Source of the DNA: Chamaelirium japonicum
Lineage: Eukaryota > Streptophyta > Magnoliopsida > Liliales > Melanthiaceae
Length of the DNA: 64,000 nt
Direction: 5' to 3'
NCBI GenBank assembly: GCA_947650365.1
Contig: CANTAL010000696.1
Span: forward strand, 1 to 64,000
Below are positions 1-64,000 of the stretch, piece by piece; the first letter of the stretch is position 1, and every line of letters begins with the position of its first letter. The notes under the pieces are model-generated. The model had not been told where the DNA came from, did no database searches, and saw only the letters and a list, made by a program, of their open reading frames with translations. The translations under genes were made by a program, and so were the position numbers.

Positions 1-300
1 AAGGGGTGGCTACTGGTTGACCTAATAGGTGCGGTTTCCCGCGGTAGATGGCACATTTCCCGCCAAATAGAATCGCCACGTGGCGTCGCCGTTGCGTTTC
101 CCGCCATCCGTTATGTGAATGCAAATGGTCTGCCCCTCCCTCTCTTCCTCATAGTCGGTACCCCCACGTCCCAACCGTCCGTTGCACTCATACACGACAG
201 GTGCATCGCACTCAACCACACCCGGCAAAGAAACGATTGAGATTGACCCGAATCACTGTCGTCCATTTGCCTGCCGGACTGGACTGAGTGAGTGCGTCTG
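1..300. other. No supported gene at left edge
   Basis: Two short overlapping reading frames on opposite strands lie here (22-228 and 48-287). Neither has recognisable composition or motifs. I see no gene; the stretch ends at the target site of the hAT-like MITE that starts at 301. Confidence 0.4.
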
Positions 301-757
301 TAGGGGTGTCAATGGTCGTGTCGTGTCGGGTTCGTGTCGTGCCTAGCTTCAGGTCGTGTCTAAAACCCCTAGACCCCAACCCGACCCGTTTAACTAATCG
401 TGCCTAATTCCTAAACCCGTACCCGACCCATTTATAAACGGGTAGACCTGATAAGGTCCGTTAGATCTGTCTACCACACGGGTCTATTTAGTTGACCCGA
501 TTCGACCCAATCCAACTTGACCCGATAGACTGCTGGTACTACATAATACGGTATCGGATTATGGGTAGACCCGACCCGACCCGTTGAATTTTAAACGGGT
601 CTTATCGGGTCTACTGTGTCCCGACCATAAACCTGGACCCGACCCGTTTATTTCACGGGTCTATTGTATCGAACTGTTTACGACCCAAACCCGTTTAACC
701 CAGGCCCACTAACTTCGTGTCGGGTCTGCCATGTCGGGTCCAAATTTGCCAGCCCTA
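301..757 (+). mobile_element. hAT-like MITE (GGGTCGTG family), copy 1
   Basis: The segment begins TAGGGGTGTCAA and ends TTGCCAGCCCTA, so the termini form imperfect 12-bp inverted repeats. The interior is dense in GACCCG/CGGGTC motifs. The flanking octamers are TGCGTCTG (293-300) and TACATGTG (758-765): 5 of 8 match, and two of three differences are transitions, so the target duplication looks decayed. Three sister copies here have perfect 8-bp duplications (28699, 34769, 58292), which supports the boundary. There is no coding capacity; it must have been moved by a transposase encoded elsewhere. Assignment to the hAT superfamily rests on the 8-bp duplication and the TIR form. Confidence 0.72.
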
Positions 758-929
758 TACATGTGTTCGAGGGTACAGACGATGGGACAGAGAATGGGGG
801 GGGGGGGGGAGACAATTTGGGTTCCGGTTATGTCGAGGATGTTGCCTGGTCCTGCAAGCTTGATCAAATCAACATTATTTACAAAATTTTGACCCTATCC
901 GACTTGATTTGGTCCGAATTTGTCTCACC

Positions 930-1185
930 ATGTATTTATGTTAAAAAAAAGACCTCCAACATTCAAAACCTCTTAAATCACCTAGGGCCCCATATTAAAA
1001 AAAGAAGGCATCAAACACACTTAAACATTCTAAACCTCCATATAAAATACCTAAGGCCTTAATTTAAATAAAACTTTTTACTATAGAGAAAATTTGTTAA
1101 TATTTTTAATACTATTATATTAAGTTTCAAAATTTCTTGTTTCGAGTTTTCGCCTTAGGCCTCAAATTGTATCGAGCCGGCCCTA
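930..1185 (-). mobile_element. Possible hAT element terminus (GGGCCGGC end)
   Basis: The AT-rich stretch ends in GTATCGAGCCGGCCCTA. Read on the minus strand it starts TAGGGCCGGCTCG followed by a GGCCTAAGGC block, which is the form of many plant hAT termini. A similar start (CAGGGCCGGCTTGATC) is at about 27706. No partner terminus or target duplication was found, so this is a fragment at best. Confidence 0.3.
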
Positions 1186-1242
1186 ACTCCCCTACCCCCG
1201 GGCAACTCGATCTTCATCCATTTGAAGCTTCATACAAAAGAG

Positions 1243-1244
<2 letters not shown>

Positions 1245-1300
<56 letters not shown>
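1245..1300. repeat. (TC)28 microsatellite
   Basis: Uninterrupted TC dinucleotides over 56 bp. The Ser-Leu reading frame through it is an artefact of the repeat. Confidence 0.97.
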
Positions 1301-1302
<2 letters not shown>

Positions 1303-1633
1303 GTATAGAGATAGTTTCAGGTAAAAAAAGCTAGCTAGACAATCTACCTACAAACTTGGCAAGAGAATGGGCCACCGTATTTCTTCCATGGGTTTCCCTG
1401 GGTATATGAAGAAACTGACAATTCTCACCTACTTTAAGTAAAGTTTTGCAATCCTGAATGATAGATCGAACTTTTCAAGCCTGTATCAAATCACTATCTT
1501 TGATCGTGTCCACCAGCTTAAGAACATCTCCTTCGATGATGATTTTTGAGTTATGTACTTCAAGGGCCATCTTTATTTTTGGATTTAGTCCCACATAGCC
1601 TGACTCCTAATCAGGGAGACACAAGAAAGATAG
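1301..1633. other. No gene recognised
   Basis: Unique-looking, moderately AT-rich sequence. I see no reading frame, repeat or terminus that can be supported. Confidence 0.4.
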
Positions 1634-2100
1634 TGTTGGGACTCAAAGGCTCCGGCAAACTAGATCCAACCGCCAAGTCCTTCGCGAAATCAGTACCATA
1701 AGAGATTGAGGTCGAGATTCCAGAGATCACACACCATAAGATGATATGCACAAGCACAACAGAGAAATATATGCAGGCAATCAAGGAACAAGATCGATTT
1801 CACTACAGAGATTATAATCACAGGTGGTGGGTCACCTTGTTGATGGACCCCCACACACAATATCTATACATACCTCTACAATCTTAGAACAATCACACAA
1901 TGAAGGCAAGTCCGATTGGAGATACACAAGATAATACTGAACAACATCGTTAGTAGAAAAACCAGAGAAGCACCATCGAGGAACCTAAAGATGATCCGCA
2001 CACTGTACCTTCTTCCTGCCTTCTGCTTCTTCTTCTTCTCTTCTCACAACGGTTGTAACAATCCATCGAGTTAACCTAAAACCCTAACACATCCACTTTA
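1634..2100 (-). mobile_element. LTR-like fragment, minus orientation
   Basis: The plus strand starts TGTTGGGACTC, so the minus strand ends in AGTCCCAACA, a typical LTR terminus. Inside, the minus strand has a TATA-like ACTATAAAGTGG around 2095-2105 followed by a leader-like stretch of several hundred bases. The other terminus and a matching target duplication for GATAG (1629-1633) were not found, so the family and right boundary are open. Confidence 0.33.
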
Positions 2101-3237
2101 TAGTAGGAAAAATATATTAATTAGTTTTTCCAAAATCAGCCTCGTCAAAAATGGACCCGCACTACCTCTATTGATCGTGCACACCACTTTCACATCGTGC
2201 ACATGATGTCTTAAGGTTTTACTCAACCAACTTTCCTACTTATACATCTGTGCGTACGATCTGAAAGTCTTGCGCATGATCTTGTATGGGTATTGCCTTT
2301 TTGCAAGCCAAAACCCAACATAGTCTCTATAGCATGGATATCCTTTTGGATAGGACTAGTGAGAAGGCAGACAACCGGTAAGTGTCTGCCATAAAAACGT
2401 AGATATTCTTGGAGAAATGGTCTTATTGGACCATAAGAGCTTATATGGAGCATGCAAAAGGAGTGATCATAATCCTAAGATGATGATTAAGCTAATTTAT
2501 ATGACTTAAAAATCATGAGAATATTAAAGACTAGATCGAAGAGGTTTTTGCAGTTGTAGTGTTATCTATACTACAAGATAAGGAATAGGAAAATGGTTCG
2601 TGGAACTTCTACCACCCAGATAATTAAATACACGGCCTTTCTTTTATTTGGATTTCTCACATAGCGTTGATTGCTCGGATTCGGTGCCTGCTGGCATCAG
2701 AGCCATCTGGAGAGGGTGCGATTTAATCTAATGTTATGCGGCTTATGCCAGAGTGTAGTATGAGAGCATGCCAAAGATAATCGACGATTAATATTCCAAT
2801 CGAGTGCTATACTAATAAAGATAGGATTGATCTATCTAGGTTGACCAATTCAAATAAGGCTCATGTGATTGCCGAAAAACTTGGGAATTAACATTCAGTA
2901 AAGTTTTGAATGCCTCAATTAAGAGGAATTGAAAATTCCTATTAGGCGTGTTGGGAAAACCTATGTTGAAAAGCAATAGTGATTCATAATATTGCGCAAT
3001 TTTTTTTTAAGCATGGACAAGTCTTAAGCAACAAAATACACTTATAAAAAATGACTAACAATTTTCACATGTTTTGGCACAAACCTGCCAACTTATGTGT
3101 CACCTAGCCCAAGGGTACTCCTCCATTATTTGAATTAACGAGGTTGTAAAACTCACTCTCTAAATATCACTAGGGAATGAATTCATCAAAAGATTAAACT
3201 CTCGAAATAATATATTGAGATAAACTCATGCATCACC
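2101..3237. other. No gene recognised
   Basis: AT-rich sequence with only one short minus reading frame (2223-2453) and no recognisable motif. It may contain decayed retroelement sequence; nothing more can be supported. Confidence 0.4.
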
Positions 3238-3758
3238 TGATGGAATTAGAGCGCGCAACGGAAGAGATTCACGTGATTAATAACTACGGATCGAGTCTCA
3301 TGCAATCTTACAATCTAGAAGATGAACTATATGGATTCTAATAAATAAAAGTGTGCATTCATACAATCTAAGGACTACTTTGATTTTTACCTCACAAATC
3401 GTTGCTTGTGGTGGAAAATCCCGGATGAAGATAATCATGAAGAAGAACCTCATATCCCTCTTAAAGTATCGCCTATTCATCTTCTCATAACGGTGATGGT
3501 AGACCTGTGGTAGCCTTCTTTAATCACGTTGTTCTTCGTCTTCCTCGCCGAAAAGCCCTCGACTCCATGTGCATGTCCATGGCCAAAACCCTCTTTTCTT
3601 CTCATCCCTTTTTTCTCCATTTTTCAATCTTAGTGTTTGCATAGACCTTTTATATGGTTGGCCCCTCCTAAGCAACCCAAAGGAATCGGACACCCAAAAG
3701 GAGAGAGAGAAAGAGAGGAGACCTAGCGGCCCGCCTCTCCTATCCCCAAAAGGCAATA

Positions 3759-3761
<3 letters not shown>

Positions 3762-3833
<72 letters not shown>
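3762..3833. repeat. (TC)36 microsatellite
   Basis: Seventy-two bases of uninterrupted TC, lying inside the copia LTR. Confidence 0.97.
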
Positions 3834-3835
<2 letters not shown>

Positions 3836-3893
3836 CTTTGACCAACCTCTCATATGGAGAGAAACAAGGGGTTAGGCACCCCACTAGGTCAAA

Positions 3894-4234
3894 TGATACA
3901 AACCCGATTGTTTTTCCAAAAGCTCCAAAGCTATTGAAGATCGAGCTCGGTAGCTATTTAGGCACATAGCATACTACCACGTTTTCACGACCGACGTCCT
4001 CATTGGCGCACTCTATCGACATTGGACCGATGGTAGCCCTTTCCCTTTTTGGCAACTTCCACTGACCTAGCAGTATTTTAATCTAGCCTATAGGTCACCC
4101 CTTTTGGGATTCGAACCTTGGATGTGGGGCTGGCTCCGATACCAAATGTTACGAACCCGATCGTTTTTCCAAAAGCTCTAAAGTTGTTGGAGATCGGGCT
4201 CAATAACTATTTAGGCACATAACATAATGACTCA
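3894..4234 (-). mobile_element. TRIM/SMART-like mini retrotransposon
   Basis: Two direct copies of ~85 bp, starting TGATACAAACCCGATTG at 3894 and TGTTACGAACCCGATCG at 4147, share the blocks TTTTTCCAAAAGCTC(T/C)AAAG and CTATTTAGGCACATA. Just left of the second copy the plus strand reads GGCTCCGATACCA (4132-4144). On the minus strand this is TGGTATCGGAGCC, an initiator-Met tRNA primer-binding site two bases after an LTR ending in TAACA. The layout is LTR, ~165 bp non-coding interior, LTR, in minus orientation, as in plant TRIM/SMART elements. No target duplication is preserved. Confidence 0.6.
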
Positions 4235-5689
4235 TTGTGTGGCTGGCCCCCTTGAAGAGAGAGAGAATCTAGAGGTCGGCCACCCCTTAGAGAAATCTTT
4301 CCATGTGTGGTTGGCCTCCTATAATGAGGAGTGAAAAGGGGAACACCTTCTCGTGACTTCCTTCCATATTAAGTTAGCTCACACTGATTGATGAGAGATC
4401 TCCTTCCATATATGGAATCGAACTTATGGCACATACATGATGATAAAGTCACCCTCCTAGTACATGAATGCATTCACACTCTTAAACTAAGCCTACTTAT
4501 TTTACGAAGTCTTGACCCGCTTTAGAGGATCCATGTGGTCCCACATGTGGTGTCAATTAAAAAATCCTAGTCATACTAGGACTCTCACTGAAGATAGTAA
4601 CTGGAAGGAACCGTCAGGTCTCCTAATAGAAGCCTCGCTTCTAGTAACTCCTAGCCCTACATGTGCCATGTGTACTTAGTCATTATGGTGTTACCCATGT
4701 CCAGGAATCCTATTTACACCAGGAGTACTAGGTTATCTCGACTGTATGAAGAGGCTAGGAGTTGAAACAGTTTGGGTCCTCGATGACTTTGGCTCCAACT
4801 AGACTTATGGTCCTAGTCATTCTATGACTTAGGCTAAGTTCCAGTTAGCCATGGCTACAACAACTACTAAGCCATGACTACACTCTGAAGTCACTGAAAA
4901 TTACACGAGTACCCATCTCCATAACCCTTCCTTCCGATGTCCGTGAAGCTATCTCCGATCATAGACTAACCCTCCTGGTATAACTCACCCGCTTGAGTCT
5001 CAATTTTCCAAATCCTTGTGATCAACATCTCTACTTTAGAATCATCTAATCAGACCTAATGATTAGCCTTTCAAGGTAGTTGCTCAAGGTGACACCTAAC
5101 TCCCTTTAGGGAGTAATAAATTTCCACAGCATGCATGCATTCCCAAATATTCAATGCAGGTTGGCTAATCTACACAGGTTTTGACATATTATAGTTCTCA
5201 CTGATGGCATGTTAAAACGATAAGAATCGAATCCATTGTCTATATAACATCTGTGAATTTAAGGTTTAGTTAACTAGTAGAAGAGTGACGAAGGTCTTTG
5301 TGACAGCTTATTAAACTCGGTCCACTCTCTTTATTATGTTCAGTGTACTCAAAGCACATTAGCACTCATGCAGAGTCAACTAATCTAATGATCGAGACAT
5401 ACCATCTCTCTGTTACGAGAATAGACCAGCGTGTTATGGTCTTTGCAAAACAGGTGTCTATGCCGGTAACTGACTGTGAACTTATAAGGTGTGTATGATG
5501 CACTCATATCTTTTGTGTGTGGATCTCATCAAAACACCTGAGTCACCTAAAACACACCTCAGTGGACTAGCTAGTGGTTTGTTTAAGAAGAAAAAAGATA
5601 TAATAACTTATTATTCAGAACTAATAACAAAATACATAAGTAAAAGGCATTTAAGAACACCCAAACCTAACAATCTCCCACTTATTCTA

Positions 5690-6098
5690 AATGCCAAACT
5701 ATCTCTCATTCCTAATCTCCACCTCTCTAGATGACACTCAAAGGCCTTTGTCGAAAGAGCCTTCGTGAAGGAATCTGCTACATTATTGGTCGAGTCCACC
5801 TGATTACATCGATCTCTATGCGCTTAGATAACTTTCTAATTATATGATATTTCTGCTCCATGTACTTCCCCATTGAGTGATCACTTGGTTCCTCTGCTTG
5901 TGCTATAGTCACATTGTCATAAAAAACATAGTGCAATGCTACATTAATGAAACCACTACAAGCTCCAAGAAGAACTTCATGATCCAAACTTCTTCTTTTT
6001 CTACCTCTGATGTGGCCATGTATTCAGCTTCTATGGTAGAGCTTGCTATGCACTTCTGCTTCACACTCCTCCAATTAATGGACTTAGACTTCTAGAGT
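5690..6098 (-). pseudogene. Ty1-copia RNase H C-terminal remnant
   Basis: Minus-strand frames over this stretch spell the end of a copia polyprotein: an EAEYMATSE active-site region around 6020-6050, then AQAEEPSDHSMGKYMEQKYH, then a tail with NVADSFTKALSTKAFE. Several frameshifts and stops break it. It would be the RNase H that degrades the RNA strand during reverse transcription. The rest of pol is missing to the right of ~6100, so this is a truncated element whose 3' LTR is the 3238-5672 segment. Confidence 0.8.
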
Positions 6099-6100
6099 CT

Positions 6101-6724
6101 GGATCCATCTAAAAATTTGAGTCAGTGTAGTCCATTGTGAGTGTAATGAGAGTGCGATAGTGTATTTAAAAGGGGTATTTTTTTTTTTAAGAAAAAATAT
6201 GAAAAAGTTGTGAGGAATTACTATTAGCCTTGTTATATAAACCATGTTTTGCTCTTATTTCATCCCTTCCCCTCACACGCACATTCTCTCTCTCTCGATG
6301 TTGGTAGTGGCAGTGACGACAGCGATGATCCCGACGGTGGCCAATGATGATGATGTTGGGGTCACTGGTCCATCGGGGAAAAGCCGGGTGCTGCCGCCAG
6401 AGCCGGTGCTGATGTCAAAGGTTACCGATCAATTGTGCTTTGCCACAGAAGGTGGCTGATGTTGTGTCGACATGCACGAGCATTATATATATATATATAT
6501 AAGGGAGGATAGTTGGACAAATAACTGCTATGATCTATTATGGGTTATTCGGGGGTGATAAGTGGCAGCTGTGATCTATATGGAGGGTTAGGATTAGTGC
6601 AATTCACCTAGAGAGGGGAAGAAAGAAACATATGATTTGAGATTTTTTGTAAAAAATATATATAACAAAAAAATATTTGAGGGGTTTTTTGTAAAAATAG
6701 GGACATTGTTGGAAATAACATGAT

Positions 6725-6726
<2 letters not shown>
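6101..6726. other. No gene recognised
   Basis: Contains a short (TA)n run near 6483-6500 and a 71-codon frame (6244-6459) with no recognisable motif. Nothing else can be supported. Confidence 0.4.
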
Positions 6727-6805
<79 letters not shown>

Positions 6806-6822
6806 ATATATATATATATATA
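6727..6822. repeat. (CT)n then (TA)n compound microsatellite
   Basis: CT repeats run to about 6802 with one CTAT interruption and pass directly into a short (TA)n tract that abuts the left arm of the foldback element. Confidence 0.95.
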
Positions 6823-8526
<1,704 letters not shown>

Positions 8527-9843
8527 TAGGGGTGCAACTCAGGTCGGGTTGGTTCGGGTTTGAGCTAAACCGAAACCGACCCAAAAGTAATTGGTTCTAC
8601 TATTTTCTAACCCAACCCGAACCAAATCGGATTGGTCCGGGTCGGTTCTCGAGTCTGATTTAAACTAGAGGTGCAACTCGGGTCGGATTGGCGAGAACCC
8701 TAGATCTATCGGCATCCAAAGCAAGAGTTGCAATCAATTAATCTTTTCACTCGTGCCCTTTAGGTCTTTAGCTTTTATTTAGTCGGACCATATTTTAGTC
8801 GGATCCCACCTCAAAGTTCGAATTTTGGAACAAATATTTTCAAATTTTTTGACGAGTAGCAATAATCAAGCTCGGTGGCAGCTGGGCTCCAATCCCACCA
8901 TTACCATAAAGCATCCATTCATGGAGTAGCAAATTCATTCATATATCAGTAGCAACAACATGATCAAGGTGATACAATAGCATATTCATTTACTTATCAA
9001 ACAACCCAACATAAAATTCTAACTTTCATACAAAAAAGGACACAAAATGCTAACTTATGTTATATTTCTATGTTGGTCAAAGGTAAAACACACTATAAGA
9101 TTGGAATTGAATTCTCTGATCAAAGTGGTGTTTGACTATTTGGGATCATCCCTTCTCGGCTTCTTTTGTTAGTCTTTAAAAGAAGCAATTTCTTTTTTTT
9201 AAAAAAGATTTATAAGTAATCCCATATTTATAATCCCAACTAATTAATCCTAGATTTATAATTCAAACAATTAGCCCATAAACCTAACTAATCAATCCCA
9301 GATTTATAATTGTTAGCTTTCAAGGAAAAGACAGATGGATTACCTCCGATTTTGAAACCACAGCTAGCCAGCCATGTATTTCTGCGTGGAGCTCACAACC
9401 TCATTTTTAGGTTTTGGTTGGCGGATGCGAATCCCTGCATCGAGCGTACATCAGAGAAGTCGAAGGCGATTAAGTGAAGCTTAGCCCCTTTCGGCTTCTT
9501 CTAATTGGACCAAAATCGCAACGGAACCGTGCAAGGAAGAGGCAATCGTCGAAAATTACACTCGGCAGAGAACTGGAGTCGTTCCCGTCACTCGAGATCT
9601 AGTTGGGCCGAATCATCGGCTTTTTTTTATTCACCCGCGAGTTGCAACTTGGCTAGGCTGGGCTGAGGGCCTGAGGCAGGATGAAGGGTTGGTCTGGGCC
9701 GTAGGGCTGTGGGTTTTGGCTGGGGCGGGTTGTTACTCTTAAGAGACTAGATCCGCCCATGCGTCATACCATTTTTTATGTACAACCCATTTAGTTCGGG
9801 TTGGTTCGGTTCTCGGGTTTACCCGACCCAAGTTGCACACCTA
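8527..9843 (+). mobile_element. hAT-like non-autonomous element, 1.3 kb
   Basis: Starts TAGGGGTGCAACT and ends AGTTGCACACCTA, imperfect inverted termini; both sub-ends carry GGTCGG/CCGACC and GGTTCGG blocks. The flanking octamers are ATATTCAT (8519-8526) and ATACTCAT (9844-9851), 7 of 8 identical, a good hAT-size target duplication. A second start-like sequence (AGAGGTGCAACTCGGGTCGG) at about 8668 suggests an internal duplication or nested copy. There is no transposase frame. The termini differ from the TAGGGSTGKCAA copies elsewhere, so this is a related but separate family. Confidence 0.75.
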
Positions 9844-10039
9844 ATACTCATGCAACATGTGAGCATGCATTTTGGTGCTTTTTTTTTTTTTTGGGTGGGA
9901 ATGTATTTTGGTGCTTATGTTCAAATATAGATTTGTAAAAATTCCAACCTAACATTTCCTAATTCCACTTCTAGCTTTAAATATACAAAATTATAAATTT
10001 AGAAAATTTATAAACCGCATTATTTTCTTCGGGGGACTC
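9844..10039. other. No gene recognised
   Basis: AT-rich spacer between the hAT-like element and the left inverted arm around the LINE, with a poly(T) run at about 9881. Confidence 0.4.
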
Positions 10040-10168
10040 AGTGATAGGTTCTTGGAATAAGTTTCATTTCACTTTAAGGATACAAAAACTTTTGTTTTAC
10101 AGTTCCTGGACAAGAAACACTTTGTACAATAAGTTCTATGTTACTCTTTTTGATCCGAATTGTTACTC
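10040..10168 (+). repeat. Left arm of inverted repeat flanking the LINE
   Basis: Read in reverse complement, this stretch aligns along its length with sequence on the far side of the LINE (33075-33145 continuing at 33731-33815). Shared blocks are AAAAGAGTAA, a (T/C)TTG block, TATCCTTAA and AGAACCTAT. I judge about two thirds of positions to match by eye. The pair is best read as two arms of an older terminal-inverted-repeat element into which the LINE inserted. Confidence 0.45.
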
Positions 10169-10201
10169 TTTTTTTTTTTGTAGGAACTAGGGGGGTTCTA
10201 T

Positions 10202-13200
10202 TCATGGCGCCCCAGCCCTCGAAACCGGAGTGACCTTATGATTATTAAACTGTCTCATCTTTGAAGATACCAGAGACGAAATACAATCATGAATAGAAAA
10301 GGAAGAGAATTTGACCCACTCTCTGAGCGCATACTTAGCTAAGGCATCAGCACAACTATTCTGGTCCCTCTTGACATGGAAAAATAGGCACACCGAGAAA
10401 GAACGAGAGATAATCTTGCAGTCAGTTACGATATTATGTATCTGCCATGGTGGAGAGATATCTCCATCCAACAGGATGTCGATGAGGACTTGATTGTCGC
10501 CTTCCACAGACACCATGGAGGCATCAAGTTTGCAGAGGGCTTGCAACCCAACAAGGATAGCACGAGATTCAATCTCGAGCACTTCGCAGGCCTTGAAGAC
10601 GGCCCCTTCAGAGTACACGTGGACTCCATCACTATTACGAATGATAATATCGATGGCTGACAATGATTCACCTATTGCTTCATCCACATTAACTTTCAGC
10701 GTTCCAATATCCGGCGGCAACCAATGAGAAGGATGAGGTGCCGGACCCCTGAGGAGGCCAAATCTAGAGAAGTCCCTAAAGAGGAGGTTAGAAGTCATGA
10801 TAACTAGATCTGGTCTTGGCCTTACTCGATCAAAAATCCATCGGTTCATTGCCTTCCAGATGTTCCAGAGTATGATAGTTGCATAGCTGAACGGAGTCAC
10901 CTTAGATAATTGAGGGGACAGAAGCAGGTTGATTCATTGTTCCAAGGATCATTGTGGCCCATCTGTGTGTAATTGCAGATCTGACCCAAACCAAACCGCT
11001 CGAGCAAAGGGGCAGTGAAAGAAAAGGTACACATCAGATTCCTCCTCCTCTTTACATAGGGAACAAGCCTTGTCCACATGAGGAAGGTGGGAAGCAATTC
11101 TCTTCAAAGTGGGAAGGCAACCCCGCAGTGCCCGCCAGACGAACATTAGGGCCTTTGGCAAACAGTCCTTAACCTTCCATAGAGCTTTCCAATTGATATT
11201 CAGTCGAATGGTCGAAGATGAGGCCTCATTGAGTCTAGCAAAAAGGGACCAATAGGTCGACTTAACAGTGAACCGCCTGTTTGAGGACGAGGTCCACAAC
11301 ATATTGTCCGGGTCCGGAGATATGGCTAGGTGGATCTGAAGAATCGCCTCAATTTCAAGATTATGAAGTCCAAGGTTGACTAGTTGATTATATCTCCAGG
11401 ACCTAGAAATGGGATCAATAAGATCTGACACATAGGGATCACTCCCCTCTCTACTCGAGCTAAAGATGGCTTGGCCTAGGAGACCTGGAACCCATATTGT
11501 TCGCCCCAAACCTTAATGGAGGAACCATCTCCCACTCTCCAACATGTGTACGGTTGGATTAGGTCCCTACCCTTTAATAGACTACACCAAGTCCCCGAGT
11601 CGCCCGTCTTTGGCATGACAGTCCAGAAATCTGCAGATCTCATATACTTATTGGCGAGAACACGTACCCACCAATAATCTGGGTTCTTCAAGAGGCCCAG
11701 GCCATCTTCATGATAAGAGCTTGATTGACAACTGCAATATCCCGAAATCCCAGGCCCCCTTCCAACTTTGGTTTGAAAAAATGATTCCAACCCACCAAGT
11801 AGAGATGCCTTCTATCGAGCTCAAATCCCCACCAAAAATCATGTTGGATAGCATTTAATTTATCTGTGATAGCTTTTGGGATTAGCATAGTAGACATGAA
11901 AAAATAGAGGATAGTGGATAAACTGGATTGGAGGAGCACGGATCTGCCGGCATGCGATAGGGTCTTCGACTTCCAGCCTTTTAGTTTAGATTTTTTTTTT
12001 TCAAGGAATGAGAATGCTTTAACTTTAGACCTGCCGATCGAAGAAGAGTGGGGATCCTAGATAAATCTCGTCTTGCTTCATGATTGCCACCCCCAATTTA
12101 TTGGCAATAGTATTCTGATGTACTCGAGCAAGGTTGCGAGAGAAAGTAATCTTGGATTTAGTATAGTTGACTAGTTGCCCGGACTATCCACAATAGCGAT
12201 CAAGAATAGAAATAATACACTCAATCTCCTGCCCCACAGCTCTGCCAAATATAAGAATATCATCAGCATAAATAAGATGAGAGATGTTTTCGCCCTGCTT
12301 ATCGATCCGGATGCCGTGAATGATATGTTGCTCTTCATAGTGATAGATCATGCGAGAGAGGACTTCAGAGCAAAGTAAAAATAAGTACGGAGAGAGCGGG
12401 CAACCCTAACGAAGGCCCCGCTGAGCTTGGATGAAACCTTCTGGTGAACCGTTGATGAGGACAGAGAAAGTGACATTTGATATGCAGGCATGGATTAAGG
12501 CAATGAAGCTCCTAGATAAGCCAAGAGCTGATAAGATTGGTATGATGAAGCTCCATTCCACTCGATCATAAGCCTTAGCCATATCTAGTTTTAAAACATA
12601 GTACCCTCTTCTACCAGTTGTGCGACGGATAGTAGCAAGAGCTTCTTGGGCTATGATGATGTTATCCCCAATATTTCTCTCTTCCACGAACGCATTCTGA
12701 TTTTTCGAGTTGCATTTGGAGAGGAGGGGGTTGGGCCTGTTTGCTAAGATTTTGGAGCAAGTCTTATAAATCACATTGCAGAGGCTTATGGGGCGAAAGT
12801 CACCAGGTGATTCAGCCATCTTCTTTTCGGGGATGAGTGACAGAAAAGTGGAGTTTAGGTGTGAGGGCATGAATTTGGTAAGAAAAAAACCCCGCACAGC
12901 CACAGAAACATCAGAACCCAGCACAGACCAACCCGCGCGCCTTATAGAATCCAAGTATCCAACTATCAGGCCGTCAGGGCCCGGGGACTTGAGATTATGC
13001 ATGCCAAAAACTGTCTTCCAAATTTATTCCATGTCCGGGATGGCAGCTAACCTGGCGTTGTCCTCATTGGTGATGACCGACCGAAAACCGTAATTCTCAA
13101 GATCAGCCTGGAGCGGAGAGGATGAGGTGAAGAGCTCGGAAAAATAGTCTTCAAAAATCTGGGTGATCTCCTTTGACTCAGAGCACCAGATATTAGCATG

Positions 13201-14169
13201 GTTTCGGATACCCGAGATGCGATTAATACTGCGACGGCACAAAGTAGCCGTATGATGAAACTTGGTATTGCGATCCCCATCCTTGAGCCAATGGGACTTA
13301 GATCTCTGCTTCCAGTATATAGCTTCAAACTTAATAAGGTATTGATATTGGGTACGCAGTTGAGCTTCCGCTCTAAGCCTCTCCCCTGTCACCCGAAGTC
13401 ACTGAAGCTTGTCGATAGAATTTTTGACCAGCTCTAAGCGGGATTTTATTGAACCAAAAGTTTTGCTCTAAGAGCTTTCTTCACCACCTCGCATTTCTGA
13501 CTGAGATCTATTAAGTTAGGATGGGACGGATCCAGCATCCAAGACCTATCAATGATGGCAAGAAGCTCAGGGTTAGATTTCCAAATTTCTTCTAATCGAA
13601 AGTACCTGGCTTTCTTTTTAGCTGATGGTTGCAGATCAAAAAGAATGGGGGAGTGATCGCTATCGAGCCTTGGGAGATGCCAAACTCCTGCTAGCGGAAA
13701 TAGAAGTCTCCACTCTGTATTAGACATAGCTCTATCCAGCCTCTCCCGGATGAAGCTGTGGAAATCTCGATAATTAGCCCAGGTGTAAGCCATCCCATGA
13801 AATCCGAGGTCTATTAGACCCAGTCCATTAGAAAACTCCTTCAAATTCTGACAATGGTTGGGAGTGACCATGGTACCCCCCTCTCGATCCGCTGGTGACA
13901 GGAGATCGTTGAAATCCCCCAGGATACAGAGCGGAAGATCAAAATCCACTAGTGCTTGATAGAGTCTACTCCAGACCGTCAGGCGCAGATGTCTCTGTGA
14001 ATGACCGTACATACCAACCAGAATCCAACTTTTTATCCTGCTGGTGAACCTCCGCTATGATGAAGTTCTCACAACTCATAGAAATTGACAGGGCAATATG
14101 GTTACCCCAAGTAAGGCAAATTCTGCCTGCAAGACCCGAGGCCGGGACTTCAATAAAGGAGACCATGTT
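10202..14169 (-). pseudogene. LINE ORF2: endonuclease/reverse transcriptase/RNase H (main part)
   Basis: Minus-strand order of domains: APE-type endonuclease (14166-13446; LCILGDFNDLLSP and LDSDHSPILFDL motifs), linker, reverse transcriptase (13392-12000; KSPGPDG, FRPISLCNV, KLDMAKAYDRVEWSF, then YADDILIFGR near 12260), zf-RVT (11509-10949; W-LF-CPFAR pattern) and a plant RNase H (10900-10202; HVKRDQNSCADALAK). The product nicks the target, copies LINE RNA at the nick and removes RNA. Several frameshifts and stops break it. In the very conserved GLRQGCPLSP segment the Gln codon is TAG (at about 12406), and a TAG also stands between YCG and SGQLVN. Non-functional. Confidence 0.92.
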
Positions 14170-14595
14170 TGTTGGTTTTTGATGGCCCTTTACGGGAGAG
14201 TTACTGAACTAGATGGACCGGGTTGGTTGTCGCGGTCTTGGTCAGACCGGGTGACTCAACCAAGAGGCTTGACAGGGTTGGTGGTGAACCTAGCCTCATT
14301 ATCATGTGCACCCAATAACCGGTGGATGCCCTGATGGGTTGTGTCTACCGGTTGGACACATCTATTATAAATAGATGTGCAGGGGTGAAGTCCCCATACG
14401 CACGTCTTTAGAGCCGCCGTTGTGAATCCAGAGGGATTCAGGATGACCCATCGAATCCACGGGAGATGGCAGCGTGTGGAAGATCTTCACCCGGTATTGT
14501 GAACGATCTCTCTCGTCACACGAAGGTATGTTCTTCATCCAAGACGACGATCTCGGTCTGTCGATCGGGATTGTTCTCGTGTAGAAAACCCAACA
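14170..14595 (+). repeat. 5' LTR of the Ty1-copia element
   Basis: TG...CA ends, and TSD ATGTT just upstream. A TATA box (TATAAATA, 14366-14373) would set the start of the genomic RNA near 14395-14400. Confidence 0.97.
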
Positions 14596-14597
14596 AT

Positions 14598-14610
14598 TGG
14601 TATCAGAGTA
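14598..14610 (+). promoter_or_regulatory. Primer-binding site (initiator Met tRNA)
   Basis: TGGTATCAGAGTA starts two bases after the 5' LTR. It is complementary to the 3' end of plant initiator-methionine tRNA, the primer used by most plant copia elements. Confidence 0.93.
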
Positions 14611-16321
14611 AGGTTTAGATCTTATTCGTCGTTCTCGGATGACGATTCCTTGAGTGTTCTATCTTTTCCGTCGAGATCTAATCTCGTCAGGGATTTTGTT
14701 CCCGGTTTTGGATCGATTCCGACCGGCCATGGCCATGAGATTTTGGTCCGATCTCGTTCGGCGGCGGCTCCAGACTCTTGGCGTCGGACGGCGCACGACA
14801 GCGGCTGCGGACTCCGGCGCGCAGCAGCAGCGGCGGGCTGCGGCAAGCAGCAGCGGTAGTCGGCGACGAGCATGCGCGGGTCAGCGGCAGCTGGTTGCGA
14901 TCGTGACCGGCTGTACGCGGCTCTCAGACGATGCTTCATGCACGCGTGGGTGGTGCTCGAGCAGCGGGCCAGTGCGTGCGACCGGCGGTGGGCTGCGCGG
15001 CGACGGACCGGCACGCGAGATTAGGCGACGGCTGCGTGTGTGCGTGGGGGTGACATGGCGGTCGGTTAGGGTTTCCGACCCAATCGGGGAAGAAGCATAG
15101 TGTTTCTTTTTTTCTTTTTAGTTTTATTGGGTTTTCAAAACCCGACGGATACCCGACCCGACATGACATATTTTGGGTTTAAATCCGATGGCTCTAACCT
15201 GACCCGTCAACTACTTAAATGGTAAACCCGATTGGTTAGTTGGGCTTGAACCCGACATTACCCCTAGACCCGACCCGAAACACTGGTTCGGACCCAGGCC
15301 CAGGCCCAAGTCCCGAACCGACCCAAACCCGAACCCAGATCCAGGCAGACCTGAGCCCAGGCTCAGGCAGGCCTATGACTAGGCCCAGATCTTTATCAGC
15401 AATAATGTATATGACTGTTAGGCTTAATCTGAGCCGTCTATTATGGTTCTGTGATTTTAGGCCTTATCGGTGTCCAATCTGATCGATCCATATATGGATC
15501 TTGACTAATTGAGCCATTCCGGACACATCGGTACGGTCCGATTTCATAAATTCAGACTGTTTTACAACTTGACGCATATATGATACAAATAGTAAATATT
15601 TTAATGTTCCAATATGTCATCTTGTGCCAATTTCAAATTATTGATGTTATCACATGTGTAAGGTAGTCATGCTGCAATTGTAAATGTGCCCTGATGATAT
15701 TAAAGGTTTCATGCTTCTCTGCTAGTAGGCACACATATAATATGCAATTGACAGCTTATGGCTGCCATTGAACCCTATTGGGTATATATGGGCATTATAC
15801 TATATATTAGGTCTTCCATGGGGTTTAGAGAAGACCAAGTGACCATCTGAGGCTCATTTTTGAAATGAGTCGGATTTGCCCAAAGGTAGGCGGCTCATGG
15901 AGATTGTGGGTAGTCGGATTGGAGGGCTTCCACTAGGGTCACTAGGCATCCTATTATACTAGGGTTTGATTCTGCCCAAAGGTGTTTCAGACCACTGAGT
16001 GCAGTAGAATGAGCAGAATAGTAGCCTGTGATTGGGGAAGATAGGATAACCCTTCTGCCCAAAGGTGTTGGATAGTGTCCGACTCAACCCTATTACAGCT
16101 GACTAGGTCTGTTCACGTTTCTATACGTGACTTAGGAAATTGAAGCACATCAAGGGATCTGGCCAAAGCTGAGTCTTGATGGTGTGAGGGAGTTGTCCTA
16201 GAAGAGAACTTAGCACATGAAGTTCTTTTCGGTTGATTTGAATTATAACCCCTAATTCATGTCAACATATATGTGTGAATAGTATCGAACTATCACTAAA
16301 TTTGTAATTCTCTTTTCAGAG
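14611..16321 (+). other. Copia 5' leader, no supported gene
   Basis: About 1.7 kb between primer-binding site and gag. The GC-rich first part holds overlapping frames on both strands (14622-15100) that look compositional. 15120-15380 is rich in ACCCGACCCG motifs resembling the hAT-like MITE interior, but no termini were found. 15840-16200 has repeated TCTGCCCAAAGG-type blocks. Confidence 0.55.
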
Positions 16322-19300
16322 ATGGATTTGTTAGCTATTTTGAAGAATATAGCTGGTATTGAGCCCCTGAATGGCTCTAATTATTCATCTTGGAAGATGG
16401 ATATTGAGATCTTGCTCGGTTGTATGGATTATGACTTTGTGCTTACGGAGCCAAAGCCGGCAGAGCTTACAGACTCTTCTTCTGAGGCCCAGAAGACCCA
16501 CTTTGCTAAGTGGGAGAAAACGAACCATCTTTCTATGATGATGATCAGGGCCACCATTAGCGAGGAGCTTCGAGGTGGCATTGCCAAGACTGAGACTGCA
16601 GCAGAGTTGATAGCATTACTGAAAAGCCAGTTCGTGGTACCAAGAAGTCCCTGTTGTATAACAATATACTTCAGATCATGAATCTGAAGTATGATGGTAA
16701 TGGTAGCGTTCGTGAGCATATTCTTAAGCTCTCGAAGCTGTCCATAGGAATCAGAGAGCAGGGTCTTCAGATTGAGGAGGAGCTTCTAGTCTATATTGCA
16801 GTGATCTCTCTACCTAAGTCTTTCGACACCTTTAAGGTGAACTTCAATGCTCAGGAGATCAAGTGGGATCTCAAGTAGCTTATCACCCTATGTGTAACTG
16901 AGGAAGAGAGACTGAAGGAAGGAAAGGAGTCTGCTAATTTAGGCTTTGGTGGTTCTGGGAAGAAGCCATTTAAGCCGAAACTTCAGCAGCAGAAGCAGAC
17001 CTTCAAACCAAAAAGGAAGTTCCAGAAGCAGTTTCAGGCCAAGGGCAAGCAGATGGTCAAAGGCAAGAATTCACAGGCCTCTGGATGTTGGCACTGTGGG
17101 AAGCCAGGGCATTTGATGAAAGACTGCAGAGTCAAGCAGAATGCTGAGGCACAGTCTTCTGGAGGTACAGCTTTAGTCTGTTGTGAGTCTAATGCTATAG
17201 ATATACCGTCCGATTCTTGGTGGGTCGATTCAGGAGCTTCTGTTCATGTGTCCCACACTTTGTAGGGGCTTAGGAGTAGAAGAAGACCCAGGTCGGAGGA
17301 TAGGCTTTTCCTTAGCAACGATGACTCGATGAGGGTGGAGGCGGTTTGCAGCTACGGCTTGGTGCTGGATTCGGGTCATATTCTAGTGTTGGAGGACGCT
17401 TTCTACATTTCGACCTTCAGGCGGAATTTGCTTTCTATTAGTAGATTATCAGACTCTGGATATGTGTTTGCTTTTAATCAGAACGGTCTAGTTATTTCTC
17501 TGAATGGTATGACTGTTGGCAGTGGTTTTTGTTGTAGCTCGTGTGTCCTTAGCGTGAATTTTCTGTATTAACAATAATAAAGATGACTTTGGTTATTGCT
17601 TTAATTAGAATACTACTCTGGTATATGATAATACTCATATAATAAAAGGACCCTAGGGAACACAGTAGTCCGCTGAGGCGCATGGAGGATCCATGCTTGG
17701 GAGACCCAGTGGACCAGTTCTGTGTAGACCTAGAACTAGTTCATAGCTTAGGTAATGCTGGTCGCTTCACCGAGAACAAGTTGTTAGCAGGTAGATGATG
17801 TAGTGAAGTCTCCATTACGGGAATGCGGGATTCTCATTCACCTGACCAAGCACGATGATCGTGTTGAACAGGAACCAAGATGGTGCACAGTTCAGTGATT
17901 CAGACACTGGTGCATAAACCGTCTTACTACTATAGATAATCTGTCCTTAACCTTGAGGGACCATGTACACTGGGCCAACCAGTTGTGTGGTGCTTTGATG
18001 TGCCAACGTGTGCGGACCTTCCATAGTCCAATACCACAGTACATTGGGCTATCCGGCTAGCGCTTGAGTGACATGTAATCCCTACAAGTTATCCAACGTC
18101 CAGTATTGGATGGGTGCGTTTTGATAAGTCAATCTGTCCACACAGTTAACCCAGGCTTGGTGGTTGTTAGTATGACTAACGATGTTCCGGGTGTTAGGCA
18201 TAGCACCGGAAGATGTGTGGTGTTATAGATGATAAGTCATCAAACCCTAGTTAGATGATCGATCGGGATCTGACGGTACTCCCCACCGCCCGAGTCGTAT
18301 CATGCCACCAGTAATAGGAGGGACTAAGGATTATCGGAGTATAGTAGAGAACAGGGTTACGAGGGAGTAACATAAGTTTAGGATCACTAGAGTTCAACTC
18401 GCGTCGCACTCTGGGTGGCTACGTGGGTTAATCGGATTAGGGCTGATTAACGAAACTTTCGGTGTGTCACCGGAACAGTTAATCAGGGATCCGGTTGGAG
18501 CTAGATATCCCGAACCCTAAAGGTTCCACCCTGTCGTTGCGTATAGGAATTGTTCCCCGACCTAGTTGGATACGTTGGATGCGAAGTAGCGCGATGAAGC
18601 GCAAGCCCGGAGCCTAAGAACCTAATTCACATGTGTTACGGGTCGTAGGGGTATTTTGGTAAATACTGAAATATAGCTCAGAACACATTGAAAATGGATC
18701 TTAGATTGAGCGAAATAATTTCAGGAGCTCATAGGTGCTGACGGAACTCGATTCCGAGTAGCGTACCTCACTCAGTCTCTCTTTCAGTTTTTCACTTTTC
18801 ATGAAGGGCGTTTTCGTCCAGGCTTCACGATAGACACTTGGATATCCCTAAAACCGCCCCCCCTCTATCCTTATCCTACTAGGGCCAGCCCTAGCCTCCT
18901 TGGAGCCATGGGAGACCGGCCCTATAAAGGAAATAGGGAGGGGGAGGGCCGGCCCTAGTGCTCCCTCTCCTCCAGAAAATTTGACCCCCCCTTTAGCCCC
19001 CTCCTTTGTGGTTTCGGCCAAGGAAAAGAGACGAAGAATAAGGGAGAAGGAAGAGGAAGGAAGGAGAAGGAAGAAAGGAGAAAGAGGAGGAGAAAATCTC
19101 GTGGCTCACCATCGTCTTCGTAACGGATTCCTCCGTCGGCTCGTAATCCCTGCACTCAGAGACGAGATTTCGAGGATTCTTCAATTCGCAAAGGACAAGG
19201 TGCTATCCGACAGTTTCCCTTGTGATTCAAGTGCGGTTCTTCATCGTTCTGTCATCTCCAGATCATAGATCCATAAGGTATGATGAATCTAAACACCTAA

Positions 19301-22300
19301 CTAGATGCATTCATGTCTTCCGTAGATCGTAGTATGCCTCTAGGGTGTCCGAACATATGCTAAGATCGTAGATTTGCATGTAGATTGTTTTATAGCAAAA
19401 TTGTAATGAAACATACACCGTATGATCTTCGGATCTTTCTTTTGCTTCCACTGCGACTCTGATTAGCGGATCCAATTCCAACAGTTTTCTAGTGGATGGT
19501 TTATTCAGATTATCTTTATGTTCTACTTCTGTCTCTTGTTTATCTGAGCCACTAGATGCTACTATATCCGGGTCAAAGCGTTCCTTTCTAGCAGAGAATT
19601 CTGTTGTGCTTTGGCATAAGAGATCAGGCCACATTTCTAGGAAGAGAGTAGAGGCCATAGTGAAAGATGAGATTCTACCTAGTCTGGATTTTTCAGACTT
19701 TGGTACTTGTGTGGACTGCCTCAGAGGGAAGATGACTAAGTAGAGAAAACTCACAGCTACTAGAGCTTCAGAGTTTTTAGAGTTGATCCACACAGACATT
19801 TATGGTCCATTCCCAGTCAAAGCTCGTGGTGGTCATAGTTATTTCATCACGTTCATTGACGGCTTCTCTAGATATACTTTTGTGTATCTTCTCCACCACA
19901 AGTCAGAGGCTTTGGAAGTCTTTCAGACATATCAGTTGGAGGTGGAGAAATAACTTGATAAGAAGATCAAGGTAGTTCACTCAGATCGTGGAGGAGAATA
20001 TTTTGGAATGATGAACCAGGATGGTGTGAATCATGACCCTTTCTCTGAGTATCTGAGGCAGTAGGGGATTGTTCCCTAGTATACCACACCTGGCACTCCT
20101 AAGCAGAACGGTGTGGCAGAGAGGAAGATTAGGACTTATCAAGATGTTGTTCGTAGCATGATGAGTCACTCTTTTCTTCCAGAGAAGTTTTGGGGAGAAG
20201 CTTTGAAGACAACGGTTTATATTCTGAATCATTGCCTTGCAAAGCTGCCCCAGAAACCCCTTACAAGAGATGGAAAGGTTTGACTCCTAGCCTCCATCAT
20301 TTGCATGTTTGGGGTTGCCCGGCAGAGGCTAAGCTCTATAATCCATAAATAAAGAAACTTAATTTTTGCACAGTTAGATGTTTCTTTATTGGCTATCCTG
20401 AGAGATCGAAGGATTTTCGGTTCTACTGTCCTTCCAAACCATTGGAGATAGTGGAGACCAATAGGGCTGTATTTCTGGAGGATGCAGCATTCAGTGGGAG
20501 CCAACGACCATTTGATACTCTTTTAAGAGAGAACTCTTCAGAAGGTGTTGTGCCAGCGCCATTTTTTTCAATTATTCAACCAGATATTATAGCAGATACG
20601 ACACCAGCACCTGCTGAGATGGTAGCTGACGTTGACCCACTACCAGTTCAGGCTGTACCGGTTTTAGATACTCCAGTGGAGCCAGTCATGCCGAGGAGGT
20701 CAGATCGACAGCGTAGGTCAGCTATCCCAGACTATTATAAGATCTATTTTCAGGAAATTAAGAGTGAGGGATCTAATATTACTGACCCTACTTCCTTCCG
20801 TGAAGCCATGGGTTACAATGAATCTCGACAGTGGCTGGAGGCCATAAGAGAGGAGTTGCAATCTATGGAGAAGAATCATGTTTGGAATCTTATTGTGATA
20901 CCAGAAAACCAGAAGGCGGTGGAATGCAAGTGGATCTTTAAGACCAAGAGAGATGCTGATGGCAAGATCGAGAGATTCAAGGCCAGACTTGTGGCTAAAG
21001 GTTTCAGGCAGAAGGAGGGTATTGACTTTGGCGAGACTTACTCTCCGATTTCCACTAAGAACTCCTTGAGAGTGATTATGGCCATTGTAGCCCATCACAA
21101 CCTGGAATTGCACCAGATGGATGTTAAAATAGCGTTTCTGAATGGTGATCTGGCAGAGGATATTTATATGTCACAGCCAGAGGGCTTTGCAGTCAGTGGG
21201 AGCGAACAACTGGTTTGCCAATTGAGGAAGTCTGTTTATGGGCTGAAGCAGGCTTCCAGGCAGTGGTACCTGAAGTTTGATCAGGTTGCTACAGAGTATG
21301 GTTTCCAAGAGAATATGGCTGACAGATGCATATATCTGAAAGCCAGTGGGAGTAGGTTTGTCGTACTCGTCCTCTATGTTGATGATATTCTCTTGGCGAG
21401 TAATGACATTCACATGCTCCATGATGCTAAGTACTTCTTATCAAAGAAATTCGATGTGAAGGATATGGGTAAAGCAGACTATGTGCTTGGGATCAAGATT
21501 CACAGAGACAGAGCAGTAGGAATTCTGGGACTCTCGTAGGCAGCTTATATTGAGAAGGTCCTGAAGAGGTTCAGGATGGATAGGTGTGTTCCGGGTGAGG
21601 CACCAGTACTGAAGGGAGATGTTTTTTCCCAGGATCAGTGCCCCAAGAATCAGGCTGAGAGGAGTCAAGTGGATACAGATGAGTACGCTTCCATTATAGG
21701 GAGCGTCATATATGTTATGACTTGTATTCGACCAGACATCAGTTTTGCTGTTGGGATGTTGGGTCGTTATGTGCAGAATCCGGGTGTAGCTCATATGCGT
21801 GCAGCTAAGAAAGTTCTGAGGTATCTTCAGCGTACCAAAGAGTTCATGCTTAACTACAGGCAGGGCAGTGAGCTTCAGGTGATTAGCTACACCGACTCAG
21901 ACTTTGTTGGCTGTAAAGACACCCTGAAATCCACTTCGGGATATGTTTTCCTGTTGGTGGGAGGAGCTATTTCGTAGAAAAAGCACCAAACAGTCAATTG
22001 CGACTGACTCCACTATGCATGCAGAGTATGTTGCTTGTTATGAGGCTATAAAGCATGCTCTTTGGTTGAAGAACTTCGTTGGAGGCTTAGGCATTGTGGA
22101 TTCGATCCAAAAGCCTTTGCCAATTTTCTATGACAATGAGGTTGTTTGTCAGCATGTCAAGTATGAGAAGATTACCAGACGCAACAAGCACTTATATATC
22201 AAGTATATGCTTGTCTGCGAGAAAGTCAAAGGGAAAGTGATGGAGATCCCGCATGTTCGCACAGAGCTGATGGTAGCAGACCCTCTCACCAAGGGACTTG

Positions 22301-22362
22301 CACCAAAGGTTTTTCAGAGCCATGTAACCCGTATAGGCTTAATGGAGTCCTTATATCAGTAG
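16322..22362 (+). pseudogene. Ty1-copia gag-pol polyprotein, decayed and interrupted
   Basis: Order of parts: gag (16322-16880), CCHC zinc knuckle (CWHCGKPGHLMKDC, 17089-17130), aspartic protease (WWVDSGASVHVS, 17218-17253), GAG-pre-integrase (HKRSGHISRKRVEA, 19612), integrase (IHTDIYGPF at 19786; SDRGGEYF at 19981), reverse transcriptase (20880-21480; FNGDL-type and YVDDILLAS at 21377), RNase H (21860-22362). Together these package, copy and integrate the element. A solo LTR interrupts it at 17530. Frameshifts lie near 16640, 20243 and 21977. In-frame stops are at 16876, 17263, 19741, 19951, 20062, 20077, 20346, 21537 and 21975, all TAG or TAA. Non-functional. Confidence 0.95.
17530..19483 (+). 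mobile_element. Solo LTR inside copia pol
   Basis: Starts TGTTGTAGCTCG and ends CAATTCCAACA, flanked by the exact duplication GTTTT (17525-17529 and 19484-19488). It interrupts the protease/pre-integrase region: frame 1 is open up to it and continues in the same frame after it, because insertion plus duplication is 1,959 bp (653 codons). A TATA-like CTATAAAGG lies at 18921-18929, placing U3 left and R/U5 right, so plus orientation. No primer-binding site, coding region or second LTR is present, so it is a solo LTR left by LTR-LTR recombination. The short frames at 18900-19268 are not genes. Confidence 0.88.
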
Positions 22363-22836
22363 TTGAGTCCCTTTGCTTTGCGTTTAATGACTTATGTTTC
22401 GTCTTTAGATGAATAATGCTCGATGCCATTTCCTTATTTGATTTATGTCAAATGTAAGCAAGATCATTGCCTGGAGTACACAGTACTCAAGTGACATTGA
22501 GACTAGGCATGCTTAGGCAACATGTTAGATAGTCCAATGTGCCTGGAGTAAGATGACTTACTCAAGATACTGAGACTAGACATGCTTTGACAATATATCG
22601 GAACGTCCAGTACACGGTACTCAAGAGAGACCTGGGCTAGACGTGGGTGGGCACCACATCGAAATGCCTTCATTCTGTTTGTAGTTGATTAGGTATCAAC
22701 ATGGGCATTAGAACGACATGCTTGGACAAGCATGAGGTTGGACATCATGGGTCTGGGCATAAGACCAAGTGATAATGTGCTCAGATAACCCATAGACACA
22801 TGAGAAAACCACCAGAGTTGTTTGCTGGAGTTCTTT
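22363..22836 (+). other. Copia 3' untranslated region, left part
   Basis: Between the end of pol and the CACTA insertion. It carries several diverged copies of a TGGAGTA...ACTCAAG...GAGACTAG(A/G)CATGC block. The rest of this region continues at 30973-31228. Confidence 0.7.
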
Positions 22837-22859
22837 CACTACAAGAAAAGACATATTCT

Positions 22860-23380
22860 GCGATATATTAGAGCATCGCCAAAAGTGGTCATATTCATCG
22901 CGAAATATCGTTCGCGACGCTTCAAATTACGTCGCGAAGACGTCGCCTATTCCCCGTCTGGGAATACTTTCGACGACGCAATCAAAGTGCGTCGCCGAAA
23001 GCATTACTAACTGCGACGCAATAAGCGTCGCCAATTGAAACAAAAAACGTTGCTGAAATGATCTCCCATGTCGCAAAAACAACTAACTTAAGCTTATATG
23101 TAGAACATTTAGCGACGCACCATATGCATCGCCAAAAGTAAAAATATTTGACGACATATATAATAACGTCGCCAATAACTTCTAGCGAACAAATAATAGC
23201 GTCGTAGAATGTATACTTTGGCATCGTATAATGTATATATTTAGCGACGTAATAATTACATCATCAAATTTATCCATTGAGACAAATATATACATTATGC
23301 GATATAGTTATCACACCACAGAATATACACATTAAGTGATGTAATGTATTACATGCGTCACCAAAAGTCAAATTCTTAAT
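22860..23380. repeat. Left subterminal CGTCGC repeats of the CACTA element
   Basis: Dense short direct and inverted copies of CGTCGC/GCGACG and decayed forms (ATCGCC, CGTCGT). In characterised CACTA elements such subterminal motifs bind the element's DNA-binding protein; that role is inferred here. Confidence 0.85.
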
Positions 23381-23619
23381 ATTATTTGGTTAAATATTAA
23401 ATTTTTTTCATGAAATCTTTATATACATGCATTCATCTATACACATTTCATTGAAAATAAAAATACACAAGTATTTATTTAAACTCAATTAGAGTCAAAT
23501 AAAAAAACTAAATTATTCTTCTAAACAGACATATCCGCAATTATCCTTCACTCAAAGAGAAATAAAATCAAAAAAATCATCATATCTCATGTTTAAGGAG
23601 GCTACTTTAAAGCAAATAA

Positions 23620-24900
23620 AATAAAAGATAGGGGTAATATAGCAATGAATAATCATATAGAGATGCAAAATAAATCCCAAATACACATGTGATCCATTTT
23701 CGGATCTTCAAAATACAAAATATTCCTATAGAGAATGATATTTGTGATCCCAAATCTTGAATCAGATAACCAACTAGCAAGAGACTTTTCCCAAATCTTG
23801 AATCATCGATGACTTTGTCTTGGAAATTCTTGTTGAGCAGATCCTTTGACTTGTTCTTCAGTTCGAGGGAATGAATGGTCTCTTCCATTTTCTTTAGTTG
23901 ACCATCTTTGCTCTTAATATCCTGCTTGCCCTTCTCAACCTGAAAATCAACATAGATAACTTATTAAGGTCAAATAGAGAGAAAGGATCATGGGCGCTAT
24001 ATATGGAAAAGTTTAAGTTTGTTGTGGAGTACTATATTTATAGAATAAGACAACTTTTTTGAAATATTATACCATCTGTTTGTATCTGAAGACTTCACTT
24101 CCATCCACATGCTTCTTTGCAGGACCTAGTTCAATTCCCCTAACTCTACTTGCAAAATTCAGGGAGCACAGAGTCTTGCCGACATCATTTTTATTAGGAC
24201 TGATCTGCACGAACATCAAAATCTTCGAGTCTCCACCTAAATAGCTTATGTTAGTCACATTGAACCTAACAGAAAGGTGTCAAAATGAAAAACATAGTAT
24301 AAAAATCGAAGAACATAAAAGAAAAATAAGTACTTAAAGAGTCTTGGAGTATGTAGGTAAGCTTTGAATTCCTACATAATTTCAAGGGAGTCCCAAATTT
24401 CAGATTATGGAGTTATAGAGTCACTAAATGTGCTGCATGTTACAAATATCCATTCACGACCTGAAGGGAATATGGGTGCTTTTAGTTGCAAGAGCAGATA
24501 TCACGTCGCCGAGCATAGAAAGGGACCTGTTGATGCTTTGTGCCTCCTTCAGACGCTCTCCTTGAGCATCTATCTTTGCCACTCTCTCACTTCCAACCAG
24601 GTCGATGAGCCACAGCTTACTCCTCGTGCACTCTCCGCTCATTAGATTCTCCCCTCTTACCATCACAGTGGATAATGAACTAGAGAGAACTCAACACATT
24701 AGCCTTCGGCCATAATTTAGAACATCTATCATAATTAGTTTGAATTTAGCAAGAAGATTAACCAGTGTGATCGACTGCTATGTTTGTTCGCATTGATTGA
24801 ACCAACAGCCCGGGCATCCATCAGTGCTCTCCTGATTTCTATTTGCTCCTTAAAGAGCAAATCATAGGCTTGTTTCAACTTCCAACAGCAGCTACATTTA
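23620..24900 (-). pseudogene. Captured KIN-14 kinesin motor fragment
   Basis: Minus-strand pieces match the second half of a minus-end-directed kinesin motor and its neck. A switch I region (GSINANKHSSRSH, ~24760-24825) comes first. Switch II follows ([10 protein letters not shown], 24580-24610) with [17 protein letters not shown] later exon (24258-24067) has YLGGDSKILMFVQISPN and LCSLNFASRVRGIELGPAKK, and then a coiled-coil-like tail (MEETIHSLELKNKSKDLLNK, 23888-23820). The P-loop half is absent. Exons are separated by intron-like gaps. Further unassigned coding-like sequence reaches about 25090. Captured and non-functional as a motor. Confidence 0.88.
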
Positions 24901-25311
24901 TCCTGTAAAACTTGGTTGAATTAGTCCTGCGGATGCTCTACTTTGATCACTACATAACAATTCTCGGAGAAATAGAATCCCATTACCTTTCTCATTTCAA
25001 ACTCTCCCATGATTGATTCTTCCTCCTCCTTTCCCAGTATGGTTGTGATGCTTCGAGCCACCTGTTTCCGAAATCTTTCGCCTGATGATCAGACGAATAT
25101 TTGCTGACAACTTGTTAGGAAAAGAAAATCACAGGGGGGAGATAGGGGTGAGAATTTACCTGCAGAAGGATCATTTATTATCGAAATACCGCACACAAGA
25201 GGCTTGCCAACGACGCCTTCGAATCTGATCGATAAACCCCCTTCCCTGTTAATCGAAGCTCTTAGATCTTTATAATCAGTGGCTGGTTCGAGCCCACCTC
25301 CGCATAAATAT

Positions 25312-25372
25312 CTCTTGCTAGTTCGTTATTTGTGATCCCAAATCTTGAATCAGATAACGAACTAGCAAGAGA
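25312..25372. repeat. 19-bp perfect hairpin at the junction of the captured fragments
   Basis: TCTCTTGCTAGTTCGTTAT (25311-25329) is the exact reverse complement of 25354-25372, with a 24-nt loop. It lies between the kinesin and the hnRNP Q fragments. The loop and right arm are part of a 57-bp sequence repeated almost exactly at 23741-23797. Confidence 0.85.
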
Positions 25373-25405
25373 CTTTTCCCAAATCACCTCGAACACCACA
25401 CTTAC

Positions 25406-26700
25406 CTCTACCTCTTTGAAGTGGTCTCAACAATCTAGCCCTAACCTTTACCTAGAATAAGAATTTATTGATTTTATATGTGAAAAACACGTCTAAATAG
25501 CCGCATTTAAAATGAAGACGTTAAACCACAAATTGCAAAAATATTAGAATGCAAGGGAAAATAAAGGAATAGAACAAGGCAAACCTTATTATCTCCTTCA
25601 CCCAAATCGGCATTGTTAATGCCTTCAGCACACGCAATCGCAGAATTGTGCGCACTAAAAGTGACAAACCCAAAATCCTTTCTCTTCGCAGCTGGCATAT
25701 TACGCATAAACTCAATTTTCTCAATCTCACCAAATTTCTTCAGACATGCCTTGACTCAATCCTCATCCCATGCAGCAGGTAAACCATCCACAAACATAGC
25801 TTTGACCTGATATCAAAATGCACATGACCATTGAAAACTTCTGACCACTTTGAGGATTCAAAATTAGTAAAATCCAATAGACACCCACTATGATTTTACA
25901 GACATAATATTGTATTGAGTATTGAAGTGAAAAACATCCATAACACCAATGATATACAAATACCTTCATTATGCTACATATTTTGAAGGAATAAGCATGC
26001 GTTTACATAACAACTCACCAAAGAGGTTACTGAATCATTCCATTTAGAGTTATCATGATAAAAGAATTGACTCAAAAAAGGGCTTAGTTTAATGTACCTG
26101 TGCCATTATTTCATCATCCGGTTCAATGAAAGAATAAGCAAAAGTAACCTTTGCAGATCGATCAACGCCAAAGATAATGTCCCTCCTTTGAAGGCGCCTG
26201 TATGAATCCATCGCTTCAGAACGAGATGAAAATTCCAAGAACGCAAACCCACGGTTCATCCCCTCATTGGTCGCATCTTCAACTAGTGTCAAATCCTCAA
26301 TGTTCTCAATTCCATAGGTTTTTAGCTTCTCCTTCAACTGAAAAACAAGATTACATATATGGTGGAGACTACAAACAACCTGAAATATTGTCCATAAGGA
26401 AACTTAATACGTCCTACTCACATGTTCTTTTGTCCATGTCTTGCATATGTTTCCCAGGAAAAGGGTGTCACTGTCTTGACTGGGGGCAACACCACATTGT
26501 TTTCCATTCACCATTGGATTCTTGAGCTCTGAAATAGCTCGTTTTGCTTGCTCTACAGTTGAGAAACGCAAGAATGCAAAGCCCTTATTCTTCTTTGTCA
26601 AGGGATTCATCATGAGCCTCACTTCAGTAATCTCCCCAACTTCGTTAAAGACTTTCTTAAAATCATCTTCTGTTGCATCCTTGTCTAAACTAAATGCTGA
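25406..26700 (-). pseudogene. Captured hnRNP Q/LIF2-like RRM gene fragment
   Basis: Four minus-strand exons keep consensus GT-AG borders: ~26698-26422 (RRM1; KNKGFAFLRFSTVEQAKRAI, then DTLFLGNICKTWTKEH opening RRM2), 26337-26098 (rest of RRM2; MNRGFAFLEFSSRSEAMDSY), 25806-25585 (RRM3; VKAMFVDGLPAAWDED and FGFVTFSAHNSAIACAEGI) and 25451-25406 (VRARLLRPLQRGRG, a linker typical of plant hnRNP Q/LIF2-like proteins). RRM domains bind RNA. An in-frame TGA at 25758-25756 breaks exon 3; start and C-terminus are missing. Retained introns show capture as genomic DNA, not as cDNA. Confidence 0.88.
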
Positions 26701-26740
26701 AACCACAAAAGAAAAAAGGAAATATATTTTATCATAGAAG

Positions 26741-28690
26741 CAAGGTTTTCTTTGGTCGTGATATCAGCTGATTCGAGTCGATACTGGTTTCGACCGTTTA
26801 AAAAAATCCAAAAGAAATTGCAGGCCGATACTGGTCTGACTCAGCTGATACGGATCGATTTTTTTCGATTTGGACCAAGTACCGGCTAGTGATTCGCTAT
26901 TGGCCAGTAGAAAACCAAGTCATACCGGCCGGTATGACTCGATATCGATAGTGTTTTGAGACCATGAAACCTAAAAATTTAATGATCCCTTAAAGGTAGA
27001 ATCATGAACTACTCATTGAAACAAAATGTCCTATTAAATTGAATTACCAATCTTTAGAAAATTTAACATAAAATAGGGCTTCAAATTAAGTAAAAACACT
27101 TTTTTAATTGAAATAGGGCACCATGATTTGTTTTTATTTTTTACCTGTACTTCCAAACTGTTGAATTAGTTAATTCAACTATCAAAAAACAAACACTAAA
27201 TCATTTCATGTATGATGATACATCAGCCCAACCTATACCAAGCTTTCTTGCTTCTGTTGCGGGTCTAAATCTTAGAAAACTCAATTCTCTTGGATTCACA
27301 ACTAACGGATTTGGAACAAATAACAAAGATAACAAAAAGAACTAAATAAACTAAAACAAAGACCATATTTATCTCACTTAGTTAAAAAGTATAAACATTT
27401 CACTATCAAAACTTCAAGACGGATGTTTGAGAGCTTCAAATGAGTTGAATCACTGAGTACCAGTCTAATGGCAGAAATCCATCCAAATAGGTTAATCCTA
27501 GTGTTTGGATCAGATTCAGCACAATGAAGCTACCTTCTTCAATGCATTGGACTTCACCAAACAATCACAACTAGTTGACATGATAGCCTTCAAGATACGT
27601 CTATTTTGAAGGGATGAATTCTCTAAGATCAGTCTATTTTGAAGTGAAACTAATTCAAGTAAAACATGAGGTATTTTCATTACTCATATAGTGTATACTA
27701 GAGTACAGGGCCGGCTTGATCATAAGGCCATTAAGGCAGTCACCTAACTGCCTAAGGCCCCACGTGAACAAAAGGCGTTCGAGGCGCAAAACGATTTAAT
27801 TTAGCTTGCATCAAACAGAACAAGTTGGCAATCAAACATTGCTCACATTAAAACGCAAAGAATGGAAGGAGGAAGAAAAATAATGAAAGACCATAAAACC
27901 CAGCAAAAAACAAGCACTTTCTTGATTAAAAAGAATATCTTATAACTAAACCCACCTGCTCCTCCTGCTCGTGCTCGAAATTCAGTATAAGGCTAACTTT
28001 GGGATCTCAGATATTCACATTCTTCACAGTTAACCACAACAATTTAAACCTCTGCAAAATTTGGGATCTCATATATTGAAACAATAAACCCTAATTGTGT
28101 CCTAATTTGAACGATCCAGCGGTTACAATCTCAGTATTTATTTACAACAAACAACAAACTAATCAAAATTGAAAAGCAAGCTTTCAAACATTGGGAGTGA
28201 TCATAGCAGATTTAAAGGAATTTTTTGAAGTCTTTTGAATCTCTACTCCAAATCTTTGACGGATCTAAGGTCAACGAAATAATGACGGCCTGATCGGATT
28301 GGATCGAATCGGATCACACCAAAAAAAAAAAAAGAGAGACACCACAGCCTGATCGGATCACACCCAAAAAAAAAAAGAGAGAGGGAGGGGGCGAACCTGT
28401 CGAGTTCCCTATTACCAGCGGCGGCTCCGGCCCCTTTGCTCCGATGCCCTCCTCCTTGCTCCGGCGCGCCGCTACGTGCAGCCCACCACAGAAATTGGGA
28501 AGGGGTGGAGAGGGATCGGTGTTTAGGGCTTAGGAAAAGGGGCGGCTGAAGAGATTGAGAAGGGCTACGGGGATTTCGGGGGGGGATAGAGAGGGGAAGG
28601 TGTGAGAATTTTTCGGGATTGAGAGAGAGAAATTTGGGCGCGCAGAGGAGATATAATGGGTGAGGGTGGCGGGAATGAGATTAGCGATCA
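26741..28690. other. CACTA interior, unassigned
   Basis: No gene seen. 26755-26960 repeats motifs such as CCGATAC(T/G)G and GGTATGACTCGATATCG. A CAGGGCCGGCTTGATC hAT-like terminus is at about 27706. 28390-28490 is GC-rich and could be a 5' untranslated exon of the captured hnRNP Q gene (a possible donor CAG|GTTCGC on the minus strand near 28396), but this is a guess. Confidence 0.4.
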
Positions 28691-28698
28691 GGTTGGAG

Positions 28699-28919
28699 TA
28701 CGGGTGTCAACGGATCGGGTCGTGTCGGGTTTGTGTCGTGTCGGGTCTTCATGGGTCTACCGTGTCCAATCCCTAAACCTGGACCCGACCTGTTCATAAA
28801 ACGGGTCTATTGTGTCGACCATTTTACGACCCGAACCCATTTAGGCCTGACCTAGACCCGCTAACTTCGTGTCGGGTCGTGTCGGGTCTGCCGTGCCGGG
28901 TCCGAAATTGCCAGCCCTA
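28699..28919 (+). mobile_element. hAT-like MITE (GGGTCGTG family), copy 2
   Basis: TACGGGTGTCAA start, TTGCCAGCCCTA end, exact 8-bp duplication GGTTGGAG (28691-28698 and 28920-28927). At 221 bp it is about half the size of the other copies, so internally deleted. It is inside the CACTA element and next to or within an older remnant of the same family. Confidence 0.93.
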
Positions 28920-28927
28920 GGTTGGAG

Positions 28928-29960
28928 TCGTGTCTAGTTTAGGGTCGTTGCAATGCCCTAGACCCGGACCCAACCCATTTAACCACTACAACATAAATGA
29001 TCTATTGCGGCGGGATAAACGACGGCCATCCCTACCCGGCCAGAAAAGGAATCAAATCCGGTGGCCATTCAACACCGCCGGAAAAGCTTGAGCAAATACG
29101 ACGTCTAATGTCCACCGGTTGAAATAAAATAAGCAAATCCGGCGGCCAAAGTCCACTGGCCAGAAAAAAAGATAAAATCTGGCGGCCAAAGTCCACCGGC
29201 CGAAAAAAAAAATAAAAATAAATCCGGTGGCCAAAGTCCACCGGCCAAAATAAAAGAGAAAATCCGGCAGCCATCCAATACCGCCGAAAAAGCTTGAGCA
29301 GATCTGGTTCCCGGCCAACGGTCACCAGTAAAAAATTAGCAAATTCGGGTGGTGGGGGAGGTGTCGGAGAGGGAGGAGGAGATGAACACTCTCCTCCTTC
29401 ATCGTCGTCATTGCTGGTTGGCCTACACTGAAGATGGAGCAAAAAAAACTAGTCATCTCTAACAGGATAAATATATATAATCCTAATCATTAAGTAGGTT
29501 TGATGGATAGGAGAGCTGGTAAATGCATCGTGTGTCACGCAGGTGGGATCTCAGATCGAAGTTGGGTATAGGCGATACATTAAATATTATGACTGGGCAT
29601 ACGGGTGGTGGGTTTCGGGTCTCGCATGTTGGCTGTTCGGTTGCAGTGCCAGTTTTTTTTAATTTTATTTATGCACGTATAAGCGGAGGCCGGCTCAGCC
29701 CCCACAAAAAGGGAAGCATATGCAGCAACATAGCCGTTGTTAAAGCCCATGTATAAGCGGCAAATTGATCGTTTAAAACTTCTGCGACGGGTGCATATGC
29801 GGCCACCAGTTTCGGCGGCCAAGTTACCGAAAAAATATTTAACCGGTCATATTTAGCCACCGATAAAGTCCAGATTTGTTGTAGTGAACTAATCTTGTTT
29901 AGACCCTAAACTCGTACCAAACCCGTTTAAAAACAGGTAGACCCAATAAGACGGTTGTGG
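28928..29960 (+). mobile_element. Older hAT-like remnant split by a small CACTA element
   Basis: 28928-28983 (GTCGTGTCTAG... then CCCATTTAAC) and 29887-29960 (AACTAATC...AAACCCGTTTAAAAAC) together follow the interior of the copy at 301-757, which reads continuously through CCCGTTTAACTAATCGTG. The 28984-29886 element interrupts them. The outer termini are not identifiable. Confidence 0.65.
28984..29886. mobile_element. Small CACTA-type element
   Basis: CACTACAACA at the left and TGTTGTAGTG at the right (perfect 10-bp inverted termini), with 3-bp duplication AAC (28981-28983, 29887-29889). Inside are repeats of CCGGCGGCC/GGCCGGTGG type blocks, notably 29110-29280. No transposase is present. 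The interior and subterminal motifs differ from those of the enclosing CACTA element, so it is another family. Open frames on the minus strand (29032-29442) follow the repeat and are not convincing genes. Confidence 0.88.
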
Positions 29961-29989
29961 GATTTTAAATTCTTGCATTCTCCTAACGA

Positions 29990-30960
29990 TTTTATGACGT
30001 ACGAAAAACATCGCCATAAAAAATTGAGAATCTGCGCCGTCATAAACAATGTTTCCAAAAATAAGGAATTTTGCGATGGATAACTATGTCGCCGATTGCA
30101 ACTAGCAGCATACTTAGTCTCGTCGCTAAAACTTTTAATTTTTCGCGACTAAATTTATTTCGTCGTAAAAAGTAAACAATTTAGCGACATCTTATTGTGT
30201 CGCTAAATAGTTATTTATCGTCGCCAAAAAAGTCCCCTTATAGACGCGAAAATTTTATTTTACAGAATGATTCTGCGACGCACGTACAATGTCGCTATAA
30301 AAAATTAAGAATCTGCGATGCCATAAACACGAATTTCACGACGCACAATTACGACACCAATTGCAACTAGCAGCGCACTTAGTCCCGTCGCCAAAATTTT
30401 TAATTTTCCGTGACATAATTTATTTCGTCGCTAAACATAAATAATTTAGCGACGTCTAACTGCGTCGCCAAATAACCATTTATCATCACCAAAAAAATTT
30501 ATCCGGCCTTATAGGCGCGAACTCAACTATGCTATGAAACCTTTAGCGACACGATTTTGCAACGAATAAGATATTGCGTCACAAAAAGGCAACTTTCGGT
30601 GACGTAAAAGGATTTGCGTCGTCATATACAATGTTTCCAAAAAATAAAAAATTTTGCGACGCATAACTATGTCGCCGATTGCAACTAGCAGCATATTTAG
30701 TCTCGTCGCCAAAATTTTTAATTTTTCGCGACATAATTTATTTCGTCGCTAAACGTAAATAATTTAGCGACGTCTAACTGTGTCGCCAAATAGTCATTTA
30801 CCATCGCCAAAAACCTTTATCCTCCTAGGCGCGAACTCAACTATGATAGCAAACCTTTAGCGACATAATTTTGCGACGAATAAGATATGGCGTCGTGAAA
30901 AGGCAAATTTCGGTGACGAAAAAGGATATGCGTCGCAGATAAATGTCGCTAAATGTGCAA
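29990..30960. repeat. Right subterminal repeats of the large CACTA element
   Basis: Three diverged tandem units, marked by ATTGCAACTAGCAGC at about 30094, 30360 and 30679, each with many GCGACG/CGTCGC motifs and TTTAGCGAC blocks. They end at the CACTA terminus. Confidence 0.88.
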
Positions 30961-31228
30961 TTTCTTGTAGTGTTTGTGGGTCTGATAGGTTGACTATGGA
31001 TATGAACTAGCATAGGATATCCTGGAACAATCATGATCTTCTGTCAGTATCATTTTGAACAAAGACATGAATGGTCCCTTAGTATTTTTTTTCTTTTAAA
31101 ATCGATCCAGATCGTGTTTTTCAAAATTGAGTGACTCTCCAAATGTTAAAAAAAAAATATATTTTCATTACAAAATTATATATGTATATTTTGAAACAAG
31201 TTCCCACACTTGTATTGTGTAAAGGGCC

Positions 31229-31239
31229 AAGTGGGAGAT
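31229..31239 (+). promoter_or_regulatory. Copia polypurine tract
   Basis: AAGTGGGAGAT directly precedes the 3' LTR; it primes plus-strand synthesis in copia elements. Confidence 0.93.
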
Positions 31240-31665
31240 TGTTGATTTTTGATGGCCTTTTACGGGAGAGTTACTGAACTAGGTGGACCGGGTTGGTTGT
31301 CGCGGTCCTGGTCAGACCAGGCGACTCAACCAAGAGGCTTGACAGGGTTGGTGGTGAACCTAGCCTCATTCTCATATGCACTCAATAATCGGTGGATGCC
31401 TTGATAGGTTGCGTCTATCGGTTGGACACATCTATTATAAATAGATATGCAGGGGTGAAGTCCCCATACACACGTCTTTAGAGCCGCCGTTGTGAATCCA
31501 GAGGGATTTAGAAGGACCCATCGAATCTGCGGGAGACGACAGCGTGTGGAAGATCTTCACCCGGTATTGCGAACGATCTCTCTCGTCACACGAAGGTATG
31601 TTCTTCATCCAAGACGACGATCTCGGTCTGTCGATCGGGATTGTTCTCGTGTAGAAAACCCAACA
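31240..31665 (+). repeat. 3' LTR of the Ty1-copia element
   Basis: Same length and ends as the 5' LTR; TATA box at 31436-31443; followed by the duplicated ATGTT. Confidence 0.97.
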
Positions 31666-31824
31666 ATGTTAAGGAAATCTTGAGTTTCCTGCATTTTGGA
31701 CAAAGAGCATTTAGTCTCATATAAGAAAAAAAACATCAGGTACTGTGCTCCTGAGGAGATTTTTGAGGCTATGGATTGCAGGGGGGCTCCCCAGACCCCT
31801 GCAATTCCAGCTAAGAGTCTTCAT
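31666..31824 (-). pseudogene. LINE ORF2 start (endonuclease N-terminus)
   Basis: On the minus strand ATG at 31824 opens a frame with LSWNCRGLG, the hallmark N-terminus of plant LINE endonucleases. A frame change near 31730, where one extra T appears, is followed by an ETKCS segment typical of the Mg-binding glutamate region. The frame is cut at 31666 by the copia insertion and continues at 14169. The ORF2 ATG overlaps the ORF1 stop as ATGA. Confidence 0.85.
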
Positions 31825-32866
31825 TGATCCAGTGACAACTGCATACGTGCAGTTGCCACCTGGTTATCAGAGTAAGAACCTGATTGATCTGTAGAAGTTG
31901 AAAGAGCTTTAACTTTTTTAGGCCCAATTATACTCTCACCATCTACCCCGTCTCTCGGAGGCCGAACGCGCTTCGGGGCCTTAGGGCGTGGGGGCAGATC
32001 TCGGGTCCGGACCAACCCATCCAACCAAGGAGGGGCGGACCAACCCATCGGACCAGAATCTTCCTCAGAAAGAGTTGAATTCTGCACATGAATGTCGGGT
32101 TTGTTGCAAGAAGAGATTCCCTGTATCTTGGAAGAAGGATGGCTTCAAGTGCACTATGGACTTCTGCATTTTGCTATATTTCAAGATGGAAGAGGGCTTC
32201 ATCTCACTTCGAACAGTTCTTGGAAACATGACCTATATGACCATAGATATCGCAATATCTTGGGAGTCTCTCGTACTTCAGCAGTATGTCAATGGATTTG
32301 CCGTCATTGTAGAGATCAACTCTAACTTTCTCCAAGAGCGGTTTGTCGATGTCCATGAGACGGACCTTGAACCGAGCAAAAAGACTCCATTGATTTTCCG
32401 CGCCTAACTCGATCGGTTTTAGAATCCCGACTTCATTGGTGATTATAGCAATCGACTCCTTAGTCATATAAACCCTAGGGATGTCAAAAGCTTGTACCCA
32501 AATCTCCATTTCGTCAAACGTGTAATCTTTGGGTTGTAGATGATGAACGCATCAGCGCGTCACGATTGAAGCACCACGGCCCATATCTCATAATTTTTTC
32601 GAGGCTATGCGGGGAATCAAATTCAAAGAGGAAGGAGGAGTCATGGAAATATCAGAAATCTTCACTTTGCCCAGACTCACCCAAGCTTTCCTGATGGATT
32701 CTTTGAAGAAGGTTATTCTGATGGGTTTATCTGTAAGTACCTTGCCGATAAGGGATGATTCAATAACTCCATCTTTCCTCTTTTCTGAGTCTCCAAACGA
32801 AGTCGAAGCCTCGATCTTGGTGTCTCTAAATTTTTGCAGGAGATCATCCACTGAAAGGTTTGCCAT
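31821..32866 (-). pseudogene. LINE ORF1 (DUF4283-type, zinc knuckle)
   Basis: Minus-strand pieces: MANLSVDDLLQKF N-terminus (32866-32588), a middle part with the LEIWVQ-like MEIWVQAFDIPRVYMT and LRY-type KYERLPRYCDIYGHIGHVSKNC (32509-32204, a CCHC-like knuckle), and an acidic/basic tail ending MQLSLDQ then TGA at 31823-31821. This is the RNA-binding ORF1 partner that coats LINE RNA. Frameshifts near 32588 and 32150 break it. The stop overlaps the ORF2 start. Confidence 0.85.
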
Positions 32867-33048
32867 TGACGTGGGCTAAGGGAGAGGAAAACACAGGGAT
32901 GCAATGAGGAATGTATGGCTAGGAGGGGAAGGGGAAGGGCTCGGATAAGGGAAGGATCAGAAAGAGGGGTGGCGGGGGGAGGGAAAGGGGGGAGAGACAA
33001 GGGGGAGACAGCTCGCACCCTAGGGCGAGAGAAAAAAAACCAATTCAA
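32867..33048 (-). other. LINE 5' leader
   Basis: Pyrimidine-rich on the minus strand (TCTCCCCCC/CTTTCC), ending in CTCTCGCCC near the proposed 5' end of the LINE. The minus frame through it is compositional. Confidence 0.5.
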
Positions 33049-33064
33049 AAAAAACAGGGTAACG

Positions 33065-33815
33065 GTTCAATTAAAAAAGAGTGACAAATTGGACCCAAAA
33101 GTAACAAACTAACAATTGGGTTCAAAAAGAGTAATAAGGAATTTAGGGTTTTTTACAAATCAACCCCTATAATCTTTTCTATTTACATGTAAGCCCTTGT
33201 AAAGTTAATATATATTTATGTACAAACCCCTTAAATCATCTAAGATTTATATATCGACCCCTATTGTTAGTTGGCATTCAAAATAAAAAAATATTTGTGA
33301 AATATTTCTTCATTTGACTGTTATTTTATTAATTTAAAAAAAAAATTGATTTACCAATTATTTTAATTACTTAAATTAACATATCTTTATTGAACATAGA
33401 CTTAACCGAGTACGATTTTGTTCCAACCTCCTTAAAGAGGTTGGAACAAAATCATACTCGACTTAACCCAAAACAAACATAGGCATAACCTAAATCTAAC
33501 TTGGACCTAATCCGCAAAATTCTCACATTGGAGGGGTATTTACAGAGTTTAGGTTAAATATTAAGAATAAAATCAAAAATATTATCTCGTTTTGGATGTC
33601 AGCTAACTATAGGAGTCAATATATAATCTTTAAATAATTGAGAGGTTTATATGTAAATATCACATTTATAGGGTTTATTTATATATAGAGAAGATTGTAA
33701 GGGTTGATTTGTAAAAAACCCAAGAATTTATTCTAAAAAATGTCGCTTGAGACTTTTCAGTAACAGCAAACTTTTTCTATATATCCTTAACATTAAAACG
33801 AAAAATTTTAAGGAA
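33065..33815 (-). repeat. Right arm of the inverted repeat around the LINE (split)
   Basis: 33065-33145 and 33731-33815 together align in reverse complement with 10040-10168. The gap is exactly the Mutator-like MITE 33146-33721. Shared blocks include AAAAAGAGT, TATCCTTAA and GGAACCTAT. Similarity is moderate, so the element is old. Confidence 0.45.
33146..33721. mobile_element. Mutator-like MITE with ~35 bp TIRs
   Basis: Left end GGGTTTTTTACAAATCAACC and right end GGTTGATTTGTAAAAAACCC are inverted repeats that extend about 35 bp with few mismatches (next blocks TATAATCTTTTCT and AGAAGATTGTA). The 9-bp flanks AGGAATTTA (33137-33145) and AAGAATTTA (33722-33730) match at 8 of 9, the duplication size of Mutator-like elements. 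A separate 23-bp stem (33407-33429 with 33438-33460, one mismatch, 8-nt loop) lies near the middle. No coding capacity. Confidence 0.83.
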
Positions 33816-34009
33816 CCTATTACCAATTTGCTCAATTATCTTCATACTTTCTAGAAAAAGCCACTGATCTGAACAACTTTATACTGCCTATCTATCTTGG
33901 TATAATGCATGTGTTATAGAAAATTAAGCTAAGCTCCAACCATAACAAGCCAAGCTAATGGTGGTTGACCTAGGGGCTGAATCTTCGTCACTCAATAATT
34001 CACTTTCAG

Positions 34010-34041
34010 TGACGCCGATTGAGCAATGGAGTTCACAAAAA

Positions 34042-34129
<88 letters not shown>

Positions 34130-34544
34130 TTGTAGACTCTCGGTATGAACACCGTGGAGCGAACTTTCCTTCAAGACGGTTGTTGGTATGTTTTGCATTG
34201 TAACGTGCGAATCCAGATCGTTGGTATCATGTTCACACGATTATGAAGTAAAACAGCAGTTATGTTACCTTATCCGTTTCGATCTTTAGACAACTTTGAG
34301 CGGCGACACCGATTGAGCAATGGAGTTCACAAAAGCATCTCTCTGTCTTTGTTCGACTCTCGGTATGAACACCGTGGAGCGAACTTTCCTTCAAGACGGT
34401 TGTTGGTATTTTTTTTTCTTCTAAATATTGTTGTTGCATTGTAGCGTGCGAATCCAGACCGTTGATATCATGTTCACATGGTTATGAAGTAAAATAGCAG
34501 TTATGATGCTTTCTCCGTTTCGATCTTTAGACAACTTTGAGCCC
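34010..34544 (+). repeat. Tandem duplication, one copy with an expanded CT tract
   Basis: Unit 1 (about 34010-34304) and unit 2 (about 34305-34544) share CCGATTGAGCAATGGAGTTC, GACTCTCGGTATGAACACCG, CGTGCGAATCCAGA and TTTAGACAACTTTGAGC. Unit 1 has about 80 bp of CT where unit 2 has only CATCTCTCTGTC. I recognise no gene in either unit. Confidence 0.88.
34044..34126. repeat. (TC)n microsatellite
   Basis: About 83 bp of uninterrupted CT/TC in the first unit of the tandem duplication. Confidence 0.96.
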
Positions 34545-34768
34545 ATTCTCTAGCGCTCTGTCCTCACACGGCTTGGCCGGTCCATAAAAAAAAAAAAAAA
34601 AAACTCTTTCCGGCACCCACTGAAGAGTGAAAGAGATGTGTGAGTCCAGTTTGCTCCCATATTCATATATCCATAGAGTGGAGGATTGCCACCCAATGAA
34701 TGCTGACATCCCAGAACAGATTGTTGCAATAGGCGACGCTTGCACTCCCATTAGGCATTAGCTGGGAG

Positions 34769-35206
34769 TAGGGCTGGCAATTTCGGACCTGACACGGCAG
34801 ACCCAACACGAAATTAGCGGGTCTGGGTCAGGGCTAAACGGGTTCAGGTCGTAAACGGATCGACATGATAGACCCGTTTAATAAACGGGTCGGGTCCGGG
34901 TTTAGGGTCTGGACACGATAGACCCGGGAAGACCCATTTAAAATTCAACGGATCATGTTAGGTCGGGTCCACCCGCAATCCGATACTGTATTATACAGTA
35001 CTAGCGGGTCTATCGGGTAAGGTCGGGTCGAGTCGGATTGGGTCGGATCGGGTCAACTGAATAGACCCGTGTGGTAAACGGGTCTTACAGGGTCTACCCG
35101 TTTATTAGCGGGTCGGGTACGGGTTTAGGATTTAGACACGATTAGTTGAACGGGTCGGGTCGGACACGACACGAACCTGACACGACACGCCCCGTTGACA
35201 CCCCTA
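34769..35206 (-). mobile_element. hAT-like MITE (GGGTCGTG family), copy 3
   Basis: TAGGGCTGGCAA start and TTGACACCCCTA end, exact 8-bp duplication GCTGGGAG (34761-34768 and 35207-35214). Opposite orientation to the copy at 301. Interior rich in GACCCG/CGGGTC. No coding capacity. Confidence 0.95.
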
Positions 35207-35939
35207 GCTGGGAGCCAATGCCGACACTTGCGCTCCGATTAGCTGGGAGCCGATTGCTAATTAACCCAAACTATCAACCCCATTTCTCTGCTTCATCATC
35301 TGCACCCTATGTCACAGTCATCCGTTGCACCCACACCAAAACCAGTGAATCGTGTTAAGCCCCAAATTGCATGCAAAGGGACGGCTGCAATCAGGTGCCA
35401 AGTAGGAGCCCATTCGATGGGACAAGAACAGCTGGTCCTTTGCCCGTTTGGATATGGTTTTAAAGTGTTGTGTGGTATACATGCGATTGGGGAGAAACCA
35501 TGGATAGCGATAGCAATTTCTTTTAACGTGATTTGCCCACAACTGATCGACTCATTTACAGACACAGCCTTCCGGTTTGGCGCTCGTCGACGCCCGCTGG
35601 AACCACATGAGCCAATGTTCCAAGCTAGCAGCTTCTTGTAGTCCACAGCTGGGCCAGCTTATTCTTTTAACGAGAGTACAGCAAAGCAGCCTCCCCCCTC
35701 AGCCCTCCTCCGAAGACACGAACCATCTGGGGAAGGTGAACACTGCACCGCGACATCCCTCGGGGCACTTGCTAGTTCACCCAAGCATCCCTATGACAAT
35801 TTCGCCTCGGCACCGACCATCCAGCCCCCACTCACGGCTTCTTCTCCAAAGTCTCGAACCGCCCGAGGGGGAGGCGATGTATCGCGGCTTCCCCCTGAGC
35901 CTCCTCCTCTCCTAGCCACCGCTCGTAGGTCTTGATCCG
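35207..35939. other. No gene recognised
   Basis: Overlapping frames on both strands (35296-35646 minus, 35309-35641 plus) are about 110 codons, but neither has recognisable features. It may be unique host DNA; the gypsy element has inserted at its right side (target ATCCG). Confidence 0.4.
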
Positions 35940-38372
35940 TGTAGACACACGAATTTTGTCTAACCCGAACCCGACTTGCGTACACCTACGTGGATGCAAA
36001 CCCGACGCGCGCTCCGACCCGGACCCGACTTGCACGCACCAGTGCGGACCCGGACCCGATTCGCGCCCAATAAGGGAGGAGCGGACCCCACACTCAAGGG
36101 GGGCCGGCCCCTACTAGGGACCCGAACCCCATGGGGGCCGGCCCTTACTAGGACCCGAACCCCATGGGGCCGGCCGGCCTTGCAAGGAAAAAAGAAAAGA
36201 AAGGAAAGAAAAGAAAGAAAAGAAAAGAAAAAGGAAAGAAAAGAAAAGGAAAGAGAAGAAAGAAAAGGAAAGAACTACCGCCATGCGCGGGGGGAGGTTG
36301 TGTATGACGTCTGCTCACGCGCGGATCTGCGCCGATCCCTCGATCCGACGAACAAGAAGAAAAGCCGGGTCGCCATCGATTTCGTGTGCAAAATCCAGCC
36401 ATAATTGCCCCGCCAAGAAAGGAAAGCAAATAAGTGTTATTCCCCTCATCAATGGATGAATAAATCCCGGGTAATTATAAGGGAGATATTAAAAGGATTT
36501 AAAATTAAAACTTCCCATATCTCTCTCCCCTCCCCTTTGCCTATAAATAGAGGGGGTGGGGGAAGGCTCAAGAGGTCGAAGATTGAAGAGGAAGCGAGGA
36601 AGCTCTGCAGAAAAGGAGACGCTTCTTCATCGACCCAAGGCTTCACGAGGCACGGGCAAGCCTGTCCCTTCGGGATCGGCTTAGTCCATTGAAAGCCCTC
36701 ATCAACGTGAAGACCCTTGCACAAGAAGATCAAGCCTTCGACTCCGTGCACGAAGAAGAAAGCTCGGAGAAGAAGAACCCTTCGACTCCGAAGACGCCAG
36801 AAGCAAAGGCCAGAGAAGAAGATCGGAACGGCATCACCCCGTCGTCTCCAACAACCCTTCGACTCCGAAGACGCCAGAAGCAAAGACCGGAGAAGAAGAT
36901 CAGAGCGGCACTACCCCGTCGTCTCCAACAAGCCTTCGACTCCGATCAAGCTCAAAAGCCCGGAGAAGAAGAACGAAGCGGCGCTACACCCGTCATCTTC
37001 AACAAAGCCTTCAACTTTGATTACGTCGAATACGCCCGGAGAAGAAGCCGACGTCACAACCGTCGCCAGGTCGAAGATCGAAGAAAAAAGTGGGGAAGCT
37101 CTGCAGAAAAGGAGATGCTTCTTCATCGACCCAAGGCTTCACGAGGCACGGGCAAGCCTGTCCCTTCGGGATCAGCTTAGTCCATTGAAAGCCCTCATCG
37201 ACGTGAAGACCCTTGCATACGAAGATCAAGACTTCGACTCCGTGCACGAAGAAAAAAGTTCAGAGAAGAAGACCCTTCGACTCCGAAGACGCCAGAAGCA
37301 AAGGCCGGAGAAGAAGCTCGGAGCGACTCTACCCCGTCGACTCCAACAAACCCTCCACTCCGATCAAGCTCCAAAGCCCGGAAAAGAGGAACGAAGTGTC
37401 ATCAACCCGTCACCTTCGATAAACGTCCGCTCCATCCATGAAGAAGAAAGACTGGAGAAGACTACCTGAAGCATCGCTACCCCCGCCGTCTTCATCAACA
37501 AAAGTCGACGCTACAACCGTCGCACGGAGACCGTCGCTACCCCCGTCGTCTTCATCAACAAAAGCCGGTGCCACAACCGTCGCACGGAGATCGGTGCTAC
37601 CCCCGCTATCTCCGAAAGCATTCTTCAACTCCGATCATGCCAAAGAAACCCGGAGAAGAAGAGAAGTCCACCCGACACCCAAACCGTCGAAGCACCGAAG
37701 AAGTAGACCACGTCGTTCGAGAAGAAGACCGAGTTTATGCTGAAGCCAAAGCCCACGCAAGAAGCCAAAGCAAAATCCCCGGTAAAGCCCGCGCCAAAGC
37801 AACGCAAGTGCCAAAGCCAAGTGACTACGTCGGCCATGAGCAAAAGCACCGCACGTTCTAGCCGATACGACGTGAAGTCCAGAAGAACGAAAGCATCGCA
37901 AGTCTCTCCTGTCTACGTCCAAGCGCAAGTGCCAAAGCAAAGCAAAAGCCAGAGCCACGCCAAAGCCAAAGCTGACGCCAAAAGCACGATCGACGCCGCG
38001 AACCGACGATCAAGGACGCCGAGGTCAAGCGAGGAGCGAGGAAGACACGAAGACCGAGGAACGAAGTTGAAGACCCCCTAGCCGAGGAAGCGCGAAGCAC
38101 GGAAGGGACCGAAGAAACAACGGATACTCCTTAGTGTCTCCAAAACCCTCACCTTGTAAAGACCTCTGTCCTGGCCAACTCCTTCAGAGCTCTCGCACGA
38201 ACACCACGTGGAGACGCGGATCAAAGGGACCCTCAAGAGGATTTCTCCCACAATCCCCTGACCAACACTCGCCGGGACCTGGACTCGCCACACCCGAGCC
38301 ACCCGGGTCCCGGCTACACTTGTAATCTCGTTTTGTGCAATAAAGACGACTCGTATCTTTTCCGCGCATACA
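35940..38372 (+). repeat. 5' LTR of the gypsy element
   Basis: 2,433 bp. TATA box TATAAATA at 36542-36549. Downstream of it are arrays of ~78-bp repeats (CCTTCGACTCCGA... AGAAGAAGA blocks) and a ~500-bp duplication (36566-36770 versus 37066-37280). The Lys/Arg-rich frames across it (36689-37469 and others) occur in both LTRs and are repeat artefacts. Near 38330 GCAATAAAGACG is a likely polyadenylation signal. Confidence 0.96.
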
Positions 38373-38378
38373 GATTTC

Positions 38379-38395
38379 TGGCACGCCCGGTGGGA
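38379..38395 (+). promoter_or_regulatory. Primer-binding site of the gypsy element
   Basis: TGGCACGCCCGGTGGGA starts six bases after the 5' LTR. Position and TGGC start fit a tRNA primer site; I do not assign the tRNA. Confidence 0.65.
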
Positions 38396-38432
38396 CATCT
38401 TTTCCTTTCATCCGTACGACTGAAGAAGCTAC

Positions 38433-40990
38433 TTGAAGTTTGCAATGGCCGGGACAAGCAACGATGCGTTTGCTCCAAGCCTTTCACCAATCGTCGAGTC
38501 TCCTCTACTCCGACACGGTGATCCAGTAAACTCGGAGGGTGATGCTCCCCCGATGGTACGTGTCTACACTCGGCGTACTCGAACCCTTGCGAATGTCTTC
38601 ATGCCGGAAACTACTGCCGAAGATGCTCGCCAAAATGCCGACGAGGCCTTGGTGCATGAAGAAACGCACCTCGATCCTGGAGTCCATGTCCAAAAATTTG
38701 GGGAGGACCAGCCCCAACCACGAACCCGTTCGGATTCTCCAGTGGACGTTGCACCTCCTCTGTAGGGGGGAAACATCAATCATCAACCAGAAGCAAGTCG
38801 GCGTAATTACATCTCAGACGACGACAACAAGGATGCTAGCATGCAACATCGAGACGTCCTCCGTCACCATCCTCCGTCCGCTCTTCAGCTTCAAGTCATG
38901 CAGATGAGCGAGCACATGGCGCAGATTACTCGGCTGATGGAGGAGAAGGATCATCACATCAATACTCTGCTCCAAAAGCTAAGCGCAAAGGACGCTGCAG
39001 CAGTCGGTCAACCCGTTGCTTCCCCGGTAGCTGCTCCAGCTCCGTCTTCAACACCCGCTCCTGCAGAGGTTGTTCCGACGATTCAAGCAGTTACTTCAGC
39101 GCTCTCCTCGGCTCCTGTCCCAATGGAAGTCGTCTCCCCAGCGCCAGCCTCGGTGGCCACACAACCTCCGGCAACGGCAACGATGAATGCTCAGCAAGTC
39201 CAAGCGTTGGTAGCCGACATGATGCGCTCCCACGGCAGTGGCCTTCCTCCGATCACGGCAGCATACTCGAAGCCCTACACCGCGAGGATCCAGCAGCTAA
39301 GCTTCCCAGTCGAATTCCAGCCACCAAAGTTCCAGCACTTCGACGGAAAGGGAAATCCAAGACAGCACGTTGCTCACTTCATCGAAACTTGCAACAACAC
39401 GCACATATGGCGACGAGATGGTGAAACAGTTCGTTCGCACCCTCAAAGGCAATGCGTTCGACTGGTACATTGATCTTTCTCCAGGACCATCGACAGCTGG
39501 GATCAGATGGAGAGGGAGTTCCTCAATCGCTTCTATAGCATCAGGCGAACCGTCAGCATGACCGAGCTTACTGCAGTCAAGCAAAGGAAAGATGAGCCGG
39601 TGATCGACTACATCGACAGATGGAGGAACCTCGTGTTGAATTCACGAGACCGTTTGTCTGAAGACTCGGCCATCGAGATGTGCACCCAAGGCATGCACTG
39701 GGGCCTGCTCTTCATCCTTAAAGGTATCAAGCCTCGGTCTTTCGAAGAACTCGCGACTCGGGCTCAGGACATGGAACTCAGCCTAGCAAGCCGTGGGGAC
39801 TCAAAGAACAAAGACTTCTTGAAGGTGGAGAAGCAGGACAAGCCGGCCCCACCGAAACCAAAACAAGTCAATATTGCGACATCGCTTCAACCTTCAAGCC
39901 GCTCAAGATCGGTGGCAAGCCAGATCAGAAGAAGGGAGTCGCCATACCGCCACCTCCGCCGCCAAGACAAAGGATGACTCTCGAGGAGCTCGAAGCTAAG
40001 GAGTACCCCTTCCCGGACTCGGAAGTCTCCTCCATGTTCGACCAACTGCTGCAAGAGAAGACGATAGAACTCCCTCCTTCGAAGAGGCCCGAGCAGATGC
40101 ATCGCGTCGACGACCCTCTCTTTTGCAAATACCACCGGGTGGTAAGTCATCCCATCGAAAGATGTTTCGTCTTCAAGGAAAGAATCATGGCACTCGCAAA
40201 GCAAGGAAAGATAGAAATTGACACCGGGGAGGTCGCTACGGCCAACATAACGTCCATCACCTTCGGCTCCTTCTCGCCGGTACTCGTTGCTGCTCGGCGA
40301 AGCATGCCCAAATTGCGCATCAACCGTCAAGCGCCAACCGCTAAGTCAATTTCCCAGCCGAAAGTCTCGAAGCGACGTCAATGTACTCCTGCGCTCACCA
40401 AGGAAGAAACGACGCTGCCCTGGGGGCAACCATCGCTCACGCCAGCACCTCTTCCAAGCAATGCTACATCCCAACGAGCGCTCCAAAGGAGATACAAGCA
40501 GGGAGATCCAGAAGTCGGTCTGCTGGGCCAGCCTTCGAGAAAGTTCGACTACTACGTCCTCTACTCAAGGCCTCCGTCCGTTTCAATTGAAAAAATCAAG
40601 CCCACCGGCTGGGAATCGGAAAACGAGCCAGTGGAGCTTCAGGAAGAGCAAGTTTCTTCCAGTCGAGCTACATCCCAATGCGCTCTCCGGAAAAGATACG
40701 AGCAGGGAGATCCAGAAGTCAGTCTGCTGGGCCAGCCTTCGGAGAAGTTCGACTATTACGTCCTCTACTCAAAGCCCCCATCTGTTTCGATCGAAGAAAT
40801 CAAGCCCACCGGCTGGGGATCGGAAGACGAGCCAGCAGAGTCTAGGGAGAAACAAGTGTCTGCAAGGGAACCAGTTGCTGCTGCCAATCATTATCTTAGC
40901 AGAGGGAATCCACCGATGAAGAGGCATGGGTCATGCTACCACGGCGGCGAAAGCCACGACAAGAAAGGCAACAGAAGCAAGACCGTGTGA
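38433..40990 (+). pseudogene. Gypsy gag region, decayed
   Basis: Frame 38433-38765 continues past a TAG (38763-38765) to 39395, where frameshifts move it to frames ending at 39977, then 39974-40990. The retrotransposon gag core is clear: FQHFDGKGNPRQHVAHFIET (39331), GNAFDWYIDL, FLNRFYSIRRTVSMTEL, IDRWRNLVL and CTQGMHWGLLFILKGIKP. It would form the capsid. The following segment has CKYHRVVSHPIERCFVFKE (~40127), which in this lineage precedes the protease. Two near-identical ~60-codon blocks (ARSQRALQ-RYKQGDPEV type, 40462-40620 and 40668-40830) are an internal duplication. Confidence 0.9.
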
Positions 40991-41166
40991 TGAGGAGGCT
41001 TCCCGAGCGGAAGATCCACAAGAAGAAAAGCAAGACTCCTGGAAGAAAGGCATTCAAAGTGCCGCCAGCAAGCCAAGACGATCTCCTTCAGCAGAGCCAT
41101 CCAGAATCAGCAACCTTGTAAGAATTCTTCCCGGATCACTTCCTCCCAGTCGATCAGCACATCAGG

Positions 41167-44100
41167 GTGTCTTGTTGCATGGTCGAAGTTCATAAGGCAT
41201 CGGAAGGAAAAGACGAAAGTGAAACTTCTGAAGAAGGCGACTCCACTGACGAGGGAGACGATTCCGACAAAGGGGGCACTGCCTCTCATGATGAAACAAT
41301 CCTGCACTTGCCACTCGTAGAAGCTTTGCATCTCCCGAAGAAGGCTCGCCTGGCAATGGCTGCAGCTTTGGCCGACCCAGATAGCTACAAGAGAAAAAGG
41401 AAGGATGACAAGAAGGGCAAAACTGTGGCCTCGTGCGATGCAACGATAATCTTTTTCGACGAGGACTTGCAACTCGGAACGCGACTGCATAACCGGCCTG
41501 TCTACGTCTCGGGATACATCAAGGAGAAGCCGGTAAACCGAATTTTGCTGGACTGTGGCTCCGCCGTCAATATCATGCCTATCCAGACAATGCCGCAACT
41601 CGGCATCACCAACAACCAGCTCTCTCCCAGCCAATTGGTCATTCAAGGGTTCAACCAGGGGGGACAGTCCACTATCGGAATCATCCGCCTAAAGCTTTCA
41701 ATCGGCCCGCTAGATACAACGGTCATCTTCCACATCATCGATTGCCAGACGTCATATCGCCTCCTGTTAGGAAGGCCATGGCTACACGAGACTGGCGTCG
41801 TAGTGTCCACCTGGCACCAGTGCCTCAAGTACTATGAAGAAGGCATGGAGACGCATAGTTGCGGATGACAAGCCATTTAACAAGGCCGAGGCACAGTTGG
41901 CCGACGCCAAGTTCTACCAAACATGAGACCTAGTCGCGGAAGTCCTTCCGGCTAAAGCCCCTCGAGTCCAGAAGGCTGAAGAGGTAAGACAGGGCGAGGC
42001 TCATCCACCTGCAAAACCGATGCAACCTTCCGACGAAGCAAGACTCAAGGCCCAAGGAATGCCAAAACCTAGGCAAAGGATGCGCATCAGTTCCGAGTCA
42101 AGAGCAATGCAACATACCCCGTTGCCCGTCCAAACGACGCTAGTCCCGCGTCTCGCGCCTCAGTAGCATCGCAAATCTGAACGATCGCCTTCTACTCCGA
42201 CAACAAAACGGGCCTCGCCGTTATCGCAGGCCAATATCGTCACTCTGCAGGAAATGACGTTGCCATTACCCAGTCTGACGCAAGCTCCGAACTCGAGCAG
42301 ACCCATCGAATCTATTGACTCCAATCAGCTTGGATTCAAGCCGAAAGGAAGTTGGAGGCAAAATGCTGCTAAGTTGTTGTTTAAGGTCGGCTACGACAGA
42401 GAAAGCGCCATAGGCACACTCCCCCCAGTAGCAACTCCACATGGGATGACGAGAACTCAAGCTCGGCTGTTTCAAAACGGTGAACAAATTCTCCCGAACC
42501 GCCGAGGCATCGGCTCTAGCCAAGCTCCGTTGCTCATCAGAACCGCAGTAAAGAAGATCTTCACCTCCAACTACATCGGGGCGAAGATGGTAGACGAAGC
42601 AGCTGAAGGATCGACAATCTCCGATGCACGCTCTGCCTACGCAAGCCGTCCCGACAGCAAAAGAAAACGGCGACGGGCTCGATGCCAAGCCTCACTCCAG
42701 AAGCAAAATAAAAGCAGCATATGCCGGTCGAATCTGAAGCGCACATCCGTGTTCGGAAGGCTCGGGCCAGTTAAGCAATCAAAGAAGAAGTCAGTGTTCG
42801 ATCGTCTGGGAATGCCAATCAAGGACCTCGTTTCAACACCCACCCACCCACCCATGGCTGCCGTTAATCATATCTCCATCACAGATCCCGACAACGGTGA
42901 TCCTTCTACTTCGGACGACGAGTTGCCAGATGCCCCGCCAGTCCTCGAAGAAGGGGGGCAGTCCACCGTTGATGACTTGAAGGAAATCAACTTGGGCACA
43001 GAGACGGAGCCTCGGCCTACATTCGTCAGCACACTCTTGACCCCTGAGGACGAAGCCGCATGTATCAAACTACTTAAAGAATACAGAGACGTCTTCGCAT
43101 GGTCCTACAAGGAGATGCCGGGTCTCGATCCCAAAATCGCAGTGCACTAGCTCAGCGTCAAACACGGAGCCAGCGCTATCAAGCAAGGACAAAGACGCTA
43201 CTGGCCAGAACTGGTACCCCAAATAGAAGGCGAAGTTAATAAGTTGATCGAAGCCGGCTTCATCCGAGAGGTCAAGTACCTGACATGGATCTCTAGCGTC
43301 GTCCCGGTCAAAAAGAAGAACGGTCAAATCCGAGTGTGCGTGGACTTCAGAAACTTGAACAACGCATGTCCAAAGGACGACTTCCCCTTGCCAATTATAG
43401 AGCTAATGGTGGACGCAACGACAGGCCACGAGGTACTAACTTTCCTGGACGGATCATCGGGCTACAATCAGATTCGGATAGCACCCAAGGACGAAGAGCT
43501 CACAACATTCCACACACCGAAAGAAATCTATTGCTACAAAGTTATGCCATTCGGTTTGAAGAACGCTGGAGCCACCTACCAGCGAGCTATGCAGAAAATC
43601 TTCGACGACATTCTTCATAAAAACGTGGAGTATTATGTTGACGACCTCGTAGTGAAATCCAAGAAGAAGTCGGCACATCTAAAAGATCTCGAGTTAATCT
43701 TCAAACGACTTCGAAGGTACCAACTCCGCATGAATCCACTCAAGTGCGCATTCGGAGTCTCCTCAGGCAAGTTCCTCGGCTTCGTCGTACGACATCGAGG
43801 TATTGAGATAGATCAATCCAAGATAGATGCTATCGTCAATATGCCCGCGCCGAAGACAGTACGAGACCTCAGAGGCCTCCAAGGGCACTTGGCGTATATC
43901 TGGAGATTCATCGCCAACCTAGCTGGAAAGTGCCACCTGTTTAGTCACCTCATGAAGAAAGGAGCACCGTTCAAATGGGATGAAGCTTGCCAAGAAGCAC
44001 TCCAAAACATCAAAGCCTATCTACTGAAGCCACCAGTTCTATCAGCACCAGTTCAAGGAAGGTCGCTCATCCTCTATATTACTGCCCAGGAGCAATCCTT

Positions 44101-46260
44101 GGGGGCACTCCTGGCTCAGAACAATGAACTTGGCAAGGAGACGGCTTGCTACTACTTGAGTCGCACTCTCGTTGGCGTAGAGCTAAATTACTCCCCAATC
44201 GAGAAGGTCTGCTTAGCACTCATCTTCGCCACGAAAAAGCTGCGACACTATATGCTGGCTCACACCATCAGACTCGTCTCGAAGGCTGACCCCCTCAAGT
44301 ACATCATGTCAAGACCAGTGTTCTCCGGATGTCTGGTCAAGTGGGCGCTACTTCTACTTGAATTTGATATCACCTTCGTACCGCAGAAAGCGGTTAAAGG
44401 GCAAGCCCTCGCGAACTTCCTCGCATAATATCCTCTCCCGGCGGAATGGGAGTTATCAGAAGATTTCCTAGATGAAGAAGTGTTCTCCATCGACGTCGCC
44501 CCATCCTGGAAAATATTTTTCGACGGTGCAGCAAGGCAAGACATAGCGGGAGCCAGAGTCATCTTCGTCACTCCGGACAATGAAATACTCCCCTTCTCAT
44601 TCCTACTGTCGGAATCATGTTCCAACAACGTGGCAGAATATCAAGCTCTGCTCATCGGTCTCTAGCTGGCCGACGAAATAAAGCTTCAAGGACTAGAGAT
44701 TTTTGGTGACTCTCAACTCGTTATCCAGCAAGTCTTGGAGGCATACGAAGTCAACAAAGAAGACCTGGTGCCGTTGCATGCGCGAGCTGTGGAGCTCCTC
44801 GGCAAACTCAAGGCTGCCTCCATTCAGCACGTCTCCAGAAATCTCAACAGCAGGCTGACGCACTCGCAAACCTGGCGGCTACACTCCCATTCCCAAAAGA
44901 AGGTCAGCTCGTCGTCCCCATCTGCAGAAGATTCGTGATCACCGAAGAAGAAGGTCCGATCAAAATTCCAGTTCAAACCAACACGGTGCACGTCCTCGAA
45001 GTTGAAGAGCAAGACTAGAGGCAACCATTGGTGGATTACCTCGTTCATGATAAACTCTCCGAAGATTCGAAGCGCAGAGTCGACATCCGGCGACGATCTC
45101 TGAAATTCTACCACTTCAACAACGAGTTGTACCGCCGAGACTACGATGGCACGCTCCTGAGATGCCTCGCAAAGGAAGAGGCAGAAGCAGCACTGGAAGA
45201 AGTACACGCTGGAATCTATGGCTCACACCAGTCTGGCCCGAAGCTCCACTTTCGAGTCAGGAGGATGGGATATTACTGGCCCACCATGATCAAGGACAGC
45301 TTGGAGTACGCGAAAAGATGTCACGTTTGCCAGTTGCACGGGGACTATATTCGTCAACCTCCGGAACCTCTGCACCCGACAATCGCGTCATGGCCCTTCG
45401 ACGGATGGGGACTCGATATTGTCGGCCCCCTGCCCAAGTCATCCAAGCAACATCTTTACATTCTGGCGGCAACGGACTACTTCTCCAAGTGGGCTGAAGC
45501 AACTCCTCTGCTGGAAGTTACAAAGCACTCCGTCATCAGCTTTATCCAGAATGACATCATCTTCCGCTATGGAGTCCCCCGCTATATCGTAACAGACAAC
45601 GGGAAGCAGTTCAAGAATGCTGCCGTCAGCCAGTTCTGCGCATTGTACAACATCAAGCAGAATTGTTCGACGATGTACAACGCTCCGGCCAACGGTCTGG
45701 CAGAGGCCTTCAACAAGACTCTGTGCAAGCTGCTGGAGAAAATCGTCTCGAAGACAAAGAAAGATTGGCACGAACGTATGGGCGAAGCGCTATGGGCTTA
45801 CCAGACATCCTTCCGCACGCCGACGCAAGCAACACCGTACTCCCTCGTCTATGGTGTAGAAGCCGTTCTTTCGCTCGAGCTCCAGATCCCGTCGCTCAGG
45901 ATAGCGATCCAGGAAGGCCTCACCAGCGACGACAACGCCCAGCTCCGCCTAGCAGAATTGGAAGCATTGGACGAAAGATGCCTCGAAGCTCAACAACGTC
46001 TGGAGTGTTATCAGGCCAGACTGTCTCACGCCTTCAACAAGAAGATCCATCCTCGATCATTCCAGATAGGGGAACTGGTGCTGGCAGTCAAACGCCCCAT
46101 CATCCTCTCGCATCGAGGAGGGAAGAAATTTGATGCCAAATGGGATGGCCCGCACTCCGTCAAGGAAGTCTACTCCAACGGCGCCTATCTCCTCACCACG
46201 CCAGAAGGGCTGACACTCGGCCCTATCAACGGCAAGTACATTAAAAGGTACTATGCCTAA
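41167..46260 (+). pseudogene. Gypsy pol: protease, RT, RNase H (two), integrase
   Basis: Protease (41167-41868): LLDCGSAVNIMP, with Cys in the usual D-S/T-G position. RT (43240-43900): VDFRNLNNACPKDDFPLP, MPFGLKNAGATYQRAM, YVDDLVVKS (43632). First RNase H to 44428. Second, archaeal-type RNase H (44510-44850; FFDGAARQDIAGA, NVAEYQALLIGL, GDSQLVIQQ). Integrase (45028-46260): H-H-C-C finger near 45200-45345, then WGLDIVGPLP, IVTDNGKQFKN, GLAEAFNKTLC. In-frame stops at 43148, 44426, 44663 and 45016; a one-base loss near 44847; other breaks at 41868-42253. The product copies and integrates the element, now inactive. Confidence 0.95.
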
Positions 46261-46508
46261 AGCAAGGCCACACCCCTTGCGCAAAAAAAAAAAAACGAAC
46301 TACGTGCGACTTGATCCCCCTTAGGGGGGTACGTAGGCAACCTGAGAAGTTAGTTCAGGTTCAATCCGACCAAAAGAAAAAGTCAACAATGGTCCATGCA
46401 AAAGATGTGGCAAAACGAGGTAATATTATTAGATAGTGAAGAAAAGGCGGTACATGGCATAAGTTCCAAAAAGAAAGCTACAATGTAAAACAACCAAACA
46501 AGGGGCAG
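46261..46508 (+). other. Gypsy region between integrase and the antisense gene
   Basis: A13 run at about 46283 and a CCCCCTTAGGGGGG palindrome at 46317-46330 that could form a stem at the end of either transcript. No gene. Confidence 0.5.
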
Positions 46509-49500
46509 CTAAAAGAAGGTATCCAAAGCTCGAAGACGGCGCAATAACTCCTCTCTAGTAGCCTCCACTCGCTGAAGTTCCACGGGACGAGTGGCCAGAA
46601 GCTCACGACGAGTCGCCAAGTCTGACTGCTGCTTCAGGTAACTCGCCTTCAAAGCGCTCTCCGCAGCCTCAGTTCGCTCCAGACGAGACTCTGCCTTTCG
46701 AAGCGAGGCGCGCACCGATTCTATCTTCCTTTGAGCCTTCGACAGGCTGGAAGCGGCCTCCGCAAGTTGGTGCTCTGACTGACACAAACTCGCCTCAGCG
46801 ACCTCCAACTCAGAAGGGGAGCTCCCCTCTAGTAAAGCTCGTCGGGAGCAATAAGCCTCGCTATCGATCACAAGCAGGTTCATCTGAGCGACGAAAGAAG
46901 AACTGTCAACTTTGAACTTCTCCAGGATCGCGCAAAACTCTGCACCGTCCGTTGACCACCAGTCCTGGAGGGCGCCAAAGCCAGCATCTTGGTAAGGCTC
47001 CAACGTTGACTTGATATACTGCCGGCAGATCGCAAGAAGGAACTCTGAAACTCTGCTCCTCGGCCTTAAGCTCGGCCGAGGTGCCTCGGAGTAGGTGAGC
47101 AAGACCTTCCCTCCCACTACAGCCGCAACAGAAACCGCCTATGCCAACGAAGTCGGCAGAACTGGAGAAACCGCCGCTACCGCTGCAATAATCGTCTCCT
47201 CTAACGGGCACGAGGGTACAGCAACCGAGGAATGCCGCTTGTCGACGCTCGAAACTTCAGCCTCCTCATGGAAAGACAAAGCGCCAACATCGATGCCGTC
47301 CAGATCAATATCTCCACTAGGGAAGTTCTCCCCGCAAAGCCCGAGGAGATCCAGATCATCCGGAGGGATATCTAGCCCACATGCCCTAGGCACTTCCTGC
47401 GCGGCCCCAGTAGACGAGTGCCCAAGATATACCTTCGGAGAGTTCGCCCCGCGCTCTACCACTATAACGAAATCTGTCCAAAAGAAAATACATTGCTCAG
47501 CATGATGGAACTTCCCGGGCGTAGAAAGGAAGTGAAATAGAGAGAACTCCATACCTGTGAAGTCGGACGAAGCAGCCCTAGACGGAGGGATCACCTCATC
47601 TTTTAGAAGTCCGGGTTCCTCGGTATCCTCTACCGGACAAGGGACCCTCGAAGTCATCCCGCACGGAATGCACACTTTTCGTCTTTTGGGCGGGGCACCC
47701 TCAACAGCAACCTTCGAAGGAAAAGATAGCCCAGGGGCACTAACGAGGCTGGCTTCTAACACGGGAGTCGAAGTGGGAACACGGCGAGCACTGGAAAGAT
47801 GGCTGTAACTCTTCTGTGCCTTCTGAAGCCTCAATCGAAGGCGACGATCCTCCACTCCCGTAGCAGGATCAAAACGAAAGTTTTTGAACTCACTGCTTGC
47901 CAGGACGTCAACCGAGAGACTTGCAAGCAAAGAGGAAACTCGCCCTTCAATCCACTTGCAGTACTCCGAAGTGACGACATCCCGAAACCCGGACTTGGTC
48001 CCGAGGAAGAAGCTGCCGCCAGTTAACCGGGCGTAGAGAGAAGCCCAGAGACGGTAACCCTCCTGTGGACTAACACGCCCCTGTAACTGCTGAGGCATAC
48101 CAGGAACTTCCTGTCGAAATCCTTGCTGGCGAGCAAAGCGGTGAGGGGAGTACTGCTCCACCTCCACCACATCCCCCTTGTGCCAAACCAAGTAGCCAGG
48201 GCGACAGCTGACAATGTTCCAGTACAGACTGTCCGGGAGCTCCTTGTTGTCGTAGACAGTCGACCTCTCTAAAGGCAGCACCAAATGCTCTGACAAAAAT
48301 TCAAAGTCGGCGCTTCCCATCTTCCTCAAAAGAGTGCGAGCACACTCCCTCGGACACTCCCAACTGATAAAGGCATTTAAGATCCCTCTTATCCCGGGCA
48401 AGAACGGCAGGTCGACTGGATGCCCGCGTCTGGCAAAGATACCCTTTGGAAAATGTAAAGTTATCCAGCCGTACAAGTAATACAGAGGTCCGAACGTAGC
48501 AGACCGACCAAGCTCCTCCTTGGCGTTATCCGAACTGGACAAGTCCCAGTAGGTCCCGCTGAGACCCTGGTACAAGGCACATAAGATGGCCAGGGCTAGA
48601 TTGAAAAGCTCCCCCCTCGCCATCCTAGAAGCTGCAAGAAAGGTTCCCGGACGGATGACCTCGCCAGCACAGGGAAGCACGAACCGGCAAAGAAAGATAA
48701 CCAGCCCGGCGGCTCGATAAACCGCCCGCCACTCCTCGCTGTCACGCCTCAGGCCGAGGATTTCCCAGGGACATTGCTTTCCCTCCATTGAGTGCCTCTC
48801 TCGAGCCAAGGACTCAATGGACCTCACGAAAGAACGAAGCGGAGGCCTTTTCATTTGAGTGATCTTCCATATCGGGTGAGCCAAAGGTGCCGGGGACCTA
48901 TACTCGCCTCTGAACCAAAAGTCAACCCAAGAAGAAGGACGCACTCGATCTAACTGATCCTGTGCCAATATGATAGCATATGCCTTGAACAAAAGAAGGC
49001 TAGAACTCGGAGCGAAGCTGCTGTCCAACAGATCCTTCAAAGCTGGCACCTCCTCCTGGTAGTAATTCCGCACTTCGGGGCATCCGGAAATGATGTGGAC
49101 GTCGCGAAGTGAGATTCCTATCTCCCCCGCTCCAGTAAGGAAAGTGTTGGTGGCCGGACACCAGAGTTCACAAAGTATGCGGTACATCCCCTCGGGACGG
49201 CTCTATTCTCGACGAGCCGGCGCCAGAAACTTGGCCAATGAATTCATCTCGGGTTCTGCGCCAAAGACCTCGTAGAGCTCACCCATCCATTCACGAAAAC
49301 CGCAAAGGTATTGGACGTCTCCCCGAGGCCAAGAATCGGTACTCCATTGGGTCAATCGGGAGCATATCTTCGAGGCAACAACCGGAGTGGGCACGAAATC
49401 TTCATCACAATGGTGGAAAGGAGTACTCAAACTCGGACGGAGAGGCTTCATGGAGATCCCTTCGTCGGTATAGATCTTCTCGCTCAATTTCAGCATCCCA

Positions 49501-50240
49501 CAAGTCACATCCGCAACTCCATCTTCCGTGATGCGCTCGTGGACAAAAACACGGAGCAACGACAGAAGGTATTCTCGCCTCGAGTTGCGGTAACGGTGCA
49601 CCCGAGTAAGGGGGAAGCGAAGGCACCTCCTCCCATCGGAGAGGTCCTCAGCTATCCACCCCGGCGAAGTCAAGCTCTCAAAGACACGAACCCTGGAGAA
49701 CCATGAAAGGAAGCAAGCCAAGTCAAGTGCGCAAAAAAAAAAAAAAAATGTCAGGATCACCCGACTCTGGGCTCGCACCACACTCCCGAGGGTCCGCACA
49801 CCACCCGCGCCGGCCCAACTGCGCCGACACCACGCCCGCGTGCCACGAGCCGACGCCGCTGCCACTGATACCTTCGCGGACCGAAAGAAAAAAAAAAAGA
49901 AAGAGAAAGCAAAAAAAAAAAAACAAATCGAGCAAACAGAAGGGGGGGCGGGGGCGCAGCCCCTCTCCCCCAATGGGAACCAAACAGCAAAGAGAGGGGG
50001 GGACCCGCAGCCCTCCCCCACCTTCTCCTGTGTGACCAAAAGAGGGGAGGGGCGGGCTTCTCGGCCCCGAGCCCGACCCGGCCGCCGCCCTTCTCGGCCC
50101 TGAACCCGAGCCGGCCGTCGCCCTTCTCGGCCAAGCCCGACCCTACCGCCGCCCATCTCGGCCCCGAGCCCGACCCGGCCGCCGCCGTCGCGATCCCCGC
50201 ACCCGGCCGCCGTGACCTCCACGCACGCACCACTTACCAC
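46509..50240 (-). pseudogene. Antisense gene of the gypsy element (plant-mobile-domain-like)
   Basis: On the minus strand one frame runs from 50240 to 46509, broken only by TAGs at 49205-49203 and 47141-47139, with no frameshift between. Residues before the first TAG (RRVFVHERITEDG type) and after it (MYRILCELWCPATNTFLTGAGEIGISLRD split here as YRILCELWCPATNTF and GEIGISLRDVHIISGCPEV) resemble the plant mobile domain. The C-terminal third (46509-46900) is a strong coiled coil (EHQLAEAASSLSKAQRK). A splice acceptor-like TTCTCCAG near 49700 on the minus strand suggests a leader intron, so the true start is uncertain. Tat-lineage elements such as Grande have an antisense gene here; its function is unknown. 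Confidence 0.78.
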
Positions 50241-50702
50241 CGCGCCGCAGCCCCGCCGCCACCCGCGCGCCAGCTCCTGCTGCTGCCGCCGCTGCTCCCA
50301 CGGCCCGGAGCCGAAGCAGAGAAGAAGAAGAAAAAGAAAAAAAAAAGAAAAGAAAAGAAAGAGGAAAAAGAAAAAGAAAATAAAAAGAAAAAAAAAGGGG
50401 GAAAAGAAAAGAAGAAGAAGAAGAAGAAGAAAGAGGAAGAAGAAGGCGGCGAAGGCGCTCGCACCTCAGCCGCGCTCCTCCGTCCTCCTCGCCTCGGTCC
50501 CCGTTGCAACGCCGCTTCGAGCTCGTCTTCGCAACAACCTTCAGATCACGTGCCATCGTTCCCGCCGCCGACGAAAGAGGTGACACCGGGAAGACGGAAT
50601 AAGTCGCGTGCAACCCCAGGCAGCTCTCTTCTGACGGCGGTCTCCAGAAGCCGACGGAACCTTCGCAAAGAAGCAGAATAGCGAATGAAGGGGGTAGGGG
50701 TC

Positions 50703-50712
50703 CTTAAATAGA
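50703..50712 (-). promoter_or_regulatory. TATA-like box for the antisense gene
   Basis: Minus strand CTATTTAAGG, about 105 bp inside the 3' LTR border and upstream of the antisense gene. A candidate promoter only. Confidence 0.4.
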
Positions 50713-50804
50713 CACTCTACCCCGCCCACCAAAGGAATCAAGGACAAGTGCTCTACGAATCCTACGTGTCCAAACCCTACACGTTCTCATCGACACACTC
50801 GTCC

Positions 50805-50817
50805 TTGAGGGGGCATT
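50805..50817 (+). promoter_or_regulatory. Gypsy polypurine tract
   Basis: TTGAGGGGGCATT immediately precedes the 3' LTR. Confidence 0.8.
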
Positions 50818-53248
50818 TGTAGACACACGAATTTTGTCTAACCCGAACCCGACTTGCGTACACCTACGCGGATGCAAACCCGACGCGCGCTCCGACCCGG
50901 ACCTGACTTGCACGTACCAGTGCGGACCCGGACCCGATTCGCGCCCAATAAGGGAGGAGCGGACCCCACACTCAAGGGGGGCCGACCCCTACTAGGGACC
51001 CGAACCCCATAGGGGCCGGCCCTTACTAGGACCCGAACCCCATGGGGCCGGCCGGCCTTGCAAGGAAAAAAGAAAAGAAAGGAAAGAAAAGAAAAAGGAA
51101 AGAAAAGAAAAGGAAAGAGAAGAAAGAAAAGGAAAGAACTACCGCCATGCGCGGGGAGAGGTTGCGTATGACGTCTGCTCACGCGCGGATCTGCGCCGAT
51201 CCCTCGATCCGACGAACAAGAAGAAAAGCCGGGTCGCCATCGATTTCGTGTGCAAAATCCAGCCATAATTGCCCCGCCAGGAAAGGAAAGCAAATAAGTG
51301 TTATTCCCCTCATCAATGGATGAATAAATCTCGGGTAATTATAAGGGAGATATTAAAAGGATTTAAAATTAAAACTTCCCATATCTCTCTCCCCTCCCCT
51401 TTGCCTATAAATAGAGGGGGTGGGGGAAGGCTCAAGAGGTCGAAGATTGAAGAGGAAGCGAGGAAGCTCTGCAGAAAAGGAGACGCTTCTTCATCGACCC
51501 AAGGCTTCACGAGGCACGGGCAAGCCTGTCCCTTCGGGATTGACTTAGTCCATTGAAAGCCCTCATCAACGTGAAGACCCTTGCACAAGAAGATCAAGCC
51601 TTCGACTCCATGCACGAAGAAGAAAGCTCGGAGAAGAAGAACCCTTCGACTCCGAAGACGCCAGAAGCAAAGGCCAGAGAAGAAGATCGGAGCGGCATCA
51701 CCCCGTCGTCTCCAACAACCCTTCGACTCCGAAGACGCCAGAAGCAAAGGCCGGAGAAGAAGATCGGAGCGGCACTACCCCGTCGTCTCCAACAAGCCTT
51801 CGACTCCGATCAAGCTCAAAAGCCCGGAGAAGAAGAACGAAGCGGCGCTACACCCGTCATCTTCAACAAAGCCTTCAACTCTGATTACGCCGAATACGCC
51901 CGGAGAAGAAGCCGACGCCACAACCGTCGCCAGGTCGAAGATCGAAGAAAAAGTGGGGAAGCTCTGCAGAAAAGGAGACGCTTCTTCATCGACCCAAGGC
52001 TTCACGAGGCACGGGAAAGCCTGTCCCTTCAGGATCGGCTTAGTCCATTGAAAGCCCTCATCGACGTGAAGACCCTTGCACACGAAGATCAAGACATCGA
52101 CTCCGTGCACGAAGAAGAAAGCTCTAAGAAGAAGACCCTTCGACTCCAAAGACGCCAGAAGCAAAGGCCGGAGAAGAAGCTCGGAGCGGCAGTACCCCGT
52201 CGACTCCAACAAACCCTCCACTCCGATCAAGCTCCAAAGCCCGAAAAAGAGGAACGAAGCGTCGTCAACTCGTCACCTTCGATAAACGTCCGCTCCATCC
52301 ACGAAGAAGAAAGCCTGGAGAAGACTACCTGAAGCGTCGCTACCCCCGCCGTCTTCATCAACAAAATCCGACGCTACAACCGTCGCACGGAGACCGTCGC
52401 TACCCCCGTCGTCTTCATCAATAAAAGTCGGTGCCACAACCGTCGCACGGAGATCGGTGCTACCCCCGCTATCTCCGAAAGCATTCTTCGACTCCGATCA
52501 CGCCAAAGAAGCCCGGAGAAGAAGAGAAGTCCACCCGACACCCAAACCGTCGAAGCACCGAAGAAGTAGACCACGTCGTTCGAGAAGAAGACCGAGTTTA
52601 CGCTGAAGCCAAAGCCCACGCAAGAAGCCAAAGCAAAAGCCTCGGTAAAGCCCGCGCCAAAGCAACGCAAGTGCCAAAGCCAAGTGACTACGCCGGCCAC
52701 GAGCAAAAGCACCGCACGTTCTAGCCGATACGACGCAAAGTCCGAAAGAACGAAAGCATCGCAAGTCTCTCCCATCTACGTCCAAGCGCAAGTGCCAAAG
52801 CAAAGCAAAAGCCAGAGCCACGCCAAAGCCGAAAGCCAAAGCCAAAGCTGACGCCAAAAGCACGATCGACGCCGCGAACCGACGATCAAGGATGCCGAGG
52901 TCAAGCGAGGAGCGAGGAAGACACGAAGACCGAGGAACGAAGCTGAAGACCCCCTAGCCGAGGAAGCGCGAAGCACGGAAGGGACTGAAGAAACAGCGCA
53001 TACTCCTTAGCCTCTCCAAAACCCTCACCTTGTAAAGACCTCTGTCCTGGGCAACTCCTTCAGAGCTCTCGCACGAACACCACGTGGAGACGCGGATCAA
53101 AGGGACCCTCCAGAGGATTTCTCCCACAATCCCCTGACCAACACTCGTTGCGACCCGGACTCGCCACACCCGAGCCACCCGGGTCCCGGTCACACTTGTA
53201 ATCTCGTTTTGTGCAATAAAGACGACCCGTATCTTTTTCGCGCATACA
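50818..53248 (+). repeat. 3' LTR of the gypsy element
   Basis: 2,431 bp, near-identical in order to the 5' LTR, with scattered substitutions and small indels (a shorter purine tract near 51080-51140 and an added repeat near 52830). TATA box at 51406-51413. Followed by ATCCG. Confidence 0.96.
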
Positions 53249-53443
53249 ATCCGTCCGTCGCTTCTAGTTTTTGAGGTATGACCATCCTTTTATAGAGGTT
53301 GGTTTCTTCGCCTCCAAAAAGTCATTGCTTATGCGCCAAATAACCCTAACATGTCGCGTCAGAGTTGACCGAACTTATGGGCTACCAAACCCAACACAAC
53401 GAACGGCTGTGACATGGGGTGCAAACGATGGAACATATATATA
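53249..53443. other. No gene recognised
   Basis: Short spacer that continues the host sequence interrupted by the gypsy element (starts with the duplicated ATCCG). Confidence 0.4.
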
Positions 53444-53625
53444 TGTGACGACCAAGATCCAATAGCCTTGACTTATGAGGCTGTGATGCCAAAATGGATA
53501 GGATGCGGTCAGGTGAGGTGTCCAAGGTCATGAGTTAGCCCCATATCACCTGGAGAGAATGAGATCTTGAGATATTTATATAATTTTTCCTCTCAAACAT
53601 AGAAGACATGTTTTAAAACTGTGTG

Positions 53626-53715
53626 CCACTATGGATCTCGTAAGAACTCCGCAACTAAGCGTGATCGGGCGAGAATAGTACTAGTATGGGTGACCTCCTG
53701 AGAAGTACTCGTGCG
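53626..53715 (+). other. 5S rRNA-derived segment in the Cassandra 5' LTR
   Basis: AGAACTCCGCAACTAAGCG, GGGCGAGAATAGTACTAG and ATGGGTGACCTCCTG follow the 3' two thirds of plant 5S rRNA, including the internal pol III control region. The first ~25 nt of 5S are not recognisable. Not a functional 5S gene. A more decayed copy is at about 54384-54475 in the 3' LTR. Confidence 0.92.
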
Positions 53716-53999
53716 GGCACGGGCAAAGAAAACAATATCTTATATGTTTGGGGCGGATGTTACAAAATGGTATCAGAGTCAGTTCTCCTCGTGATAGGGA
53801 AGTCTATCCTTACACATGGACGTGTAGCCCTTAATGAAGGGTGGATTGTGACGACCAAGATCCAATAAACAATAGTCAATAACCAATACTCCTGAGCTGT
53901 GATACCAAAATAAATAAGGTGATGTGAGATGAGGTGTCCAAGGCCATGAGTTATCCCCGCATCGTCTGGAGAGAAGGAGATTTTGGGATACTTATATAA

Positions 54000-54334
54000 C
54001 TAGTAAGAAACCCGGGCAATGCCCGAATGAATTTGATGCATGCCACTTGGCACAAACGACATCACAGCCGTCCAAAGAAGGGTGCAATCTGGAGTGAGGG
54101 TGATTCACTCGCCGGGATGTTATTTACTTGTAAGAGAGAGAGAGTACTAATGATTTTTCTAATTAACCTCAAATGACCATTAAATACCATTGAATGGACA
54201 TTATAGTAGTTTTTTAATAGGATTTATGAGAGAGAGTTATGTTCACACACGGAAGAAGGATTCTAACTCTTCAAAAGAGATCCATGTGTCGTAACATGAA
54301 AGAGAGGGCTCCATTTTAGTATTATGCTATTAGA
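54000..54334 (-). mobile_element. Small non-autonomous Helitron
   Basis: Present in the Cassandra 3' LTR, absent from the 5' LTR. On the minus strand it begins TCTAATAGCATAATAC and ends in CTAG, with a short hairpin (CGGGCA/TGCCCG, 54013-54025) nine bases before CTAG. It sits between A (53999) and T (54335) with no target duplication. TC start, 3' hairpin, CTRR end and A/T target together define Helitrons. No Rep/helicase. Confidence 0.78.
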
Positions 54335-54518
54335 TTTTTTCCCCCAAATATAAAATATGTTTTTTTAAACCATGCAATGCTACAGGATCCTATTAGAACT
54401 CCGTAGTTAAAACATGTTCAGGCAAGAGTAGTAGTAGGGTGTATGACCAACTGGGAAGTCCTCGTATGGGGCACGGGTACAGCAGACAATATATTGTGTA
54501 TTTGGAGCAGATGTTACA

Positions 54519-54632
54519 AGATATATAGGGTGAATGATTTATGATTCAACAATTGATTATATTATATAAGTTTGAGAGAGAGAAAGAGAGAATGTTAAAT
54601 TATACAAAAAATGAGGGAAAGAGGTGTGTGTG

Positions 54633-54633
<1 letters not shown>
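54519..54633. other. Spacer, start of a duplicated block
   Basis: Ends with GAGAGAATGTTAAATTATAC... that is repeated at 54695-54742 beyond the GA tract. Confidence 0.4.

Positions 54634-54701
<68 letters not shown>
54634..54701. repeat. (GA)n microsatellite between direct repeats
   Basis: About 68 bp of GA/AG with one AAAG interruption. The ~45-bp block ATTATACAAAAAATGAGGGA with its neighbours occurs on both sides, so slippage or unequal exchange duplicated it. A G run of about 15 follows at 54761. Confidence 0.93.
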
Positions 54702-54704
<3 letters not shown>

Positions 54705-54779
54705 TTTAATTATACAAAAAATGAGGGAAAGAGGTGTCCGTGTGTGTCTGTGTGTGTGTGGGGGGGGGGGGGGGGTACC

Positions 54780-56829
54780 AAAGGCCTCTATTTGTTAAGA
54801 GTAGTATGGATGGGTGTGAAATATGGGATAGAAAATGGGACGTTAGACAAAGAAAGTAGAGGTGGCTAATTTGCTATGCTCGCACGTTGAACATGCTATG
54901 CTCTCGACATATTTGTGCCGAACTCAATCGATGGCTCAGTAAATTAGGATTTGGCTAATACTACTCTACAAACTTTGTACCGTAGAATCTCTAGTCTTGA
55001 GTACTTTAAATTATTCATTAAAACCTTCTATTAATTATATAAATATATATATAAATATTTTGCTCTGGGTTGTTTTATCATTTTATATATTAAAAAAAAA
55101 CTTTTGGGGCTAGAGATCATTATGTATTATTCTTGAAAATCTTTGCATCGAATTCTCGCTTGTTTTGCTTGAGGACTAGCAAAAAGCTGGTTGAGGGGTG
55201 TGTTAAGTCTTCAAATTGTGCTAATTATCCTACTATTCTTATGCATATATCGTCTCTTTGCTACGTAACACTTGCATACTACACGTAAACTGCATGAATA
55301 TCTTTGCACAACTGCATAGTAGACTTCAACACAAACGAAGTGATATATTGGTTTACACTCATACAATGTATACATGAAAAATACGAAGCCCGATAGTCCA
55401 AATTATTATTTTTGATTGATAATCGTATTGGAACCTTATGGATGTCAATTCATATGTGATTTTCAGGGAATTGACCCGGTACTCGACGCAGTCAAATAAA
55501 GGGCATCATGGTCGAGCGATGGGATATTATCATGGCGAGCCGATGGAGTGTGCATAGTGTGTTTTGAAGCATTTTCTGAAGAGTGATGGAAAAAAAAAGA
55601 TAATTGTGAAGTCCGATAAGGATCAAAGTCATCGGGCTGATGTATCGCGTGAAATGAACCAAAGGAGAACCCCAAGTATGCTAAGGAGTTTAATGGAGGA
55701 TGATTGTTTTTTGAAAATGTAGCTCGGCGAAACCCTAGCTTGCATCATCAATTATTTTCTCTCTTATCTCTATTTTTCTTTCTATTCATTAATTCCATTC
55801 TTTTTCTCTATTCTTAAACCTACACATGATGACCTAAAGCATTCCCTACAACCAACTCGACCCGTGAAGCTCATGTGATCCTCCTCGTGACCCATTCCTT
55901 CTCTACCCGGATTACATAACAGGCATCTGATTTCAACCATGCATGCACATCCCTTTCTTGCTCAGCCAACTGACACACATGATTGCAGTCGTCCAAGCAC
56001 CATTATTGCTGTCTAGTATCGCACCCGACTAAACCCATAACAACCGTTTGCATCCAAGCAGTGACCGAACCTGGTCACGACACCTTCTTGGATCTCATCT
56101 CTCAAACACATCCCTAGCTGCCTCTCATGAAATCCCAAGCCAAAACATGGGCTCCTCGGATCAGGTTTGGGTTTCATTTCAGTGGACCTTCAAATAAGAA
56201 AAGATATCCGATTTTGATATCAGATTTTAAAACATCTGTTGCTTCTCGGATGTCAAAAACCTCACTTAATGTTCAAAACCTGATGCTTCTCGGATCAGAT
56301 TTTGACATCCGATAACAAAATCTGATGCTTTTAAGGGTGACTTTCTTATTCGAAGAAAGTAGAACTTCTAAATATTCGATGACATTGACTTTTCTTGCAA
56401 CACGTTTTAGCAGGTTATGAGAGACATCAACATGGAGGAGGATGTCATAACCACCGAGACTTTAGGGCCGTAGCAACACACTTTCAATCAGGTGCGGACT
56501 TTAATCAGGTGCGGTATTTATTTCGGCTGCCATCCATCTTAGTAAGTTGCTCATGCGAGCATGCCCCTGACAAATATGGACATCTATGTCGAATGTAGAC
56601 TCCCCCGTCAAACGTGGGTGCCAGCACAGATTGTTGTCGTGCTCGATATATTATCACGTCCCTCAAAATATTATCATCACTTTTAAATTATTATTGCCAC
56701 CCTAAAATATTGCCTTCTCTCTCAAAATTTTGTCATGCCCTCAAAAATTCTTTTGCCATCCTCGAAATCTTTTGCGTGCCGACAGGTACAGGCATTACTA
56801 GTATATATATACTAAACACCTGCTATTTG

Positions 56830-56837
<8 letters not shown>
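54780..56837. other. No gene recognised
   Basis: AT-rich sequence without a supported gene. Frames at 55463-55675 (minus) and 56127-56315 (plus) are short and unrecognised. 56200-56330 repeats GATATCCGATTTTG, CAGATTTTGACATCCG and related blocks, perhaps a decayed inverted-repeat element. Confidence 0.4.

Positions 56838-56871
<34 letters not shown>
56838..56871. repeat. (TC)n microsatellite
   Basis: Uninterrupted TC dinucleotides. Confidence 0.95.
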
Positions 56872-56874
<3 letters not shown>

Positions 56875-58033
56875 ATGTCAGCGACTGGATGATAATAGCC
56901 ACAATGACGGTTCCATACGATGATGGTTCAACTAGTGGTGGCATTGTTTGCATTGGCCGTGGGTTGTGAACGACAACGGGTGACAAAGGTGATGGCGGCC
57001 CTGGCCACGACTGGGTTTGATACCAGTAACAACTATTATATTGTAAGAATGTAAAAATACATAAATCCATTCATTCATTCAACGCACCGTAAAGGAATGA
57101 TTGGAGGACTATTGGGTTTAATTGCACGTGGCATAAAGATGGCCCAATAATATCCCGTTCGATTGGCGGCAATACCCATACGCTCTGTAGTTAAGTGATG
57201 AATCATAGCCCCTCGCCTAACCCTATGGATGGATGGATGGATTAGACTTTATGAATTAGGGGTTTGAGGTGGTGTCCTGGTTTAGTTATAAATAGATGCT
57301 TCTATCATCTGTAAGGCAATCCTTCGGCCAAGTGCTAAATCGAAAACATGTTATATTCCTTGTGGATTAGCCTCCCCCCTTTCATCACGTATCAGTGCGT
57401 TGCAAAGAGTTGTGCAGAGTTTTACATCTAGGAACAAGGAAACCTCTACATATCGTTGTCGGAGCGTTATGGCCTGATGTATAATCTTCGTTCGCTTCTG
57501 CTTATTACCAAAAAATAAAAAATAAAAAGAAAAAAAGGGGGGTGGGGGTGGTTAGAGCTCCCAAACTGAATATATACTCGACTCCACTTGTCAAAGAGTC
57601 ATGATTTGCAGACTTTTATTAAATATTCCAACTTGGGACACAGCTTTGATAATTGGCTCAACCTACTTCTAATTATACTTCATCCATTATGATAATCAAG
57701 AATATTCAATGATGCTCAAAGTGAAAATTCTATCGCCATTCTAAGAGCATCTCCAACAAACTCTGAGCGAACCTCCTAAGTCCTATGTGGCGCTCCGAGT
57801 GGCAGAAAAGTATCTCCAACCGGCTCCGAGCAAAACCTCCAAAGACCTAAGTGACTGTGTCTGCCGCATAAAATGATGATGTGGCTTGAATAGCTCCGAA
57901 GCCACTTGGAATTTTTGCACGGAACCCCTAATATTGTCTTTTGTATCCTAACGATCATGTTTGACCCAAAAATCCCCCCCCCCCCCCCCCCCCTCCACAC
58001 CCAATGCACTATCAATATGTTATAATTCAACTT
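56872..58033. other. No gene recognised; C(20) homopolymer
   Basis: Unassigned AT-rich sequence. Contains a run of 20 C (57974-57993). 57745-57900 has CTCCAACAAACTCTGAGCGA and CTCCAACCGGCTCCGAGC, a short imperfect direct repeat. Confidence 0.4.
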
Positions 58034-58045
58034 TCTATTTTAGTA

Positions 58046-58266
58046 GTTACACATAGACCTATAGTTTGACCAATTATCACTTACACCCTCTAATGTTTAA
58101 AAGCATACAAGTGCCCCCTCTATAATTTGAAAAACACATCACATGCACCCCTCCAGAGGGGTCTATGTGTATGGTTTTTCAAACTATAGGAGAGCATATG
58201 TAAGGTTTAAACATAAGGGGCTGTAAGTGATAATCAATCAAACTATAGGGGGTCTATGTATAATTT
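58046..58266. mobile_element. Hairpin MITE
   Basis: The left arm GTTACACATAGACC...TATAGTTTGACC...TTATCACTTACA is matched in reverse complement by the right arm TGTAAGTGATAATCAATCAA...ATAGGGGGTCTATGTATAA, about 55 bp each with mismatches. The middle holds shorter palindromic blocks (AACACATCACATGCACCCC). No coding capacity; target duplication not resolved. Confidence 0.65.
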
Positions 58267-58291
58267 ACCCTAATATTTTCTCATAGTTGGG

Positions 58292-58700
58292 TAGGGCTGG
58301 CAATTTCGGACCCGACACGAAGTTAGTGGGTCTAGGTCAAGGCTAAACGAGTTCGAGTCGTAAACGGGTATAGACACGGTAGACTCGGGAAGACCCGTTT
58401 AAAATTCAACGGGTCGTGTCGGGTCGAGTCTACCCACAATCCACTACTGTAATATATAGTATCAGCGAATCTATCGGGTTTGGTCGGGTCGAGTTGGATT
58501 GGGTCGGATCGGGTCAACCAAATAAACCCATGTGGTAAACGGGTCTTATCGTGTCTGCCCATTTATAAACGGGTCGGGCATGGGTTTAGGATCTAGACAC
58601 AATTAGTTAAATGGGTCGGGTCCAGGTCTGGGGGTTTTGGACACGACCCGAAACAAGGCACGACACGAACTCGACATGACCCGACCCATTGCCACCCCTA
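58292..58700 (-). mobile_element. hAT-like MITE (GGGTCGTG family), copy 4
   Basis: TAGGGCTGGCAA start, TTGCCACCCCTA end, exact 8-bp duplication TAGTTGGG (58284-58291 and 58701-58708). 409 bp, same orientation as the copy at 34769. It lies 0.9 kb upstream of the U-box gene. Confidence 0.95.
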
Positions 58701-59543
58701 TAGTTGGGAGACCGTTGGTGTGGAACTCCTCCCAATCCCCAACTAAGTTCAGATTGGCTCGCCAGGTATGCCCTGGTCACAGGATCTATTAGGGTCTGGA
58801 CGTTCGATTTTTCTCCAGAAATTATAAGGCTTGTCCGGAAGGATTGTAGTCCATGTCGTTACACCAGCTGGATGGTTAAACAATGATGTAATCTTTTGAC
58901 ATATTAAAGTAAGTTGGTTACCCAAAAAAAAAAAAAAGGTCCAACTAGGAGAGTTGGACGAGTTGGCTCCAAAAAGTGGGCCCAACAATCCTTAGTAGGT
59001 GCTCCCAACTTGGAGTTACGAGAAAATTGAAAGGTATATAATTTCCAGATTCCTTAATCACCGCCGGAACTGTAGTTATCCTGCTACAGCTGGAAAGTAC
59101 CAACCGGCCTTTTTAGATTCCGTCGTACCACCCTCCGATGCAGGGTGGGTCCCACCCGCGAACCACTCTCCGCCATCCGATACACCCGGTCGCACGGTGC
59201 GGCCGCGAACCTTTCCTCGGTCGCAACCGGGTTGCGTCGGGGTTTCATCATTCCATGACGAGATCAAGTCGCCAAATAATTGCGAGCCGCTTTACAGGTG
59301 GAACCCGAACGGATCAAAAAAGCTGGACCCAACCGCTTCTCCCGGCGGGTCAGGCGCTCCCAGCCGAGAGCCTGATGGTCTCCCACAACTGACACCCACC
59401 ATCCACCGTCCGTTCCATTTCATCCGACGGTCCGGGATCAAGAGGGCCACGTTCTCCGAAAGGGAACGAAAAGAAAACGCCGCCGATCCGAACGTGGTCT
59501 CCTCCTCGATTCCCAGCTCATCCCGCACTTTGTCTTCTACACG
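58701..59543 (+). other. Upstream region of the U-box gene
   Basis: No gene. Contains an A14 run near 58925. 59050-59540 becomes GC-rich toward the gene; the 187-codon frame 58999-59562 across it has no recognisable motif and overlaps the promoter, so I treat it as chance. Confidence 0.45.
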
Positions 59544-59570
59544 CCAATACACTGACTTATAATATATAAG
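59544..59570 (+). promoter_or_regulatory. CCAAT and TATA elements of the U-box gene
   Basis: CCAAT at 59544-59548 and TATATAAG at 59563-59570, 49 bp before the ATG. A start about 30 bp after the TATA box would leave a leader of about 20-25 nt. Confidence 0.6.
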
Positions 59571-59618
59571 CCCTCGTCTCCCTCCCTTCAGGAGCAGCAA
59601 GGGAGCTCAGCGCCAACA

Positions 59619-61601
59619 ATGGCGATCTCCGATCTGAACCTCTTCCAGTCCCTCCTCCGCCTCTCCCGCGAGATCTCCCTCTTCGAATCCCCCAGATCCC
59701 TCCACCGCCGCAACTTCGCCTCCGTCGCACGCAAGTCCAAGATCCTCTCCCTCCTCTTCGAGGACCTCGTCCGGGATCCCGCCCCCGCCGCCCTCCCCAG
59801 GTCCGCCGCCCTCTGCCTCAAGGAGATCCTCATCGTCCTCCGGCGGTTCAAGGCCCTGCTCGGCGACTGCTCCACCCGTAGCCGGACGCGCCTCCTCCTC
59901 CAGGCCGAGGCCGTCGCCGCCGAGTTCCACGACCTCACCCTCGACCTATCCTCCCTCCTCGGCATGCTCCCCCTCGACGACCTCGACGTCGGGGACGACG
60001 TCAGGGACCTCGTCGATCTGGTCCGCCGCCAGTGCCGCCGCTCCACCCCGTCCGTTGACCGGCCGGAGGAGCGGCTCCGGGGCGAGATCCTGGACATGAT
60101 CCGCGAGATCGAGCGGGGGATCGTCCCGGACCGGTCCCGGCTGGAGGCGCTCTTTCACAAGCTGGGGCTGGGCGACTCTAGGGGCTGCCAGGAGGAGATC
60201 GAGTCTCTCGAGCGTGAGATCGGGGACCGCGTCTCGGAGAAGTGGACTCCGGCGATGGTCGGGCTTGTCGGGCTCCTCCGCTACGCCAAGTGCGTGGTCT
60301 TCGGCGCGTCGACGCCGAGACCCGAGGGCGGGGCAGGGAAGTCTGGCTCCGCCGCGGCGGCGGATCCGATCGTTCCGGTGGACTTCCGGTGCCCGATCTC
60401 GCTGGACCTGATGCGCGACCCGGTTGTCGTGGCGAGCGGGCAGACGTACGATCGGAAGCCCATCACCCACTGGATCGAATCCGGGCACGCCACGTGCCCC
60501 AAGACCGGGCAGGCGCTGGCCCACACGAACCTGATCCCCAACGGCGCGCTCCGGAACCTCATCTCCCAGTTCTGCCGAGAGCAGGACCTGCCATTCGACG
60601 CCAAAGAGGACGGGAGCGGAGAGCCCACCGTCTCCGGCGGCAACAAGGCCGCCCTCGAGGCGGCGAGGATGACGGCGTCATTCCTCGTGCAGAAGCTCAC
60701 GGCGTCGCCGTCGACGGAGGCAGCGAACCGGGTCGTCCACGAGCTCCGGCAATTGGCGAAGACAGGATCGGACAATCGAGCCTTCATCGCTGACGCTGGC
60801 GCCGTGCCGTTACTCCTGCCGCTCCTGGCCTCGGAGGATCCGAGCCTGCAGGTTAACGCCGTCACGGCGCTGCTCAACCTCTCCATCCTCGACGCCAACA
60901 AGAGGCTCATCATGCACACGGACGGCGGCGTCAACGGCGTGATCAACGTGTTGGCCAACGGTGCCACGTGGAGGGCGAAGGAGAATGCGGCCGCTACCCT
61001 TATCAGCTTATCCACCGTTCATACGTACCGGCGGAGGTTAGGGAGGGACCCGCGTGTCGTCAAGTCATTGGTCGATCTTGTCAATGCGGGGCCCACCACT
61101 TCAAAGAAGGACGCGCTGGCGGCGATCCTAAGCCTGGCCGGTGAGAGGGAGAACATTGCCCGGCTGGTGGCGGGGCGCGTCGTCGAGACGGCTCTGGAGG
61201 TAGTCGGTCTGGCCGACGTGGCGGAGGAGGCGGTCGCGGTCCTTGCGGCGGTGGCGAAGCGGGGGGGAGCGGCGGCGGTGGGCGCGGCGGAAGGCTCCGT
61301 CGCAAAGTTGGTTAACGTTTTGAGGCAAGGGTCGGACTGGGCGAGGGAGAGCGCGGCGGCCGTGCTCGTCCTGTTGTGCCGGCACGCCGGCGGAAACCCG
61401 GTGGCGGAGCTGGCCACGATACCGGGGATCGAATGCGTTGTTTGGGAGCTGATGGCTTCCGGAACGGAGAGGGCGAGGCGGAAAGCCGTCTCGCTGGGCA
61501 GGATTTGCAGGAAATGGGCAGCTGCAGTCGAGGAAGCTGATCAGACGGCCAGATTTTCTGCAACAGGCATCAGGGATTCCCCCGCGACGGTGCAAACGTG
61601 A
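59619..61601 (+). CDS. U-box/ARM-repeat E3 ubiquitin ligase (PUB family)
   Basis: Intact intronless 660-codon frame, the only apparently functional gene here. Residues ~1-240 form the N-terminal helical domain of plant U-box proteins. Residues ~252-326 are the U-box (VPVDFRCPISLDLMRDPVVV, GQTYDR, ITHWIESGHATCPKTGQ), which binds the ubiquitin-charged E2. Residues ~345-640 are armadillo repeats (VVHELRQLAKTGSDNRAFIA, VNAVTALLNLSILDANK, KENAAATLISLS), which bind substrates. Length and order match PUB16/17-type ligases; in this family members act in defence, cell death and stress, but the specific role cannot be read from sequence. The start is supported by TATA spacing and by ACAATGG context. 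Codons are very GC-rich at third positions, most strongly at the 5' end, unlike the surrounding DNA. Confidence 0.95.
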   Translation: MAISDLNLFQSLLRLSREISLFESPRSLHRRNFASVARKSKILSLLFEDLVRDPAPAALPRSAALCLKEILIVLRRFKALLGDCSTRSRTRLLLQAEAVAAEFHDLTLDLSSLLGMLPLDDLDVGDDVRDLVDLVRRQCRRSTPSVDRPEERLRGEILDMIREIERGIVPDRSRLEALFHKLGLGDSRGCQEEIESLEREIGDRVSEKWTPAMVGLVGLLRYAKCVVFGASTPRPEGGAGKSGSAAAADPIVPVDFRCPISLDLMRDPVVVASGQTYDRKPITHWIESGHATCPKTGQALAHTNLIPNGALRNLISQFCREQDLPFDAKEDGSGEPTVSGGNKAALEAARMTASFLVQKLTASPSTEAANRVVHELRQLAKTGSDNRAFIADAGAVPLLLPLLASEDPSLQVNAVTALLNLSILDANKRLIMHTDGGVNGVINVLANGATWRAKENAAATLISLSTVHTYRRRLGRDPRVVKSLVDLVNAGPTTSKKDALAAILSLAGERENIARLVAGRVVETALEVVGLADVAEEAVAVLAAVAKRGGAAAVGAAEGSVAKLVNVLRQGSDWARESAAAVLVLLCRHAGGNPVAELATIPGIECVVWELMASGTERARRKAVSLGRICRKWAAAVEEADQTARFSATGIRDSPATVQT

Positions 61602-61737
61602 AATCCAACTATCCTTTGGATCAAACTAATCAGACGTCACATTGGACGGCTGTGATTTAACTCCTCAATTGTGGATATGAGTGTTTTTTTTTTCGCTACC
61701 ATTATTTAATTGATATTGATTTGTTTGCAAGTTGATC

Positions 61738-61743
61738 AATAAA
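61738..61743 (+). promoter_or_regulatory. Polyadenylation signal of the U-box gene
   Basis: AATAAA 137 bp after the stop codon, in AT-rich sequence. Confidence 0.55.
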
Positions 61744-61939
61744 AGAGAGAAAGAATTCATTTTGCAAGTGAAATAAATTACCGATATCAATAAGTGCTAA
61801 CCCAAATTGAAAAAAAAGAAAGAGTTAAAAAATAAATTTTATGTTTTATTCGAAGAAAAGTCATTTTAATAAATAAAGGGACTCCAGACATCATGTAATG
61901 AGCTTCGTTATGGTATTAGCTAAAAATATAAATAAATAT
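61744..61939. other. No gene recognised
   Basis: AT-rich 3' flank of the U-box gene. Nothing further can be supported. Confidence 0.4.
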
Positions 61940-62306
61940 TGTCGGGGGAATACAATTGATTAATCCGCATTACGAGACCTGTGATTCCAATGACTAGAGA
62001 CTAGACACATGCGTTTTACATGGAAAAACCCTCTCTAAAGACCGGAGGAAAAAAGAAAGGGCGGTGTAGATAAATCAACTATGATCTTGAAACCGGTACA
62101 TTTATATTATTTGTTCGGTTCTCTTATGGTCTTGTTACTAAGGGAGGGAGAGAGAATAAGTTTGGGGAGAAAGCTCCCTGTATTATCTCATCAATCTCAT
62201 TGTTGGTACATAAGACTACCTTTCTTTATATAGAGAGAGAACGCACACCATTACATTACCACAAGCGAGGTGGGACTAATAGAATACTAACACACTTCAT
62301 CTAATA
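61940..62306 (-). mobile_element. Probable LTR, minus orientation
   Basis: The plus strand starts TGTCGGGGGAATAC. At the right end, ATCTAATA|CCCCCCGTCAAACTG is on the minus strand a purine tract (GACGGGGGG) followed by TATTAGATG, probably a mutated TGTTAGATG LTR start. The minus strand also has TATATAAAG (62234-62242) and a leader-like stretch with GGTTTTTCCATG, as in copia LTRs. That makes it the 3' LTR of a minus-strand element whose body lies to the right. No target duplication can be checked within the window. Confidence 0.48.
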
Positions 62307-62766
62307 CCCCCCGTCAAACTGATGTAAGGTATAAACCGACATCAGTTTGCTTAATAAAAGAAAGGAGAAAGAAAAAAAAATACATCAAATAACCCATTCT
62401 TTTAAGCAGTAAGTAAAGATAGTGCCAGGGCGACCTGCAAGCAAGTCATCCTGGAAACCTAATTGACCTGCAAGCAGGACAACCGGGGGAACCCGGCCAA
62501 CCTGTAAGCAAGTCAACCGAGAGAATTGGCAATGATCATTAAGGATCGGAGCGGAGAAAACCGACTGTGATGGAAGCCGACAATAAAGGAGACCGAAAGG
62601 AGAGATATCAGCTAAGAAAAGGTGTGAATGCGTGAGACCTCATAGGAGGCAAGCACCCAACCGAAGCAAGTACTTGACACCTATTAGAAGATCTCAATCA
62701 TCACAAACAAAGAAGAATGAGAGAATGAAGAGTCGTAGCTCTGATAGGGTCACATGACCAAGGAAA

Positions 62767-63260
62767 GGAAGAGGATTCGAAAGCCAGCGCAAGAATGACC
62801 GGAACGAGAGAGGATCTAAAAGCCGGCACAAGACAAGTATGACCGAAACGAGAGAGGATCCAAAAGCCGGCACAAGACAAGTGCGACCGAAACTAGAGAG
62901 GATCCAAAAGCCGGTACAAGACAAGTGTGACCGGAACGAGAGAGGATCCAAAAGCCGGCACGAGACAAGTGTGACCGGAACGAGAAAGGATCCAAAAGCC
63001 GGCACAAGACAAGTGTGACCGGAACTAGAGAGGATCCAAAAGCCGGCACAAGACAAGTGTGACCGGAAATAGAGAGGATCCGAAGGCCGGCACAAGAGTG
63101 ACCGGAAAGAGAGGATCAAAGGGTCACATGACCAATGAAAGGGAAAGGATCCAAAAGCCAGCACAAGAGTGACCGGAATGAGAGAGCCAATGAAAGGGAA
63201 AGGATCCAAAAGCCGGCACAAGAGTGATCGAAATGAGAGAGGATCCAAAAGGCGGCAAGA
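62767..63260. repeat. 44-bp tandem repeat
   Basis: Unit starts GAGGATCCAAAAGCCGGCAC and continues AAGACAAGTGTGACCGGAAC plus GAGA. About six regular copies from 62811 (starts at 62811, 62855, 62899 and on), then shortened copies lacking GACAAGT and two copies preceded by GGGTCACATGACCAATGAAA. Since 44 is not a multiple of 3, the open frames are not evidence of a protein. Confidence 0.92.
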
Positions 63261-63721
63261 GAAGAAGATCGGACGGACCTATAGAGTGCAAGGTGTGGGC
63301 GCAGGCGAACTGGTAGAACGCAATGGCGCAGGGCACAAATGCAGGCGCAAGCGGATCGATAAATGTAAAGTGCATGCAGACCGGCTAAGCACAGACGCAG
63401 AGGGGCAGGCCGGTAAAGTGCAGGGTGGACCGGTAAAATGCAGTGCAAAGGTCGCGAGCGCTGATAGAGTGCAAGACATAAGCAGGGGCTGGAGCCGGAG
63501 GAAGAGCGGCAGCTCGAGCGCAGGGCCGCAGAGAGAGCGCAACAGGTCAAAAGTGTAGGGCGCAAGGCTCAAGCGCATAGGCGGTTGCGAAGAGCCGGCC
63601 AGATGAAAGAGGGCCGGATCGGGTGCAAGGGTCGGACCGGGTGTGGGGCACGACTAAAAGTCACTGGCTTAAAAAAAAGGTTGACCGGGTTTTTTTAGGA
63701 GAGATCGGATCAGGTGTAAAG

Positions 63722-63753
63722 CACAGCCATCCGATGCAAATCGGATGGCTGTG
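63722..63753. repeat. 14-bp perfect hairpin
   Basis: CACAGCCATCCGAT and its exact reverse complement separated by GCAA. The same CAGCCATCCG/CGGATGGCTG core is in both arms of the foldback element at 6823-7567, and both are followed by a GAGAGAGA stretch. Confidence 0.8.
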
Positions 63754-64000
63754 ATCATTTATATAAAGAGAGAGTCGGAGACGGTCGCGGATGTGAGAGA
63801 GAAATCGAGAGAGAGAGAGACGATAGAGAGAGAGAAATCCGGGAGATAGCGAGAGATCCGGAGACGGGAGAGAAGATCGGAGCGCGCCGCGTGCGCGAAC
63901 GACAGATCCGGCGAGGGTGCATGGCACGGTCGGGCCGACGGGGTCCTGATGCAGGCCGACGGGCGCGAGATCGTGCTCTGGTAGGGACGGCAGGCGGCAG

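Follow-up and report, generated by a model that had tools for sequence, protein, structure and literature searches.

A CACTA transposon inside a Copia retrotransposon of Chamaelirium japonicum carries unspliced pieces of kinesin and hnRNP Q-like genes

Analysis of a 64,000-nucleotide (nt) window from Chamaelirium japonicum (assembly GCA_947650365.1, contig CANTAL010000696.1, positions 1–64,000, forward strand) revealed a CACTA element at 22837–30972, to which no strand is assigned. Very probably, this is a Pack-CACTA that took up unspliced DNA from two or more host genes and then jumped into a Copia retrotransposon; its kinesin piece may have been a late gain, through break repair. Host-gene capture is a well-described habit of CACTA elements; the slightly unusual detail here is a repair-like scar beside one of the captured pieces.

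Ends and coding content of the element

The terminal inverted repeats (TIRs), CACTACAAGAAA, are identical at 12 of 12 positions (22837–22848 and, on the minus strand, 30961–30972), and they are flanked by the target-site duplication (TSD) TTT at 22834–22836 and 30973–30975, in line with the perfect termini and TSD reported by the first-pass annotation. Exact copies of CACTACAAGAAA occur only at these two ends (four sites when up to one mismatch is allowed), and no second pair of such ends was found in the window. A 12-bp inverted repeat with a 3-bp duplication is, on its own, not rare: the window holds three, against a mean of 1.27 and a maximum of 3 in 30 first-order Markov resamples. Of 11 CACTAC and 7 GTAGTG sites in the window, only two pairs at a spacing of 300–20000 bp share a 3-bp TSD, namely the ends of this element and those of a smaller one nested within it.

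Both ends carry arrays of subterminal repeats that match each other. The 5′ array (22837–23400) contains 14 GCGAC-type motifs, and the 3′ array (29985–30972) consists of repeated units spaced 265–318 bp apart, neither array being assigned a strand. There are 37 GCGAC-type motifs in 29887–30972, none between 23400 and 29887, and 14 in the remaining 55.9 kb of the window. No transposase family appears among the Pfam matches in six frames at E values up to 1, which agrees with the earlier reading and leads us to reject a hidden transposase; a tRNA scan found no tRNA gene. The TIRs, TSD and subterminal arrays, together with the lack of a transposase, place the element in the CACTA (En/Spm) superfamily, as a non-autonomous member only. 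By the criterion of a non-autonomous CACTA element containing host coding DNA, it is a Pack-CACTA; another criterion is the existence of related genomic copies, with packFinder discarding singletons.

The Copia retrotransposon that hosts the element

The CACTA element lies within a plus-strand Copia LTR retrotransposon (14170–31665) whose LTRs, at 14170–14595 and 31240–31665, are bounded by the TSD ATGTT (14165–14169 and 31666–31670). The two LTRs differ at 24 of 429 aligned columns (K2P 0.059), an RVT_2 domain is found, and the 5′ LTR is followed by TGGTATCAGAG, which we take to be a primer-site-like sequence. Because the CACTA element sits inside this retrotransposon, between the reverse transcriptase gene and the 3′ LTR, the captured gene pieces are not native at the locus.

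That location disposes of the weakest alternative, in which kinesin and RRM genes are native neighbours and the CACTA ends are chance matches: chance alone would give roughly one inverted repeat of this kind per window, but the CACTA-specific motif, the end-specific subterminal arrays and the position between Copia LTRs leave this reading a negligible probability, and we reject it on the position. Adjacent ancestral genes with chance ends, the finding named at the outset as fatal to the capture reading, are contradicted by Copia LTRs with their own TSD on both sides and by a 59-bp repeat bracketing the kinesin piece.

Captured gene pieces

The kinesin piece comprises the C-terminal half of a motor domain and a coil on the minus strand (23811–24837), in exon pieces 24837–24763, 24679–24461, 24371–24334, 24236–24073 and 23939–23811. 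Its four introns, one of them 24762–24680, all have GT-AG borders. The Pfam family Kinesin (PF00225) matches with an E value of 1.8e-48, or 2.1e-49 on the exact splice, and the reading frame of the motor half runs without a stop for 208 codons. Profile positions 1–186 of PF00225, which make up the front half of the motor, were not found. In the Protein Data Bank (PDB), KIFC3 is the first match, followed by the kinesin-like chains 1sdm and 3h4s; the matches include KIFC3, KCBP and Kar3, all of which we take to be kinesin-14s, making membership of KIN-14 plausible.

Upstream of the motor, 25160–25312 on the minus strand is a probable further exon of the kinesin gene with an apparent 1-nt frameshift. 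Judged by its relatives, this exon is presumably of the malectin-domain-kinesin type, and the frameshift is read from the same comparison. No malectin domain was matched in the searches, including one with an unpadded query; only made-up padding gave a match (E = 0.085). In malectin-domain kinesins, malectin lies N-terminal to the motor (PMC7094084).

The second piece, also on the minus strand, contains three RRM_1 stretches (Pfam E = 4.3e-38, with an X typed at a stop codon). Exons are seen for RRM1 (26422–26689, starting either at 26689 with acceptor TTTAG or at 26696 with CAG just before it), RRM2 (26098–26337) and RRM3 (25585–25806), followed by part of a last exon (25386–25451), and three GT-AG introns are kept. 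One stop, an in-frame TGA at 25758–25756 in RRM3, interrupts the frame. Among PDB matches, a poly(A)-binding protein comes first, matched one domain at a time; second is hnRNP Q (6kor), aligned across residues 73–246. The consecutive RRMs are colinear with hnRNP Q, and on this comparison the piece is hnRNP Q-like; it also presumably resembles plant LIF2.

The first-pass annotation had thus rightly placed a kinesin motor fragment and an hnRNP Q-like RRM fragment on one strand, and the introns kept in both pieces bear out its claim that genomic DNA was captured. It had also listed four RRM exons with GT-AG borders: the three introns stand, but the border at 25406 is doubtful because beyond the GT at 25405 the frame continues without a stop (RGKCGVRG) as far as the 59-bp repeat and into it. 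We take RGKCGVRG to be genuine protein sequence, judging from its relatives.

A third captured piece, a ZPR1 zinc-finger fragment, is possible at about 28076–28008 on the minus strand. It contains one stop, and its Pfam match (E = 0.0013 in six frames, 1.2e-4 with 100 residues) reaches 21.9 bits, below the cut-off of 23; the PDB match is weak (whole-sequence E = 4.5e-4, best single-domain i-E = 0.47).

A repeat scar and the order of capture

The kinesin piece lies between two minus-strand copies of a 59-bp direct repeat (25327–25385 and 23739–23797) that are identical at 58 of 59 positions. At the junction, 25311–25329 on the minus strand is an exact 19-nt inverted copy of part of the repeat; this arm overlaps the copy at 25327–25385 by 3 nt, its own first three being that copy's last three. 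The longest such arm in 500 shuffles was 10 nt. The 59-bp repeat and the 19-nt inverted copy suggest that the kinesin piece was added after the RRM piece, through templated break repair.

We infer a sequence of events in which the RRM-gene piece was present first and a double-strand break later occurred just beyond it, leaving staggered ends. Fill-in of these ends would have produced the 59-bp repeat, and one end would have snapped back on itself, giving the 19-nt inverted copy, before copying kinesin-gene DNA into the gap and being joined. With transposase supplied in trans from elsewhere, the element would then have jumped into Copia, between the reverse transcriptase gene and the 3′ LTR, its cargo probably a passenger without function. 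More tentatively, and at somewhat less than even probability, the duplication and snap-back may be the surviving trace of templated end joining of the polymerase-theta-like kind, which would give both the order (RRM first, kinesin second) and a mechanism distinct from the tandem-insertion model that is preferred for Pack-CACTA. Against the overall explanation stand the dependence of the repair scenario on a single locus and the possibility that the 19-nt arm is in part kinesin sequence; nor need a long-decayed passenger keep a motor half open over so many codons.

The strongest alternative accepts the same element type and has the pieces enter by tandem insertion, with neighbouring CACTA copies and the intervening host DNA moving as a unit, once or repeatedly, and with internal deletions afterwards. 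This route, the Pack-CACTA model of Catoni 2019 as relayed in PMC8903248 and PMC13317346, works without break repair and is backed there by maize and rice comparisons. It also predicts intron-bearing genomic DNA, as found here. However, the only internal CACTAC...GTAGTG pair with a matching TSD belongs to the 0.9-kb nested element (28984–29886, strand unassigned), whose own TSD (AAC) and different subterminal repeats lead us to reject it as the remnant of a fused sister element. GCGAC-type motifs are likewise missing between the two end arrays, and a direct repeat with an inverted arm around the kinesin piece would be unexpected. We regard tandem insertion as rather unlikely.

Relation to known capturing elements

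Coding DNA from more than one locus is common among maize Pack-TYPE elements, above all Pack-CACTAs, and Arabidopsis Pack-CACTAs are cited likewise (PMC8903248). Those elements share with ours CACTACAA-type ends, a TSD, host-gene fragments from more than one locus and the lack of a transposase, whereas ours sits in Copia and shows, at one junction of a captured piece, a 59-bp direct repeat with an inverted arm. Multi-gene, intron-bearing examples have already been published, soybean Tgm-Express1 among them: it has CACTA ends and five unrelated gene fragments with exons and introns, but is inserted in an intron of a gene and gives transcripts that are spliced (PMC1947982), whereas ours lies in a retrotransposon. 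Our element adds to the plant examples in which CACTA elements shuffle exons. In Ipomoea, the CACTA elements of the Tpn1 family likewise contain exons and introns taken up from genes; the species and genes are different ones.

On mechanism, PMC8978399 ascribes CACTA capture to one described by Rubin and Levy, and for animal Pack-TIRs PMC8277862 describes the filling of gaps through template switching and microhomology. Judged by titles and abstract openings among the matches listed, no report concerned a CACTA element with a captured kinesin, and none described footprints of templated repair in CACTA elements, whether approached through polymerase theta and gene capture or through gap repair and template switching in CACTA. 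If break repair holds for the junction, it would offer a readable example of the addition of a second gene to a CACTA element, a step that rival models explain differently.

Is the cargo functional?

The first-pass annotation had suggested that a chimeric transcript, or antisense or small RNAs, from the element might act on the parental genes. Such regulation of a parental gene (kinesin or hnRNP Q-like) has in its favour the same-strand order, the open motor-half frame and an upstream promoter- or leader-like stretch read by eye on the minus strand (28397–28660; ATTATATC, CT-rich, CAG|GT). Tgm-Express1, moreover, gives chimeric spliced transcripts (PMC1947982). Against it stand the TGA inside the RRM frame, the absent front half of the motor, the failure to recognise an upstream RRM-gene exon by eye, and the insertions that separate the promoter-like stretch from the element end. 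In an ungapped scan, no extended stretch of the cargo recurred in inverted orientation among the 25 longest of 102 pairs, whose arms reached at most 30 nt, so we reject a hairpin source of small RNAs. On these features the suggestion appears unsupported, and we consider such regulation quite improbable.

Other features of the window

A MITE-like insertion (28700–28919, strand unassigned) lies within the CACTA element, flanked by GGTTGGAGT (28691–28699 and 28920–28928); we take it to resemble hAT. Outside the element, an Rfam scan gave a single 5S-like match.

Nested insertion and paired ends of the CACTA element

The non-autonomous CACTA element at 22837–30972 terminates in exact 12-bp inverted copies, CACTACAAGAAA, with TTT beside each, bearing out the perfect termini and TSD claimed in the first-pass annotation. 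Taken alone, the combination of 12-bp inverted repeat and 3-bp duplication is unremarkable in 64 kb (3 observed in the window; mean 1.27 and maximum 3 in 30 Markov resamples). The window has 11 CACTAC and 7 GTAGTG sites; at a spacing of 300–20000 bp, no more than two pairs have a matching 3-bp TSD, those of this element and of a smaller CACTA nested within it. Furthermore, GCGAC-type subterminal motifs occur 14 times in 22837–23400 and 37 times in 29887–30972, with none in the 6.5 kb between these arrays and 14 in the other 55.9 kb of the window. Given so few TSD-matched pairs and this concentration of motifs, the two ends of the element therefore belong together.

Two insertions interrupt the element. 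The nested CACTA occupies 28984–29886 (903 bp, TSD AAC), and a MITE-like insertion, which we assume to be hAT, lies at 28700–28919 with GGTTGGAGT on both sides. In self-comparison the latter has direct matches at 596–757 (76%) and 34769–34935 (82%) and a partial one at 35096–35206; 58366–58703 is linked to its related copies.

The CACTA element itself lies inside a Copia retrotransposon (14170–31665), whose LTRs, read to the base at 14170–14595 and 31240–31665, begin with TGTTGG and TGTTGA, end with CCAACA and are bordered on their outer sides by ATGTT. Self-comparison aligns 14169–14597 with 31239–31667 in direct orientation (429 bp, 94.4% identity); the 24 differing columns comprise 22 transitions and 2 transversions (K2P 0.059). 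The 5′ LTR is followed by TGGTATCAGAG, presumably the primer-binding site; between the LTRs, a Copia-type reverse transcriptase is encoded (RVT_2, E 1.6e-66). The CACTA element is placed between the last upstream ORF of at least 110 codons (21928–22359, no Pfam match) and the Copia 3′ LTR; the Copia insertion is the older of the two. The proposal that the kinesin and RRM genes share an ancestral locus finds no native gene neighbourhood here, as the element sits between Copia LTRs. Adjoining Copia, a run of minus-strand ORFs at 10205–14054, one with RVT_1, is perhaps a LINE remnant.

Captured gene pieces

A six-frame Pfam scan of the CACTA element (E up to 1) returned RRM_1, Kinesin, a sub-cut-off ZPR1 zinc finger (E 0.0013) and an MJ1010-like match without significance (E 0.083). 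RRM_1 and Kinesin are both on the minus strand, in agreement with the same-strand kinesin and hnRNP Q-like fragments first reported.

Four exons make up the hnRNP Q-like RRM piece: 26689 (or 26696)–26422, 26337–26098, 25806–25585 and 25451 to about 25386. The introns between them measure 84, 291 and 133 nt. Once spliced, the piece contains three RRM_1 stretches (E 4.3e-38). Poly(A)-binding protein ranks first in the PDB (E 1.7e-23), matching domain by domain, and hnRNP Q (6kor) second (E 6e-18), colinear over query residues 73–246. A TGA lies in frame at 25758–25756. GT-AG borders hold for all three introns of the four exons initially described; the last border, 25406, is doubtful because the open frame runs on beyond that GT, reading RGKCGVRG, and enters a 59-bp repeat before a stop ends it. 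Judging from related proteins, RGKCGVRG is probably genuine protein sequence. Inspection by eye recognized no upstream coding exon.

The kinesin piece comprises five exon pieces within 24837–23811 (minus strand), with four GT-AG introns; it encodes the motor's C-terminal part and the coil after it in a frame open over 208 codons. The Kinesin profile matches at E 2.1e-49 (1.8e-48 with a slightly different exon reading) over positions 187–327 of 327; no sequence for the motor's front half was found. Its best matches in the PDB are KIFC3 and two kinesin-like chains, 1sdm and 3h4s, of which the second is labelled calmodulin-binding. Upstream of the motor, 25312–25160, with an apparent 1-nt frameshift, resembles, in our judgement, the malectin domain found in malectin-domain kinesins of plants. 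Neither Pfam, searched with the window's own frame and a joined reading, nor the PDB matched this domain; a malectin match (E 0.085) appeared only when the query carried made-up padding.

A ZPR1 zinc-finger fragment is a possible third captured piece. A 100-residue stretch scores E 1.2e-4 (21.9 bits, cut-off 23), and in the PDB, with matches accepted to E 10, it hits ZPR1 alone (E 4.5e-4, summed over several weak domains, best i-E 0.47). The match spans about two dozen residues and contains one stop. By eye, 28660–28397, with a TATA-like motif, a CT-rich leader and a GT donor, resembles a promoter followed by a leader exon.

Proposed order of capture

The kinesin piece is flanked by two copies of the 59-bp direct repeat, R (25385–25327) and R′ (23797–23739), identical at 58 of 59 bases. 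R starts about where the RRM-like reading is judged to end, and R′ runs on into DNA of no assigned identity. At the far edge of R, the 19 nt at 25329–25311 repeat part of R exactly but inverted, and their first 3 nt are the last 3 of R; the longest comparable inverted match in 500 shuffles was 10 nt. In the simplest reading, kinesin DNA would have been inserted at a break just past the RRM piece: a staggered break and fill-in would yield the direct repeat, and snap-back priming the 19-nt inverted arm. Insertion there would make the RRM piece the first captured. The 19-nt arm may in part derive from the kinesin gene.

Precedents and possible function

Earlier work describes Pack-TYPE elements, Pack-CACTAs foremost, with DNA of several loci (PMC8903248), and soybean Tgm-Express1, whose five fragments retain exons and introns and which gives chimeric transcripts (PMC1947982). 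The element here likewise carries DNA from more than one locus and, like Tgm-Express1, keeps exons and introns in its gene fragments. Captured fragments in Chenopodium CACTAs (PMC8978399) and gap filling with microhomology in animal Pack-TIRs (PMC8277862) are also described; the element therefore belongs to an already known type. A regulatory or chimeric-protein role for its cargo is possible though unlikely, and positive support for it is limited to the same-strand order of both gene pieces, the promoter-like stretch and the open half-motor frame.

Other features of the window

A Gypsy-type LTR retrotransposon at 35940–53248 has LTRs of about 2.4 kb (95.8% identical). Besides gag, RT/RNase H and integrase domains, it contains a long antisense ORF (47142–49202) with a Plant mobile domain match. 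Shortly past its 3′ LTR, 53606–53723 is 5S rRNA-like (42.4 bits; Rfam gathering score 38). An inverted repeat pair, 6803–7031 and 7359–7588 (98% identity), encloses GC-rich tandem repeats, and 6803–7588 may be a foldback or MITE-like element. A tandem array with units of 44 and 55 bp occupies 62755–63262. The 681-codon open frame at 59556–61598 matches both U-box (E 9.4e-20) and plant U-box ARM and is perhaps a real host gene.
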